Part shown: piece by piece, positions 1 to 54,125 of the stretch
Position numbering within the stretch: position 1 is the stretch's first letter
Layout of the letters: each line of letters begins with the position of its first letter
Source of the DNA: Bacteroidales bacterium
GTDB lineage: Bacteria; Bacteroidota; Bacteroidia; Bacteroidales; Bacteroidaceae
NCBI GenBank assembly: GCA_022784065.1
Contig: JALFUO010000071.1
Coordinates: 1-54,125 of the forward strand
Reading direction: 5' to 3'
DNA: 54,125 nucleotides
Made by a program: the position numbers and the translations under genes
Notes under the pieces: generated by a model
What the model was told of the DNA's origin: nothing
What the model saw: only the letters and a program-made list of their open reading frames with translations
Database searches by the model: none

Positions 1-17
1 TAAGGGGGCGGTTTAAT

Positions 18-222
18 GAGACAAAAACAATAAAAACCGCTGGCCCAGTGTGGGCTGTCGCTCGCCTTATTGGTGTAGGGGCGTTCTGCAGAACGCCCGC
101 CGTTTGCGCCAAAAGGCTCGACTAATGCAGTTAACCGATTACTGGGCGTTTTGCAAAACGCCCCTACTGGCATGCCCTTGGGCTTCAAACAAAGCAAGCG
201 GTTTTTATAGTTTTTGTCAAAA
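18..222. mobile_element. MITE-like element with terminal inverted repeats (copy 1)
   Basis: The left end (18-41, core ACAAAAACAATAAAAACCGC) is inverted at the right end (197-220, core GCGGTTTTTATAGTTTTTGT). A second, longer element with the same ends lies at 51536-51907; both also share GTGTGGGCT near the left end, TCGCTCGCCTTAT, and GCCCTTGGGCTTCAAAC near the right end. No transposase is encoded inside, so this would be a non-autonomous element or a large hairpin repeat. A pair of GGGCG palindromes is nested in it (75-167). The whole first 273 bases hold no credible gene. Confidence 0.55.
75..167. repeat. Paired GGGCGTTYTGCARAACGCCC palindromes
   Basis: Two 20-bp palindromes (78-97 with central TTCTGCAGAA, 144-163 with TTTTGCAAAA) face each other, and the outer flanks GTAGGGGCG (75-83) and CGCCCCTAC (159-167) are themselves inverted, so the 93-bp unit folds on itself. 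The same unit occurs at 30770-30859, and one half occurs inside a coding sequence at 12654-12677. Confidence 0.7.
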
Positions 223-273
223 TCCATTAGCAAATTCTACAATATGTAAGCATAACTCGTATTTATATCGCAC

Positions 274-810
274 ATGAATTATATCAGATACATGCTCCTC
301 GCGCTTTCCCTGCTCTCCCTGTCTGCTTTCGCCGACAAGAAACCGGCAGAAGTGTTTGTGGCAGAAACGGTGTTGGAGAAAAGCGAGATTCACAAGGGCG
401 ACAGCCTGCTCGTGAGCGTGGTGCTCTATGCTTCGCAGCCGTTTGACCAAGTGGGCAACGCGCCAGAACTGAAAGTAAAGAATGCCACCGTGCGCCCCTT
501 ACGTTTCCGCGTGGAAAACACTCAGCGACGCGTGCGCCGTGACGGGCGCGTGCTCTATTCTATAGTATGCGCGCAATACGTGGTTTGCCCTTCCGAAACA
601 GGCACTTACGTTGTGCCGCCGCTTAAAATAGAGGGCGCGTACAGAGTGTACCAGCAGGCACAAACGCCCTTCGACGACTTTTTCGGCGTGCCGCGAAAGT
701 ACGTTACGGTAAAGGCGAAAGCCGCGACGGAAAAGGTGTCGTTTGAAACCACCCCCAAGCCCCTGCGCACCACCCGCGATGCCATTCGCCAGGGCGGCGC
801 GGTGCTGTAA
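274..810 (+). CDS. BatD-like protein, N-terminal domain only
   Basis: A 178-residue secreted protein. Residues 1-20 form a signal peptide (hydrophobic LLALSLLSLSAFA, then ADKK). The rest resembles the first immunoglobulin-like domain of BatD, the Bacteroidetes aerotolerance-operon protein: VFVAETVLEKSEIHKGDSLLVSVVLYAS near the start and a closing YVTVKAKA strand. Full BatD proteins are several times longer, with several such domains and a C-terminal membrane helix; none of that is here, and no batA/B/C/E gene is nearby. It could be a stand-alone domain protein or a relic. The family assignment is from pattern similarity only; the role is unknown. Confidence 0.6.
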   Translation: MNYIRYMLLALSLLSLSAFADKKPAEVFVAETVLEKSEIHKGDSLLVSVVLYASQPFDQVGNAPELKVKNATVRPLRFRVENTQRRVRRDGRVLYSIVCAQYVVCPSETGTYVVPPLKIEGAYRVYQQAQTPFDDFFGVPRKYVTVKAKAATEKVSFETTPKPLRTTRDAIRQGGAVL

Positions 811-834
811 ACATTAAACAACCCACTCGTTATA

Positions 835-985
835 AAGTAGAACGATTTAGTAAACAAGTAAACGAGTTTTTAGTAAACAAGTAAACAAGTAGACGAGTAA
901 ACAAGACAAGTTACCAAATTAAATATAGTTTGCAAGACATCTCTGTCTCGTCTACTCGTTTACTTGTAAACTCGTCTACTAATAA
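835..985. repeat. Octamer-array repeat (GTARACRA), copy A
   Basis: Tandem 8-mers of the form GTAAACAA, GTAAACGA, GTAGACGA run from 849 to about 910. They are answered by the inverted series GTCTCGTCTACTCGTTTACT at 944-963 and again to 981. The middle contains AATATAGTTTGCAAGACATC (about 922-941). Copies with the same plan lie at 7590-7776, 14540-14655 and, in opposite orientation, 41643-41758. This copy stops a few bases before the nitroreductase start codon, so it would form the gene's 5-prime leader or overlap its promoter. Confidence 0.75.
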
Positions 986-1510
986 ATGAACACTATGGCA
1001 AATTCCTTCCTCGACCTCTGCCGCAAACGCCGCAGCGTGCGTGCCTACAAGCCGCAAATTCCTGAAACTGAGGACTTGCAATATATTTTCGAGTGCGTCC
1101 GCATGGCGCCCTCCGCAGTAAATTTCCAGCCTTGGCATTTCTTTATAATAACCAATAAAGAAAAACTCGCAGCACTTGCCGAATGCTACAACCGCGATTG
1201 GTTCAAAACCGCGCCCGCCTGCATCGTGGCGTGCCGCAATGCCGACGAGGAATGGAAGCGAGGCGCCGACGGCAAACCGCATGGCGACATCGACGTGGCC
1301 ATCGCCGTGGAACACCTTTGCCTCGCCGCGGCAGAGCGCGGCCTGGGCACGTGCTGGGTGTGCAATTTCGATGTCGAGAAATGCTGCAAAGCATTAGACC
1401 TGGCCGATAACCTACACCCCGTCGTCCTCGTGCCCGTGGGTTATCCCGATGACGCGCCGCGCGACAAGCAACGCAAAGAGATAAGCAATCTTATAGAGAT
1501 AATCGAATAA
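986..1510 (+). CDS. Nitroreductase family protein
   Basis: A 174-residue FMN-dependent nitroreductase-fold oxidoreductase, predicted cytosolic, likely reducing small nitro or quinone compounds with NAD(P)H. Seen: the family's N-terminal FMN-contact motif RRSVRAYKP (about residues 13-21), the MAPSAVNFQPWHFFII segment (about 38-53), and the glycine-rich LAAAERGLGTCWVCNF block (about 113-128). Length is normal for a compact, single-domain member. An in-frame ATG at 995 (MANSFLDL) is an equally good start. It stands alone downstream of an octamer-array repeat. The true substrate cannot be read from sequence. Confidence 0.88.
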   Translation: MNTMANSFLDLCRKRRSVRAYKPQIPETEDLQYIFECVRMAPSAVNFQPWHFFIITNKEKLAALAECYNRDWFKTAPACIVACRNADEEWKRGADGKPHGDIDVAIAVEHLCLAAAERGLGTCWVCNFDVEKCCKALDLADNLHPVVLVPVGYPDDAPRDKQRKEISNLIEIIE

Positions 1511-1514
1511 GAAA

Positions 1515-1546
1515 TTTGATTTCCTTATAAGAAATTGCTATCTTTG
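1515..1546 (+). promoter_or_regulatory. Bacteroidetes-type promoter for the DUF2520 gene
   Basis: TATCTTTG (1539-1546) matches the Bacteroidetes -7 consensus TAnnTTTG, with TTTG (1515-1518) upstream at a 20-base spacing, the expected -33 position. It lies 20 bases before the start of the next gene. Confidence 0.6.
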
Positions 1547-1565
1547 CTTTTCAAAACAGGGATAA

Positions 1566-2348
1566 ATGTCGCTAAAAACCTTTACAATTATCGGCTCGGG
1601 CAATGTGGCCACGCATATTGGCAAGGCATTGCAAAGGGGAGGCTATATAATAAAGGGCGTGTATAGCCACACGCTGGCCAACGCCGAGCAACTGGCGGCT
1701 GCCTTGCATTGCCCCGCGACGGACCGCCTCGACAGCGTGCCTGCGGCCGATGCCTTCCTGTTTTCCGTGAAGGACAGCGCGCTTCCCTCGCTTGCTTCGG
1801 AAATCGTAAAGCGGTTCGGCAAAACGCCCATCTATATCCATACGGCAGGCTGCATTCCCGTTGGCATTTTCGGCAATGGTGCAACGCGGCAGGCGGTGAT
1901 CTATCCCCTGCAAACGCTCTCGAAGCAGCGCGAGATTGACTTCCGCAGCGTGCCGCTCTTCATTGAGGCGACCGATGCCGAAACGCTCGCCTCGGTCAGG
2001 GAGGTGTCGGAAACGCTCTCGGGCACCGTGCGCGAGATGGCCAGCGAAAACCGCCGCCGCCTGCACCTCGCAGCCGTGTTCGCCTGCAACTTCGTAAATC
2101 ACTGCTATGCCCTTGGCGAGAAGGTTATGGAAGAGGCCGGACTCGACTTTTCCTATCTCCTCCCGCTCGTAGATGAAACGGCGGCAAAGGCACACGCGCT
2201 TTCGCCCCGCGCGGCTCAGACTGGCCCGGCGGTGCGCTGGGACGAGAATGTGATGCAAATCCACCTCGCCCTGCTGGAAGACGAACCGCGAATGGCGGAA
2301 ATCTATCGCCTGTTAAGCCAAAGCATAAAAGAGTATTCTGCAAAATAA
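1566..2348 (+). CDS. Rossmann-fold / DUF2520 oxidoreductase-like protein
   Basis: 260 residues. The N-terminus has a dinucleotide-binding motif, TIIGSGNVATHIG (about residues 7-19), followed by a Rossmann-like domain similar to the F420/NADP reductase and pyrroline-carboxylate-reductase group. The C-terminal half is the helical DUF2520 domain, with AAVFACNFVNHCYALGEKVM at about 168-187. Such two-domain proteins are common single-copy genes in Bacteroidales; the reaction is not established. It begins a plausible transcription unit with the KdsC-like gene 23 bases downstream; those two genes are also neighbours in many relatives, which hints at a shared but unknown role. Confidence 0.85.
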   Translation: MSLKTFTIIGSGNVATHIGKALQRGGYIIKGVYSHTLANAEQLAAALHCPATDRLDSVPAADAFLFSVKDSALPSLASEIVKRFGKTPIYIHTAGCIPVGIFGNGATRQAVIYPLQTLSKQREIDFRSVPLFIEATDAETLASVREVSETLSGTVREMASENRRRLHLAAVFACNFVNHCYALGEKVMEEAGLDFSYLLPLVDETAAKAHALSPRAAQTGPAVRWDENVMQIHLALLEDEPRMAEIYRLLSQSIKEYSAK

Positions 2349-2371
2349 TCTCTTAACCCTTACCTCAATCT

Positions 2372-2893
2372 ATGATAAACTACGATTTGACCAAAATCAA
2401 GGGCCTTGCCTTCGATGTAGACGGCGTGCTGAGCACAAACTTCGTGCTGCTCGACGAAGACGGCGGCCAACCGCGCCGCACCGCCAATATCAAAGACGGC
2501 TACGCGCTGCAACTCGCCGTGAAGCAGGGACTCAACATCGCCATTATCACAGGAGGGCGCAGCGAGGCGGTGCGCACGCGCTATCTGGCACTGGGCGTGA
2601 TGAACATCTTTATGGGCGCCGGCGTGAAAATCCAATGTTTTGACCAATGGCTCGAAGAGAGCGACCTGCAGCCCGAAGAGGTGCTGTACATGGGCGATGA
2701 TATTCCCGACTATGAGGTGATGCGCCGCTGCGGCTGTCCGTGCTGCCCCGCCGACGCCGCCGACGAAATTAAAGGCATCTCGCTCTACGTGAGCCATGCC
2801 GCCGGAGGCTGCGGCTGCGTGCGCGACGTAGTGGAACAGGTGTTGCGCGCGCAAGGCCTTTGGATGTCCGACGAAACTGCTTTTGGCTGGTAA
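2372..2893 (+). CDS. HAD phosphatase, KdsC-like (KDO 8-phosphate phosphatase)
   Basis: 173 residues, the normal size for the capless, tetrameric C0-type HAD phosphatases that remove phosphate from 3-deoxy-manno-octulosonate 8-phosphate in LPS core synthesis. Seen: the catalytic DxD motif in [12 protein letters not shown] (Asp about 15 and 17), IITGGRS (motif II, about residues 60-66), and [12 protein letters not shown] (motif IV, about 108-119), followed by the [11 protein letters not shown] segment characteristic of KdsC. Related enzymes act on N-acylneuraminate 9-phosphate, so the substrate is inferred. Follows the DUF2520 gene and precedes maf, probably co-transcribed. Confidence 0.85.
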
Positions 2894-2978
2894 GGCCGAT
2901 TTTTCCCATAATCCATAGTCCCTTTAATATCTTTACAGAAACTATTACTATATAGCCACTTACTTTTTTTACAAGATT

Positions 2979-3560
2979 ATGCTCGACAATCTCAAAAACT
3001 ACGATATAATACTTGCCAGCAACTCGCCGCGACGCAAAGAGTTGTTGCAACGGCTCGGCTTGCCCTTCAAAGTGCGCACGCTCTTCGGCGTAGACGAAAG
3101 TTTCCCCGAAAACCTGCGCGGCGAAGACATAGCCCTTTATATAGCCCGCAAAAAGGCGGAAGCATATAAAAGTTCGATGTCGTCGAATGAACTGCTCATC
3201 ACCGCCGACACAATCGTTTGCCTCGACGGCGTGGTGATGGGAAAGCCCTATGGCGCAGAAAATGCCAAGACAATCCTTCGCCAACTCAGCGGCCGCGTGC
3301 ATCAGGTCATCACCGGCGTGACGGTGCTCACGCAAGTGAAGCGCGAGAGTTTCGCCGTGACCAGCCACGTTAAGTTTGCAAATGTCACGGAGGACGAGAT
3401 AGATTATTACGTCGACAATTATCTGCCGTTCGACAAAGCAGGTGCCTACGGCATTCAAGAGTGGTTTGGCCTCGTGGCAGTGGAGGAACTGCGCGGCAGT
3501 TACTTCAACGTGATGGGCCTGCCCGTGCAACGCCTCTACACCGTGCTCAAACAGTTTTAG
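2979..3560 (+). CDS. maf: Maf-like nucleotide pyrophosphatase
   Basis: 193 residues. The protein starts with the Maf signature ILASNSPRRKELLQRLGL (about residues 10-27), followed by DESFP, and contains the TADTIVCLDGVVMGKP block (about 73-88) and the GAYGIQEW segment (about 158-165). Maf proteins hydrolyse non-canonical or methylated nucleoside triphosphates (dTTP/UTP/m5UTP classes) to monophosphates in the cytosol. The gene sits 85 bases after the KdsC-like gene and 21 bases before the YrdC gene, suggesting an operon. The subclass (YhdE- or YceF-type) is not decided here. Confidence 0.93.
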   Translation: MLDNLKNYDIILASNSPRRKELLQRLGLPFKVRTLFGVDESFPENLRGEDIALYIARKKAEAYKSSMSSNELLITADTIVCLDGVVMGKPYGAENAKTILRQLSGRVHQVITGVTVLTQVKRESFAVTSHVKFANVTEDEIDYYVDNYLPFDKAGAYGIQEWFGLVAVEELRGSYFNVMGLPVQRLYTVLKQF

Positions 3561-3581
3561 AAACTGCTTAAAACTGATGCG

Positions 3582-4202
3582 ATGAAACTGAAAGTTTTTC
3601 CCAAAAACACGCCCGAAGCCACTATCGAGCGCATCGTGCAAACCCTCTCCGACGGCGGCGTAATCATTTACCCCACCGACACGACCTACGCCCTCGGGTG
3701 CAGCGCGATGAAGGAGCGTGCCGTGGAGCGCGTGTGCAAAATCAGGAATATCGACATCGCTACCCACCCGCTCTCCATCGTATGCTACGATATGAGCGCA
3801 ATCAGCGAATATGCCCGCATCGAAAACAATATCTACAAAACGATACGCCGCAATCTCCCCGGCCCGTTCACCTTTATCCTGCCCGGAAAGAACACGCTGC
3901 CCAAGATATTCCGCGCCTGCAAGGGCAAAGAGGTGGGCATCCGTATGCCCGACAGCGCGGTGGTAGCCGAAATAGTGCGCCGCCTCGGCGCGCCCCTTAT
4001 GACCTGCTCTTTGCCTGTGCCCGAAGGCGAAGAGGCTGAGACGGCTTACCTGACAAATCCCGATTTGATAGAAGATACTTTGGGCAACGACGTGGATTTG
4101 CTGCTCGACGGCGGCGAAGGCGTTTACGCCAACTCAACTATTGTGGACTGCACCGGCGATGAGCCGGAAATAATCAGACAGGGCATCGGGGAATTGCAAT
4201 AG
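3582..4202 (+). CDS. Threonylcarbamoyl-AMP synthase (YrdC/Sua5 family)
   Basis: 206 residues, a single YrdC domain without the Sua5 C-terminal extension. Seen: GGVIIYPTDTTYALGC (about residues 26-41), the conserved RKNPRKHP-like nucleotide-contact segment here as KIRNIDIATHPLSIV, PGPFTFILPG, and GIRMPD. The enzyme makes threonylcarbamoyl-adenylate from threonine, bicarbonate and ATP for t6A37 of ANN-decoding tRNAs. Its pathway partner TsaB is encoded on the other strand at 49106-49798. YciO-type paralogues look alike, so the exact paralogue is uncertain. Confidence 0.88.
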   Translation: MKLKVFPKNTPEATIERIVQTLSDGGVIIYPTDTTYALGCSAMKERAVERVCKIRNIDIATHPLSIVCYDMSAISEYARIENNIYKTIRRNLPGPFTFILPGKNTLPKIFRACKGKEVGIRMPDSAVVAEIVRRLGAPLMTCSLPVPEGEEAETAYLTNPDLIEDTLGNDVDLLLDGGEGVYANSTIVDCTGDEPEIIRQGIGELQ

Positions 4203-4227
4203 TAATTTAACTTGAAAGAATACAAAG

Positions 4228-4761
4228 ATGAAACACAAGACCAAACTGACTGTTTTCGCCCTTGCCGCCTCGGCTATCCTCTTCACGGCGTGCAAGGAGA
4301 ACATGAACGACGAGAAATATCAGTCGATGCCGCCGACCATCAGCGGCGTGACTTTCCACGTGGCCGGGACGGGAAGCACGGATTTGCGCGTCGGCGACAA
4401 AATCGTTGCCACCGTGGTGCAGTCGTCGCTGGGAAAACTCCTTTACCGCGCCGACTATTCCTGGGAAACGCCGAGCGTCAATTCGCCCACGCATTCTTAT
4501 TCCTCCATGGCTATTTATGACAACGACCCGCATAATCCTACGGACACGATTGTTGCCAGCAAATCGGGACAATATACCTTGAAATTCAAAGGCACTTACC
4601 ACATCAGCGGCAACAGCACGGGCTGGGGCGGCAACTACACCGAATATTTTTCCGACAACACGGGCAAAGTGTCGTATGCCCTGCAAGGCTCGGGCTTTGC
4701 CTCGTATGTCATCACCATAGAAAAGAAACTGATTATCAATCCCGCCGTTTCACAGAATTAG
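4228..4761 (+). CDS. Putative lipoprotein of unknown function
   Basis: 177 residues. The N-terminus is a lipoprotein signal: basic KHKTK, a hydrophobic stretch, then the lipobox LFTAC with the acylated Cys at about residue 21, followed by KEN. The mature part contains short beta-rich, Ser/Thr/Gly/Tyr-rich segments and no recognised domain; its pattern (a Ig-like start PTISGVTFHVAG) resembles PKD- or Ig-like surface lipoproteins of Bacteroidales. Located 25 bases after the YrdC gene, at the end of the plus-strand block and convergent with the C69 dipeptidase. Confidence 0.75.
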   Translation: MKHKTKLTVFALAASAILFTACKENMNDEKYQSMPPTISGVTFHVAGTGSTDLRVGDKIVATVVQSSLGKLLYRADYSWETPSVNSPTHSYSSMAIYDNDPHNPTDTIVASKSGQYTLKFKGTYHISGNSTGWGGNYTEYFSDNTGKVSYALQGSGFASYVITIEKKLIINPAVSQN

Positions 4762-4794
4762 AAGGCCGTTACGGATAGTCCATAAACAGGTTTA

Positions 4795-4848
4795 CAAAAT
4801 TCGCCCCTACTCATTTCCAAAAGTGGAAACGGGTAGGGGCGAATTTTG
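4795..4848. terminator. 16-bp perfect inverted repeat between convergent genes
   Basis: CAAAATTCGCCCCTAC (4795-4810) is inverted perfectly at 4833-4848; the loop holds a second small stem, TTTCCA/TGGAAA. It lies between the stops of the lipoprotein and the C69 dipeptidase and could terminate transcription from both sides. The GTAGGGGCG edge is shared with the GGGCG palindrome family. Confidence 0.6.
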
Positions 4849-4878
4849 CGTTATATATATAATATTGTGTCGCGCGGT

Positions 4879-6546
4879 TTATTCCGGCATAAGGAACTTG
4901 TCGCCGGTTTCCTTGACAATGGCGCGGCGATAGCTTTCAGGATAGCCGGGGCGTACGGGACGCGCGCCGAGACCGTCGGGTGTACGGGAGAATGAACCGT
5001 CAAGTTCTTGCGGCTTGATTACCATATCGTTGAATTTCACAATAAGGTGCTCGCCGAGTGCCCGCCAACGCTTCAGCATAGTCTGGGCCGACTGAGAAGA
5101 GTAGGCTGTGAGGAAGTCGCGAACGCCGGCCAAGCCTTTCTCAGAAGCAAGGATGTCGGCGGCCAGCTGCTCCACGGCCTGCTGGCTTGCGATGTACCCA
5201 AGTTCAATACTGTCACGCTCGGTCTGCAAAGTGGGGAAGAGTTGCGAATAACGCGGATAGGTCATATTTGCCACCCAATTCTGCACCCAGAAGGCGGACT
5301 GCCACGAAAAGGTAACGGCATCGGCATTGTCAACCGCCGTGTAGCAGGCAGGGGCTTGCGTGGCGCTGCAATAAATCGGCGTGTAGGGGCACATGTTCGG
5401 GTCGTCGTTGCCAAACCACAGCACGCCGCCAATTGCGTTCGGCAGGCTCTTGCGCACCTGTGCCACGACAGTGAATGCCGTCTGCTGCGTAGAGATGGGG
5501 CGCTCGTTGAAATACTTTTTGCCCTCGTATTCCCAGGTCAAGGGGGTGGGGCGGTAGGGCATTTCGTAAGCACCCATACCAGTGTCTTTTGTAACGTCGA
5601 ACGGCGTGCCTTCGTAATGGTCGCGCATAGACATCATCACGTCGTGCAGCGAAAGCTTGCAGCGCGGACGGAAATAGAGAGGCATCACCTCGGCCTTGCC
5701 GATGTGGCGGCCGTCGGCGTAGTCAAGATAGCGGTCCATGCCGTCTACCCATTTGTTGAAGAAGCTCCACACGCGCGTCTCGCAGTAACGGATGGCGCCA
5801 AAGTCGGCGGGCGCATAGGCATCGGCAAACGAAAATTCGCTGTCCTTTCCTTCGAAATATCCCTTCTCGCGGGCGAAGCTGATCACGTCGGAAGCGTAGA
5901 GCACGTTCTTTTTATCTTTAAGGTCGAACTTGTGAATGCGGCTTTGGTTGGCGTGAGCGGAAATGCAATCGTCGGGAATGCGCACGGCCACCCAAACAGC
6001 GCCCTTGCGTCCCGGTCCTTTGCCAATCATTTCCAGTATCCAGATTTCATCGGGGTCGGCAATGGAGAAAGACTCACCCTCAGAGGCGTAGCCGTAAAGC
6101 TGCACGAGCGACGTCATCACCTTGATGGCCTCGCGTGCCGTCTTTGAGCGTTGCAGGGCAATGGACATAAGGCTCACGTAGTCGATAATGCCCGTGCTGT
6201 CGGCCAGTTCGTGGCGGCCGCCAAAGGTAGTTTCGGTAATGGCCACTTGGTGCTCGTTGATATTTCCCACCACGGAGTAAGTGTAAGGCACTTCGGGAAT
6301 TTCGCCGAGATAGTGGTTTGTGTCGCCGTCGATGATGCGGCGCATCGCGCCCTTGGGGTGCGTGGCGGCGGGGAAGAAGCGCAGCGTGCCAAACATGCCG
6401 TAGTCGTCGGCGTTATAGGTGATGAATGCAGAGCCGTCGGCGGAAGCCGCCTTTCCCACGAGGAAACTCGTGCAGGCCTGCGAGGGTGCGAAATGTAAGA
6501 GCGTGCAAGCCAAGATGCACGCCAATGCAAACAGTTTTTTTCTCAT
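4879..6546 (-). CDS. C69 family dipeptidase (PepD-like), secreted
   Basis: 555 residues. A signal peptide (residues 1-24) is followed directly by CTSFLVGKAASADGS, the family's N-terminal nucleophile Cys motif, so signal cleavage would expose the catalytic Cys25 as the new N-terminus. Further family marks: NEHQVAITETTFGGR (about 98-112), EGESFSIADPDEIWILE (about 156-172) and ISAHANQSRIHKF (about 195-207). Such enzymes cleave dipeptides in the periplasm or at the cell surface. The gene is monocistronic, with about 30 bases between its start and nadC upstream, which may place it in a nadC-pepD unit. Confidence 0.92.
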   Translation of the reverse strand: MRKKLFALACILACTLLHFAPSQACTSFLVGKAASADGSAFITYNADDYGMFGTLRFFPAATHPKGAMRRIIDGDTNHYLGEIPEVPYTYSVVGNINEHQVAITETTFGGRHELADSTGIIDYVSLMSIALQRSKTAREAIKVMTSLVQLYGYASEGESFSIADPDEIWILEMIGKGPGRKGAVWVAVRIPDDCISAHANQSRIHKFDLKDKKNVLYASDVISFAREKGYFEGKDSEFSFADAYAPADFGAIRYCETRVWSFFNKWVDGMDRYLDYADGRHIGKAEVMPLYFRPRCKLSLHDVMMSMRDHYEGTPFDVTKDTGMGAYEMPYRPTPLTWEYEGKKYFNERPISTQQTAFTVVAQVRKSLPNAIGGVLWFGNDDPNMCPYTPIYCSATQAPACYTAVDNADAVTFSWQSAFWVQNWVANMTYPRYSQLFPTLQTERDSIELGYIASQQAVEQLAADILASEKGLAGVRDFLTAYSSQSAQTMLKRWRALGEHLIVKFNDMVIKPQELDGSFSRTPDGLGARPVRPGYPESYRRAIVKETGDKFLMPE

Positions 6547-6577
6547 TATGTAAATAATAGATATGGATTAAAACTTA

Positions 6578-7426
6578 TCAGCACGCCTTAAACGACATGT
6601 CAAGCCCTTTGACCGAATGCGTGAGTGCGCCGACGGAGATAAAGTCAACGCCGCAGAGCGCATAGTCGCGGAGCGTGTCCATCGTGATGCCGCCGCTCGA
6701 CTCCGTCTCAAACTTACCGCCGATCATTTCGACGGCTTTTTTCGTGTTTTCTACGGAGAAGTTGTCGAGCATGATGCGGTCTGCGCCGCCGTGCTCCATG
6801 ACCTGTCGGATTTCATCGAACGAGCGCACTTCGATCTCGACTTTCAGGTTCAGTCCCTTGGCTTTCTGATAGGCAGCGCAGCGGTCGAGCGCGGCTGCAA
6901 TGCCTCCTGCGAAGTCCACGTGGTTGTCTTTGAGCAGTATCATGTCGAAAAGGCCGATGCGGTGGTTAGTTCCGCCGCCTATCTTCACGGCTTCTTTTTC
7001 GAGCATGCGCATGCCTGGGGTGGTTTTACGCGTATCGAGCACACGGGTCTTAGTGCCTTTGAGGCGCTTCACGTATTCGGCGGTCATAGTCGCAATGCCG
7101 CTCATACGCTGCATGATGTTGAGCATCAGGCGTTCGGTCTGCAAGAGCGAGCGTACTTTGCCCGTCACGATCATAGGCACATCGCCGGGCTTCACGTGGT
7201 CGCCGTCGTTCATAAACGTTTCCACCTGCATCTCAGGGTCGAAACGGTGGAACACTTCCCGCGCGATGCGCAGGCCGGCAAGTATGCCCTCTTCCTTGAT
7301 GAGTAACTTCGATTTGCCCATTGCCTCTTCGGGAATGCAGCAAAGGGTGGTGTGGTCGCCGTCGCCTATGTCCTCGGAAAAAGCAAGGTCAATCAGGCGG
7401 TCATTAAGTTCGTCTACTGTATACAT
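6578..7426 (-). CDS. nadC: Nicotinate-nucleotide pyrophosphorylase (carboxylating)
   Basis: 282 residues from the ATG at 7426; an upstream in-frame extension to 7648 is rejected because it runs through repeat DNA and the promoter. The enzyme converts quinolinate and PRPP to nicotinate mononucleotide in de novo NAD synthesis. Seen: EDIGDGDHTT near the N-terminus, LNIMQRMSGIATMTA, TRKTTPGMRMLEKEAVKIGGG (PRPP-binding Arg/Lys cluster), LLKDNH, and C-terminal ESSGGITMDT and VDFISVGALTHS. No nadA or nadB gene is in the window. The start codon sits directly after an ACAATATATATAT leader (7427-7439). Confidence 0.96.
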   Translation of the reverse strand: MYTVDELNDRLIDLAFSEDIGDGDHTTLCCIPEEAMGKSKLLIKEEGILAGLRIAREVFHRFDPEMQVETFMNDGDHVKPGDVPMIVTGKVRSLLQTERLMLNIMQRMSGIATMTAEYVKRLKGTKTRVLDTRKTTPGMRMLEKEAVKIGGGTNHRIGLFDMILLKDNHVDFAGGIAAALDRCAAYQKAKGLNLKVEIEVRSFDEIRQVMEHGGADRIMLDNFSVENTKKAVEMIGGKFETESSGGITMDTLRDYALCGVDFISVGALTHSVKGLDMSFKAC

Positions 7427-7461
7427 ATATATATTGTATGATTTATCTGCGCACAAAATTA
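7424..7461 (-). promoter_or_regulatory. nadC upstream region: AT-rich leader and -7 element
   Basis: On the minus strand the -7-like TAATTTTG (7454-7461) is followed by a short leader ending in ACAATATATATAT immediately before the ATG. No Shine-Dalgarno sequence is present. A closely similar leader precedes the genes starting at 14516, 46602 and 49075. Confidence 0.45.
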
Positions 7462-7589
7462 CGCATAAAATGACAGTCGGCGCAGCCTGTAACGGCAAAA
7501 ACCGTCTTTTCAAGGCAGATAATGCCTTTTTTACTCTTATTCGGGCATTATGGCACTGCTTTTGTTGCAATTTTATTATAGAAAAATCA

Positions 7590-7776
7590 AACGATTTAGT
7601 AAACAAGTAAACGAGTAGACAAGGAAATTTTCGTGCAAGCGAGTGCAATAAATTTACTTTAATTGCCGAGCGCAGCCGAAAATCTCAAAGAAACAAGACA
7701 AGTTACTCATATAAATATTTTTTACAGCACATCTCTGTCTCGTCTACTCGTTTACTCGTAAACTCGTCTACTAATA
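7590..7776. repeat. Octamer-array repeat, copy B, with a nested structured element
   Basis: Same plan as the repeat at 835-985: GTAAACAAGTAAACGAGTAGACAA at 7599-7622 is answered by GTCTCGTCTACTCGTTTACT at 7737-7756. The left arm is interrupted by a nested hairpin element (7623-7690). Together with the nadC promoter this fills the 369-base gap between nadC and the DnaJ-like gene; no further gene is seen there. Confidence 0.75.
7624..7690. repeat. Covarying stem-loop element (copy 1 of 3)
   Basis: Outer stem ATTTTCG/CGAAAAT encloses the constant strands TGCAAGCGAGTGCA and TGCCGAGCGCAGC and a variable inner hairpin. Copies at 14563-14630 and 11797-11852 keep the constant strands, while outer and inner stems differ but remain paired. 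Confidence 0.6.
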
Positions 7777-7795
7777 ATTCAAAACAAAAAGCATT

Positions 7796-8461
7796 ATGGC
7801 ATTCATAGATTACTACAAGATTATGGGCGTGGACAAGTCTGCCACGCAGGACGACATTCGCAAGGCGTACCGCCACCGTGCGAAGATATGGCATCCCGAC
7901 CTTCACCCCGAAGACCCCAAGGCAAAGGCCAAGTTTCAGGCATTGAACGAGGCCAACGCCGTGCTTAGCGACCCCGAGAAGCGGGCGAAATACGACAAGT
8001 ACGGCGAGCATTGGGAACATGCCGACCAGTTCGAGCAGGCAGGAGGCGGTTTCGGAGGCTACGGAGGCGGGGGCTTCGGCGGCTTCGACTTTTCGCAGTT
8101 CAGCGGCGGCGCGGGCGGCGGTTTTTCCTCGTTCTTCGAAGACCTGTTCGGCGGCCGCATGGGCGGCGGCGGGCATTCGCGAATGCGCGAGCCGGAGGCC
8201 GACATGGAGGTAAAGGTGCAAATCGACCTTTACACGGCATTGCTCGGCGGCGAAATCATATTGCAGACGCAAAACGAGCGTCTGCGCCTGAAAGTAAAGC
8301 CCGAAACGCAGAACGGCTCCAAGGTGCGCCTGCGCGGCAAGGGTTACCGCCGTTCCGACGGCACGTTTGGCAACCTCATCATCACTTATGAGGTGAAACT
8401 TCCTACGGGTCTTACCGAACGCCAAAAGTCTCTTTTGCGCGAAATGCAGCAGGCGCGATAA
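7796..8461 (+). CDS. DnaJ-domain co-chaperone (CbpA-like, short)
   Basis: 221 residues. J domain at 1-70 with the HPD motif in KIWHPDLHPED; then a Gly/Phe-rich linker (about 80-130, GGGFGGYGGGGFGGFDF); then a C-terminal client-binding domain resembling one half of DnaJ-C (VQIDLYTALLGGEI...LRLKVKPETQNGSKVRLRGKGY). The DnaJ zinc-finger is absent and the protein is shorter than CbpA (about 300 residues), so only one C-terminal beta domain is present. It should stimulate an Hsp70 (DnaK) ATPase. Monocistronic, with a long hairpin terminator downstream. Confidence 0.9.
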   Translation: MAFIDYYKIMGVDKSATQDDIRKAYRHRAKIWHPDLHPEDPKAKAKFQALNEANAVLSDPEKRAKYDKYGEHWEHADQFEQAGGGFGGYGGGGFGGFDFSQFSGGAGGGFSSFFEDLFGGRMGGGGHSRMREPEADMEVKVQIDLYTALLGGEIILQTQNERLRLKVKPETQNGSKVRLRGKGYRRSDGTFGNLIITYEVKLPTGLTERQKSLLREMQQAR

Positions 8462-8489
8462 TCCGCCCGCGCTTCGAGCCTCTTTATAC

Positions 8490-8569
8490 ACTTATCCCCA
8501 AACGGGGCGGCATCATACCGGGCATTGCTTGCCTGTATCTGGCCGCTTCGTTTGGGGATAAGTTTTTTT
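8490..8569 (+). terminator. Rho-independent-type terminator after the DnaJ-like gene
   Basis: ACTTATCCCCAAACG (8490-8504) pairs with CGTTTGGGGATAAGT (8549-8563), with an internal GGGCGGC/GCCGC extension, and is followed by a T-run. It separates convergent genes and may serve both. Confidence 0.75.
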
Positions 8570-8589
8570 ATTTTCCTGTTGGCTGAAAT

Positions 8590-11500
8590 TTACTTGCGGT
8601 TAGTCAGCAGGTACATGATGGGCACGATAAATGCGTTGAGGAGGGTGGAGGTGAACAAGCCGCCGAGAATGACTACCGCCATCGGGCTTTGGATTTCGTT
8701 GCCTGGCAGGTCGCCCGAAACGGCGAGGGGCACGAGGGCGAGGGCGGAGGTCAAAGCGGTCATAAGGATAGGATTGAGGCGGTCGGCAGAACCCTGTATC
8801 AGGCTCTCGCTGAGCGTTTTGCCCTCCAAGAGGAGGTCGTTGTAGCGCGACACGAGGAGCATGCCGTTGCGCGTGGCGATGCCGAAGAGCGAGATGAAGC
8901 CGATGATAGAGGGTATGCTCACCACGCCGCCCGACAGCCACACCGCCACCACGCCGCCTATCAGGGCGAGCGGCAGGTTGAGCAGGATGACAAGCGACTG
9001 CACGGCGTTTCTAAACTGATTGAAGAGCAGCAGGAAGATGACAATGATTGAGATGGCCGAGGCCAGCAGCAGGGCGTTGGCAGCCGACTCCGCGCTCTCG
9101 AATTGCCCGCCGTATTCTATGCGGCAATCTTGCGGCACGCTTACTTCTTCCTGCACCGTGCGCCGTATGTCGGCCGCCACGCTGGCGAGGTCGCGCCCCG
9201 AAACGTTGGCCGATACCACGAGTTTGCGCGCCACGTTTTCGCGGTTTATCGTGTTAGGCCCTGCGGTCGAGGTGATGTCTGCCACGTGGCACAGGGGAAC
9301 CGCCGTTCCGCCCGCGTTAAGCATGAGTTGGCCGATGTCGGCCGCCGTGGCGCGCTTTTCATCGTCCACTTTCAGCGTGAGGTCGAAGGCCTCGTTGTTT
9401 TCGTAAACCGTTGCCACGGGCTCTCCGGCGAGCAGCACGCTCACGGCCTTGGCAAACTCGGGGAGCGTGATGCCGTAGCGGGCAAGGAGTTCGCGCTTGG
9501 GCGTGATTTGTAGTTGCGGCCGCTCTATCTGCTGTTCCACGTTGAGGTCGGTCACGCCCTCGATGCCGCTTATTTTCTCCTTGATGTCGTTGCCGAGGGC
9601 GTACATCTCGCCCAAATTGTTGCCGAACACCTTGATAGCGATGTTGGCCTGCGTGCCGGAGAGCATGGCGTCGATACGGTGCGTAATCGGTGCGCCCACC
9701 TCGACCGCGATGCCCGGCACGGCGGCGAGTTTCTCTCGTACCTCGGCGAGCACTTCTTCCTTGTCGCGGCCGGCCAGTTCGAAGGGGGCTTCTATTTCCG
9801 ACGTGTTCACGCCGAGCGCGTGCTCATCGAGTTCCGCGCGTCCCGTTTTGCGCCCCACGGTCTTTATTTCAGGCACGGAGAGCAATAGGCGTTCCACCCT
9901 TTGGCCTATCTTGTCGGACTCCTCCAAAGATATGCCGGGCAGCGTGGTGACGTTGATGGTGAATGAACCCTCGTTGAAGGGCGGCAAGAAACCGCTGCCC
10001 ATGGTGCAAAACAGGGCGACGGCCGCCACGAAAGCGCAGGCCGTGGCTGCCAGCACGGCTTTCTTTTTACCGATCACCCATTGCAGGGCTTTAATATAAT
10101 GTTTTTTTAAGAAACGGGAGAGGAAAGGCTCTCGCTCCTCCTTGTCCTTGTGGCCTTTTCCCAAGAGATAACTGCACAGCACGGGCGTGAGCGTGAGTGC
10201 CACGAGCGTGGAGGCGCAGAGGGCGGTGATGAACGCCACGCCGAGCGGTACGAGCAACCGCCCTTCAAGCCCCGTGAGGAAGAAGAGGGGCACGAAACTC
10301 ACGATGATGATTAAAGTGGAGTTGAGGATAGGGAGGCGCACCTCGCGCGAGGCGTTGAAGATGACGGAGAGCGCGGACTTTTGCTCCTCCTTGGGCAGGG
10401 CGCGGTTTTCGCGCAGGTGGCGGAACACGTTTTCCACGTCGACAATCGCATCGTCCACGAGCGAGCCGATGGCAATCGCCATGCCGCCGAGGCTCATCGT
10501 GTTGATGGTGAGGCCGAAGAGGTGGAGCGTGAGCAGCGAAACGATGAGCGAGAGGGGAATGGTGACGAGCGAAATCACGGTGGTGCGCACGTTCATGAGG
10601 AAGAGCAGGAGTACGATGACTACAAAGATGCCGCCTTCGAAGAGCGCGTTTTTCACGTTGTCGATCGCGCTGTTGATGAAGCGTTCCTGGCGGTAAACGT
10701 CGGTAGAGACGCTTACGTCGGGCGGCAGCGCGGTTTTGAGTTCCGCGAGCGCGGCGTCGATTTTTTCGGAGAGGTCGAGCGTGCTCGTTTCGGGCTGTTT
10801 CGTCACGGTCATCATCACGCACGGTTTGCCGCGCAGCGATGCCACGCCCGTTTTCGGCGTGCGGTTGCCGATTTTCACGGCGGCAATGTCGCCCAGCGTC
10901 ACTGCCGCGCCGCCCGCAGTCTTCACCAAGGCGGCTGAGAGCGCGGCCGTGTCGCGCGTGGCCAGCATGCCGCGAATGATGTATTCGTTGCCGTATTCAA
11001 ACAGCACGCCGCCGGAGGCATTTGTATTCATGCCCTCCACGGCCGCCACGGCATCGTTGAGCCCCACGCCGTAGTGCTTCATCTTTTCGGGCGAGAGCAA
11101 TATCTGATATTCTTTCAGTTCGCCGCCGATTACCGACACCTGCGCCACGCCGCCCGTGGCAAGCAGGCGCGGGCGTATCTGCCAGTCGGCTATGGTGCGG
11201 AGGTCGCGAAGCGACGTGCTGTCGGCGGTGAGCGCCACAAACATCAGTTCGCCGAGAATGCTGCTCTGCGGCCCAATGGTAGGCGTGCCGGCCTCTGCGG
11301 GCAACTGTTCCTTAACAAGGGCGATTTTTTCAGCCACTGTCTGCCGCGCCCGATAAATCTCCATACCCCAGTCAAACTCTACCCACACGATAGAGAAACC
11401 TGTGGTGGAGGAAGAGCGCACGCGCCTTACGCCCGCCGCGCCGTTCACCGATGTTTCGAGCGGGAAGGTGATGAGCCGTTCCACTTCCTCGGGTGCCATG

Positions 11501-11664
11501 CCTTTTGCCTCGGTCATCACCACGACGGTGGGCGCGTTGAGGTCGGGAAACACGTCGACTTCCATCGTCTTTGCCGTGTAAAGGCCTGCGATGACGAGCA
11601 ACGCCGCGCCGAGGAGCACGGCAAGGCGGTTGCGCAGCGAAAAAGAGATTATTTTGTTAAGCAT
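8590..11664 (-). CDS. Heavy-metal-efflux RND transporter permease (CusA/CzcA family)
   Basis: 1024 residues, the usual length of inner-membrane RND pumps that export metal ions by proton antiport as trimers. Seen: first membrane helix at about 10-30, FPDLNAPTVVVMTEAKGMAPEEVERLITFPLE (porter domain entry), the TM4 proton-relay region SLGGMAIAIGSLVDDAIVDVENVFRHL (about 393-419), the second-half DLNVEQQIERPQ and LNLPLALIGG segments. The VDDAIVDVEN relay is of the HME type; the ion (Cu/Ag versus Zn/Co/Cd) is not decided. It is downstream of the adaptor gene (12050-13177), but 385 bases of hairpin-rich DNA lie between. No outer-membrane factor gene is in the window. Confidence 0.93.
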   Translation of the reverse strand: MLNKIISFSLRNRLAVLLGAALLVIAGLYTAKTMEVDVFPDLNAPTVVVMTEAKGMAPEEVERLITFPLETSVNGAAGVRRVRSSSTTGFSIVWVEFDWGMEIYRARQTVAEKIALVKEQLPAEAGTPTIGPQSSILGELMFVALTADSTSLRDLRTIADWQIRPRLLATGGVAQVSVIGGELKEYQILLSPEKMKHYGVGLNDAVAAVEGMNTNASGGVLFEYGNEYIIRGMLATRDTAALSAALVKTAGGAAVTLGDIAAVKIGNRTPKTGVASLRGKPCVMMTVTKQPETSTLDLSEKIDAALAELKTALPPDVSVSTDVYRQERFINSAIDNVKNALFEGGIFVVIVLLLFLMNVRTTVISLVTIPLSLIVSLLTLHLFGLTINTMSLGGMAIAIGSLVDDAIVDVENVFRHLRENRALPKEEQKSALSVIFNASREVRLPILNSTLIIIVSFVPLFFLTGLEGRLLVPLGVAFITALCASTLVALTLTPVLCSYLLGKGHKDKEEREPFLSRFLKKHYIKALQWVIGKKKAVLAATACAFVAAVALFCTMGSGFLPPFNEGSFTINVTTLPGISLEESDKIGQRVERLLLSVPEIKTVGRKTGRAELDEHALGVNTSEIEAPFELAGRDKEEVLAEVREKLAAVPGIAVEVGAPITHRIDAMLSGTQANIAIKVFGNNLGEMYALGNDIKEKISGIEGVTDLNVEQQIERPQLQITPKRELLARYGITLPEFAKAVSVLLAGEPVATVYENNEAFDLTLKVDDEKRATAADIGQLMLNAGGTAVPLCHVADITSTAGPNTINRENVARKLVVSANVSGRDLASVAADIRRTVQEEVSVPQDCRIEYGGQFESAESAANALLLASAISIIVIFLLLFNQFRNAVQSLVILLNLPLALIGGVVAVWLSGGVVSIPSIIGFISLFGIATRNGMLLVSRYNDLLLEGKTLSESLIQGSADRLNPILMTALTSALALVPLAVSGDLPGNEIQSPMAVVILGGLFTSTLLNAFIVPIMYLLTNRK

Positions 11665-11703
11665 GGATTTTTAGAACAATCAATTTGAGGTGAATCTTTT
11701 TAA

Positions 11704-12034
11704 ATTGTGGCGGGCTGAAAGCCCAATTGTTGCGCCTAGCCCCGGGCAACGCCCGGGGGGAAGGTCGTGCAATAATTAAAGTGTCGCGCTCTGAAATGTC
11801 GTGCAAACGAGAGCAATCAAGCTTGCTTGAATTGCCGAGTGCAGCCGACATTATGAAAAGAGCAACCTTCTTTATGAGGGGCATCGCCCCGTGTGGCGTT
11901 TATGTGTTACGCGCTTTCGGCGCGTGGCATTTTTGCGTGAAGCAAAAATGCCGAATGTATTAATCGCGGCATGCGTTTCCCCAGGGCGTTGCCCTGGGCT
12001 GTGGGCAACAATTGGGCTTTCAGCCCGCCACAAT
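11704..12034. repeat. Hairpin-rich intergenic element with inverted ends
   Basis: ATTGTGGCGGGCTGAAAGCC (11704-11723 onward, through CCCGGGCAACGCCCGGGG at 11740-11757) is inverted at 11979-12034 (GGGCGTTGCCCTGGG, then CAATTGGGCTTTCAGCCCG). Between are further hairpins: GGGGCATCGCCCC (11879-11891), GCGCTTTCGGCGC, and GCATTTTTGCGTGAAGCAAAAATGC. A structured element is also nested (11797-11852). It fills the gap between the RND permease and adaptor genes; no coding sequence is seen. Confidence 0.7.
11797..11852. repeat. Covarying stem-loop element (copy 2 of 3)
   Basis: Outer stem ATGTCG/CGACAT replaces the TTTTCG/CGAAAA of the other copies; constant strands TGCAAACGAGAGCA and TGCCGAGTGCAGC; inner stem TCAAG/CTTGA. 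The paired changes are what a conserved folded RNA or DNA hairpin would show. Confidence 0.6.
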
Positions 12035-12049
12035 GAAGGGAACGTTCGT

Positions 12050-13177
12050 TTAATGGCTGTGCCCGTGTTCAGGAATTGCGCTGCCCGCAGCCGCGAGTTT
12101 TATCTGAATCGCGCCTTTCACCGCCACGCGCTCGCCAGGCTTCAATCCCGAGCAGATTTCAATGCGGGTGCCGTCGGTCTCGCCCGTCGTCACGGCGCGT
12201 TTCACGTATGCATCGTGCTCTGTCTGCACATACACGAACTTCTGCCCCTGCTCATCGGTCAGGGCAGTTGCAGGCAGGGAAATGACATTTTGGCGCGGCG
12301 CGGCGAGCAACCATATTTCGGCGAATGCGCCCGGCGTGAGGCTGCCTCGGTTGTCCAACTCGAAGGTCACCGGCACGTAAGGCGTGCCGTCGGTCACGCT
12401 GCGTCCGTACGACAGCAGGCGGCCGCAGAAATCTTCCAGCCGCAACGTCTCGCCAGAGCCCGCGAGGCGGAAATTAGCACCTGTTATCTCGTGCAGCCGC
12501 GCCGCAAAGTGTGCCGGCACGTCGGCGCGGAGTTGCACGCGGCGGCTCTGCGTCACCACGGCAACGGGCTGCCCCACAGATACATAGTCGCCCTGAGCAG
12601 CGAGACGGCTCTTAATGAACCCGCTCACTGGCACCGTCACCGCCGTGCCGCCAGTAGGGGCGTTTTGCAAAACGCCCGCTGCAGCGCGCGCCGTTTCGTA
12701 GCGCAGACGACGCGCTTCAAATTCCTTTTGCGAGATGATACGCTCCGCCACCAGTTTCTGCGCGCGCTCATATTCTGCCTTGGCGGCCTCATATTCGGCT
12801 CGCGCCTTTTCGGTTGGGTCGCCGTCCTGCAAATCCTTGGCCGACACGGTGGCAATCACCTGTCCCGCACGCACAGCCGCGCCTTCCGTCAGGCTGCCTC
12901 CGGTGAACGAAAGGATACCTGCGGTCTTGGCAACTATTGTCTGCTCGTCCGTACTTGCTGCCACCAGTTGGCCGCTCGCTTTGATGCACGAGCGCATCTC
13001 GGCGGGGCGGATTTCCTCCACGGCAATGCCCATTTCCTTGGCCTGAGCCTCGGAAACGATGATTTCGCCTGCATGTTCCTTATGATGTTCGTGCTTGTCG
13101 TCGCGTTCATGCTCGTGACCCGCGTGGCAGCCGCATAAGAGCGCGGCGATGCCCATTATAAATAAACGTGTTTTCAT
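12050..13177 (-). CDS. RND efflux periplasmic adaptor (membrane fusion lipoprotein), His-rich
   Basis: 375 residues. Lipobox LLCGC (Cys17), then a His-rich segment HAGHEHERDDKHEHHKEH (18-35), and a His-rich tail PEHGHSH at the C-terminus: likely metal-binding ends, as in CusB/CzcB-type adaptors. Lipoyl half VAKTAGILSFTGGSLTEGAAVRAGQVI (about 82-108), alpha-hairpin with ARAEYEAAKAEYERAQKLV (about 125-143), then the second lipoyl half starting TVPVSGFIKSRL. Between hairpin and second lipoyl half, residues 168-175 (GVLQNAPT) are encoded by a copy of the GGGCG palindrome (12654-12677). The protein should link the permease (8590-11664) to an outer-membrane channel not present here. Confidence 0.92.
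   Translation of the reverse strand: MKTRLFIMGIAALLCGCHAGHEHERDDKHEHHKEHAGEIIVSEAQAKEMGIAVEEIRPAEMRSCIKASGQLVAASTDEQTIVAKTAGILSFTGGSLTEGAAVRAGQVIATVSAKDLQDGDPTEKARAEYEAAKAEYERAQKLVAERIISQKEFEARRLRYETARAAAGVLQNAPTGGTAVTVPVSGFIKSRLAAQGDYVSVGQPVAVVTQSRRVQLRADVPAHFAARLHEITGANFRLAGSGETLRLEDFCGRLLSYGRSVTDGTPYVPVTFELDNRGSLTPGAFAEIWLLAAPRQNVISLPATALTDEQGQKFVYVQTEHDAYVKRAVTTGETDGTRIEICSGLKPGERVAVKGAIQIKLAAAGSAIPEHGHSH
12654..12677. repeat. GGGCG palindrome inserted in frame in the RND adaptor gene
   Basis: GTAGGGG followed by CGTTTTGCAAAACGCCC, the same sequence as the intergenic copies at 75-97, 144-167 and 30770-30859. Here it keeps the reading frame and encodes GVLQNAPT. Confidence 0.75.
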
Positions 13178-13209
13178 CTTTCAAAAATGCGATTAGTTCT
13201 TTCCGTTTG

Positions 13210-13217
13210 CAAATTTA
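13210..13217 (-). promoter_or_regulatory. -7-like element for the RND adaptor operon
   Basis: On the minus strand this reads TAAATTTG, a match to TAnnTTTG, 33 bases upstream of the adaptor ATG. A TTTG-like -33 is present only at a loose spacing (13243-13246). Confidence 0.4.
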
Positions 13218-13259
13218 CTGCGCAGCAACGACAACTCCGTTGCAAACGGCCGCGCCTTT

Positions 13260-13502
13260 CTCCTTGAAAATTTTTCTTTCCTTGCTGATAATTTTTCTTT
13301 TCTCCTTGATATTTTTTCCTCTCATATAAGATATTTTTTGTTACAAACTTTGTAACATGTATTACAAACTTTATAACATGTGTTACAAACTTTGTAACGG
13401 CCGTTACAAACTTTGTAATAAACTTTTCTTATAGGATAGGAAAAAATATCTCCTTGAAAATAAAAAAAGTCTGCGCAGACAGGGAAAATTGTCTGCGCAG
13501 AC
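13260..13502. repeat. Palindromic 21-bp-period array, copy 1, with flanking modules
   Basis: Core array 13340-13419: four 17-bp palindromic units, GTTACAAACTTTGTAAC, starting at 13340, 13361, 13382 and 13403, exactly 21 bp apart, with 4-bp spacers ATGT, ATGT and GGCC. Left of it are degenerate pyrimidine-rich modules (CTCCTTGATATTTTTTCCT and variants), right of it the purine-rich mirror (AGGAAAAAATATCTCCTTG), then two GTCTGCGCAGAC palindromes (13469-13480, 13491-13502) 22 bp apart. The region between the RND adaptor and the membrane-protein gene holds nothing else. Sister arrays: 32308-32387 and 53819-53898. Confidence 0.85.
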
Positions 13503-13538
13503 CGTAAAGATTATAAGGGGGGAAATTTTGCGAAGAGA

Positions 13539-14516
13539 CTATGAAAGCGCGTCGAGATTGGGGCGGCTCTCCACTTCCTTGCCGGCCACATACACTGCCA
13601 AGGGCAGCGACAGCACAAAGGAGCAGACCGACCACAGCGCGGTGGAGATAATGAGCGCGAGGGACGAAAGCAGATAGAACGTGCCCGGGAGCGCGGCGGG
13701 GTCGCTTTGGAGGAATGAAACGGAAGCGTAATAGCCCGTAGCCGCTACCGTGGCAAATGGCAAGAAGCAAGCGAGGGCGGCGAGCGACATGGGCATATAG
13801 GTAAGCAGTCGCACGATGTAATAGCCGCCCACATGGTTGCCGCCTTTATCAAATACCTTGCGCCAGGCGGCTATCGGCGTGGCGGCGTGGCCGAGCACAT
13901 AGTGCAGGCGCGCCACGCTTTGCAGCGTGTGGAGCAGGAAGAGCAGTATGGGCAGGAAGAGCATGATCCACCAAGAATATTTGGCGGAAAGCCACGTGAT
14001 GCCGCCCGCGAGGAGCAGCATGAAGAAGAACGAGGGGAGGTCGAACACGAGCATCGCGCCCCACGCCTTCATTGATTTGATGGGAGCGCGGAAGAAACTG
14101 CCGCCGATATGTGCCAGTGTGGTGTGTTCGGCATAGTGGCGCAGCAGGCGTGCGCGGGCGGCGCTCTGTATGCCGTAGCAGGCGGCGGCGATGAGCAGTG
14201 CGCCGATGAGGCAAAGCAAGGCGGGAAGCGAGGGCAACAGGAGGCCTGCCGTGCCAGGCGTTCCGATTTTGGTGTAGACGTGCCAAGGCGCGAGGCACTC
14301 GGTGAGGTAGGGCAGGACGAGAAATGCCACGGCCGCCATGCCGATGCTTACGGCGAGCAGGCTTTGCCAGCCGAGGGCTTTGAGGAAGTCGGCGGCGTGG
14401 AGCGCAAAGAGTTTCCAGCCTTCGAGCATGCTGCTGCGAATGCCGCGCTCGGCATAGAGCGGCTGATAGGGTGCGGCTTTGGGTTTCTCCGTGGAGGCAG
14501 ATACGTTTTGGGACAT
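13539..14516 (-). CDS. Polytopic membrane protein of unknown function
   Basis: 325 residues from the ATG at 14516 (MSQNVSAS); an upstream extension to 14576 would run through repeat DNA. About six hydrophobic segments can be read, e.g. LLAVSIGMAAVAFLVLPYL, LLPSLPALLCLIGALLIAAA and SLAALACFLPFATVAATGYY, separated by short loops. The region GGSFFRAPIKSMKAWGAMLVF recalls large integral membrane proteins of Bacteroidales annotated only as hypothetical. No enzymatic motif was found. The gene is flanked by repeats on both sides and is probably transcribed alone. Confidence 0.75.
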   Translation of the reverse strand: MSQNVSASTEKPKAAPYQPLYAERGIRSSMLEGWKLFALHAADFLKALGWQSLLAVSIGMAAVAFLVLPYLTECLAPWHVYTKIGTPGTAGLLLPSLPALLCLIGALLIAAACYGIQSAARARLLRHYAEHTTLAHIGGSFFRAPIKSMKAWGAMLVFDLPSFFFMLLLAGGITWLSAKYSWWIMLFLPILLFLLHTLQSVARLHYVLGHAATPIAAWRKVFDKGGNHVGGYYIVRLLTYMPMSLAALACFLPFATVAATGYYASVSFLQSDPAALPGTFYLLSSLALIISTALWSVCSFVLSLPLAVYVAGKEVESRPNLDALS

Positions 14517-14532
14517 ATATATAATATTGTAT
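14514..14532 (-). promoter_or_regulatory. AT-rich start-proximal leader motif
   Basis: On the minus strand ATACAATATTATATATATG runs directly into the start codon of the membrane-protein gene. The same motif precedes the ATG at 49075, with variants at 7426 and 46602. Confidence 0.45.
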
Positions 14533-14539
14533 GGTGCGT

Positions 14540-14660
14540 TTTTAGTAGACGAGTATACAAGGAAATTTTCGTGCAAGCGAGAGCAGAGCCGAACTTGTTC
14601 GGGCTATGCCGAGCGCAGCCGAAAATCTCAAAGAAAACGAGTAAACGAGACAGAAATCTG
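14540..14660. repeat. Octamer-array repeat, copy D, with nested structured element (copy 3 of 3)
   Basis: Flanks TTTAGTAGACGAGTATACAA (14540-14559) and AACGAGTAAACGAGACAG (14636-14653) are octamer-array pieces; between them (14563-14630) is the covarying stem-loop, with outer stem ATTTTCG/CGAAAAT, constant strands TGCAAGCGAGAGCA and TGCCGAGCGCAGC, and inner hairpin AGCCGAAC/TTCGGGCT. With a -7-like element it fills the 288 bases before the next gene. Confidence 0.65.
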
Positions 14661-14723
14661 CTGTCGCAAGTGCAAAATTAGTGATTGCCTTATAATAAAA
14701 ACGGGTTTTAGCGCATTATTTAG

Positions 14724-14731
14724 TAAATTTG
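14724..14731 (+). promoter_or_regulatory. -7-like element for the HAD/panB unit
   Basis: TAAATTTG matches TAnnTTTG; it lies 73 bases upstream of the HAD gene. No clear -33 element is visible. Confidence 0.4.
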
Positions 14732-14804
14732 CACGCCATTAACAAGCGGCGGGGGAGCAGAAAGATAATCCCCGCGCCTGAAATCCATAAAGTCAATAAA
14801 AATC

Positions 14805-15434
14805 ATGCCACAAGTCAATATATCTGATTTTTCAGCCGTGCTCTTCGACCTCGACGGCGTTATCGTCGATACGGAAGGGCAGTATTCGCTGTTTTGGAAA
14901 CAAATCGGCGAGGAATATATGCCCGGCATGCCTGATTTCGCGCTCGCCATCAAGGGACGCACGCTGACGCAGATTTACGACACCTATTTCCCCGATGCCG
15001 CCGACCGCGCCGCGATTACCGAAAGGCTTAACGCTTTTGAGCGGCAAATGGATTTTCCTTACATTGCGGGCGCGAGGGAGTTTCTCGAAGCGTTGCAGGC
15101 GCAGGGCGTGCCGACGGCAATCGCGACAAGTTCGAACTGCGACAAGATGGCTTGCCTCTACGCGCGGCATCCTGAGATAAAAAATCTCGTCACCGCCGTG
15201 CTCACTGCCGAAGACGCGCGGCGTTCGAAACCGGCTCCCGACTGTTATCTCGCTGCCGCCGAACGCCTCGGCGCGGATATAAGCAATTGCATCGTATTTG
15301 AAGACTCGCCGAACGGACTTGCCGCAGGGCGTGCCTCCGGCGCGTTTGTAATAGGCGTCTGCACCTCGCTCGCAGCAGCAGAAATAGAGCCGCTTTGCGA
15401 TGCGTATATTGAAGATTTCAAGGAATTTATATAA
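14805..15434 (+). CDS. HAD hydrolase, beta-phosphoglucomutase/phosphatase-like
   Basis: 209 residues. Motif [16 protein letters not shown] (Asp about 13 and 15, with the DTE cap-start typical of the beta-phosphoglucomutase subgroup), motif [10 protein letters not shown] (about 106-113), motif III Lys in [11 protein letters not shown] (about 140-150), motif [15 protein letters not shown] (about 163-175). These four motifs and the length fit subfamily IA phosphatases and phosphomutases acting on sugar phosphates; substrate unknown. panB follows 31 bases downstream and may be co-transcribed. Confidence 0.9.
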
Positions 15435-15465
15435 AGATATTAACTTAAACCTCAAAAATAAAATT

Positions 15466-16284
15466 ATGCCAGGTTATTTAGTTGACGATACGCGGAAAGT
15501 CACCACGCACCGCCTGAAAGAAATGAAGGAGCAGGGCAAGAAAATCGCCATGCTTACATCGTATGACTATACCACTGCAAAGATTGTGGACGAAGCCGGA
15601 GTGGACATTATCCTCGTAGGCGACAGTGCCTCGAATGTGATGGCGGGCAACCATACCACGCTGCCCATTACGCTCGACCAAATGATATACCATGCACGCA
15701 GTGTGGTGCGCGGCGTAAAGCGCGCCCTCGTAGTGTGCGACATGCCCTTTGGAACGTATCAGGTAAACCCGGTAGAGGGCGTGCGCAATGCTATTCGCAT
15801 CATGCAGGAAACGGGATGCGATGCCGTGAAACTGGAAGGCGGCGTTGAAATACTCGATACCATCCGCAAAATCCTCGATGCCGGCATTCCCGTGATGGGA
15901 CACCTCGGACTTACGCCGCAGAGCATCAATAAGTTCGGCACATACGCCGTGCGTGCCCGCGAGGAAGCAGAGGCTGCCCGCTTGCTCTCCGACGCTGCCG
16001 CCCTGGCCGATGCCGGTTGCTTCGGCATCGTGCTCGAGAAAATCCCCGCAACGCTGACGCAAAAGGTGGTAGAGAGTGTGGACGTGCCCATAATCGGCAT
16101 CGGCGGCGGGCCGGCTGACGGACAAGTGCTCGTAATCGACGACATGCTGGGCAAGAACAAAGACTTCTCGCCGAAGTTCCTGCGCCGCTATGCCGACCTC
16201 CACACCGTGATGCTCGATGCCATCGGCCAATACGTAACTGACGTGAAATCTTGCGATTTCCCCAACGAACAAGAACAGTATTAA
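15466..16284 (+). CDS. panB: 3-methyl-2-oxobutanoate hydroxymethyltransferase
   Basis: 272 residues from the ATG at 15466 (MPGYLVDD); an earlier in-frame ATG at 15400 lies inside the HAD gene and is rejected. The enzyme transfers a hydroxymethyl group from 5,10-methylene-THF to alpha-ketoisovalerate, making ketopantoate for coenzyme A synthesis. Seen: [20 protein letters not shown], the Mg-binding [12 protein letters not shown] (Asp in GDS), [21 protein letters not shown], and the catalytic-Glu block [13 protein letters not shown] followed by [21 protein letters not shown]. Ends before a strong bidirectional terminator. Confidence 0.97.
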
Positions 16285-16346
16285 GGATTTGATGTGCGTC
16301 AAAGCATGGCTTTCTGCCTCTGAACTTTGACGTATACATAAAAGAA

Positions 16347-16380
16347 AGAGAGCGTGCCGCGCGGCACGCTCTCTTTTTTT
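16347..16380. terminator. Strong bidirectional terminator
   Basis: A 14-bp perfect stem, AGAGAGCGTGCCGC/GCGGCACGCTCTCT, followed by a T-run and preceded by an A-rich stretch, between the convergent panB and glycogen phosphorylase genes. Confidence 0.88.
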
Positions 16381-16402
16381 GTTATAGCGTAGAAACAATC
16401 GC

Positions 16403-19036
16403 TTAGATAAACCAGCGGACGTAGTTGAAGTCCTGACGGTAAACCAAGTTCTTGTTCTTCGGATACATGCGGTAAGCCACCTTATAGCTGCCGGCGAGGT
16501 CGATGCTCGTGGTGAGGTGGAAGGTGTAAAGGTTGCCTTCGTGTTTCACCACGTCCATGGGGAATACCTCGTGGATCGTGTCCTTGCCGTCGATGCCCGT
16601 GGAGAGTACAACGAGGTCAATGCCGATGGCATCGTCGAGACCCTGCTCGTCAACTACGTGTGTCACGCTGAACTCCTTGCCGCTTACGAGCGAAGAGGTT
16701 TGAAGGTTCTCGCTGCGCTCGCTGCTTACCACGTTGATGCTGTCCCAACGTTCTGCAACGCTTTCCTTCCAGCTTGCAATCTCCTTGGCGATGCGGTTGT
16801 TGTCGGCCGAGAGGAGTTTGAAGCGGGCGGCTTCCTTGTTGTAGAAGCGATCGTAGTAGTCGTCGAGCTGACGTTTCATGGTGTACTGCGGAGCAATCTG
16901 TGCGATGGAGTTCTTCACCGTGCGTACCCAAGCGTCGCTGTAGCCGCTGCGGTTGCGTGCGTAGTAAAGAGGAATGATTTCCTGCTCGAGCATAGAGTAG
17001 ATGGTCGAGGCATCGAGCTTGTCCTGATAGTCTTGGTTCTCATAAGTGCGGCGGTCGGTCAAAGCCCAGCCTGCACCCTCGCGGTAACCTTCGTACCACC
17101 AGCCATCGAGCACGGAGAGGTTGACAACGCCGTTCATGAGCGCTTTCTCGCCCGACGTACCAGAGGCTTCGAGGGGACGGGTCGGCGTGTTCATCCAAAT
17201 ATCTACACCCGAAACGAGGCGGCGTGCGAGCTGCATGTCGTAGTTGTCGAGGAAGAGGATCTTACCGATGAACTCGGGACGCTGGGAAATCTCGTAAATC
17301 TTCTTAATCAAGCCCTGGCCTGCGCCGTCGGCGGGGTGCGCCTTACCTGCGAAGAGGAACTGCACGGGGTAGTCGGGGTTGTTCACGATCTTGGCCAAGC
17401 GGTCGAGGTCGGAGAAGAGGAGGTGCGCACGCTTATAGGTAGCGAAGCGGCGGGCGAAACCGATGAGGAGCGCATTGGGGTTAATCTTGTCGAGCAGACT
17501 TACTACGCGCGAGGGATCGCCTTGGTTTTTGAGCCAATTTTCACGGAAGCGGCCGCGAATGTATTCGATGAGCTTGTTCTTAAGCTTAACGCGCGTTTCC
17601 CAAACTACCTGGTCGGGCACTTCGTAAATCTTTTCCCAAATCTTCTCGTTACTTTGGTCTTTGAGGAAGTTCTTATCGAAGTACTTATTGTAAACGGCTT
17701 GCCATTCGCGGGCACACCATGTGGGGAAGTGTACGCCGTTGGTAACGTAGCCAACGTGGCTTTCTTCTTCGTGGGGATTGTATTCCTTGAACCATTCGTC
17801 GTGGGTGCGGATAGCGTGGTTCTTGCGGCCTTCGGGAGGCAGGTAGCCCGGCCAAATGCCCTTGAACATCTGCTGGCTCACGCGGCCGTGCAGCCAGCTC
17901 ACGCCGTTGACTTCCTGGCAGGTCTTGCAGAGGAAGGTGGACATGCAGAACTTCTCGCCCTTATCTTCGGGGTTCGTGCGGCCGAGGCCCATGAAGTCGT
18001 CCCAAGAGATGCCGAGTTTTTCGGGCACAGAACCGAGATATTTGTGGAAGAGACCTTCATCGAAATAGTCGTGACCGGCGGGCACGGGCGTGTGTACGGT
18101 GTAGAGCGAAGAGGCACGCACGAGCTCGAGAGCTTCGTTGAACGTAAGGCCGCTCTGAACGAAGTCAACGAGACGCTGCACGTTGCAAAGGGCGGCGTGG
18201 CCCTCGTTGCAGTGGTAAACGTCCTTCTTGATGCCGAGCTTTTGCAGGGCGAGCATACCGCCGATACCGAGGAGATATTCCTGCTTGATGCGGTTTTCCC
18301 AGTCGCCGCCGTAGAGGGCGTGCGTAATTCGGCGATCGTATTCAGAGTTCAGTTCATTGTCGGTGTCGAGCAGGTAGAGGGGCACGCGGCCTACGTTGGC
18401 ACGCCAAAGGGCAGCATGAACCATGAAGTTGGGATAAGGCACGTCGACAATCACCTGGTTGCCGTCCTTGTCGAGCACGCGCTCAATGGGCAGGCGGTCG
18501 AAGTCCTGAGCCTCGTAGTTGGCAATCTGCTGGCCGTCCATAGAGAGCGACTGCGTGAAATAACCATAGCGGTAGAGGAAACCTACGGCTACCATGTCCA
18601 CATTGCTATCGGAGGCTTCCTTTAAATAGTCGCCGGCAAGAATGCCAAGGCCGCCCGAATAGATTTTAAGCACGTGGTTCAAACCATATTCCATGCAGAA
18701 ATAAGCCACAGAGGCACGCTCTGCGTTAGGCTTTTCAGTCATGTACTTGTGAAATTCATCGTAAACCCTGTCCATGCGGGCGAGGAGTTCCTTGTCCTTA
18801 GAGAGTTCTTTGAGACGGTCGTAGTCGATGCGGCGGAGCAGTTCGATGGGGTTTTTGTCCACCTTCTTCCAAAGTTCCTCGTCAAGAGAGCGGAACAGGG
18901 TGCGGGCATCTGCACTCCAAGACCACCACAGGTTGTGCGCCATCTCGTCCAGTTTTTTCAGAGCTTCGGGCAAGTGGCTTTTTACAGTCACGATTTTCCA
19001 CGTGGGCTGATTCGCGTTACTTACTTTTACGTTCAT
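16403..19036 (-). CDS. glgP: Alpha-glucan (glycogen) phosphorylase, GT35, DUF3417 type
   Basis: 877 residues. N-terminal DUF3417-like start ([22 protein letters not shown]), then the phosphorylase body: YFCMEYGLN...[28 protein letters not shown], and the pyridoxal-phosphate region [29 protein letters not shown] with the candidate PLP-binding Lys in GEKAL. It phosphorolyses glycogen to glucose 1-phosphate in the cytosol. The last about 100 residues look like an extra beta domain ([19 protein letters not shown]). Downstream of glycogen synthase by 56 bases, so synthesis and breakdown enzymes probably share a transcript. Confidence 0.95.
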
Positions 19037-19092
19037 TATTTTGATTGATTTGGTCCGATTAAATCGGAATTTTAATTATAAAATGATTTCTA

Positions 19093-20751
19093 TTAGAGAG
19101 TTGCTTTTTTCAAGGCAAAAGCGTAGGCTTCGTAGTAATGCTTGATAAAATGCTTCCACTGCGCCTTGTCGGCAAGGGCGGCAGCCTTGCGGCGCATGGC
19201 ATCGCGCTGCTTCTTGTCGGCATTGAGCACAGTAGCGATGGCGGCGGCAACGCCGTCGGCAACGTCGAAATAATTATTATCCGTACGGTGAAGCACAGCC
19301 ACGCCGTCGGAGAGCGTGCCTTCACGGCCAAGCACCTGATTTACCCACTGGCCGAAACCCGAGAGATCGGTCGTGACGCAGGGCGTCTTGAAGGCGCAGG
19401 CTTCGAGCGGCGTGTAGCCCCAAGGCTCATAGTAAGAAGGATATACGGCGAGGTCGTTGGCCGACAGCAGGTCGTAGTAAGGCAGGTTGAAGATGCCGTC
19501 ATTGCCTTCGAGGTAGCACGGCACGAGCACTGCCTTCACCTTGCTGCCCTTTTCGTTCGTCAGTCCGAGCGACTTCATCGTGCAAAGTATGCGGTCCTCG
19601 TTGAGGTTGTAAAGGTCGTGCGTAATGATGGGCAGATTGAGCGGCTCTGTTGCTTGTTCCTTAGAGCCAAGGCGTTCCAGCAAGTCCTGGCGCGGACCGA
19701 AGAGCCAGCACGGCACTTCCATCAAGGCAATAACATTGCCTTTGTAGTCAGCAGCTTGCAAGTTTCTTTCAAGGCGCACCAACGCTTCGAGATATACGTC
19801 GAAGCCTTTGCAACGGTAGTCGTTGCGTCCGCTTGTAGATACAATCAAGGTGTCTTCTGCGAGCGGCTCGCCGGTAAGGGCGGACACAATATTAATAATA
19901 CGCGTGCGCGCGAGCCGGCGCGTCTTCGTAAAGGCTGCGCCAACGGGCACAAAGTCATTCTCAAATCCATTCGGCAGCACCACGTCGGCAGGCTTATCGA
20001 GCAATTGCTCGCACTCGCGGTCGGTGAACGTGCTCACGGTGGTGAAGCAATCCGCGCCGTGCGCGCTGCACTTTTCGATGCTGTGCTTAGCCTCCATGTT
20101 CAACTCGCGAGCCATTTGGTCGCCGTTGTAGCCGGAGAACCATTCATAAAGTTCCTTGTTATTGCCTGCTATGGAGCGGCCGATGCTCGTGGCGTGTGTA
20201 GTGAAAATCGTTGCCACTTCGGGGCAATGCTTTTTAAGGAAAAGCATGCCCAAGCCAGACATCCATTCGTGCGCCTGGTAAACCACGCGGTCGGTCTTCT
20301 TAATACAATGCTTCACAACCGCTTCGGCAAACAGCCCGGCGGCGTAAGAGAACATCGAAGCCTCGTCGTAGTCGCCGTAGGCATTCATAGAGTCTACGCC
20401 AAACGCTTCCCAAGCCTCGGCGTAAATCTCATTTTTCTTCTCAAAATAGGGGTGGAAGTCCACGAGCACGGCAACGGGATTGCCAGGTACAAGCCAGCGG
20501 CCGATACGGCAGGCTACGCCTTCCTTCTCAGCAGCCTTGCGCCACTTAGACAGGAGATTGGCATCCTCTGCAAAAAGCGGGTTAGCCTTTTCCGGGGCCA
20601 CGTCGGGGCCAATAAATATAAGATTGTCGTGGAATTGTTCGCCAAGCGTCTTGGCACGGGAGGAGAGAACAGTATAAATGCCTCCCACTTTATTGCATAC
20701 TTCCCAACTGGTTTCAAAAATAAAGTCGGGCGTCAAAGAAGCTGTTTCCAT
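19093..20751 (-). CDS. Glycogen synthase, GT3-like
   Basis: 552 residues from the ATG at 20751 (METASLTP); a longer frame to 20853 is rejected because it crosses the promoter. The motif FETSWEVCNKVGGIYTVLSSRA (about residues 10-31) is that of eukaryotic-type GT3 glycogen synthases rather than GT5 GlgA. Later blocks: THATSIGRSIAGNN, TTVSTFTDRECEQLL, LPNGFEND (the UDP-glucose contact region), and PSYYEPWGYTPLEACAFKTPCVTTDLSGFG (acceptor/donor Glu region). Expected to use UDP-glucose to extend glycogen. Part of a two-gene unit with the phosphorylase. Confidence 0.93.
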   Translation of the reverse strand: METASLTPDFIFETSWEVCNKVGGIYTVLSSRAKTLGEQFHDNLIFIGPDVAPEKANPLFAEDANLLSKWRKAAEKEGVACRIGRWLVPGNPVAVLVDFHPYFEKKNEIYAEAWEAFGVDSMNAYGDYDEASMFSYAAGLFAEAVVKHCIKKTDRVVYQAHEWMSGLGMLFLKKHCPEVATIFTTHATSIGRSIAGNNKELYEWFSGYNGDQMARELNMEAKHSIEKCSAHGADCFTTVSTFTDRECEQLLDKPADVVLPNGFENDFVPVGAAFTKTRRLARTRIINIVSALTGEPLAEDTLIVSTSGRNDYRCKGFDVYLEALVRLERNLQAADYKGNVIALMEVPCWLFGPRQDLLERLGSKEQATEPLNLPIITHDLYNLNEDRILCTMKSLGLTNEKGSKVKAVLVPCYLEGNDGIFNLPYYDLLSANDLAVYPSYYEPWGYTPLEACAFKTPCVTTDLSGFGQWVNQVLGREGTLSDGVAVLHRTDNNYFDVADGVAAAIATVLNADKKQRDAMRRKAAALADKAQWKHFIKHYYEAYAFALKKATL

Positions 20752-20774
20752 TCTTATGCTTTGAAATTCGCGTG

Positions 20775-20782
20775 CAAAGATA
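20775..20782 (-). promoter_or_regulatory. -7 element for the glycogen synthase/phosphorylase unit
   Basis: Reads TATCTTTG on the minus strand, 24 bases before the glycogen synthase ATG; identical to the -7 of the promoter at 1539-1546. The -33 is weak. Confidence 0.5.
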
Positions 20783-20892
20783 ATTAAAAAAATTGGAATA
20801 AAGCCCTTTACATATATGAGAGGCGCGTTTTGTATATAAAAAATAACGCGCAACAGCGCGTTTTGGAAAGTCAGTTTTACAATTATTAGCGG

Positions 20893-21378
20893 TTATCGCT
20901 CTTCTTTCAATCTTTCCTCTGCTGCCAAAAAGGCCTTCTGCCAATCAGTGTTCAGGCAGAAAGGCGTGATTTCACCGCCAGCATTGATGAAAGCCATTGT
21001 TGTCTCCGTGTCGGGGTCGTTAAAAAGCGGGTTGGCAACGGAAGTTTCCATGAAAAGAACGATGCGGGCGCGGCGCTTTGCCTCGCTTAGGCGTTTGGAT
21101 TTGATGATTTCATCGAAAAAGAGCGTGAGATACTCTGAAAGGAAATAAGCCTGCGTGTCGAGGAATTGCGTCGTGACAGAATCGGTTTGCTCGAATGCTT
21201 TAGATTTAAGGTAAATCAGAGCGGTGCGCTTGAACTGCGCAATCTGCGTCTGCGTGTAGGGGCTCGTGGGCGTATTAACTATGCGCGTGGCATTGCCGAG
21301 CACCATATTGTAAATATCCTGCGCATTGGCAGTAAACGAGACGAGAAATATAGCAAACAGAGAAATTATACGTACCAT
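20893..21378 (-). CDS. Secreted protein of unknown function
   Basis: 161 residues with a signal peptide (about 1-19, cleavage after TANA, then QDIYNMVLG). The mature part is mostly helical and polar: QFKRTALIYLKSKAFEQTDSVTTQFLDTQAYFLSEYLTLFFDEII, followed by SEAKRRARIVLFMETS and a C-terminal SFCLNTDW-like segment. This resembles small conserved periplasmic proteins of Bacteroidales without assigned function. It starts 7 bases after the ruvC stop and is very likely translated from the same transcript. Confidence 0.8.
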   Translation of the reverse strand: MVRIISLFAIFLVSFTANAQDIYNMVLGNATRIVNTPTSPYTQTQIAQFKRTALIYLKSKAFEQTDSVTTQFLDTQAYFLSEYLTLFFDEIIKSKRLSEAKRRARIVLFMETSVANPLFNDPDTETTMAFINAGGEITPFCLNTDWQKAFLAAEERLKEER

Positions 21379-21385
21379 AATAATA

Positions 21386-22000
21386 TTATTGATCAGAATT
21401 ATTAACTACGCCCTTGCGCCCCGAACTCACGCGGTCGGCATTGGCGCGGGCGAAGGCCGCCCACGAGTGGGCCGATGCGCCTGCGGCAGGCTGCGGGCGG
21501 GAGGTTTGCAGATAGTGGCAATAGGCGGCGGCGAGGGCATCGGTGGCATCGAGGAAGGGCACGCTCTCTGCCGCGTCGAGGCGCAGCACCTTGCCGAGCA
21601 TAGCAGCCACCTGCTCCTTTGAGGCCGCGCCGTTGCCCGTGATGGCCTGCTTGATTTTGAGCGGCGCGTATTCGTGGATTGGCACGTCGCGGCTGATGGC
21701 GGCTGCGATGGCCACGCCCTGCGCACGGCCGAGTTTGAGCATGCTCTGCACATTCTTGCCGAAAAAAGGAGCCTCGATGGACACCTCGTCGGGCAGGAAC
21801 TCCTGCAAAAGTTTCGTGACCTGCTCGTAAATGCGCCCGAGCTTGAGGTAAACGTCCTTGCAGCGGCGCAGGTCTATTACGCCCAGGGCTTTCACCTCCA
21901 CGCGCCTGCCCTGAATGTGCAGCACGCCGTAGCCCAGCACGTTTGTGCCGGGGTCGATGCCGAGGATTATCTTGTCGAGCGGGGCTTGCGGTGTTTTCAT
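21386..22000 (-). CDS. ruvC: Crossover junction endodeoxyribonuclease RuvC
   Basis: 204 residues from the ATG at 22000 (MKTPQAP); the longer frame would pass through the promoter. RuvC resolves Holliday junctions as a Mg-dependent dimer. Seen: ILGIDPGTNVLGYG with the first catalytic Asp, VSIEAPFFGKNVQSMLKLGRAQG with the catalytic Glu, and the C-terminal acidic pair in DATDALAAAYCH. A C-terminal tail of about 35 residues beyond the core is polar and variable. ruvA/ruvB are not nearby. Confidence 0.96.
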   Translation of the reverse strand: MKTPQAPLDKIILGIDPGTNVLGYGVLHIQGRRVEVKALGVIDLRRCKDVYLKLGRIYEQVTKLLQEFLPDEVSIEAPFFGKNVQSMLKLGRAQGVAIAAAISRDVPIHEYAPLKIKQAITGNGAASKEQVAAMLGKVLRLDAAESVPFLDATDALAAAYCHYLQTSRPQPAAGASAHSWAAFARANADRVSSGRKGVVNNSDQ

Positions 22001-22060
22001 ATAATGGGAAAGGCTCGCCCGCCGAAGCGGAAGGGCGGGGCGCAATAACTTTCTGCGCAG

Positions 22061-22068
22061 CAAAATTA
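22061..22068 (-). promoter_or_regulatory. -7-like element for ruvC
   Basis: Reads TAATTTTG on the minus strand, 61 bases before the ruvC ATG. No convincing -33. Confidence 0.35.
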
Positions 22069-22130
22069 CGAAACAAGGCAATACGCCGCTGTTATTTTCT
22101 GTAAAATTTTCTTATATCAAGATTTAGTTT

Positions 22131-22138
22131 TACATTTG
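22131..22138 (+). promoter_or_regulatory. -7 element for the DUF1573 gene
   Basis: TACATTTG matches TAnnTTTG, 49 bases upstream of the ATG; the -33 region is only T-rich. Confidence 0.5.
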
Positions 22139-22186
22139 CATTTCAAACTTTGCTTATAAGACAATATAAACAAACGCGATTTTATT

Positions 22187-22570
22187 ATGAAACGTCTTTT
22201 GTTAGTTTTGTGCTGCATGGCGGCACTTATGCCGCTCACGGCACAGGCACAGGCCGTTATCAAGTTTGACAAGACCAGCCACGACTTCGGAAAGTTTAAG
22301 GAGTCTGCCCCGCAGACTTATTCCTTTGTGTTTACCAATACGGGCGACCAGCCGCTTATCATCCAGCAGGCCTTTGCCTCCTGCGGCTGCACCGTGCCCA
22401 CGTTTTCCAAAGAACCCGTCCAGCCGGGCGAGAAAGGAAAGATTACCGTAACTTACAACGGCAAGGGCAAATTTCCCGGACATTTCAAAAAGCCCGTGAC
22501 GGTGCGCTCCAACGCTTCCAACCAGATGGTGCGCATTTATGTTGAGGGAGATATGGTTTCAGAGCAATAA
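22187..22570 (+). CDS. DUF1573 secreted protein
   Basis: 127 residues: signal peptide (about 1-22, ending AQAQ), then a single DUF1573 Ig-like domain with the characteristic FDKTSHDFGKFKESAPQTYSFVFTNTGDQPLII start and the SCGCTVP motif (two Cys, about residues 66-68), then a PGEKGKITVTYNGKGKFPGHFKKPVTVRSN ending. The family is abundant in Bacteroidetes periplasm and surface; its role is unknown. It opens a plus-strand run of genes from 22187 to 32144. Confidence 0.9.
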   Translation: MKRLLLVLCCMAALMPLTAQAQAVIKFDKTSHDFGKFKESAPQTYSFVFTNTGDQPLIIQQAFASCGCTVPTFSKEPVQPGEKGKITVTYNGKGKFPGHFKKPVTVRSNASNQMVRIYVEGDMVSEQ

Positions 22571-22587
22571 ATTTTCTTCCCCCTGAT

Positions 22588-23643
22588 ATGAACTCTAACT
22601 ACTACCTCGTAATTATGGCGGGCGGCGTAGGCAGCCGCTTCTGGCCCGTGAGCAACGAACAGTTACCCAAACAGTTTCTCGACATTCTCGGCACGGGGCG
22701 CACGCTCCTACAACTCACCGCCGACCGCTTCCGCGACATCGTTCCGAATGACAATATTTATATAGTAACCTCTGCCAACTACTGCGACATCGTGAAGGAG
22801 CAACTGCCGGAGGTACCCGCACAGAACATTCTCGCTGAGCCGTGCCGGAGAAACACTGCTCCGTGTATCTGCTACGTAAGTTGGAAGATAAAGAAACGCA
22901 ACCCCAAGGCAAACATCGCCGTAGTGCCGAGCGACCACATGGTGACCGATGAGAAGAAATTCGCAGAAGCCATTCAGCAAACGCTCGAATACGCCGCCGA
23001 AACCGATGCTATCGTGACCCTCGGCATTAAGCCCACGCGCCCTGAAACGGGCTACGGGTACATCAAGGCCGACCTTAGTTTTGCCTCTTCGCGCAAAAAC
23101 AATATGTTCCGCGTAGATGCCTTTAAGGAAAAGCCCAACCGCGAGACGGCAGAGCTTTATCTAAAGCAAAGCAGCTATTTCTGGAACTCGGGCATCTTTA
23201 TCTGGAACGTCAGCACGATTGTCAACGCCTTCCGCGTGTACCAGCCCGCCATGTCGCGCATCTTCGAAGATTTGCTTCCCGTTTACGACACGCCGCAGGA
23301 GCAGGAGATGATTGACAAGCTCTTCCCCGAATGTGAGAATATCTCCGTGGACTATGCCATTATGGAGCACGCCGAGGAAATCTTCGTCTATCCCGCCAGT
23401 TTCGGCTGGAGTGACCTCGGCACATGGGGCTCGCTGCGCGAGCAGGTGCAGAAGGACGCTTACGGCAATGCCTGCATCGGGCCTGACATCGACCTCTACG
23501 AAACTTACAACTGCATTGTCCATGCCACGGGCGAGAAGAAAGTGGTTATCCAAGGCTTGGACGGCTATGTCGTGGCCGAGAAAGAAGGTACTTTGCTTAT
23601 TTGCAAACTCTCGGAAGAACAGCGCATTAAACTTTTCCATTAA
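22588..23643 (+). CDS. Mannose-1-phosphate guanylyltransferase
   Basis: 351 residues, normal for the single-function GDP-mannose pyrophosphorylase. The nucleotide-binding signature is at the start: IMAGGVGSRFWPVSNEQLPKQF (about residues 9-30). Further: NILAEPCRRNTAPCICY, VVPSDHMVTDE, TRPETGYGYIK, FKEKP, YFWNSGIFIWNV and the SVDYAIMEHAEEIFVYPASFGWSDLGTW block. Makes GDP-mannose from GTP and mannose 1-phosphate for capsule, LPS and glycoprotein glycans. There is no C-terminal isomerase domain, unlike type II ManC/AlgA. Confidence 0.95.
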   Translation: MNSNYYLVIMAGGVGSRFWPVSNEQLPKQFLDILGTGRTLLQLTADRFRDIVPNDNIYIVTSANYCDIVKEQLPEVPAQNILAEPCRRNTAPCICYVSWKIKKRNPKANIAVVPSDHMVTDEKKFAEAIQQTLEYAAETDAIVTLGIKPTRPETGYGYIKADLSFASSRKNNMFRVDAFKEKPNRETAELYLKQSSYFWNSGIFIWNVSTIVNAFRVYQPAMSRIFEDLLPVYDTPQEQEMIDKLFPECENISVDYAIMEHAEEIFVYPASFGWSDLGTWGSLREQVQKDAYGNACIGPDIDLYETYNCIVHATGEKKVVIQGLDGYVVAEKEGTLLICKLSEEQRIKLFH

Positions 23644-23686
23644 ATCGTTTATCTAATTTTCTCTCTCCCTACGCCTCACCGTTAAA

Positions 23687-24751
23687 ATGCACTCCGAAGC
23701 CCGTTTCTGGCAACACGCGATAGAGCATTGGTATGCCGCGAACAAGCGCGAACTGCCTTGGCGCGGCATTGCCGACCCTTATAAGATTTGGGTTTCGGAA
23801 ATTATTTTGCAGCAAACGCAGGTGGTGCAGGGCAGGGCATACTATGAGCGTTTCGTAGCGCGCTTCCCCGACGTGGCAGCACTCGCTGCCGCCGATGAGG
23901 CAGAGGTGCTGAAATTGTGGCAGGGACTGGGCTATTACAGCCGTGCCCGCAATATGCACCGCGCCGCCCGCCAAATCATGGAGCAATGGCAGGGACGCTT
24001 TCCCGATAACTATAAAGACGTGCGCGGACTGATTGGCGTTGGCGACTATACCGCCGCCGCCATTTGTTCTTTTGCCTACAATCTGCCCTGCGCCGCCGTG
24101 GACGGCAATGCCTACCGCGTGTTGTCGCGCTGCTTCGGCATCGATACGCCCATAGATACAACGGCGGGCAAGAAAGAGTTTGCCGCCCTCGCGCAGGCTT
24201 TGCTCGACAAGGATGCCCCAGGGCTTTACAACCAAGCCCTTATGGACTTCGGCGCCACGCAATGCACGCCGCAGAACCCGCGTTGCACCGACTGTCCCCT
24301 CGCGGGCAGCTGCGCCGCGCTTGCAGAGGGCAGGGTGGGGGAACTGCCGCGCAAAGAAAAAGGCTCGAAGGTGACCGACCGCTACCTATATTATATTGTG
24401 TGCCGCACGGCAGAGCGCGTGTTCATGCGCCGCCGCCCGAAAGGCGATATATGGCAGGGGCTTTACGAACCGCTGCTCATCGAGAGCGACGCGCCGCTAT
24501 CGTTCTCTGCCTTGCAGCAATGCCTCGCTGAGTTGCTGCCGCCCGCTACGGCATTGCGCCCCGTGGCTTCGGGCATCACGCACAGGCTCACGCATCGGCG
24601 GCTCGTGGCCGATTGCTACGAAGCCCGCCTGCCCGAAAATACCGAGACGCAGATTGCCGGTTGCAGCCCGTACAGTCGCGATGCGCTGGAAGCACTGCCC
24701 GTGCCGCGCCTCGTGGAAAAGATATTGCAAAAAGCATTAGAGAAACAGTAG
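23687..24751 (+). CDS. mutY: A/G-specific adenine DNA glycosylase
   Basis: 354 residues. The catalytic helix-hairpin-helix core starts with RELPWRGIADPYKIWVSEIILQQTQV (catalytic Glu in SEIILQQT), with LIGVGDYTAAAICSFAYN (HhH and the catalytic Asp region about residues 111-140), then the [4Fe-4S] ligands CTPQNPRCTDCPLAGSC (Cys spaced 6-2-5), and a C-terminal NUDIX-like MutT domain (RVFMRRRPKGDIWQGLYEPLL). Removes adenine paired with 8-oxoguanine. rlmD follows 18 bases after. Confidence 0.97.
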   Translation: MHSEARFWQHAIEHWYAANKRELPWRGIADPYKIWVSEIILQQTQVVQGRAYYERFVARFPDVAALAAADEAEVLKLWQGLGYYSRARNMHRAARQIMEQWQGRFPDNYKDVRGLIGVGDYTAAAICSFAYNLPCAAVDGNAYRVLSRCFGIDTPIDTTAGKKEFAALAQALLDKDAPGLYNQALMDFGATQCTPQNPRCTDCPLAGSCAALAEGRVGELPRKEKGSKVTDRYLYYIVCRTAERVFMRRRPKGDIWQGLYEPLLIESDAPLSFSALQQCLAELLPPATALRPVASGITHRLTHRRLVADCYEARLPENTETQIAGCSPYSRDALEALPVPRLVEKILQKALEKQ

Positions 24752-24769
24752 AAATAAAAAAACTTTCCC

Positions 24770-26188
24770 ATGTCAAGAAAGAGAAAGCCCCTTCCCATAC
24801 TCACCGACATACTCATCACCGACGTAGCCGCCGAGGGCAAGGCCATTGCCAAGGTGGACAACCTCGTTATCTTCGTGCCTTACGTCGTGCCGGGCGATGT
24901 GGTGGATCTTCAAATCAAGCGCAAGAAACACAGTTACGCAGAGGCGGAAGCCATTGCCATAAAAAAATACTCCGACCTCCGCGCCAAGCCCTTCTGCAAG
25001 CACTTCGGCGTGTGCGGCGGTTGCAAATGGCAATGCCTGCCCTACGAAGAGCAACTCCGTTTCAAGCAGAAGCAAGTTTGGGACAACCTCACGCGCATCG
25101 GCAAGATAGAGTTGCCCGAAATGATGCCCATACTCGGCAGCAAGCACGTTGCGCGCTATCGCAACAAACTCGAATTCGGTTTTTCCAACAAAAAGTGGCT
25201 CACCTCGGAGCAGGTAGCCTCGGGCGTGCAGTTCGATTGTATGGACGCCGTGGGCTTTCATATTCCCGGCGCATTCGATAAAATTCTCGACATCGAAGAA
25301 TGTCATTTGATGGATGATATAAACAACCGCCTGCGCAACGGCATCAGAGCATACGCCCTTGCGCACGGGCTGACGTTTTTCGACCTCCGCCAGCAGACGG
25401 GTCTGCTGCGCAACATGATGATCCGCACCTCCGCCACGGGCGAAATCATGCTCCTCATGCAGTTCTGCATGCGCGGCGCGGACGACGAGGCGCAGGCAAA
25501 AGCGCTCATGGAGCATCTGCACACTACCTTCCCCGAAGTGACCTCGCTGCTGTATGTCAACAACACGAAGTGCAACGATACGATTGGCGACCTCGATGTC
25601 ATCACCTTCGCCGGCACGCCTTTCATCTACGAAACCATGGAGGGGCTGCGCTTCAAGGTGGGGCCGAAGAGTTTTTACCAAACAAATACCGAGCAGGCCT
25701 ACGAACTGTATAAGGTGGCGCGCAACTTTGCCGCCCTCACCGGCGACGAACTCGTCTACGACCTTTACACCGGCACGGGCACCATTGCCAATTTCGTGGC
25801 GCGCCAGGCAAGGCAAGTCGTTGGTATAGAATATGTGCCCGAAGCCATAGAAGACGCGAAGGTGAACGCCGCTCTCAACGGCTTGGACAATACCCTCTTC
25901 TACGCCGGCGATATGAAAGACATTCTCACCACCGGCTTCATCGAGCGGCACGGCAAGCCCGACGTAATCATCACCGACCCGCCCCGCGCGGGAATGCACG
26001 CCGACGTGGTGAACGCCATTCTCTTCGCCGCCCCGCGCCGCATCGTCTACGTTTCGTGTAACCCCGCCACGCAGGCCCGCGACCTCGCGCTCTTCGATAC
26101 CGATTATCGCGTCACGAAGGTGCAGCCCGTCGACATGTTCCCGCAGACCCACCACGTGGAAAACGTGGTATGTTTGGAAAGAAGATGA
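24770..26188 (+). CDS. rlmD: 23S rRNA (uracil-5-)-methyltransferase RlmD-like
   Basis: 472 residues. N-terminal TRAM-like domain (about 1-70), [4Fe-4S] ligands in CKHFGVCGGCKWQC (about 77-90), and a class I SAM methyltransferase domain with LVYDLYTGTGTIANFVA (motif I), IIITDPPRAGMH (motif IV) and YVSCNPATQARDLALF with the catalytic Cys, then [12 protein letters not shown] at the end. Methylates uracil in rRNA (or tRNA for the TrmA branch); RlmD versus RlmCD assignment is by overall pattern. Its stop overlaps the next gene. Confidence 0.92.
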   Translation: MSRKRKPLPILTDILITDVAAEGKAIAKVDNLVIFVPYVVPGDVVDLQIKRKKHSYAEAEAIAIKKYSDLRAKPFCKHFGVCGGCKWQCLPYEEQLRFKQKQVWDNLTRIGKIELPEMMPILGSKHVARYRNKLEFGFSNKKWLTSEQVASGVQFDCMDAVGFHIPGAFDKILDIEECHLMDDINNRLRNGIRAYALAHGLTFFDLRQQTGLLRNMMIRTSATGEIMLLMQFCMRGADDEAQAKALMEHLHTTFPEVTSLLYVNNTKCNDTIGDLDVITFAGTPFIYETMEGLRFKVGPKSFYQTNTEQAYELYKVARNFAALTGDELVYDLYTGTGTIANFVARQARQVVGIEYVPEAIEDAKVNAALNGLDNTLFYAGDMKDILTTGFIERHGKPDVIITDPPRAGMHADVVNAILFAAPRRIVYVSCNPATQARDLALFDTDYRVTKVQPVDMFPQTHHVENVVCLERR

Positions 26189-26880
26189 TTGCTTCCGCCT
26201 ATCTCGCCAAGCAGATGCAGGCCTTCCTCGAAGAGCGCAATGCAGAGGGGCTTTTGGCATATTTGCAACGCCTCAGCAATGCGGCGCGGCGCAGTGCCGA
26301 CGCGCTCTTAGGCGAGAGTCTGCTCGTAGAAATAGAGGAAGAGGCCTTTTGGCTGTTCTTCTCAGAAATGGTGCGGCGTGCGCCGAAAGCCTATCTCGGC
26401 ACGTTTCTCAAAGCAGCCGCAGCGCGGTTGCCGAAAGGGCATCTGAATGCTACCAATCCCCTTTTCCTGAAATTCGCTGCCGAGGAAGCCACGCCCATCG
26501 ACCGCACGAAATGCCTCGATGCCCTTCTGCCGCTCATCAAACAGCCAGAAGACGCCGAGCGCGTGCTTGATGCCTTCTTCTGTAAAGAACAGAAAACCGC
26601 GCCCGGGCGTGCCCTCGCCTTGCTGAAAGTGCCGACCGATGCCTGCAACTATCTTCTTTTCAAGACTATGAAGCAGACCGACGATCTCGTGCTCGTGCGC
26701 AAGGTCTGCCTGCGCCTCTTGCAGCGCAGCGGCGGCGCGTCGTTCAACCTCGCCGGTATCCTCGCCGGCTATTTCGGCATACAGTCGCTCCCAGCCGCCT
26801 TTTCCCTGAAAATAGAACCTTATCAATATTCGCACCTTGAAGAGTCGTATGGCAATTTCCTGAAATACCTGCGGCAATGA
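26185..26880 (+). CDS. Helical protein of unknown function
   Basis: 231 residues from the ATG at 26185, which overlaps the rlmD stop as ATGA and so would be translationally coupled; an upstream ATG at 26170 gives 5 more residues. The protein is alpha-helical and Leu/Ala-rich with repeated hydrophobic heptad-like stretches ([51 protein letters not shown]), no signal peptide and no catalytic motif, suggesting a helical-repeat scaffold. It lies 7 bases before the giant fusion gene. Not recognised as any named family. Confidence 0.7.
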
Positions 26881-26887
26881 TAACGCT

Positions 26888-29800
26888 ATGCAAAACCAAG
26901 TAGAATTCTTTTTGTCCGCCCCTGCCGCCGTGCAGATGGGCAATGCCGGGCTGCAAGTTTTGGCAGCCAACGAGGCGATACACAATATATATATAATAGC
27001 CCCTGCAGCCGACGAAACACTCAGCAGCCTTTTGTCAGAAAAAATTGCGTTGCTCTCCTGCGATACGCTCACCGGCTCGCGCCTGCTGCGCACAGTAATC
27101 CCGAAGTGCGGCAGCCGTTACGCCATGTTTTTCCTCTCGCCTCAGCAATTCGTGCCCGGCTATCGCTGCATCGAACGCTTTGTTCAGGCGGCGGAAGATA
27201 CGGGCGCGGCGATGGTATATTCCGACCGCTGCGACGGACAAGGCGCACACCCCGTTATCGATTATCAGGAAGGCAGCCTGCGCAACGATTTCGACTTCGG
27301 CAGCCTGTGGCTCGTGCGCACAGACCTTTTGAAAAAATATCCCGAGAGCGACCACCCGCGCCGCCTCCGCTTTGCCGCCCTCTATGCCTTGCGCCTCTTC
27401 CTGAGCAGGGATGGAGAACTTTTCCATATCTCCGAGCCCCTCTATACGGAGCAGGAGACCGACCTCCGCGCCAGCGGTGAAAAGCAATTCGACTACGTAA
27501 ATCCCGCGCAGCGGGAAGTGCAACTCGAAATGGAACGCGTATGCACGCACCACCTCAAAGCCGTCGGCGCGTGGCTTGCCCCCGATGAGTTCGACGACCT
27601 CCCGCACGACCGCACCGACTATCCCGCAGAAGCGTCCGTCGTGATACCCGTCCGCAACCGCGCCCGTACCGTCCGCGACGCGGTGGAGAGCGCATTGAGC
27701 CAAGAGGCGGCCTTTGAGTTTAATGTCATTGTGGTGGACAATCATTCCACCGACGGCACAACGGATATCCTTAAAGAATTGAGCGAAAGCAATCCCCGTG
27801 TCGTGCATCTCGTGCCCGAGCGCACCGATTTGGGCATTGGCGGCTGCTGGGATTTGGCCGTGCGCTCCGCTGCCTGCGGACGCTACGCCGTGCAGCTCGA
27901 CAGCGACGATCTTTACAGCGGCACGGACACCCTCGTCCGCATCGTCGAGGCCTTCCGCAAGCAAAAGGCGGCCATGGTGATTGGCAGCTACCGCATGGTC
28001 AACTTCAACCTCGAAACGCTCCCGCCGGGCTTGATCGACCATAAAGAATGGACGCCCGACAACGGGCGAAACAATGCCCTGCGCATCAACGGCTTGGGCG
28101 CGCCGCGTGCCTTCCGCACCGACATTTTGCGCCGCCTCGGTTTCCCCAATACCAGTTACGGCGAAGACTATGCCCTCGGGCTGGCCGTTTCGCGCCGCTG
28201 GCGCATCGGGCGCATCTACGACGAACTCTACCTCTGCCGCCGCTGGGAGGGCAATTCCGACGCCGCCCTTTCTGTGGAAAAGGTGAACCGCAACAATATC
28301 TATAAAGACAGCCTGCGCACCATCGAGCTGCGTGCCCGCCGCGCCCTCGTGTCGCTTTGGAACACCGAAGCCACGTCAGACGATGTGCATGCCTTTTTCG
28401 ACCGTCAGATGCAGGCGTGGCCCGAAGTGGCGGAACGCTTCGACGATTTGCGTCAAAATATTCAGACGCGCCGTTTCGAGGCCGACGACTATACGCTCGC
28501 CGTGCAGTTTAACCCGCGCCGCATGAGTTCCACCGCCGCCAAAATCGACAAGCGGCATTTGAAGGAACGCCCCTGCTTTCTCTGCGACAACAACCGCCCG
28601 AAAGAGCAAATCGCTTTCCCGCTCGAAGGGCGTTTCCAACTGCTCGTAAATCCCTTCCCCATACTCCCCGGACATCTCACCATACCCCTGCGCCGCCACA
28701 CGCCGCAGAGGCTCGAGGACATGATTGACGGGCTCAACAAGATGGCTTGGGAAATTCCCGACTTCATGTTTTTCTACAACGGCGCGCGCTGCGGCGCGTC
28801 AGCCCCCGACCACGCCCATCTCCAGGCAGGCTTGCGCGGCGTGGTGCCCATTGAGAAAGATTGGAAGATGTACGAGAACCGCCTCGAGAAGATATATCCA
28901 ACCGACGGCATGGAAACGGCAGAACTCGAAGACCTCGGATATACCGGCACGGGTGCAGGACTGTATCTGCTGCATGGTTATGCCTGTCCCGCCTTTGTAC
29001 TGATGGGCGGGCAGCACGACGGCGGACAGTTCCTACTGCGCAAACTCTTCGCCGCCCTGCCTGCCGTGGAGGGCAGCGATGAACCCGACGTGAATATCCT
29101 TGCCTGGCGGCAGGCGGGCGGTCCGGGCGATGCCGACGCCGTGGTGATGGTGATATTCCCCCGCCGCAAGCACCGCCCCGACTGCTATTACGCCAGCGGT
29201 TCAAGCAATATGCTGGTAAGTCCCGGTGCCCTGGACATGGGCGGCCTGCTCATCACGCCGCGCGAGGAAGACTTTGAGAAAATGACCCTCAAAACGGCAG
29301 TCAATATTCTCCGCGAGGTAACCCTCACCGAAAGCGAAACAGCTCAGACTGTGCGCCGCATACACCGCGCCGCCCATTCCGGCACATCGCGCCGCGCCGC
29401 CGCACAGGAGGCCGCCCCGCAAGCGGCTTTCGACGAAGAACCCGAGGTGAGCGTGGGCATTATGTCGGCCGAGCGCGTGCGCTTCCGCCTCAGCGGCGCG
29501 TTCCACGCCAAGGGTGCTTTGCAGACCGGCGAACAGGAAGCGGAATGCCGCGACGGAGCCATTCTTTGGAACGGCAACATTTACAGCGAACTCTCTTTCA
29601 TTCCCGATAGCCCCGATGCCACCTTCACGCTCGAGGGCGTGACCATCGGCAAAAACTTCCACTGGGAACAGGAGCAGCAGCAAACCTTCGCCGGCCGCCT
29701 GCAACTCATCGTGGACGAGGAGAAACTCGTCGTGGTGAACCACATTCCCGCCGAGGAATACCTCACGAGCGTCATTTCCTCCGAGATGAAATCCACCTCT

Positions 29801-30769
29801 TCGCTCTCCCTGCTCAAGGCGCACGCCGTCATTTCGCGCAGCTGGCTGTTCAGTCAGATGTTGCGCCGCCGCGCCGCCGCCGGCAAGGGGGCATCGGGCG
29901 GTTTCTTCTCGTTCGTGCGCCGCGACGACCAGTACGTGCGCTGGTACGACCGTGAGGACCACACGCTCTTTGATGTCTGTGCCGACGACCATTGCCAGCG
30001 TTATCAGGGCCTGCCCGCCGCCGGCGCGGCCAGCGAGATGTGCCGCGAGGCGGTGCGTGCCACGCGCGGCGAGGTGCTGCTCTCCGAAGGCGAGGTGTGC
30101 GACGCGCGTTTCTCGAAATGTTGCGGCGGCGTGACCGAGCGTTACGGCACCTGCTGGAACGATGAGGACATCTCCTATCTGCAGCCCGTGCGCTGCGATG
30201 GCGAGGGAAACGTCCCCGACCTCACCGGCGAGGCAGAGGCGGAGCGATGGATTATGTCCGCCCCTGCGGCCTATTGCAACACGTCCGAAAAGGCTCTGCT
30301 CTCCGAAGTGCTCAACGATTACGACCTTACCTCCACGCCCGACTTCTACCGTTGGCAGACCGTTTTGCCGCAAGCAGAACTGGCGGCACGCCTGCGCGAG
30401 CGGCTTGACCTCGATTTTGGCGACATCATCGACCTTCAGCCTTTGCAGCGCGGAGCGAGCGGCCGCATTTCTCTGCTGCGCATTGTGGGCAGCAAAGGCA
30501 GTCTGTCGCTCGGCAAAGAGTTGGAAATCCGCCGCGCCCTCGGCGAGAAATGCCTGTATAGTTCCGCCTTCGTCGTGCGCCGCTCGTTTGCCGAAGGCGC
30601 ACCCTCCGACGCCGTCCCCGCCGCCTTCACGCTCCACGGGGCAGGGTGGGGGCACGGCGTAGGCCTGTGCCAAATCGGCGCGGCAGTGATGGCAGACAAA
30701 GGTATCGGCTATAAAGACATACTGCAACACTACTATGTAGGCTCCGACCTGCAGGCACTGTATCAGTAA
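26888..30769 (+). CDS. Giant fusion: GT2-like / GT2 / HIT-GalT-like DUF4922 / SpoIID-LytB
   Basis: 1293 residues. Residues 1-245: a degenerate GT2-like domain ([30 protein letters not shown]). 248-500: a second GT2 glycosyltransferase ([40 protein letters not shown] with the DxD motif). About 535-860: DUF4922, HIT/GalT-like, with CFLCDNN (561), [17 protein letters not shown] and [13 protein letters not shown] (about 636-648), a nucleotide-phosphate transferase type His motif. About 865-1293: SpoIID/LytB-like domain, [17 protein letters not shown] and C-terminal [16 protein letters not shown]. SpoIID-type domains cleave denuded peptidoglycan glycan strands or enhance amidases. No signal peptide is visible, odd for a SpoIID domain. 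AmpG-like transporter downstream suggests a cell-wall sugar salvage role (inferred). Confidence 0.85.
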
Positions 30770-30859
30770 GGGCGTTCTGCAGAACGCCCGCCGTGTGCGC
30801 CGCATGGCATTTAATCAATAAGGCAATTATCAACCGGGCGTTCTGCAGAACGCCCCTAC
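30770..30859. repeat. Paired GGGCGTTCTGCAGAACGCCC palindromes
   Basis: Palindromes at 30770-30789 and 30836-30855, ending in CCCCTAC (30853-30859). The first begins one base after the stop codon of the fusion gene. The pair fills most of the gap to the AmpG-like gene and could act as a terminator or mRNA-stabilising hairpin; same family as 75-167. Confidence 0.7.
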
Positions 30860-30887
30860 CCGTACCAAACATATCCATCATAAAAAA

Positions 30888-32144
30888 ATGTCCCTTCCCC
30901 GTACTCCCTGGACCTGGCTGCCCACGCTCTACATAGCCGAAGGCATACCATATATCGTTGTCACCGTCGTAGCCACCATTATGTATAAGCGGCTCGGCAT
31001 CGGCAACGCCGACATCGCGTTTTACACCTCTTGGCTCTATCTTCCGTGGGTCATCAAACCCTTTTGGAGCCCCATTGTGGACGCGTTCGGCACAAAGCGC
31101 ATGTGGATCATTGCGATGCAGCTCATCATCGGCGCGGCCCTCGGCGGACTTGCGCTGACGCTGCCCGCGCCCGGCTTTTTCAAATGGTCGCTCGCCTTTT
31201 TCTGGCTGCTCGCCTTCTCGAGTGCGACCCACGACATCGCCGCCGACGGCTTCTACATGCTGGCACTCACGAAGAAAGAGCAGGCCTTCTACGTAGGCAT
31301 ACGCTCCACCTTCTACCGCGTTGCCATCATAGCGGGACAGGGCTTACTCATCATGCTTGCCGGCACGCTCGAACTCATTTACAAGCCCGCCGCCGCATGG
31401 GCAACCGTGATGCTCGTGGCCGCCGCCCTCTTCCTGCTGCTTGCCGCCTGGCATTTGGCATCGCTGCCCCGCACGGAAATAAGGGCAGAATGTCCGCGCT
31501 CCCAAGGCAACTTCACCGGCGGCATCATCAAGCCCTTCATCAGTTTTTTCCGCAAGCCCGGCATCGGCTGTGCCTTGGCGTTCATGCTGCTTTACCGCCT
31601 GCCTGAGGCATTCCTCACCAAGATAACGCCCCTCTTCCTGCTCGACAGCGTGGAGGGCGGCGGCTTGGCGCTCACCACGGCCGAGATAGGTTTCGTGCAA
31701 GGCACGGTAGGCATCGTGGGGCTCACGCTCGGCGGCATCCTCGGCGGCATCCTCGCCGCCGGCAAGGGTGGCATGAAGCGTTGGCTCTGGCCGATGGTGG
31801 CGAGCATCACGATTCCCGATGCGCTCTATATCATCCTCGCCTATTACCAGCCAGAAAACCTCACGCTGATTGGGGCTTTCGTGTTCTTGGAGCAGTTCGG
31901 CTATGGTTTCGGCTTCACCGCCTATATGATTTACCTGCTGCAATTTGCGCGCGGCGAGAACTCCACGGCGCACTACGCTTTCGCCACCGGCTTCATGGCT
32001 TTGGGCATGATGCTCCCCGGTTTGGTGAGTGGCGCGTTGCAGGAACTCACGGGCTACCTCAATTTCTTCATCATCACCACCGTGCTATGCAGCGTCACCT
32101 TCCTTGTGTCCGCCCTCGTAAAATTTGATGCGGGCGAAGATTAA
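30888..32144 (+). CDS. AmpG-like MFS permease (PAT family)
   Basis: 418 residues with about 12 membrane segments. The N-terminus PTLYIAEGIPYIVVTVVATIMYKRLG and FYTSWLYLPWVIKPFWSPIVD is the AmpG/PAT pattern, followed by LAFSSATHDIAADGFYM (conserved acidic residue in TM4-5). AmpG proteins import anhydro-muropeptides from the periplasm for peptidoglycan recycling, or in PAT relatives import acetyl-CoA or other solutes. The gene follows a fusion protein with a SpoIID-like domain, which supports a peptidoglycan-fragment link. Next plus-strand gene is 700 bases away. Confidence 0.85.
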   Translation: MSLPRTPWTWLPTLYIAEGIPYIVVTVVATIMYKRLGIGNADIAFYTSWLYLPWVIKPFWSPIVDAFGTKRMWIIAMQLIIGAALGGLALTLPAPGFFKWSLAFFWLLAFSSATHDIAADGFYMLALTKKEQAFYVGIRSTFYRVAIIAGQGLLIMLAGTLELIYKPAAAWATVMLVAAALFLLLAAWHLASLPRTEIRAECPRSQGNFTGGIIKPFISFFRKPGIGCALAFMLLYRLPEAFLTKITPLFLLDSVEGGGLALTTAEIGFVQGTVGIVGLTLGGILGGILAAGKGGMKRWLWPMVASITIPDALYIILAYYQPENLTLIGAFVFLEQFGYGFGFTAYMIYLLQFARGENSTAHYAFATGFMALGMMLPGLVSGALQELTGYLNFFIITTVLCSVTFLVSALVKFDAGED

Positions 32145-32763
32145 GGGCAAGATTTTGCTCACCCGCATATTTTTCTCGATTTTATGCTAAGAGCGTAAAC
32201 GCTATCTGCGCAGACAGTGCAAACTCTCTGCGCAGATATTTTTTGTTCCTCGGATAAAATTTTCATTTTCTCCGAGATATTTTTTCCTTTCCTATAAGAA
32301 AGTTTTTGTTACAAACTTTGTAACGCTTGTTACAAACTTTCTAACACATGTTACAAACTTTGTAATACGTGTTACAAACTTTGTAACAAAAAATATCTGC
32401 GCAGAAAGTAAAAAATATCTTGCTGAAAGGAAAAACTTTCAAGGAGAAAGGAAAAAATAGCTCCGAGCAAATGAGCGCAGACGGTATTCACGCAATGATT
32501 GAATGACGTGAAAGCGGATGGGTTCATACGTAATAGTTGAGTGGGGCTTATAAGCAAATTCTTCTGATGTCATGGTTTGTAAATTTTATAAAAAGAGAGG
32601 TCGAACAGAGTCCGCTGCTTATGCCATTTTTATGGCTTATAATTCCGATTAAAACCTTGGCGACAGGCAGTAGAATGTTAGTATTTGGCACGAAGTACTG
32701 ATAAAATTTTATTGTATTTAGGATTATTAACACAGAAACGCGTTTCAGGGGAGGTAAAATTTA
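32145..32763. repeat. Palindromic 21-bp-period array, copy 2, and AT-rich gap
   Basis: Core array 32308-32387: units GTTACAAACTTTGTAAC start at 32308, 32329, 32350 and 32371 (period exactly 21), with spacers GCTT, ACAT and ACGT and single changes in units 2 and 3. TCTGCGCAGA palindromes are at 32205-32214, 32227-32236 (22 bp apart) and 32396-32405. Pyrimidine-rich arm to the left, purine-rich arm to the right. From about 32480 to 32763 the DNA is AT-rich with no credible gene. This separates the AmpG-like gene from the RiPP cluster. Confidence 0.8.
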
Positions 32764-32771
32764 TACATTTG
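32764..32771 (+). promoter_or_regulatory. -7 element of the RiPP cluster promoter
   Basis: TACATTTG matches TAnnTTTG. GTTTC at 32742-32746 is a possible weak -33 at slightly short spacing. It lies 69 bases upstream of the protease ATG at 32841 and is the only promoter-like site found in front of the cluster. A CACAG/CTGTG stem (32803-32817) sits in the leader. Confidence 0.5.
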
Positions 32772-32840
32772 CAACAGAAAATAAGAAAGCGATGAGCTGC
32801 TACACAGAAAGCCTGTGTGAAAAGGTTATTTAATTATCCT

Positions 32841-33167
32841 ATGTCAAATACTGCAACGAAAGAAATCGTCGATAAAGATTTGCAAAGGCGCAATAAAGGC
32901 CTTATCCGCCGAGTAAAGACCGCCTTATTTGACAACTGGTGCCTGAAACGCTCTAAACTTATATATTTTTTTGCATCCAGACTTTTCCGAAGTGACGTTA
33001 GGATTAACATCGCCATGCGTTGCCGCTCCGATAACAGCAAGGACTGGGGGCATGCGTGGGTGACGTGCGGCGGGAAGCCCCTATTGGAGCACAACGAGCG
33101 CCTGATTAGCAAAAAGCGCACCCTGATAGCAGAAGACAATAAATATATATACTGGATTTACGACTAA
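32841..33167 (+). CDS. Minimal lasso-B2/transglutaminase-like cysteine protease (leader peptidase)
   Basis: 108 residues from the ATG at 32841 (MSNTATKE); a GTG at 32817 would add 8. Residues 34-50, CLKRSKLIYFFASRLFR, fit the catalytic-Cys helix of B2 proteins (Cys-L-x-R-S pattern), followed by VRINIAMR and GHAWV with the catalytic His71; Glu83 lies 12 residues after the His, where B2 proteins usually have Asp. B2 proteins of lasso clusters (PF13471-type) cut the leader from the precursor. This one lacks most flanking sequence and is near minimal size. It opens the cluster, 11 bases before radical SAM 1. Function as precursor protease is inferred from motif and context. Confidence 0.65.
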   Translation: MSNTATKEIVDKDLQRRNKGLIRRVKTALFDNWCLKRSKLIYFFASRLFRSDVRINIAMRCRSDNSKDWGHAWVTCGGKPLLEHNERLISKKRTLIAEDNKYIYWIYD

Positions 33168-33178
33168 TATAACAACCA

Positions 33179-34129
33179 ATGGCAAACTTATATCTCACGC
33201 ATAAATGCAGGCGCGGTTGCCCGTTTTGCTTTGCCCGCAAAGTGCTCAAAGCGGCGCACAACGTGGAGGAAAAGCTCACGCTCGAAGAGATTGAGCAATT
33301 TGTGTCGCATTATGAGGGACAAATCGATTCGCTCGGCCTGCTCGGCGGCGAGCCGTTTCTCTATCCCGACCTTGTAAAGGTGATAGAACTCCTGAAACGT
33401 CATCATATCCATTCCAAGATATTCACCAGCGCCACTGACCCGCTGCCCGAAGGCCTTGCCGAGTTTGACATCTCGCAGGGCGACATAAACTTTATCGTGA
33501 ATGTGGGCAGCCGCGACACCTATACCGACGAGAAGTTTGCCAACCTTGAACGCTTCTTTGACAAGTTTCATTCTATCTCCGCGCTGTCGTACACGATTTT
33601 CGACCTGGAAAAGGACAATCCCGAGTTCCTCTTCGACATGATAGACCACTACGGGCTGGTGCGCAACATACGCACGGGCATAGCCCTGCCTATCTATCGC
33701 GGCGGCAACAGTTACATAGCCCTCGACGACTACAAGCGCGCGGCGGAATACTTCTGCGCCTGCGCCGAGAAAGCCGCCAAGCGGCGCATTACGCTGGCAA
33801 TGGACTGCGGCTTTCAGGCGTGCATGTTTACCGACGCCCAGTTGGGCAGACTGTTCCGCCTTGGCACTAATCTGGGCTTCATGTGCGGCGCAGCGTTGGA
33901 CATCGGTCCGGGTTTGAAGGTGTGGAACTGCTTCCCGCTCTTCCAGTTGGGTTGCGTGGACGCCCTTGGTGCCAAGACGCTCGATGAGCTCAAGCTTAAT
34001 TTGCAGAAAAGGCTCAACGAAGAACTGGGCAGCGGGCGCGGCGTGCGTCCCGAGTGTGCAGCCTGCGAGCTCTACGACCGCAAACTGTGCGAAGGCGGTT
34101 GCAAAAGTTTTAAATCGGTAGCATTATAA
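33179..34129 (+). CDS. Radical SAM/SPASM peptide-modifying enzyme 1
   Basis: 316 residues. The SAM-cleaving [4Fe-4S] motif is Cys10-x3-Cys14-x2-Cys17 in CRRGCPFCFA, just after the short strand MANLYLTHK; LLGGEPF (about 58-64) is the SAM-contact GGE motif. The C-terminus has a SPASM-type Cys pattern: MCGAALDIGPGLKVWNCFP, then ECAACELYDRKLCEGGC. Such enzymes bind auxiliary clusters and modify peptide side chains (C-C, C-S, C-N bonds or epimerisation). Same architecture as radical SAM 4 at 37958, which also starts only nine residues before its first Cys. Located between the protease and the PqqD-like gene, so possibly the first modifying enzyme. Product unknown. Confidence 0.88.
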   Translation: MANLYLTHKCRRGCPFCFARKVLKAAHNVEEKLTLEEIEQFVSHYEGQIDSLGLLGGEPFLYPDLVKVIELLKRHHIHSKIFTSATDPLPEGLAEFDISQGDINFIVNVGSRDTYTDEKFANLERFFDKFHSISALSYTIFDLEKDNPEFLFDMIDHYGLVRNIRTGIALPIYRGGNSYIALDDYKRAAEYFCACAEKAAKRRITLAMDCGFQACMFTDAQLGRLFRLGTNLGFMCGAALDIGPGLKVWNCFPLFQLGCVDALGAKTLDELKLNLQKRLNEELGSGRGVRPECAACELYDRKLCEGGCKSFKSVAL

Positions 34130-34147
34130 TTTTCAATATATAAAACC

Positions 34148-34399
34148 ATGGAAATCAGTAAAAACGTGACTTGGAAAACCCTCGGCGAGAAGGTTATTGC
34201 TGTTAAGGTAGACACCGGCGAGTACTACACGCTCAACGAAGTGGCATCTGTGATATGGAAAGCCATCGACGAAGGAAAATCCAAAGAAGACATCGCAGAA
34301 AAGATTTGCACCGAGTACGATGCAACAGATAAAGCTTCGGTGTTGCAAGACATCGAGGAACAAATCAGTGAGTGGCAACATGAATTATTAATCCTTTAA
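34148..34399 (+). CDS. PqqD-like RiPP precursor-recognition protein (RRE; B1-type)
   Basis: 83 residues. The PqqD/RRE pattern is clear: beta-strands at the start (NVTWKTLGEKVIAVKVDTGEYYTLNEVASVIWKAI), then DEGKSKEDIAEKICTEYDATDKASVLQDIEEQI, matching the family's y-x-LN-x-x-x-x-x-W core and helical tail. RREs bind the leader peptide and deliver it to the modifying enzymes; in lasso systems the stand-alone form is called B1. It lies 12 bases upstream of the precursor gene, the usual order. The likely binding site is the YxxP element in the precursor leader. Confidence 0.88.
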   Translation: MEISKNVTWKTLGEKVIAVKVDTGEYYTLNEVASVIWKAIDEGKSKEDIAEKICTEYDATDKASVLQDIEEQISEWQHELLIL

Positions 34400-34411
34400 A
34401 TTAGTACGACT

Positions 34412-34531
34412 ATGACTAAGAAAACTTACGAGAAGCCGCAGACAAGCAAGCACGCTTCTATGGACGTTGTCCAGGGTTCAGGTCTGTATTACACGACGCT
34501 GTATTACACCAGCCTGTATTACTGGCATTAA
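34412..34531 (+). CDS. RiPP precursor peptide with three LYYxx repeats
   Basis: A 39-residue ORF, ATG to TAA. The leader (about residues 1-24) has the TYEKP segment (YxxP, similar to the RRE-recognition motif of lasso leaders), then MDVVQGSG. The core (25-39) is LYYTT, LYYTS, LYYWH, encoded by three 15-bp units (34484-34498, 34499-34513, 34514-34528) in which CTG TAT TAC is identical each time. It sits 12 bases after the PqqD-like gene, and the next reading frame begins at the base after its stop. The repetitive aromatic core, short length and neighbours identify it as a precursor; the leader cleavage site (perhaps after GSG) is inferred. No homologue is known to me. Confidence 0.8.
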   Translation: MTKKTYEKPQTSKHASMDVVQGSGLYYTTLYYTSLYYWH

Positions 34532-34549
34532 TTGTCGTTAATCAAAGTA

Positions 34550-35518
34550 ATGAGTGCGAACTACGCATTGATTGTCGAGGTGGCAGGTGTCTCTATCCGT
34601 TTCCAATCGGAAATGGAGGTTGACATCTGTCACCTTAGCACACTCTTCAAGCATCACTTGGTAGCCAATGATGCTACGGCAGCGGATCACGTTGTAGACA
34701 TTGTGACGATAGAGCGTTCGCCCGTGCCCGAAGATGCCACTTTGGCGTGGAAAGGCTATTACCACGGCGTGGGCTATGACGGAAAGCACGAAAACACGCT
34801 GAAGAAATACGTGTCACAAGACAAGCGGTATGAGTACTTCGATACGCCCGACGGCGGCTGTATCACCATCGACCGGGAAAGCCCCCATACCGTTTGTTCG
34901 CTGATGTCGTGGAAAAAACTGTTCAGCAAGAAGAAAGAACGCGCTAACATCGGCTCGCTCGTTATCCTTCTGATTCATATAATCATGGCGCGGCACAACC
35001 GCTACACGCTGCACGCCTCCGCTGTGGCGTGGAAAGGCGCGGCAATAGTGTTCACAGGCCGCAGCGGACAGGGCAAGAGCACCCTTTGCACGGACCTCAC
35101 CAAGCTCGGAGCAGGGTTTATGGGCGACGACATCGTCTTCGTGTACCAAGAAGCAAGCAGGATAATGATTGCCCCCTTGCTCTTTGACGCCAAACTATAC
35201 ATAGACTCCCAAAAAGAAAAGACATTTGTGGATATGGCGGCGCAAAGCGGCTGCGAAGCGGGCGCGGCACTGCCATTACAGGCTGTTGCCGAAATCACGC
35301 AGACGCGCCAGGGCCTCTCTGCCGTACGGCAGGCAGCCGATGAGCATCGCCTGTTTGACGTGCTGCTGGAAGCGGCCAACAACATCGCCCTGCAATACGA
35401 CAGCGCCGAATGGCTGTCGCTCTGCGCCAATATCTTAGAACATAAAAAGCTCTATAATTTCTCCTTTGGCGACCGCCGCCTGCTTAATGTAAACGTTCTC
35501 GATGACTTCATTCAGTAA
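34550..35518 (+). CDS. HPr kinase-like protein
   Basis: 322 residues from the ATG at 34550; a TTG at 34532, abutting the precursor stop, would add 6. The N-terminal half is a beta-rich region without a known fold. The C-terminal half is an HPrK-type P-loop domain: LHASAVAWKGAAIVF (His155 after TL), Walker A GRSGQGKS (170-177), and GDDIVFV (192-198) as the acidic Walker-B-like motif. HPr-kinase-like proteins in lasso clusters phosphorylate the precursor, for paeninodin at the C-terminal Ser; here the core ends in Trp-His, but Thr, Ser and Tyr occur inside it. HPrK-like proteins are also linked to polysaccharide systems. Overlaps radical SAM 2 by 17 bases. Confidence 0.82.
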   Translation: MSANYALIVEVAGVSIRFQSEMEVDICHLSTLFKHHLVANDATAADHVVDIVTIERSPVPEDATLAWKGYYHGVGYDGKHENTLKKYVSQDKRYEYFDTPDGGCITIDRESPHTVCSLMSWKKLFSKKKERANIGSLVILLIHIIMARHNRYTLHASAVAWKGAAIVFTGRSGQGKSTLCTDLTKLGAGFMGDDIVFVYQEASRIMIAPLLFDAKLYIDSQKEKTFVDMAAQSGCEAGAALPLQAVAEITQTRQGLSAVRQAADEHRLFDVLLEAANNIALQYDSAEWLSLCANILEHKKLYNFSFGDRRLLNVNVLDDFIQ

Positions 35519-36875
35519 CACAGAAATATTATCGCTATGGCAGATGCCCGGCGAGGCTATGTGGCGCATTGCATTGCAGCAGGCTTTGCAGAATTTGCCC
35601 CAATCGGCATCGCTCTGCGTGGAATTGCTGCGCACCGCGCCGCAGGAACGGTTGGACGACTGCGCGAAGGCATTTCTCTCAAAACTACCTTTCCTGAAAG
35701 AAGGCTATGCGCCGGTGGAAAAGCTGACCGATACAAAGGTTTGCGACTCCTTTGCCAGTTTGGCAGAAAGCTATAAAGCCATTTTACATGACCTGAAAGT
35801 AAGGAACGATCAAGAAACCGCTAAAATCTTCTACCTATACTTCAACGGCTTGCGACCCGACTTGAAGCTTCTCTTTCCGGAAACGGACTTTACGGGCTTG
35901 CGCCGCGACAACGAGCGCGACAAGAAAGAGGAGCATCAGCTCATGGTGTTCGTGACGGGGCTATGCAACCTGAATTGTTCCTATTGCTTCTCCAACGACA
36001 TAGAGCGCAGGCAGATTACAGAGGACGAATTACGTAAAATTTTCAAGTGGGCATCTGAAAACGGCTGCAACTGTGTTACGCCCTGCGGCGGAGAGCCATT
36101 GATGTACAAGCACATCGGTCTGCTGCTCGACTTGGTGCAGGATTACGGCATGACTACCTATTTTGCCTCTAATTGCACCTGGCCTTTATCACGCTTCACT
36201 GAGCGGCAAGCCAGTTGCATTAAAAGCCTGACTTTCCACATCACCGAAGCGCTGTGGAAGAACGCGGAATATATGCGCATCTTCTGCGAAAACATACAGT
36301 GGGCAAAGCAGCGCGGCATAAATATCATAGCCCGATTTAACATCGTAAAGCCGAATACAGACTTTACAAAATGCTTCGAACTGATAGAGAAACAGGAGCT
36401 GAAATGCGTGAACATCGCCCTGACTATTCCCGACCGTTCGCACGATAATATATATGTAGGCGCGTCCTATTTCTCTGACTTTATCGATGACCTGCGGCGC
36501 GTATTGGATTTTTGCAAGAAACGTAAAATCAGCCTCAACTTTGCCAAGACTGTACCGCCTTGCATATTCCCGGAAGAAGAGGCGTTGCAAATGCTGGCTT
36601 ACGATAACTTTCTCCCCTTCTGCAATGTACACGAAGACGGCGGCACGCGCAACGTATGCATTTCCCCTGCGAAATACATCACGCCCTGCCTCGGCATGTC
36701 GGCACCAAAAGTGCTTTTCTCGGAAAAGCTGACGTGGGACGATTTGTACAAACAGATGGGCACGGCGGTAAACTGCGCCTTGCGCCAACCGCTCTTTAAA
36801 AAATGCAATAAGTGCTTCCTTTACCACAGACACCTGTGCCAAGGAGCCTGCTTAAGTTATAAAACACATGCGTAG
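35502..36875 (+). CDS. Radical SAM/SPASM-like enzyme 2 with N-terminal extension
   Basis: 457 residues. An N-terminal region of about 150 residues (helical, Leu-rich, unknown) precedes the radical SAM motif CNLNCSYCF (Cys155, 159, 162) and the variant CGGEP SAM-contact motif. The C-terminus is Cys-rich, with CISPAKYITPCLG, then KKCNKCFLYHRHLCQGAC, in SPASM fashion. It is longer than enzymes 1, 3 and 4. The extension may bind leader, kinase or another partner. Start ATG lies 17 bases inside the kinase gene; stop overlaps the next gene by 8 bases, so the three are likely translated together. Confidence 0.85.
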   Translation: MTSFSNTEILSLWQMPGEAMWRIALQQALQNLPQSASLCVELLRTAPQERLDDCAKAFLSKLPFLKEGYAPVEKLTDTKVCDSFASLAESYKAILHDLKVRNDQETAKIFYLYFNGLRPDLKLLFPETDFTGLRRDNERDKKEEHQLMVFVTGLCNLNCSYCFSNDIERRQITEDELRKIFKWASENGCNCVTPCGGEPLMYKHIGLLLDLVQDYGMTTYFASNCTWPLSRFTERQASCIKSLTFHITEALWKNAEYMRIFCENIQWAKQRGINIIARFNIVKPNTDFTKCFELIEKQELKCVNIALTIPDRSHDNIYVGASYFSDFIDDLRRVLDFCKKRKISLNFAKTVPPCIFPEEEALQMLAYDNFLPFCNVHEDGGTRNVCISPAKYITPCLGMSAPKVLFSEKLTWDDLYKQMGTAVNCALRQPLFKKCNKCFLYHRHLCQGACLSYKTHA

Positions 36876-37914
36876 CAAACGGATAAAGCGTTTCAGGCAG
36901 CATCTGCATAATGCCTTTCAGAAATTCCGTCTGCGCTATTTGCAGCCGGGACGGCTCACGCATCTGCCCGACACGCTGACCATCGAACTGACCAGCCATT
37001 GCTCGCTGGCTTGCTCATGCTGCCCCAACGGCATCGCCGGCGCACGCCGTCGCGGTCGCGACACCATAACGCTTGACAACTTCAAGAAGCTACTTGAGAA
37101 TATTGACGTGCCTGTGCGCAGCGTGTTCCTGCACCTCCACGGCGAACCGTTCCTCAATAAAGATTTGCCCGAAATCGTCAGGCTGCTTGCAGAGCACGGC
37201 GTTGAGGAGTTTAATATCTTTAGCAATGCATACAACATCAAGCCCGACCTGCTCGAAAACGTGCTGCGCAGTGTGGACGGCAAAAAGCTCAACCTTGCCT
37301 TCTCGGCGGAATTGTACGACAGGCAGGCGTATGAGCACATTCGCTGTCCCGGGCGTTTCGATACGGTGTGGCAGTCGCTGCAAGATATTGACGCGTTGAT
37401 GCAGAAGCACGGCGCAACCTACTCTGTGAACAGCATCGTGCATCGAGAAGACATCGGTATCTTGCCCGAACGGGTCCCGGATGTATTTCGCCGCCTGCCG
37501 AGCCTGAAAAGCATGCACCTGACAAGTGCTTTCCCCTGGCCGCATCTGCCGCAAACGGGCGACCTGGCCGGGCATTTGCGTCGCAAACGAAGCATTTGCA
37601 ACCAAATTTGGCAGTTGCCTGCGATTATGGCCGACGGCAGAGTGACGATGTGCTCGAGCGACTATAACGCGGAGTGCGTGGTCGGGTCGCTCTACGAGGA
37701 AAAGTTCAGCAAAATCATCAACAATAAGGCCGCCCGCGCCTTCCGCCGCAACATTGCCCTGCGCCGCCCTGAAAGCAACGCGCTCTGCAAGGGCTGCCTG
37801 ATAGACCGCCACACGGCGTTTTCGCGCATCGTGAACCGCAAGTTTGTGGAAAAGGCCGCGCCCGAGGCGTTGCAAAAGTATTTTGCAGCGTTTGGCAAAT
37901 ATTTTAATATTTAA
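36868..37914 (+). CDS. Radical SAM/twitch-SPASM-like enzyme 3
   Basis: 348 residues. The radical SAM motif is CSLACSCCPN (Cys45, 49, 52); the SAM-contact motif is HGEPF in place of GGEP (about residue 90). The C-terminal segment has ICNQIWQLPAIMADGRVTMCSSDYN and LCKGC, enough Cys for an auxiliary cluster but fewer than a full SPASM. The basic N-terminus (MRSKRIKRFRQHL) may be a linker. It most resembles the MoaA/PqqE-like peptide-modifying branch. The reaction is unknown. Confidence 0.85.
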   Translation: MRSKRIKRFRQHLHNAFQKFRLRYLQPGRLTHLPDTLTIELTSHCSLACSCCPNGIAGARRRGRDTITLDNFKKLLENIDVPVRSVFLHLHGEPFLNKDLPEIVRLLAEHGVEEFNIFSNAYNIKPDLLENVLRSVDGKKLNLAFSAELYDRQAYEHIRCPGRFDTVWQSLQDIDALMQKHGATYSVNSIVHREDIGILPERVPDVFRRLPSLKSMHLTSAFPWPHLPQTGDLAGHLRRKRSICNQIWQLPAIMADGRVTMCSSDYNAECVVGSLYEEKFSKIINNKAARAFRRNIALRRPESNALCKGCLIDRHTAFSRIVNRKFVEKAAPEALQKYFAAFGKYFNI

Positions 37915-37957
37915 TATTTAGAATATCTCCCGTTTATAAACATTCATACAGAAGAAT

Positions 37958-38920
37958 ATGCCCAACTTAATGCTTACCAACTGGTGCAACTACCATTGCC
38001 CTTATTGTTTCGGCGTGGACATGATGGTGCCCAAAAAGCCGAGGAACGCCATGAGCCGCGAAACGTTCAACGGCATTATGGAATGGATGCAACGCAAACC
38101 GTTCGACCGCGTGATACACCTTATGGGCGGCGAACCGACGCTCAATCCCGACATCGAATGGTTCGTGAACCGCTTGCTGGAACAGAACATGCACATCACG
38201 ATTTTCAGCAATATGGCAACGCCCCAGGCAGTGCAGCTGGCGGATAAATGCTCTATGTTGCCCGTGCACTGGGTGGCCAACGTTAATAACCCCACAAAAT
38301 GGAACAAGGCGCAGCGCGAAAACATCTCTAAAGCACTCCGTGCAGCAGGCAAGCATGCCTCTATCACATTTAACATACAACCCGAAGAGCCTAACGAACT
38401 GTGGGCGCTGGAACTGATTGAAGAGTTCGGGCTGAACCCGAATATCAAGGTGGGTTTTGTGCTGCCGACGCTCACCTCGTCGAACATGGCCCTCAAGGAC
38501 AGCGAGTACGGCATTGTGGCGCAGCGTGTGGTAGACCTCGTGAAGGCAGGCGAGCGGCTCGGCGTAAGCGTAAGTTATGAGTGCGGCGTGCCTTATTGCG
38601 TGTTTACTGACGAACAATTAGGCTTTTTGTGGCGGCACAACTCCAAACCCGCTTCCGGCTGCTGCTCGCGCCTTGACATTACGCCCGAGGGCGAAGTGAT
38701 GTATTGCCTCCCGCTGGCTACGGCGGGCTTGCGCCACTACTCAGAATTTGCTGACTACCATGAATGTCGCAAGTGGTTCGAAGACCGCTTTAAGCCTTAC
38801 CGAATGTTGGGCAGCAAAATAGAATGTGCCGAATGTCCCCTCAACAATCCGATGCAGTGTCGCGGGGCGTGCCTGGCAAAGAATATGATTGGGGCAAAGA
38901 ACATTGAGATAGGAAGATAA
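37958..38920 (+). CDS. Radical SAM/SPASM peptide-modifying enzyme 4
   Basis: 320 residues. It is organised like enzyme 1: first strand PNLMLTN, then CNYHCPYCFG (Cys10, 14, 17), LMGGEPTLNPD (about 57-67), and a SPASM-type tail CCSRLDITPEGEVMYCLPLA then ECAECPLNNPMQCRGACLAKN. The extra Cys-containing block YECGVPYCVFT (about 206-216) is shared in form with enzyme 1 (MDCGFQACMFT). Enzymes 1 and 4 may act on different residues of the same repeat, or form a pair; this is inference. Its stop is directly followed by the GTG start of the nucleotidyltransferase. Confidence 0.87.
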   Translation: MPNLMLTNWCNYHCPYCFGVDMMVPKKPRNAMSRETFNGIMEWMQRKPFDRVIHLMGGEPTLNPDIEWFVNRLLEQNMHITIFSNMATPQAVQLADKCSMLPVHWVANVNNPTKWNKAQRENISKALRAAGKHASITFNIQPEEPNELWALELIEEFGLNPNIKVGFVLPTLTSSNMALKDSEYGIVAQRVVDLVKAGERLGVSVSYECGVPYCVFTDEQLGFLWRHNSKPASGCCSRLDITPEGEVMYCLPLATAGLRHYSEFADYHECRKWFEDRFKPYRMLGSKIECAECPLNNPMQCRGACLAKNMIGAKNIEIGR

Positions 38921-39862
38921 GTGATACAATTTCCCGAAAATAAAGTCTGTGTGCCAACAGGCGAGGCAGACATGGTGCGCGCTCTGCTCGTACAAGACAA
39001 CTACGAATGGATTGCCAGGCGGGCGAAGACTTTGGGCATTAAGGTGGTGCCGATTAAAGGCATTGACCTGCTGCAAACGGTTTATGCCGAACGCTTTGAC
39101 CGCCCCGTTCGCGACATTGACTTGCTCTGCTATTCGGAAGAAGATTGCCGTCGACTGGCAAACGACCTGACAGGAGAGGGTAGTTATCGCCTTGAATTTG
39201 AGTTCTCGCTCCGTCCTGAAGCACTTGCCACCAAGCGCAAAGTATCTCTGCTCTCAAATGTGCGGACAAAGGTGAACGTGGATATTCATACGGCATTGGT
39301 AACCAAGAAATTCTTTTCGCGCACCGTTGGGACGTTCAACGAAGACGCTTTGCAGCGCATCGCAGGAGGACGCTTGGAAACCGTGGACCGTTGGCTCTTC
39401 TTGGCACAACATGCAGCTTTCCACAACTTCTCGGATCCAAAGTGGGTGCGCGATTTGAAAATCATCTACCAAAACTTTTCGGAGGAACAACGTGCGGAAA
39501 TCTCCCGCCGTGGTGGTCAGTATGGGTTCGGCCGCGTAGTGAAGGCTGCCCTTTGGCATTGCGGCGAATGGCAGGGCGAAGAAAATGCCTTCCTGCGTTT
39601 CGTGCGCCGACTCAATCGCCCTTGGAAGCACAATCTGTTTTACCGTTTCATTGCTGGATTTTGGGAATTTGCCTTTATAGAAAAGAGGAGCGCGCGGTTA
39701 CGGGCATTTCGAGATTTGATATTTCCGAATCTCGGTACGCTCACCAATATCTACCGCGTCCGGCACAAAGCATTGTTGCCGATGTACTACCTGCTCAATA
39801 TACTGATTATGCTGCCCGCCGCGCTGCTATTCGGAGGCGTATATATAATAATGAGTAGATGA
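38921..39862 (+). CDS. Nucleotidyltransferase, PF14907-type (NTP_transf_5)
   Basis: 313 residues from a GTG at 38921. Seen: KGIDLLQTVYAE (46-57), RPVRDIDLLCYSEED with the catalytic Asp65-x-Asp67, and VNVDIHTAL with the third acidic Asp at 121, the pattern of this nucleotidyltransferase family. The C-terminal third has a hydrophobic segment (MYYLLNILIMLPAALLFGGVYIIMS) that could anchor the protein to the membrane. Nucleotidyltransferases accompany kinase genes in some lasso clusters and also polysaccharide loci. Substrate here (peptide phosphate or sugar phosphate) is not known. Followed by a gap of 75 bases. Confidence 0.82.
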   Translation: MIQFPENKVCVPTGEADMVRALLVQDNYEWIARRAKTLGIKVVPIKGIDLLQTVYAERFDRPVRDIDLLCYSEEDCRRLANDLTGEGSYRLEFEFSLRPEALATKRKVSLLSNVRTKVNVDIHTALVTKKFFSRTVGTFNEDALQRIAGGRLETVDRWLFLAQHAAFHNFSDPKWVRDLKIIYQNFSEEQRAEISRRGGQYGFGRVVKAALWHCGEWQGEENAFLRFVRRLNRPWKHNLFYRFIAGFWEFAFIEKRSARLRAFRDLIFPNLGTLTNIYRVRHKALLPMYYLLNILIMLPAALLFGGVYIIMSR

Positions 39863-39937
39863 ATAGCAAAATTAAATATTACTGCAAAGCAATAAAAAGG
39901 GAAAGCCTGCGTTAATAATGTAAAAACAAATACAACA

Positions 39938-40582
39938 ATGGAGGCTATAATGCTTATGCAGGAAGAAAACATAGTGATAGAAGATGGCATGTCGGTGTGG
40001 GGGCAAGCAGCGAAAAGGACGATTGACTGCCTGCTGGCAGCCGTGCTGCTCGTCGTGTTTTCGCCCCTCTTTCTGATTTGCTATATCGCCGTCAAGCTTG
40101 AAGACGGCGGGGCTGCTATTTTCAAGCAAGAGCGCATCGGCTTGCACGGCAAACCCTTCTATATCTATAAGTTCAGGAGTATGTGTATGGGCGCAGAAAA
40201 GGGCGGGCCGAGGCTCTTTGCCGGCGAAAAGGACGACCGCCTCACCAAGACGGGCAAATTTCTCCGCGACCACCATCTCGACGAACTGCCGCAGCTTTGG
40301 AACGTGTTTGTAGGCGACATGGCTTTTATCGGGCCGCGCCCGGAGCGTAAGTTCTATATCGACAAGATTATGGAGTGCGACCCGCGCTATGCGGAACTTT
40401 ATAAAATCCGCCCGGGCGTCACTTCTTACGCCACGCTCTACAACGGCTACACCGATACGCTCGAGAAAATGCTGCGCCGCCTCGAACTCGATTTGTACTA
40501 CCTAGAGCACCGCTCTTGGATCTTCGACATGAAAATCCTTTGGCAGACGTTTTATAAAATTGTTTCAGGAAATAAATTCTAA
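39938..40582 (+). CDS. Bacterial sugar transferase (phosphoglycosyltransferase)
   Basis: 214 residues. One membrane helix near the N-terminus (AVLLVVFSPLFLICYIAVKL) followed by FKQERIGLHGKPFYIYKFRSM and the signature HHLDELPQLWNVFVGDMAFIGPRPER (about 109-134). These are monotopic phosphoglycosyltransferases of the PglC/WcaJ type that move a sugar 1-phosphate to a polyprenyl phosphate at the inner membrane, starting exopolysaccharide or glycan synthesis. As the last gene before the terminator it may belong to the RiPP transcript or be a polysaccharide gene; no other glycan genes are adjacent. Confidence 0.9.
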   Translation: MEAIMLMQEENIVIEDGMSVWGQAAKRTIDCLLAAVLLVVFSPLFLICYIAVKLEDGGAAIFKQERIGLHGKPFYIYKFRSMCMGAEKGGPRLFAGEKDDRLTKTGKFLRDHHLDELPQLWNVFVGDMAFIGPRPERKFYIDKIMECDPRYAELYKIRPGVTSYATLYNGYTDTLEKMLRRLELDLYYLEHRSWIFDMKILWQTFYKIVSGNKF

Positions 40583-40585
40583 AAC

Positions 40586-40619
40586 AAAAAGGGACGCAAT
40601 TGATTGCGTCCCTTTTTTT
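40586..40619. terminator. Strong bidirectional terminator after the RiPP cluster
   Basis: Stem GGGACGCAAT/ATTGCGTCCC (40591-40600 and 40603-40612) with A-run before and T-run after, between the sugar transferase (+) and phoH (-) stops. Confidence 0.88.
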
Positions 40620-41553
40620 ATTGCTTGTTCCTTTCATATGCCTCGACGATGCGCGTGACGAGCTTGTGGCGCACGATGTCGCCTTTGTCCATCTCTATGA
40701 AAGCGATGCCGGGAATGCCACGCAGGAGTTCTATCGCCTCGATAAGGCCGCTGCGCACGGAGTGGGGCAGGTCGATCTGCGTGCGGTCGCCCGTGATAAT
40801 CATCTTAGTGTTCCAGCCCATACGGGTTAGGAACATTTTTATTTGCGCCGAGGTCGTGTTTTGCGCTTCGTCGAGAATGACTACCGCATCGTTGAGCGTG
40901 CGGCCACGCATAAAGGCGAGCGGGGCAATCTGTATGACATTCGTCTCTATATATTCCTGCAATTTGGCAGGCGGTATCATTTCCTCCAAAGCATCGTAGA
41001 GCGGGCGCAGATAGGGGTCGATTTTTTCTTTCATGTCGCCCGGCAGAAATCCCAGTTTTTCGCCCGCCTCCACTGCGGGGCGGCTGAGGATTAGTTTCTT
41101 GACCTCTTTGTTTTTCAGCGCACGCACGGCGAGCGCGATGGCGGTATAGGTCTTGCCAGAGCCGGCGGGGCCGACGGCAAACAGCATGTCGTTCGTCCGG
41201 AATGCCTCTACGAGTTTGCGCTGATTGGCCGAGCGGGGCGCGATGGGGCGGCCGCCCGTGCTGTAAACGATGGTGTCGGAATTGGCATCGCTCTCGGCGG
41301 TGCGGTGCTTGAGGATATTGATGATGTCCTCCTCTGCGAGCCGATTGTACTTGGCGCAGTGGCGGTCGAGTGCGGCGAACGTTTCGTCGAACGCCGCCAT
41401 GTCTTCTTCGCTGCCGATGACGCGCACCACGTTGTCGCGGGCCACGATGCGCAGCTTTGGGCAAAGGGCGCGGAGCAGGCGCAGGTTGGCATTGTTGGCG
41501 CCGTAAAAGAGCGCGGGGTCGGAGGATTCTATTAGGAAATGCTTTTCTGTCAT
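40618..41553 (-). CDS. phoH: PhoH-like ATPase
   Basis: 311 residues from the ATG at 41553 (MTEKHFLI); an upstream frame extension is rejected. Contains a KH-like N-terminal part, then the P-loop GPAGSGKTYTAIALA (about 140-154), VVILDEAQNTT (Walker B, DEAQ) and TGDRTQIDLP (sensor region), normal for the PhoH family (RNA/nucleotide-binding ATPases, function uncertain in bacteria). Stop is one side of the terminator at 40586-40619. A -7-like TATTTTTG on the minus strand at 41578-41585 lies upstream. Confidence 0.94.
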   Translation of the reverse strand: MTEKHFLIESSDPALFYGANNANLRLLRALCPKLRIVARDNVVRVIGSEEDMAAFDETFAALDRHCAKYNRLAEEDIINILKHRTAESDANSDTIVYSTGGRPIAPRSANQRKLVEAFRTNDMLFAVGPAGSGKTYTAIALAVRALKNKEVKKLILSRPAVEAGEKLGFLPGDMKEKIDPYLRPLYDALEEMIPPAKLQEYIETNVIQIAPLAFMRGRTLNDAVVILDEAQNTTSAQIKMFLTRMGWNTKMIITGDRTQIDLPHSVRSGLIEAIELLRGIPGIAFIEMDKGDIVRHKLVTRIVEAYERNKQ

Positions 41554-41577
41554 ATAGGAAAAGGAATATTGCAGGTG

Positions 41578-41627
41578 CAAAAATACGCAATACAAAATAG
41601 ATTTTCCTTATTTTTTTGTTACTTTTG
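41578..41627. promoter_or_regulatory. Divergent promoter region, phoH and DUF5715 gene
   Basis: Minus strand: TATTTTTG at 41578-41585 (25 bases before the phoH ATG). Plus strand: TACTTTTG at 41620-41627, a -7-like match; the octamer repeat lies between it and the next gene. Both lack a clear -33. Confidence 0.4.
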
Positions 41628-41642
41628 TGCTGTAAAACCAAG

Positions 41643-41758
41643 TTTTAGTAGACGAGTGAACAAGTAAACGAGTAGACGAGACAGATTTATCTTGCAAACT
41701 ATATTTTATATGAGTAACTTCTCTCGTTTACTTGTTTACTCGTCTACTTGTTTACTAA
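41643..41758. repeat. Octamer-array repeat, copy C (opposite orientation)
   Basis: The reverse complement of the plan seen at 835-985: TTTAGTAGACGAGTGAACAA and GTAAACGAGTAGACGAGACAG on the left (41644 onward), TTTGCAAGATAAAT mirrored in the middle, CTCGTTTACTTGTTTACT on the right. It forms the leader of the DUF5715 gene. Because the module is nearly symmetric, both orientations place octamers beside a start codon. Confidence 0.7.
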
Positions 41759-41776
41759 ATATCATACCGCTAAACT

Positions 41777-42613
41777 ATGCTCAAAAAGATAACGCCCGCC
41801 CATTTCATCCTCTTTTTCGTCTTTATTGTTTGTGCGCTATTGATCGTGAAGTGCGTGCGCCCCGACATTGCGCAGCCGCGCAGGCTTGCAGCCGCCCAGC
41901 CCGAAGAAGAGGCATTGGCGGCGGAAGCAGAAAGGGTGATGCCGAACGATACGATCGGTTTGCAGAGCCTCCACGTCGATTCGCTGCTGATGCGTGCGCG
42001 CAGGCCCTATATATTATTAAATGAGAAGGGCGAGCCGGTGAAGAACCGCGTTACGAGCGTGCGCCGCTTCGAGGACGCTTTTCCCGACCTCAACGACGTG
42101 CAATTGGCAACGGCGCAAAGGCTCGGACTGCCCGATGCCATAGAAAACCGCGACGAGGCGGTGCACAAGATGCGCGAATTGGTTTACGTGGGCGACTGCC
42201 CGTTTTACACGATAAAGCCTTTGCATCATTCTATCGCTTATCTCGTGCCGCGTGCCGCGAGGCTCTTGGAAGAAATCGGGCGCAGTTTTATGGATTCGCT
42301 CGCTACAAAAGGCTATCCCCTGCACAAAATGACCGTCACCTCCATATTACGGACAAAGGAAGACGTGCGCCGCCTGCGCAACGTGAACCGCAATGCCTCG
42401 GAGCAAAGCTGCCATCAGTACGGCACTACTTTCGATATTTCCTACAACCATTTCCAGCGCGTGCAAGACCCCGATGCGCCCGAGCAGCCGCAAACGTGGG
42501 GCGTGACGCTCAAATCTATCTTGGCGGAAGTGCTGGAAGACCAAAGGGAAATGGGAACGTGCTATGTGAAATACGAATATAAGCAGTCGTGTTTCCACAT
42601 CACTGCGCGTTAG
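41777..42613 (+). CDS. DUF5715 family protein (M15-peptidase-like)
   Basis: 278 residues. N-terminal membrane anchor (FILFFVFIVCALLIVKCV, about 10-27). The C-terminal domain carries SILRTKEDVRRLRNVNRNASEQSCHQYGTTFDISYNHF (about 188-225): the H-x-x-G-x-x-x-D pattern resembles the zinc site of D,D-carboxypeptidases of the M15 type, but the second His of that site was not found clearly (a candidate is C-terminal). It may be a periplasmic peptidoglycan enzyme or binding protein. Convergent with the helicase gene, overlapping it by 14 bases at the stops. Confidence 0.85.
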   Translation: MLKKITPAHFILFFVFIVCALLIVKCVRPDIAQPRRLAAAQPEEEALAAEAERVMPNDTIGLQSLHVDSLLMRARRPYILLNEKGEPVKNRVTSVRRFEDAFPDLNDVQLATAQRLGLPDAIENRDEAVHKMRELVYVGDCPFYTIKPLHHSIAYLVPRAARLLEEIGRSFMDSLATKGYPLHKMTVTSILRTKEDVRRLRNVNRNASEQSCHQYGTTFDISYNHFQRVQDPDAPEQPQTWGVTLKSILAEVLEDQREMGTCYVKYEYKQSCFHITAR

Positions 42614-44060
42614 CCCGTTGCTCCTCCGGCCAATTCACGAGATAAAGCCTGTCAGTCGTACGGGTGAAGGCCGTGTAAAGCCAACGGAGATAAGAAACGC
42701 CGAGCGCGTCGGGCGGCAGATAGCCCTGGTCGATAAAGACGCGCCGCCACTGCCCGCCCTGTGCCTTGTGGCAGGTCACGGCATAGGCATATTTTATTTG
42801 CAAAGCATTATAATAGGCATCAGAACGGAGCGCTTTCATGCGCTCCTTTTTTGTAGATATATGCGCATAGTCTTCGAGCACCGCCTCATAGAGACGGCGG
42901 CTTTCGTCGGCGGTGAGCGCGGGGGCTTCCGACTGCAAAGTGGAGAGTAGCACGCGGCAATCGAGTTCTTGCCCGTCGTAGTCGGGGAAGCGCAGCGTCA
43001 CGTCGGCAAAGCGAAAGCCGTATTGCTCGTGCACGTTGCGCACGGCAAGCACTTCCGCCACGTCGCCGTTGGCGATAAAGGAGAAAGGCAGGCTCTCGCC
43101 TTTGGGCAACGCGGCGGCGGCCTTTTCGGGCCAGTGGTAATTGTTTTTCACCGCCATGATGAGGTCGCCGCGAGAGAGTTCCTCCTCGCGATAGAAAATT
43201 TGCGAGCGGATACCGTTGTTGTAAACGTTGGCACGCTTGTTGGAGCGCGTCACGACAATCACCTCGTCTGCACCAAATTTGTCGTAGTCGCTCACCAACG
43301 CCTCAATAAGTTCGTCGCCCGGCAAAAAGCGTACCTCGCCCTTCGCACTTCCCGCAAGGCAGGGCAGTGCATCGGGGGTTTCGGCAATCATCTGCCGCAG
43401 ATGCGTGGCACCGGTCAGCACTTGCGAGGCATCGTCCTGCCGCACCACGTCCGTAAGGTCGGCACTGCCTACCGTCATTCCCATTCTTCTGAAAACATCG
43501 TCCTGCAAAGCCGGACTGTCTGCCTCACCCACGGGCGGCAACTGCGCTGTGTCGCCCACCATAATGAGGCGGCAACCGTTGTTCCCGCCATAAACGAAGC
43601 GCAGCAAGTCGTCGAGCAATTGCCCCGTGCCGAACACGGATTCGGAGAAACTGCCTTCGCCCGAGGCAATCATGGAAGCCTCGTCCACAATGAAGAGCGC
43701 GTTTTTCAGACTATTGAAACCGAGCGAAAAGCGCGTGTCTTCGCCCTTGAAAGTATCTTGGCGGTAAATGAAGCGATGGATAGTGTAGGCAGGATGCCTG
43801 GCATAAAGCGAAAACACCTTGGCGGCCCTACCCGTAGGTGCAAGCAGCACGACGGGGCGTTGCAACTTCTTCAGCACGCGCACCAATGCCGCCACCAGCG
43901 AAGTCTTGCCCGTGCCAGCGTAGCCGCGCAGAATGACGAGGGCGTTGGCACAGGGCGTGAGTTGGAAGCGCGAGAGCAAACGAATGGCACGGGCCTGCGA
44001 TGGCGTAGGCTCGTGCCGTAATTCTTCTTTTATAAGTTGCGAAAAATATTGTTCAAGCAC
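42600..44060 (-). CDS. RecD-like ATP-dependent DNA helicase (SF1, AAA)
   Basis: 486 residues from a GTG at 44060 (reading MLEQYFSQLI), chosen over a long upstream frame that overlaps rseP; no nearby ATG fits. Motif I LRGYAGTGKTSLVAAL, motif II LFIVDEASMIAS, motif III MVGDTAQLPPVG, motif V YAVTCHKAQGGQW and motif VI YTAFTRTTDRLYLV. This is the stand-alone UvrD/RecD2-type helicase common in Bacteroides; DNA unwinding or repair role. Five bases after the rseP stop, so part of the operon. Its 3-prime end runs 14 bases into the DUF5715 gene. Confidence 0.92.
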   Translation of the reverse strand: MLEQYFSQLIKEELRHEPTPSQARAIRLLSRFQLTPCANALVILRGYAGTGKTSLVAALVRVLKKLQRPVVLLAPTGRAAKVFSLYARHPAYTIHRFIYRQDTFKGEDTRFSLGFNSLKNALFIVDEASMIASGEGSFSESVFGTGQLLDDLLRFVYGGNNGCRLIMVGDTAQLPPVGEADSPALQDDVFRRMGMTVGSADLTDVVRQDDASQVLTGATHLRQMIAETPDALPCLAGSAKGEVRFLPGDELIEALVSDYDKFGADEVIVVTRSNKRANVYNNGIRSQIFYREEELSRGDLIMAVKNNYHWPEKAAAALPKGESLPFSFIANGDVAEVLAVRNVHEQYGFRFADVTLRFPDYDGQELDCRVLLSTLQSEAPALTADESRRLYEAVLEDYAHISTKKERMKALRSDAYYNALQIKYAYAVTCHKAQGGQWRRVFIDQGYLPPDALGVSYLRWLYTAFTRTTDRLYLVNWPEEQRANAQ

Positions 44061-44065
44061 AGAAA

Positions 44066-45436
44066 TCAGAATAAGAAATTCCTGAAATCGTTGAATAGGG
44101 CGAATGCCATGAGCAGCAGCAGCAGCGTCATGCCCACGGTCTGCGCACGCTCCATGAACTTGTCGCTCGGCTTGCGGCGCATGATGACTTCTACCAGAAG
44201 GAAGAACACGTGACCGCCATCGAGCGCGGGAATGGGCAGGATATTCATGAATGCCAGCATCAGGGAGATGAACGCCGTGAGTTCCCAGAAGCGTTGCCAG
44301 TCCCACACGGCAGGGAACATGCTGCCGATTGCGCCGAAACTGCCCACGCTCTTCGCGCCCTCTGCAGTGAAGATATATTTCAGGTCGTCCACGTAACCCG
44401 TCAGCACCTTCCAGCCATGTATCGCGCCAGCGGGGAAACTTTCAAAGAAACCGTAGGTGCGCGTCACGCTTTCGTAGCGCGTGGCCGTGGGGAGGTTCCA
44501 GGCGATGCCGAGCATATAGTCTTTGCCGAGCATCACGTTGAGCGTATCTGTCATGCCCGTTTCGGCACGGCGCACCACGAGCGCGGCTTGGCGCATCTTC
44601 ATGCTGTCGGCCGCGTTGCCCTGTGCCAGCACGTCGGCAATCGAGCCGCGCACGACGGCGTACTCGTTCCACGTGCTGAACGCCTTGCCGTTATAGCCAA
44701 TCAACTCATCGCCGGCACGTATGCCCGCCTTGTCGGCCACGCCGCCCGCCGTAACACTGTCGATGCGCGAAGGCATCAGCACTTCGGCGAAGCGCGGCTG
44801 GTCTTTCAGCATTTCTAAAAGACTCAGGTCGCCAGGCAGCGCAAAGGTCACCTCTTTGCCGTCGCGCAGCACCGTCACGCTGTGTGCTTCGCTAATGGCG
44901 CGGAACATGTCGCCGTCCATACGCTCGAGTTCCACGGCATCTGTGCGTAGGGGAATGTCGCCGTCGCGGAAGCCGAGCGACTGTGCCATTTCGTTGTATT
45001 TCAGTCCGTCCGTCATGTTGCGCAGCGGCGTGTACGTGTCGCCCCAAGTGAAGAGTACCATGGCGTAAATCGCCAAGGCCGTAAGGAAATTCACAAGTAC
45101 GCCGCCTATCATGATAAACAGCCGCTGCCACGCCGGCTTGGCGCGGAACTCCCACGGCTTTACAGGCTGCTTCATCTGTTCTGTGTCCATCGACTCGTCA
45201 ATCATGCCTGAGATTTTCACATAGCCGCCGAGGGGCAGCCAGCCGAGGGCGTAGGTCGTGTCGCTCTTCTTGGGCTTGAACTTAAAGAGCGTGAACCAAG
45301 GGTCGAAGAAAAGGCAGAATTTTTCTACTCTCACCTTGAAAATTTTGGCAAACAAGAAGTGCCCGCCTTCGTGCAAGACGACTAGCAGCATGAAGCAGAG
45401 GATAAGTTGCAGGGCGCGGATAAAGAATATTTCCAT
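44066..45436 (-). CDS. rseP: Site-2 protease RseP-like zinc metalloprotease
   Basis: 456 residues. Zinc-ligand motif HEGGH in VVLHEGGHFLFAKIF (about residues 21-25) in the first membrane segment; PDZ region with RDGDIPLRTDAVELERMDGD and VTAGGVADKAGIRAGDELIGYNG (two PDZ-like domains); the LDG motif in NILPIPALDGGHVFF (third ligand Asp) near the C-terminus. Cleaves membrane-embedded anti-sigma factors and similar substrates. Upstream of the helicase and 17 bases after dxr in the transcript. Confidence 0.95.
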   Translation of the reverse strand: MEIFFIRALQLILCFMLLVVLHEGGHFLFAKIFKVRVEKFCLFFDPWFTLFKFKPKKSDTTYALGWLPLGGYVKISGMIDESMDTEQMKQPVKPWEFRAKPAWQRLFIMIGGVLVNFLTALAIYAMVLFTWGDTYTPLRNMTDGLKYNEMAQSLGFRDGDIPLRTDAVELERMDGDMFRAISEAHSVTVLRDGKEVTFALPGDLSLLEMLKDQPRFAEVLMPSRIDSVTAGGVADKAGIRAGDELIGYNGKAFSTWNEYAVVRGSIADVLAQGNAADSMKMRQAALVVRRAETGMTDTLNVMLGKDYMLGIAWNLPTATRYESVTRTYGFFESFPAGAIHGWKVLTGYVDDLKYIFTAEGAKSVGSFGAIGSMFPAVWDWQRFWELTAFISLMLAFMNILPIPALDGGHVFFLLVEVIMRRKPSDKFMERAQTVGMTLLLLLMAFALFNDFRNFLF

Positions 45437-45453
45437 TTTACGTTATAAGATTT

Positions 45454-46602
45454 TTAGAAAAGGGTTTGTGCGATGCTGCGTGCCTCGGCATCGCAGGCAA
45501 AAAGGTCGTCGAGTGTTGGATTTTCAATGAAAGATGCTTTTGCGAGCGTTTCCTCGATGATGCGCGGCACGTCGGCGAAACCGATGCGCCCTTCTCGGAA
45601 GGCGAGGTTGGCAATCTCGTTGGATGCATTGAGGACGCAGGGGGCGTTGCCGCCGCGCGCGATGCTTTCGTAGGCAAGGCGCAGGCAAGGAAAGCGGTCG
45701 GGATCGGCCGGCTCGAAGTGGAGCGCGCCGAGTTTGAAGAGATCGAGCCGTTGCTCGCTCACGGCGATGCGCTGGGGGTAGGAGAGGGCGTAGGCGATGG
45801 GCAGACGCATGTCGGGCAAACCGAGTTGCGCCTTGACAGCCCCGTCTTCAAACTCGACAGCAGAGTGGACGATGCTTTCAGGATGCACCACGACTTCGAT
45901 ATCCTCGGGCGCGATGCCATAGAGCCAGTGCGCCTCGATCATTTCAAAGCCCTTGTTCATATAGGTTGCCGAGTCGATAGTGATTTTCGCGCCCATGGCC
46001 CAGTTGGGGTGCTTCAACGCCTGCGCGGCGGTCACGCTGCGGAGCTGTTCCTTAGAGAACGTGCGGAACGGGCCGCCAGAGGCTGTGAGCAGGATTTTGC
46101 GAATGGGGCTTGACTCGCCGACAACACATTGCAGAATGGCTGAATGCTCGCTGTCTACGGGCAAAATGGCCACGCGATGCTCCAAGGCGAGGCGGTTGAT
46201 AATCGCGCCCGCCACTACGAGCGTTTCCTTGTTGGCGAGGGCTATGGTCTTGCCCGCCTTGATGGCTTCCACCGTGGGGCGCAAGCCTGAAAAGCCCACC
46301 ATGGCCGTAAGCACTACGTCGATGTCGCCGGAAGTGACCACTTGGCTCACGGCGTCGGCGCCGGCATACACTTTAATCGGTAAATCGGAAAGGGCTTCCT
46401 GTACAATATTATATTGTGTCTCGTCGGCTATCACCACAGTGTCGGGCTTGAAAGCGCGTGCCTGCTTGATGAGCAGTTCGGCGTTGCGGCCGGCCGTGAG
46501 CGTGTGCGCCTCGAAAAGGTCGGGGTGGCGGCTGATCACGTCGAGCGTCTGCGTACCGATAGAGCCGGTGGAGCCTAAGACTGCAATCTTTTTTTTAGAC
46601 AT
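45454..46602 (-). CDS. dxr: 1-deoxy-D-xylulose 5-phosphate reductoisomerase
   Basis: 382 residues. NADPH motif VLGSTGSIGTQTLDVI (about residues 7-22), ALANKETLVVAG, DSEHSAILQC (metal-binding Asp/Glu), ILLTASGGPFRTF, and GAKITIDSATYMNKGFEMIEA. Second step of the MEP isoprenoid pathway; forms MEP from DXP. Start is preceded by the AT-rich leader (46600-46620). In the operon between rimM and rseP. Confidence 0.97.
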   Translation of the reverse strand: MSKKKIAVLGSTGSIGTQTLDVISRHPDLFEAHTLTAGRNAELLIKQARAFKPDTVVIADETQYNIVQEALSDLPIKVYAGADAVSQVVTSGDIDVVLTAMVGFSGLRPTVEAIKAGKTIALANKETLVVAGAIINRLALEHRVAILPVDSEHSAILQCVVGESSPIRKILLTASGGPFRTFSKEQLRSVTAAQALKHPNWAMGAKITIDSATYMNKGFEMIEAHWLYGIAPEDIEVVVHPESIVHSAVEFEDGAVKAQLGLPDMRLPIAYALSYPQRIAVSEQRLDLFKLGALHFEPADPDRFPCLRLAYESIARGGNAPCVLNASNEIANLAFREGRIGFADVPRIIEETLAKASFIENPTLDDLFACDAEARSIAQTLF

Positions 46603-46620
46603 ATATATAATGTATATTGT
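46600..46620 (-). promoter_or_regulatory. AT-rich start-proximal leader motif before dxr
   Basis: On the minus strand ACAATATACATTATATATATG ends in the dxr start codon; a variant of the motif at 14514-14532 and 49073-49092. Confidence 0.4.
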
Positions 46621-46633
46621 GTTGCGCCCGCCG

Positions 46634-47170
46634 CTATTTGTTCAGTTCCACAAGCCCGTCGGGCAGGTGCAGGGTGAGCGTACGTTTCTTCAAATTGAAA
46701 TCTACGAGGAAATCGTCGTGATAGGGCAGTATGAGTTCTTCGCCATCTTCTTTATCGATGTAAAGCAATACGTTGGCCGAGGACTCGTCCACGCCGGAGA
46801 TTTCGCCCAAAGCACCGGCGCGGTCATCGCGAACACGAAAACCCGTAAGGGCTTTGTAGGAGGAGAGTTCAAAATCTTCTTCCTCCTCATTGGGCAGGGC
46901 TTCGAGCGGATAGTACACCTCGCGCCCCACGAGTCGCCGCGCCTTGTCTTCTGTGTCGATATCTTCAAAAGAAAAAATCGCGGTTTCCTTGTTCTTAAAT
47001 CCGTATTCCTCCCAAAAGAAAGGCACGAGCAAGCCGTCCATATCCAAGAAAAGATAAGGCGAGTCGCCCCGGTCGAAGGCGTCGTCGGTGAAGCGCAGCT
47101 CCACCTCGCCTTTAAGTCCGCGGATACGCGTGATGCGCCCGATGTGGAAAGTATCGTTTCTGTCGATCAT
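46634..47170 (-). CDS. rimM: Ribosome maturation factor RimM
   Basis: 178 residues: N-terminal RimM beta-barrel (FHIGRITRIRGLKGEVELRFTDD, about 7-29) and C-terminal PRC-barrel (YPLEALPNEEEEDFELSSYKALTGFRVRDDRAGALGEISGV). Binds the 30S subunit during 16S maturation. The ATG overlaps the murA stop (ATGA), so translation is coupled. Confidence 0.93.
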   Translation of the reverse strand: MIDRNDTFHIGRITRIRGLKGEVELRFTDDAFDRGDSPYLFLDMDGLLVPFFWEEYGFKNKETAIFSFEDIDTEDKARRLVGREVYYPLEALPNEEEEDFELSSYKALTGFRVRDDRAGALGEISGVDESSANVLLYIDKEDGEELILPYHDDFLVDFNLKKRTLTLHLPDGLVELNK

Positions 47171-48477
47171 GCCTCGCAGCGTTTGATGTTTGCGCCGAGG
47201 CTTGTGAGGCGTTGCTCGATGTTTTCATAGCCTCGGTCAATCTGTTCGATGTTGTCGATGCGACTCACGCCGTCTGCGCTCATGGCGGCGATGAGCAGGG
47301 CGATGCCGGCGCGTATGTCGGGCGAGACCATGCGTTTCGCCCTGAGCCGCAGGGCGTTGTCGTGGCCGATGACCACGGCGCGGTGCGGGTCGCAGAGTAT
47401 GATTTGCGCACCCATTTCGATGAGCTTGTCTACGAAGAACAGGCGGCTCTCAAACATCTTCTGGTGGAACAGCACAGAGCCTTTTGCCTGCGTGGCCACC
47501 ACGATAAGCACGCTCAGCAAGTCGGGCGTGAGGCCCGGCCAAGGCGCGTCGGCGAGATTCATGAAAGAGCCGTCGATAAACGATTCTATCTCGTAGTGCT
47601 CCTGGCGGGGGATAAAGATGTCCTCTCCTTTTTGCTCCATCTGCACGCCGAGGCGGCGGAACGATTCGGGAATCAACCCGAGGTCGGCAGCTGCTGCGCC
47701 GCGAATGGTTAGCCCGTCGCCCACCATGGCCGCCATGCCCATAAACGACCCGATTTCAATCATGTCGGGCATAATCGTGTGGGTCGCGCCGTGCAGGCTG
47801 CCCGTGCCGGTAATGGTGAGCAGGTTGGAGGCGATGCCGCTGATGTTTGCGCCCATAGCGTTGAGCAGGCGGCAAAGTTGCTGGATATAGGGTTCGCAGG
47901 CGGCGTTGTAAATCGTGGTCGTGCCCTCGGCCAAAACGGCTGCCATGATGATGTTGGCAGTGCCCGTCACGGAGGCCTCGTCGAGCAGCATGTATGTGCC
48001 TTTCAGTTTGTTGGCGGAAATGGAATAGCGCCCAGCAGTCTCATCGTAAGAGAATTGCGCCCCAAGTTTATGGAGTCCGAAGAAATGCGTGTCGAGACGC
48101 CGGCGGCCGATTTTGTCGCCGCCCGGCTGTGAAAGCAGGGCGCGTCCGAAGCGTGCCGTGAGCGGGCCGAGCAGCAAGATGCTGCCGCGCAGGCGCGAGC
48201 AGCGTTGCAGAAACTCTATGCTCGACAGGTATTCGAGGTTCACATCGGCGGCTCGGAACGTATAGTCGCCCGCGCCGTTCTGCGTCACCTCAACATCGAT
48301 GTCGCGTAAAAGCTGAATCAGGTTGTTTACGTCGAGAATGTTCGGAATGTTCTTGATGCGTACCGGTTCGGAGGTAAGGAGCGTGGCGCAGATCACCTGC
48401 AAAGCCTCGTTTTTCGCGCCTTGCGGCGTGATGCTTCCCGTCAGGCGGTGTCCGCCCTCTATGATGAATGATGCCAT
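47167..48477 (-). CDS. murA: UDP-N-acetylglucosamine 1-carboxyvinyltransferase, Asp-type
   Basis: 436 residues, full-length MurA. Transfers enolpyruvate from PEP to UDP-GlcNAc, first committed step of peptidoglycan synthesis. Seen: GAKNEALQVICATLL near the N-terminus, RGSILLLGPLTARFG, and QPGGDKIGRRRLDTHFFGL. In this last block the residue after GG, Cys115 of the E. coli enzyme and the fosfomycin target, is Asp121. Also TVTGTANIIMAAVLAEGTTTIYNAACEPYI. Asp at this position occurs in natural fosfomycin-resistant MurA enzymes (e.g. mycobacteria, chlamydia). Confidence 0.96.
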   Translation of the reverse strand: MASFIIEGGHRLTGSITPQGAKNEALQVICATLLTSEPVRIKNIPNILDVNNLIQLLRDIDVEVTQNGAGDYTFRAADVNLEYLSSIEFLQRCSRLRGSILLLGPLTARFGRALLSQPGGDKIGRRRLDTHFFGLHKLGAQFSYDETAGRYSISANKLKGTYMLLDEASVTGTANIIMAAVLAEGTTTIYNAACEPYIQQLCRLLNAMGANISGIASNLLTITGTGSLHGATHTIMPDMIEIGSFMGMAAMVGDGLTIRGAAAADLGLIPESFRRLGVQMEQKGEDIFIPRQEHYEIESFIDGSFMNLADAPWPGLTPDLLSVLIVVATQAKGSVLFHQKMFESRLFFVDKLIEMGAQIILCDPHRAVVIGHDNALRLRAKRMVSPDIRAGIALLIAAMSADGVSRIDNIEQIDRGYENIEQRLTSLGANIKRCEA

Positions 48478-48487
48478 GTCGCAGTAG

Positions 48488-49075
48488 TTAATGGTTATTG
48501 CCCTTCTTCCCCTTCTTGTTCCGTTGCTCGCGGATTTCCATCAGGCGCATGCCGGGACGCGAAAAGTCCGGGGCCAATGCTCCCTCGGTGTAGGCGGCGA
48601 TGTCGCGCGCCACCTTGGCGTCTTCCACACCGTCGCCTTTCCATTCGGCAAGGCTGCGCTTCATGCGTGTGCCCACCTGCCGCAGGAGTTGGCGGCGCTG
48701 CGCCGTGTCGGGCATTTCGGGGAGCGACTTCACGGCCTCCTCGATGAGGTGTCCGTAATGCCGCCACTTAATTTCGTGGCCTGGGTAGGAGAGATGCGGT
48801 TTCTCTTTCTCCTCATTATAGTGCGTAATGGGGAAAGGGTAGTCAATGTCGAGCTGATAGTTTGCCATAAACGCCAGATGGTCCCAAAGCTTTCGGCGAA
48901 AGTCGGGCACGTTTTTCATGCCCGGGTTCACGCCCGCCATCACCGTGATAATGGCTTTGGCATAGGTTTGCCGCTCGTTTTTGTCGGCGATGGTCAGCGC
49001 GTGATGCACCATGTCCTGCACCAGCCGCCCGTATTCGGGCATTGCGAGGCGTTCGCGCGTGGAATTGTAGTCCAT
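48488..49075 (-). CDS. DUF4290 protein
   Basis: 195 residues. Helical protein conserved in Bacteroidetes: YNSTRERLAMPEYGRLVQDMVHHALTIADKNERQTYAKAIITVMAGVNP and a C-terminal basic tail (NKKGKKGNNH). It lies 10 bases upstream of murA, an order also seen in many Bacteroidales, so probably a cell-envelope or ribosome-related partner, but function is unknown. Its ATG at 49075 is immediately preceded by the AT-rich leader. Confidence 0.9.
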   Translation of the reverse strand: MDYNSTRERLAMPEYGRLVQDMVHHALTIADKNERQTYAKAIITVMAGVNPGMKNVPDFRRKLWDHLAFMANYQLDIDYPFPITHYNEEKEKPHLSYPGHEIKWRHYGHLIEEAVKSLPEMPDTAQRRQLLRQVGTRMKRSLAEWKGDGVEDAKVARDIAAYTEGALAPDFSRPGMRLMEIREQRNKKGKKGNNH

Positions 49076-49092
49076 ATATATAATATTGTATA
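49073..49092 (-). promoter_or_regulatory. AT-rich start-proximal leader motif before the DUF4290 gene
   Basis: On the minus strand TATACAATATTATATATATG reads straight into the start codon; nearly identical to the leader at 14514-14532. Confidence 0.45.
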
Positions 49093-49105
49093 TGGGGAGG
49101 GATTA

Positions 49106-49798
49106 TTAGAAAAGGTTTTTGGGCTTCGTGGCCACAAACTCCTTTAAGTAGAAAGGTTCGAAATAGGCCACGTCCTCAACTTTTCCCTGTGCGAGCCGGC
49201 GCTCTGCGAGCGGCATCATGTTTTTCGCCAAAGGATGTATGCCTTCGATAAAATGGGCGTTGAGGTGCGTGATGACGGCCTTGCATTTCTCTGCGCCGTT
49301 GCCGAAGAAATACACGGGGCGTTCGTCAAGAAATTCCCTGTAACTCTCTTCCGTCACGATGTCAGCCCCCGTGGGGCGCAGTTCTTTGAGGGCGCGGTCG
49401 TAGACGGCGGCATAGACTTCCATGCGCCGCGCGTCGATCATCGGGCAGAGCAGCGCGTCGTCGGGCAGTTCGTCGTGATAGAGCAGCACGGGCACGGCCA
49501 GCGTTTGCAGTGTAGGCACAGAGAGCAGTTTTGCGCCGCGTCCCATGCACACGCCCTTGGCAGTGCTCACGCCGATACGCAGCCCCGTGTAAGAACCCGG
49601 GCCGCAGCTCACGGCAACGGCATCGAGAGGAATAGCATGGCTTTCGGCAAAAGAAAGGGCTTCGTCGACAAACGGCGCAAGCACTTGCGCGTGCGAAGGC
49701 CCTTCGTAATCGGTTTTATCAAAAAGGCACATCCCGTCTTGCGAAACGGCGACGGAACACACCTGCGTAGAGGTTTCAATATGCAGAATGCACGACAT
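49106..49798 (-). CDS. tsaB: tRNA threonylcarbamoyladenosine biosynthesis protein TsaB
   Basis: 230 residues of the ASKHA fold without a catalytic centre of its own: ILHIETSTQVCSVAVSQDG at the N-terminus and VAVSCGPGSYTGLRIGVSTAKGVC (about 62-85). It scaffolds TsaD in t6A formation; the YrdC/Sua5-family gene of the same pathway is at 3582-4202. First gene of the operon down to the helicase. A -7-like TAAGTTTG on the minus strand lies at 49828-49835. Confidence 0.93.
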   Translation of the reverse strand: MSCILHIETSTQVCSVAVSQDGMCLFDKTDYEGPSHAQVLAPFVDEALSFAESHAIPLDAVAVSCGPGSYTGLRIGVSTAKGVCMGRGAKLLSVPTLQTLAVPVLLYHDELPDDALLCPMIDARRMEVYAAVYDRALKELRPTGADIVTEESYREFLDERPVYFFGNGAEKCKAVITHLNAHFIEGIHPLAKNMMPLAERRLAQGKVEDVAYFEPFYLKEFVATKPKNLF

Positions 49799-49827
49799 CG
49801 TAACTATATAGTAAGATAATTATGCTG

Positions 49828-49835
49828 CAAACTTA
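49828..49835 (-). promoter_or_regulatory. -7 element for the tsaB - murA - dxr operon
   Basis: Reads TAAGTTTG on the minus strand (TAnnTTTG), 29 bases before the tsaB ATG; -33 region is GTTG-like but closer than usual. Confidence 0.45.
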
Positions 49836-49983
49836 CGTAAAAATACCCTAACAACCGAATTTTTGCCACACAAAGGCGCATTTACATATAAGAAACCCGC
49901 ATTGCTGTAATCATTCAAAGGGTTTTGGAATTTTTCCATAAATGCCGCTTGCTCCATTTGAGGTTACGGCGGCAGAAGATATT

Positions 49984-50021
49984 AGCGGCGGCCCGCATCG
50001 CTGCAAGCCGCCGCTATTTTT
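49984..50021. terminator. Stem-loop at the 3-prime end of the peroxidase gene
   Basis: AGCGGCGGC (49984-49992) pairs with GCCGCCGCT (50007-50015), followed by ATTTTT on the plus strand. Lies 20 bases beyond the peroxidase stop; on the transcribed (minus) strand the T-run is weak, so terminator status is tentative. Confidence 0.5.
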
Positions 50022-50040
50022 GATTTGCCGGTGCGCTATT

Positions 50041-51438
50041 TTACTGCTGCTTGTTTGTATTGGTCAGCGTTGCGCCCTTGTATTCGCCGGTGAGGGCTTC
50101 GAGGAAGCTCTTGACCTTTGCGATTTCTTCGGGCTTCATCGTGCGGCCTACCTGATACTGCGCCATCATCTCAATCGCCTTGTCGAGCGTAGGCACGCTG
50201 CCGTCGTGGTAGTACGGCCAGGTGAGGGCTACGTTGCGGAGCGTGGGCGTTTTGAAGCGGTAGCGGTCGCGCTCGTCCTTGGTCTGTGCCCAGCGGCCGT
50301 TGTCGGCATCGGTCAGGCCCGACTTGGCGTTGACTTCGCGGTCTTTGAAGTAGTCGGCGCGCTTACCCATGAGTTCGTACGACAGGCCGCCCATGTTCAC
50401 GCCGGCGTGGCAGGTGGCGCAGTTGTATTCCTTGAAGAGGGCATAGCCTTCCACTTGTTCGGGAGTCATGGCTTGCTTATCGCCTTTCAGGTAACGGTCG
50501 AAGGGAGAATTAGGCGTGATGAGCGTCTTCTCGTATTCGGCGATAGCGTCCGTAATTGTGGCTTCGCTCAGACCCTCGGGATAGACAGCCGTAAACATCT
50601 TCACGAAATCGGCGTCCTTGGCCAGTTTGCCGGCAATCTCATCAAACGATGCCGAACCCATTTCAACGGGATTCAAAGGAGGACCTCCGGCCTGTGCGGC
50701 GAGGGTTGCTGCGCGGCCGTCCCAGAACTGTACGAAGTTGAAGCAAGCGTTGAACGACGTAGGAGCGTTCACGCCGCCCTTCTGTCCCTTGATGCCTTCG
50801 GAGTACTGCTTGTTGTCAACGCCGGCCGTGGTTACGGCGTGGCAGGTGGCGCACGAAATAGTGCCGTCGCCCGAGAGGCGCGTGTCGTGATAGAGTAGTT
50901 TGCCGAGTGCCACCTTGCGGGCGTCAACTGCCACGCTGTCGGGAATGGGGCGCACGGGTTCGTTCTTAAATTCCTCGGCTGCCAGTTCGTTGGGGTAGAA
51001 TTTGGCGCGGTGTTCCTTCACCCAAGCGAGGGCGCGCTCCGTCTTCGTGGCGGTGAGCGACGAGCCCCAGTGGGCAATGTAGTACTGGAAAAGCGGCATC
51101 GTGCCGTCGGCGATGGCTTTTTCCACTTTTGCGAGGTCCACTTCGTTCACGGCCGTGCCGTTTGCAATGGCCTGCATCATCGGAGCGATGTCGAAAGCCT
51201 TGTAACCTTCTTCAACGTCTTTCTTGATAAGGATTTTGGCGATGGGGAAATCGGCATAGAACGGCAGGTCGGGGTTTGCTGTGTGGCAGAACACGCAGCC
51301 GCCGTCGTTCATAATCTGCGTCATTTGCTCATCGAGCGGCAACGCTTCGTCGGGGGCTTGATTCACGGCGCGATAAGTCACGGCCAGTCCCACCAACACT
51401 ACTGCGCCGCCAATAAGGATTTTGCTTGACTTTTTCAT
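50041..51438 (-). CDS. Tri-haem cytochrome c peroxidase (YhjA/CcpA/MauG group)
   Basis: 465 residues. N-terminal membrane anchor (KILIGGAVVLVGLAVTY), then three CxxCH haem-binding motifs: CVFCH (48-52) in an extra N-terminal domain, CATCH (196-200) and CATCH (340-344) in the two bacterial peroxidase domains. Also FWDGRAATLAAQAGGPPLNPVEM and KTPTLRNVALTWPYYHDGS. An N-terminal third haem domain is the YhjA-like form that takes electrons from quinol and reduces periplasmic hydrogen peroxide. The haem c needs maturation, and ccsA/resB genes lie 530 bases away. Confidence 0.9.
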   Translation of the reverse strand: MKKSSKILIGGAVVLVGLAVTYRAVNQAPDEALPLDEQMTQIMNDGGCVFCHTANPDLPFYADFPIAKILIKKDVEEGYKAFDIAPMMQAIANGTAVNEVDLAKVEKAIADGTMPLFQYYIAHWGSSLTATKTERALAWVKEHRAKFYPNELAAEEFKNEPVRPIPDSVAVDARKVALGKLLYHDTRLSGDGTISCATCHAVTTAGVDNKQYSEGIKGQKGGVNAPTSFNACFNFVQFWDGRAATLAAQAGGPPLNPVEMGSASFDEIAGKLAKDADFVKMFTAVYPEGLSEATITDAIAEYEKTLITPNSPFDRYLKGDKQAMTPEQVEGYALFKEYNCATCHAGVNMGGLSYELMGKRADYFKDREVNAKSGLTDADNGRWAQTKDERDRYRFKTPTLRNVALTWPYYHDGSVPTLDKAIEMMAQYQVGRTMKPEEIAKVKSFLEALTGEYKGATLTNTNKQQ

Positions 51439-51535
51439 AAGCGGTAGTTGTTAATGAAGGGTTATTGATAGATTGTTTGAGATGCGTTATAGGAAGTACA
51501 TTTCTATTGAATTTATGAATATGCTTTGGCTGAAT

Positions 51536-51907
51536 GTGACAAAAACAGTCAAAACAGCTTGCCCTGTGTGGGCTTCGCTCGCCTTATCCGATTAAGCCCC
51601 AGCCTGAAAGTCTTCCGACTTTCGTCTGTTGCTTAATCCGCTAAGGCTGCGGTCGGTTTCCGCCCGCCCACACAGGACAAGCAAAAAACAGGAAAAAGTA
51701 AAGCATCTCTTCTTTACTAATTATGAGAAAAAGTAAACGTCCACTTTTTTCTGTTTTTTGCTTGCGTCGTTTGAAGCGGGCGGGAACCGACCGCAGCCGC
51801 AGGGATTAAGGGCGAGTAAAAGCCGAGAGGCTTTCTAACTCGGCGTTAAGCCTGGCGGCGTGCCCTTGGGCTTCAAACGATGCAAGCGGTTTTTATGGTT
51901 TTTGTCA
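51536..51907. mobile_element. MITE-like element (copy 2), long hairpin
   Basis: Left end TGACAAAAACAGTCAAAACA (51537-51556) is inverted at the right end (GCAAGCGGTTTTTATGGTTTT, then TGTCA, 51883-51907). Inside, GTGTGGGC (51567-51574) and GCCCACACAGG (51666-51676), and GGCTGCGGTCGGTTTCCGCC (51644-51663) against GGCGGGAACCGACCGCAGCC region (about 51779-51800), form further stems. It fills the 531-base gap between the peroxidase and ccsA genes; nothing coding is seen. Copy 1 is at 18-222. Confidence 0.6.
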
Positions 51908-51969
51908 AATTCTACAGTTAATCCGACCAATGTATTACAGATTTCTATAGAGCTTGCTTTGAGGGGCGT

Positions 51970-52758
51970 CTATTCCATATAGCTGTGCATGCTTTCGGCT
52001 GCAGCGGGCAGGTAGTTCACGCCGTACCAGCACATTTGCAGCAGCAGGAAGCCGATGACGAGGCAGGCATAGGGCAGGCGATGCGCCGCAGGCTCGGAGG
52101 CGGGGCGCAGGCGGCAGTGCAGGTAGGCGAGGTAAACCGCCCAAGTGGCTGCTGCCCACGTTTCTTTCGGATCCCAACTCCAATAATGCCCCCACGCCTG
52201 CTTAGCCCAAAAGCAGCCCGAGAGCATGCCGAAGGTGAGAAAAACAAGGCCGATGCGCACCAGTGCGTCAGTGGAGGGCAGATAGGCAGCCTTGCCTTGC
52301 CACAGACCGGCAACGGCGAGGAGGAAAGCGCAACCGAAGAGACTGTAAGAGAACATGTACACCGTGACGTGCGGCACGAACCACGCGCTTTGCAGTGCAG
52401 GCATCAGCGACTGGTCGTGTATTTCGGGGCGAAGCAGGTTGATGACGATGAACACCGTGGCCACAACGCCCGAGAAGAGGGGCAGCCAGCAGTAGGCCCA
52501 ACGCCGATATACCAGCCAGCCCGAAACGACCATAAAGAGCGAGTACCACAGGCGCGTTTCGCCGAGCGTGCGCAGCGGCGGACGCTCCAAACCGACCCAT
52601 AGCCCTGCCACAAAGACACAATATATAATAATGCCTATCCCCGTCAGCCACAGCGACGCGCGGCTCGCCTTTTCGCGACGCAGCAGAGCAACCGCAGCGC
52701 CTACCGCCCATAGTAGGACGGCGGCGATAGAGAAGGGAAGGAAATGCGTCCAAGTCAT
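51970..52758 (-). CDS. ccsA: Cytochrome c biogenesis protein CcsA (haem handling)
   Basis: 262 residues, about 7-8 membrane helices. The tryptophan-rich motif AWGHYWSWDPKETWAAATW (about 195-213) is the System II haem-binding WWD signature. With the ResB-like protein it moves haem b to apocytochrome c at the outer face of the membrane. Its ATG overlaps the ResB-like stop (ATGA). Confidence 0.94.
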   Translation of the reverse strand: MTWTHFLPFSIAAVLLWAVGAAVALLRREKASRASLWLTGIGIIIYCVFVAGLWVGLERPPLRTLGETRLWYSLFMVVSGWLVYRRWAYCWLPLFSGVVATVFIVINLLRPEIHDQSLMPALQSAWFVPHVTVYMFSYSLFGCAFLLAVAGLWQGKAAYLPSTDALVRIGLVFLTFGMLSGCFWAKQAWGHYWSWDPKETWAAATWAVYLAYLHCRLRPASEPAAHRLPYACLVIGFLLLQMCWYGVNYLPAAAESMHSYME

Positions 52759-53618
52759 TGTTTTGCGTGTATTTTAGATAAGAGCATTCCTCCAACGCCG
52801 CATAGCAAAAGCGTTATGCCTAAGCACATTGGGGCCTGCCACGGCTGACGCACTATTTGCAGCACGCAGTAAGCAGTCTCGTCGTCGGGGGCATTATGGT
52901 CGTAACTCACGAGGTAGAGTTTGTCCTGCCATGTGGCGGCGTGCGGATTGTTTACAGAGATAGAGATGCGCTCGCCGTCCAAAGCAATGGCGGCTTCATA
53001 CTGCACCACGGAATGGTCCGCCTCGCTGCGCTCCACGCGAAAGTCTTTCAGTTCGACGGCATAGGGCAGGGCGTTGATGCGTCCTTTCTTGTCGTAGGCC
53101 GTTCGTGTTTCCTGTCCGCGCATGGCGATGCAGCGCAAGTCTTTCATGTCCGCGCTGCCCATCAGTCCCGCCGCCAACGCCAGCCACAGTCCGGCGTGCG
53201 CGGCGATGAATGTAAAGCCCCATTGCCGCGCGGGGCGGCGCAGGCGATGAATGATGATTATCGTGAGCTGCACAAGCAGCAAGGCGAGCAGGCCTACAAA
53301 GGGTAGGGAAGTGGCAAAGTGCGTCAGTCCCGTGCGGTAGAGCCACCCTGAGGAAACCGCATCGGTCTGAGGCACGCAGCCGCCCGCCACGCACCAAGCG
53401 GCGATTAAGCAAAGTAAAATGATAGACAAATCCGTGCTGCGCAACAACTTGACCCATTGCTTTTTGCTGTATTCTCGTTCAACTACTACACAAATAGCAA
53501 TTAGTCCCGCTAAAATCGCAAAATTTATGGGGAAGGCAAACATCTTCGGTTCCAAATTGCCGAAGATGAGCTGCAATATCACCAAAGCGATAACGTATGT
53601 GGCAGTCCGTGCTTTCAT
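52755..53618 (-). CDS. ResB/Ccs1-like cytochrome c biogenesis protein
   Basis: 287 residues, about 4 membrane helices (three near the N-terminus, one at the C-terminus) around a periplasmic domain of about 120 residues (YDKKGRINALPYAVELKDFRVER). It is shorter than classical ResB (about 450-540) and lacks much of the periplasmic domain, but is encoded directly upstream of ccsA with a 4-base overlap. Partner of CcsA in System II maturation; classed by context plus topology, so less certain than ccsA. -7-like TAATTTTG on the minus strand is at 53640-53647. Confidence 0.8.
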   Translation of the reverse strand: MKARTATYVIALVILQLIFGNLEPKMFAFPINFAILAGLIAICVVVEREYSKKQWVKLLRSTDLSIILLCLIAAWCVAGGCVPQTDAVSSGWLYRTGLTHFATSLPFVGLLALLLVQLTIIIIHRLRRPARQWGFTFIAAHAGLWLALAAGLMGSADMKDLRCIAMRGQETRTAYDKKGRINALPYAVELKDFRVERSEADHSVVQYEAAIALDGERISISVNNPHAATWQDKLYLVSYDHNAPDDETAYCVLQIVRQPWQAPMCLGITLLLCGVGGMLLSKIHAKQ

Positions 53619-53639
53619 CTCTGCGTGTGCTTAACCTTG

Positions 53640-53647
53640 CAAAATTA
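53640..53647 (-). promoter_or_regulatory. -7-like element for the resB-ccsA unit
   Basis: Reads TAATTTTG on the minus strand, 22 bases before the ResB-like ATG. Confidence 0.4.
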
Positions 53648-53689
53648 TGAAAAATGTTGTTTCTATGCTTGCAGGGCGGTAAATATTTT

Positions 53690-54000
53690 CATTTTCTCGC
53701 TTAAAAGCAGTCAGTAGCCGCCGCATCCTCTCAATTATCCCCGAGCAATTTTTTACTTTCGCCTTGAAATATTTTGCTGTCTTGTATGACATTTCTTACT
53801 ATCCCTAAGAAAAAGTTTGTTACAAAGTTTGTAACACGTATTACAAAGTTTGTAACATGTGTTAGAAAGTTTGTAACGGCCGTTACAAAGTTTGTAATAA
53901 AAAATGTCTTAGCAGGCAGGAAAAAATATCAAGGAGATAATAAAAACTTTCAAGGAGCGAGGAAACTTTTTCAGAAGGCCCGTGCTGTCTTTTCCTGATT
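53690..54000. repeat. Palindromic 21-bp-period array, copy 3
   Basis: Core 53819-53898: units GTTACAAAGTTTGTAAC start at 53819, 53840, 53861 and 53882, again exactly 21 bp apart, with spacers ACGT, ATGT and GGCC. The unit centre is AAAGTTT, the reverse complement of copies 1 and 2, yet the GGCC spacer and the AT-rich exit (TTTGTAATAAA) are placed as in copy 1. Pyrimidine-rich left arm, purine-rich right arm (ATCAAGGAGATAATAAAAAC). An apparent 74-residue reading frame through it (KFVT repeats) is a translation of the repeat. From 54001 to the end nothing is recognised. Confidence 0.8.
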
Positions 54001-54125
54001 TTACTAGACACTTTTTGCTCTTATTATCTGAAACGGTAGACAGTTTTTTTATGCCATACTGATTCAATAGACACAATGCAGGAAGTTGTGCTGTTTTTAT
54101 TGACATATCAGCCTTGGCCTGCCTG

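Follow-up and report, generated by a model that had tools for sequence, protein, structure and literature searches.

The window analysed here, a stretch of 54,125 nucleotides from a Bacteroidales bacterium, contains ten open reading frames (ORFs) on the + strand between positions 32817 and 40582, all confirmed by an ORF check and spaced by 11, 18, 12, 0, -17, -8, 43, 0 and 75 bases (Table 1). An earlier note on this DNA had listed ten same-strand genes, among them an ORF with LYY repeats, a PqqD-like protein, four radical SAM (rSAM) proteins, a kinase and a nucleotidyltransferase. This description holds: the ORFs are present and the Pfam matches agree, that of the kinase lying under the cutoff. 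Against the Radical_SAM profile (cutoff 29.5 bits), rSAM1 to rSAM4 scored 48, 38.5, 36.7 and 47.2 bits, respectively. The first gene, left unnamed in that note, encodes a B2-type protein; the lasso-like handling of the leader had likewise been missed.

Table 1. Features of the cluster and its immediate surroundings in the window
Feature	Positions	Strand	Evidence
-7-like element, likely operon promoter	32764..32771	+	TAnnTTTG match, TACATTTG
B2-like leader peptidase (Transglut_core3), start GTG 32817 or ATG 32841	32817..33167	+	Pfam PF13471
rSAM1, SPASM-type, candidate Tyr-modifying enzyme	33179..34129	+	PF04055, 48 bits
PqqD-like stand-alone RRE (B1-like)	34148..34399	+	PF05402, 54 bits; 19/19 clusters
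Precursor peptide, 39 aa, with putative core SGLYYTTLYYTSLYYWH	34412..34531	+	Same slot in 19/19 clusters
HPrK-like kinase, start TTG 34532 or ATG 34550	34532..35518	+	NCBIfam matches and active-site set
rSAM2, all-helical N-terminal domain (~140 aa) plus radical SAM/SPASM	35502..36875	+	14/19 clusters
rSAM3, radical SAM with SPASM/twitch domain, BtrN-like	36868..37914	+	PF13186 SPASM, 42 bits; 19/19 clusters
rSAM4, SPASM-type paralogue of rSAM1	37958..38920	+	26% identity to rSAM1
Nucleotidyltransferase-like protein (NTP_transf_5)	38921..39862	+	PF14907, 64 bits; 19/19 clusters
Sugar-phosphate transferase (Bac_transf)	39938..40582	+	Pfam, 205 bits; 75-base gap 5'

A genome scan based on similarity to rSAM4 retrieved 18 Bacteroidales loci, of which 16 were new and two (L039 and L042) were already part of the query alignment; together with the window they form a set of 19 clusters. 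A short ORF lies between the PqqD and HPrK-like kinase genes in all 18 fetched loci, 19/19 with the window, and because it occupies the same slot throughout it is not a chance ORF. Conservation of this ORF beside the enzymes was one of two tests that the earlier note had named for its RiPP proposal, and the outcome supports it. The PqqD, precursor, kinase, rSAM1, rSAM3, rSAM4 and nucleotidyltransferase genes are constant (19/19), and a B2-type gene is found in all 18 loci whose contig extends to that position. An ABC exporter accompanies 15 of the 19 clusters; that in the window is without one, and a search of the window's genome, which is 85% complete, for relatives of the L034 exporter gave none at E 1e-30. 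The four rSAM enzymes are true of the window and not of the family as a whole, rSAM2 being optional: it is missing from five of the 19 clusters and was not found anywhere in the corresponding assemblies.

The 39-residue translation of the precursor ORF in the window is MTKKTYEKPQTSKHASMDVVQGSGLYYTTLYYTSLYYWH, ending in LYYTT-LYYTS-LYYWH. All 19 precursors contain the leader pattern YxKPxTx[KR]HxxxxxVQGS with fixed spacing and no indels. If cleavage after VQG is assumed and its Gly numbered -1, nine positions are invariant in 19/19 (Y-17, K-15, P-14, T-12, H-9, V-3, Q-2, G-1 and S+1), and the window precursor would release the core SGLYYTTLYYTSLYYWH. The 361 core residues of the 17 distinct precursors comprise 148 Tyr, one Glu and no Cys, Asp, Asn, Gln, Ala, Pro, Met or Ile. 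Among 16 distinct cores, Leu is followed by Tyr in 57 of 59 cases and by His in the other two. The three LYYxx repeats noted earlier are thus a trait of this strain and not a general one: the 16 cores hold from 2 to 5 LY/LH units, and the length after VQGS (14 to 29 residues), the number of units and the C-terminal residue all vary. Applied to 16 of the 19 genomes, the precursor profile matched one copy per genome; a further match in genome G000 (E 0.037) was weak and judged spurious. The excess of synonymous changes between close pairs indicates that the peptide sequence is under selection. Synonymous and nonsynonymous codon changes numbered 17 and 0 in the core between L038 and L039, 13 and 0 in total over the three pairwise comparisons of L031-L033, and 7 and 1 in the core between the window and L034; in the leaders of this last pair they numbered 6 and 5.

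The sugar transferase, which the earlier note had included in the cluster, has no homologue in the 18 related loci (1/19 clusters), and is probably a neighbour that lies outside. Its presence next to the cluster could suggest that the short ORF encodes no precursor, and that the rSAM genes serve, together with the sugar transferase, the nucleotidyltransferase and a BtrN-like enzyme, the synthesis of a cell-surface glycan. Among the loci scanned, three relatives (L033, L035 and L036) carry an extra gene, DUF6056, 5' of the nucleotidyltransferase gene, and one a gene of the lipid A acyltransferase family, which would fit such a role. However, this reading, which we regard as scarcely credible, is largely refuted by the comparative data, since the transferase is confined to a single cluster, whereas the ORF and the PqqD gene are found in all 19, the former with its synonymous excess in close pairs.

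The B2-like protein matches PF13471 with 27.3 bits (cutoff 26) and the NCBIfam model lasso_biosyn_B2 with 24.6 bits (under the cutoff of 33). The catalytic triad of lasso-type B2 peptidases is Cys-His-Asp; the Cys and His are invariant in the 18 proteins aligned, while no conserved Asp C-terminal to the His was found across them, and the protein is also short. The best NCBIfam matches of the PqqD-like protein are lasso_PqqD models (38.7 and 35.8 bits, under cutoffs of 70 and 80). The kinase scores below the cutoffs of 200 for HprK_rel_B (37.8 bits) and HprK_rel_A (35.8 bits) and of 33.3 for Pfam Hpr_kinase_C (28 bits). Its residue set H-G-G-G-K-[ST]-D-D, which Duan et al. (2023) print for BsfK, is present in 19/19 clusters, spaced as in BsfK in 18, with one residue more in L043. 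A KG...D[IVL]D motif was found in 18 of the 19 nucleotidyltransferase-like proteins.

Lasso leaders are described as having YxxPxL at -17 to -12 and a penultimate Thr or Ile/Val, and a lasso cluster as containing B1, B2, kinase, nucleotidyltransferase and ABC transporter genes (Duan et al., 2023). The lasso clusters with discrete B1 and B2 proteins that are described (bsf of Bradymonas sediminis, and those of the paeninodin and pseudomycoidin type) share with the present ones a PqqD-type RRE, a Transglut_core3 protein (here a putative Cys peptidase), an HPrK-like kinase whose residue set is the same, a nucleotidyltransferase and, usually, an ABC exporter. Compared with the described leaders, YxxP at -17 to -14 fits 19/19 precursors only if the cut falls after VQG; T-12 replaces Leu and Q-2 replaces Thr or Ile/Val, both in 19/19, and H-9 also differs. 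These features would agree with a lasso peptide made with a cyclase from another locus, the rSAM genes acting as decoration. In contrast to lasso clusters, however, three or four rSAM genes are present here and the core is dominated by Tyr. The Asn-synthase-type cyclase profile PF00733 gave 31 matches in 17 of the 19 genomes (some assemblies being incomplete), none of them on a cluster contig. The one match in G000 reached 21.7 bits over 64 profile positions, G815 and G1509 had no match at E 0.001, and the extra gene of the three relatives mentioned above is DUF6056. Moreover, the ring requires a core Asp or Glu. Because no cyclase gene lies on the cluster contigs and the core has almost no acidic residue, no lasso ring is expected, and a lasso product appears very improbable. 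We are confident that the cluster encodes a RiPP, and consider lasso-type handling of its leader highly likely.

As for the rSAM enzymes, the CX3CX2C motif and eight further Cys (11 Cys) are invariant in 19/19 sequences of both rSAM1 and rSAM4. The AF2 model of rSAM1 (pLDDT 81.7) matched SuiB first and PqqE next among PDB folds, with a TM-score by query of 0.61-0.63 to SuiB, which was also the top match of the rSAM2 model (pLDDT 85; TM by query 0.43-0.47). Identity in the structural alignments was 13-19%, and both lists also include thioether, epimerase, decarboxylase and non-peptide enzymes. Searched against PDB sequences, the rSAM1 profile aligned with unrelated enzymes over their radical SAM core only, and that of rSAM3 matched BtrN best (8.5e-21); rSAM3 may not act on the peptide. 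The other test named in the earlier note, whether the rSAM proteins group clearly with a non-RiPP function, did not speak against its proposal either: they group with no named function of that kind, the first-ranked if modest match of rSAM1 and rSAM2 being the peptide cross-linker SuiB, though rSAM3 is nearest to BtrN.

None of rSAM1-4 reached the cutoff of any named NCBIfam family among the 25 best matches of each, triceptide and cyclophane maturases of the GrrM/FxsB/XyeB type included, and all lay far below, so that the reaction is not nameable by homology. The C-C cross-linkers of streptide (SuiB) and PQQ (PqqE) have fold matches and SPASM architecture in common with these enzymes, but differ in substrate, and their NCBIfam models score far under cutoff. 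A streptide (KxxxW) assignment was rejected, rSAM2 scoring 35 bits against a TIGR04080 cutoff of 500 and the window core having no Lys, as was a thioether-containing sactipeptide or ranthipeptide, the 17 distinct cores being devoid of Cys. The SynChlorMet cassette (ScmA-F) combines paired radical SAM/SPASM proteins, a PqqD relative, the HPrK-like ScmC and a small precursor. The window has the same four elements; its proteins nevertheless reach, among the matches listed, only 17-27 bits with the ScmC/D/E/F models (cutoffs 100-400), and the assignment was discarded. In aminopyruvatide the two Tyr of a YLY motif are joined by ApyO, which is described as a cytochrome P450, not a radical SAM enzyme.

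The linear polyphosphorylated peptides (LPPs) of Bacillota (Popov et al., 2026) share with the present clusters an RRE, an HPrK-like kinase, an NTP transferase, an MsbA-like ABC transporter and the lack of a cyclase, and their leader also has YxxP and a His eight residues past the Tyr. It is conceivable that the product is a similar linear phosphorylated peptide, and that the rSAM enzymes introduce changes other than cross-links (epimerisation, desaturation, hydroxyl oxidation or C-terminal decarboxylation). The kinase active-site set in 19/19 clusters, the relation of rSAM3 to BtrN and the peptide epimerase EpeE among the lower PDB fold matches speak for this possibility. However, LPP precursors (35-200 aa, one to three per cluster) have the leader YxxPxVLxHQxIxFETxxS, from which the present leader departs after the common Y, P and H. 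LPPs employ an SpI-type peptidase, for which no gene was found by Pfam among the ten genes of the window, and the present loci carry a B2-type gene instead. In addition, "radical SAM" is absent from the main text of Popov et al. (2026), the fold that rSAM1 and rSAM2 match best is that of a cross-linker, and epimerisation needs no aromatic bias in the core. We therefore consider an LPP-like product rather unlikely.

In clusters with rSAM2, the C-terminal residue of the core is His or Tyr (14/14), while in those without it is Arg or Lys (5/5). It should be noted that this correlation corresponds to two independent pairs on well-supported branches, the best tree giving three, and that the sign test yields p 0.5. 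The pattern recalls MftC, which is described as catalysing the oxidative decarboxylation of a C-terminal Tyr, and would be in line with a redox-cofactor pathway of the PQQ or mycofactocin kind, where nothing but a Tyr-containing fragment would be retained. The PqqD-like protein, the SPASM enzymes, the C-terminal aromatic residue and PqqE among the fold matches point in the same direction. In such a pathway, however, the site used should be constant, whereas core length, unit number and C-terminal residue vary; among the matches listed, moreover, the PqqE and MftC equivalog models gave 17-33 bits against cutoffs of 381 and 265. A cofactor is therefore improbable.

Tyr-rich ORFs were found at seven of ten loci around distant relatives of rSAM1, which belong to other genomes of the same order and to one genus related only at the phylum level. 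Most of the encoded proteins have a twin-arginine-like start, and as many as 22 Tyr occur within 30 residues. Together with the constant leader and the variable core of LY units, they strengthen the earlier suggestion that the tyrosine repeats are the modified core.

The explanation that we favour, and hold to be fairly probable, is a RiPP operon of an apparently undescribed family with rSAM-modified Tyr units, whose chemistry we infer from sequence and fold comparisons. The RRE would bind the leader through the YxKPxT motif, as lasso B1 proteins do with YxxPxL. The rSAM1/rSAM4 pair would then iterate along the L-Y units, likely the rSAM substrate, oxidising their tyrosines. C-C or C-O cross-links would be the foremost candidates for the outcome, the chances of cross-linking and of some other oxidation being about equal. 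Where encoded, rSAM2 would modify the C-terminal His or Tyr, and the case for its acting at the C terminus of the core is evenly balanced. Ser, Thr and Tyr hydroxyls might be decorated by the kinase, possibly with rSAM3 and the nucleotidyltransferase taking part; B2 would cleave after VQG, and the ABC exporter, where present (thus not in the window), would release the product. A bolder version, which we put forward as tentative and somewhat doubtful, would make this a new class of RiPP. In it, an rSAM pair fed by a leader and handling kit of the lasso type would read an L-Y code to give a cross-linked Tyr ladder, a third rSAM would cap the C-terminal His or Tyr, and the rSAM1 clade would be a Tyr-dedicated SPASM branch with very different proteins among its further substrates.

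No description of the cluster was found in the open-licence literature searched. A survey of the same order reported rSAM-rich RiPP loci (Fernandez-Cantos et al., 2023). Of its nine curated clusters, seven are described with PCAT exporters, most precursors with GG-type leaders and six as combining LanC or YcaO with rSAM; the words tyrosine and LYY are absent from its main text. With their 16 different cores built on one substrate design, the 19 naturally occurring clusters are a ready set for studies of enzyme recognition and of products, and the rSAM2 pattern provides a sharp, testable prediction. The data suggest that the leader, recognition and peptidase parts of the lasso type are separable from the lasso cyclase and can be combined with radical chemistry in Bacteroidales, which would add a further case to that of the LPPs of Bacillota. 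The Tyr-rich relatives, in turn, suggest that radical SAM enzymes acting on tyrosine form a wider class, apparently not yet described.

In 15 of 18 loci, the window included, the motif TAnnTTTG, which we take to be the consensus of the Bacteroidetes-type -7 element, occurs between -250 and +60 as counted from the first gene's longest start, against an expectation of ~16% from a mononucleotide shuffle. Its match in the window, TACATTTG, is likely the operon promoter, and position 32764, from which the earlier note had the cluster begin, coincides with this site.

The gene cluster represents a RiPP family that is real, conserved and, it appears, hitherto undescribed, in which a lasso-like leader system is combined with radical SAM enzymes and the lasso cyclase is absent. 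No description of it was found in the open-licence full-text literature; subscription journals, in which several radical SAM RiPP surveys appeared, were outside the scope of the search. Further papers were also drawn on (PMC10352776, PMC7533575, PMC9062424, PMC12710340, PMC10885120, PMC8939145, PMC13192836).

Ten genes lie on the + strand of the window at 32817-40582, overlapping or separated by tiny gaps (the largest of 75 bases), as the earlier note had described. Their families are, from 5' to 3', Transglut_core3, radical SAM (rSAM1), PqqD, none (the 39-residue precursor ORF), HPrK-like kinase, radical SAM (rSAM2), radical SAM with SPASM (rSAM3), radical SAM (rSAM4), NTP_transf_5 and sugar-phosphate transferase. 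The short ORF, the PqqD-like protein, the four radical SAM proteins and the nucleotidyltransferase named in that note are thus all present, and family searches confirmed their families, the 39-residue ORF having no family match. The kinase it had proposed does give an HPrK-like match, with a score under the Pfam cutoff. The first gene, which is lasso B2-like, is barely over its Pfam cutoff. No RNA families or tRNAs were found in the window, and the only control for promoter sites was mononucleotide shuffling. At 26888-30769 the window also encodes a 1293-residue protein in which glycosyltransferase family 2, DUF4922 and SpoIID domains are fused, adjoining an MFS transporter gene (30888-32144).

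Relatives were sought with several probes, among which rSAM2 was a poor one for genus and family searches: beyond the window, its only full-length relative was in genome G025, both in 58 genomes of the genus and again in 399 of the family, the latter search also giving a partial match in G331. G025 is the sole other genome with the cluster among the 58 of the genus, and a third cluster was present in G560, from another family of the order. A three-row rSAM4 alignment, run against a collection of genomes from 84,980 species, returned 18 loci; 16 are new, the contigs of G025 (locus L042) and G560 (L039) being already in the query alignment. Together with the window they form a set of 19 clusters, sampled by rSAM4 and not by the precursor. 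By record title the 18 loci belong to Prevotellaceae, Bacteroidaceae, Muribaculaceae, Rikenellaceae, Porphyromonadaceae, Odoribacteraceae, Tannerellaceae, Dysgonamonadaceae, or to Bacteroidales only, and several isolates apparently come from deer or buffalo gut samples, judging by their names. Further rSAM4 searching found the cluster in five of 297 genomes of the family of G560, all apparently loci already in the set to judge from contig number and position, and one of the four genomes in the genus of G815 carries a locus likewise already included. L014 and L025 duplicate the contigs of L042 and L039, respectively, and were not counted twice. Among viral contigs, 51 stretches fitted a pattern and none encoded a relative.

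The precursor ORF and its enzyme neighbourhood, which the earlier note had proposed to search for, are conserved in Bacteroidales: precursor, PqqD protein and kinase are present in all 19 clusters, together with rSAM1, rSAM3, rSAM4 and the nucleotidyltransferase (the rSAM3 alignment has 18 rows, without L035). The B2-like gene occurs in 18/18 clusters whose contig extends to its position, that of L044 beginning too near rSAM1. The KG...D[IVL]D motif of the nucleotidyltransferase is found in 18 of the 19, the match in L045 falling in a different stretch. An ABC transporter accompanies 15 clusters and rSAM2 14. A surface-glycan locus was rejected, the sugar transferase being found in one cluster of 19, that of the window. 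Searching the assemblies of the five clusters without rSAM2 (L031-L033, L035, L041) gave matches to the radical SAM core only (E 1e-8 to 1e-10; about 1e-155 for two positive controls). At E 1e-30, in 16 assemblies searched, the ABC exporter is absent from those of the window, L036, L037 and L041; for the window genome this covers an assembly that is 85% complete.

Two gene orders were observed. In the window and L031-L036, rSAM4 follows rSAM3 or the ABC gene and precedes the nucleotidyltransferase, with one extra gene between the two in L031-L033, L035 and L036; in the other 12 clusters rSAM4 comes immediately after rSAM1. The same kit in two orders indicates that it has been kept together through rearrangement. 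A family scan of three of the loci with the extra gene located a DUF6056 gene in each (see table), followed in L033 by a gene of the lipid A acyltransferase family; in some relatives the predicted product may carry a glycosyl or acyl decoration.

Numbering the leader on the assumption of cleavage after VQG, its spacing is constant in all 19 clusters and Y-17, K-15, P-14, T-12, H-9, V-3, Q-2, G-1 and S+1 are invariant. Since the L031-L033 precursors are identical and L038 and L039 have their core in common, 17 distinct precursors and 16 distinct cores were compared. VQGS is followed by 14 to 29 residues, and the 361 such residues of the 17 precursors comprise 148 Tyr, 64 Leu, 58 Thr, 32 Ser, 17 Gly, 12 Val, 12 His, 7 Arg, 5 Lys, 3 Trp, 2 Phe and 1 Glu, with no Cys, Asp, Asn, Gln, Ala, Pro, Met or Ile. 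In the 16 cores every Leu (59/59) precedes Tyr (57) or His (2), and the step from Leu to Leu is five residues in 32 of 43 cases, LYYTS (11 times) and LYYTT (7) being the most frequent units. Each of the five units in L035 has a codon string of its own, so they do not stem from a fresh DNA duplication. Between near relatives, most codon changes are synonymous: synonymous to nonsynonymous ratios are 17:0 in the core and 12:3 in the leader for L038/L039, 13:0 over three comparisons for L031-L033, and 7:1 (core) and 6:5 (leader) for the window and L034. A precursor profile found one copy in each of the 16 genomes searched (the 19 less those of L032, L033 and L039); a second match in the window genome (E 0.037) was judged spurious.

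The handling of this leader resembles that of lasso peptides. Duan et al. (2023; PMC10368454) give the lasso leader motif as YxxPxL at -17 to -12, and, provided that VQG is the end of the leader, the Y and P of the cluster leaders fall at equal positions. The gene cluster described there comprises precursor, B1, B2, cyclase, ABC transporter, kinase and nucleotidyltransferase; the residue set H-G-G-G-K-S-D-D of its BsfK kinase recurs in all 19 kinases, with equal spacing in 18 and one residue more in L043. The PqqD protein scores best with lasso RRE models, beneath their cutoffs, and B2 keeps Cys and His in 18/18 without a conserved Asp. A search of the 19 genomes for the lasso cyclase (PF00733) gave 31 matches in 17 genomes, none on the cluster contigs; the match elsewhere is strong in six genomes, and the single match in the window genome is weak (21.7 bits). 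A lasso peptide was rejected on this absence and on the cores, which contain no Asp and lack the acidic residue that the cyclase would need; a thioether RiPP was rejected likewise, as the cores have no Cys. A similar kit without the cyclase, and with a different peptidase, occurs in the LPP peptides of Bacillota, according to Popov et al. (2026; PMC13381572); the term radical SAM is absent from the main text of that paper.

rSAM1 and rSAM4 are paralogues (26%) and share, in all 19 clusters, CX3CX2C and one invariant pattern of eight further Cys, in keeping with two auxiliary clusters. For rSAM1, the AF2 model (pLDDT 81.7) has SuiB as its nearest fold match (5v1q, E 5.6e-9, TM by query ~0.6) and PqqE as the next (6c8v, 2.3e-6); both make C-C bonds in peptides. 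The fold matches also include DesII, QueE, a sactipeptide enzyme and an epimerase, and because of this mixture the reaction cannot be named from the fold alone; matches of the rSAM1 profile to PDB sequences were confined to the radical SAM core in unrelated enzymes. SuiB is also nearest to rSAM2, at 1.6e-11 by fold (with a TM by query of 0.47) and at 6.3e-12 by profile. The N-terminal domain of rSAM2 is all-helical in the model (pLDDT 85), and a fused RRE, which that prediction makes improbable, was dropped. rSAM3 is nearest to BtrN (8.5e-21), an alcohol dehydrogenase, and may for this reason oxidise a hydroxyl or act on a sugar. Streptide or PQQ equivalogs were rejected, the scores being well beneath the cutoffs.

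The C-terminal core residue is His or Tyr in 14/14 clusters with rSAM2, and Arg or Lys in 5/5 without it, three of the latter (L031-L033) having identical precursors. A tree built from rSAM1, rSAM4 and kinase (967 columns) shows three changes in each trait, and independent pairs agree on both traits: two on well-supported branches, three on the best tree. With only two to three independent events a sign test falls short of significance, and the correlation is a lead, not proof. Together with the tyrosine code, it leads to clear predictions.

Tyrosine is also the property common to the cluster and to distant rSAM1 loci. Beyond the window and G560, rSAM1 profiles at E 1e-20 found five further genomes among 393 of the order and four among 395 of the phylum; the nine loci were read together with L015, which the genus search had given. 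In 7/10 loci the rSAM1 relative has near it, on the same strand, an ORF containing 9 to 22 Tyr per ~30 residues (a raw count, which includes the close kin L072 and L073 and mixes thresholds of 9 and 10 per 30 residues; at 10 throughout, 6/10), an example being NYYSYYYSYYYSYYSYY. The threshold also flagged a 40-residue reading frame of L026 on the - strand, opposite a gene. No such ORF was found in L015, and L028 and L075 stop at the contig edge.

Coordinates of features at the compared loci
Feature	Locus	Coordinates	Remarks
Tyr-rich protein	L026	7911-8288	same strand as rSAM1 relative
Tyr-rich protein	L027	2617-3618	same strand as rSAM1 relative
Tyr-rich protein	L029	3415-3873	same strand as rSAM1 relative
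Tyr-rich protein	L030	3917-4576	same strand as rSAM1 relative
Tyr-rich protein	L072	4788-5600	same strand as rSAM1 relative
Tyr-rich protein	L073	4269-5144	same strand as rSAM1 relative
Tyr-rich protein	L074	6160-7131	same strand as rSAM1 relative
DUF6056 gene	L033	10963-12468	between rSAM4 and nucleotidyltransferase
DUF6056 gene	L035	9891-11420	between rSAM4 and nucleotidyltransferase
DUF6056 gene	L036	6674-8188	between rSAM4 and nucleotidyltransferase
L015 locus	L015 (genome G033)	5354-10672	rSAM1-type gene, 44% to L027 copy

In six of the seven loci the Tyr-rich ORF begins with a twin-arginine-like signal, such as SRRDALKR or RREAIKM, and in all seven there are nearby a partner of 153-307 residues and a second radical SAM gene, which in L027 scores 105-111 bits with the DynA and DarW models (cutoffs 450 and 650). 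Neither the PqqD protein nor the kinase of the cluster had a match at these loci, which look like a second, undescribed tyrosine-modification system. In L072, L073 and L074, all of one genus, the ORF continues beyond its Tyr/Ser-rich stretch with a region of well over 100 residues (GGI[IV]FYVD...VRAF), unlike the other loci, where the tails are Tyr-only. The neighbours of the rSAM1-type gene of L015 are a 188-residue protein, unknown genes and a protein with a weak match (24.5 bits, cutoff 27) to the MvdD pre-ATP-grasp domain; this is possibly another peptide-modification locus.
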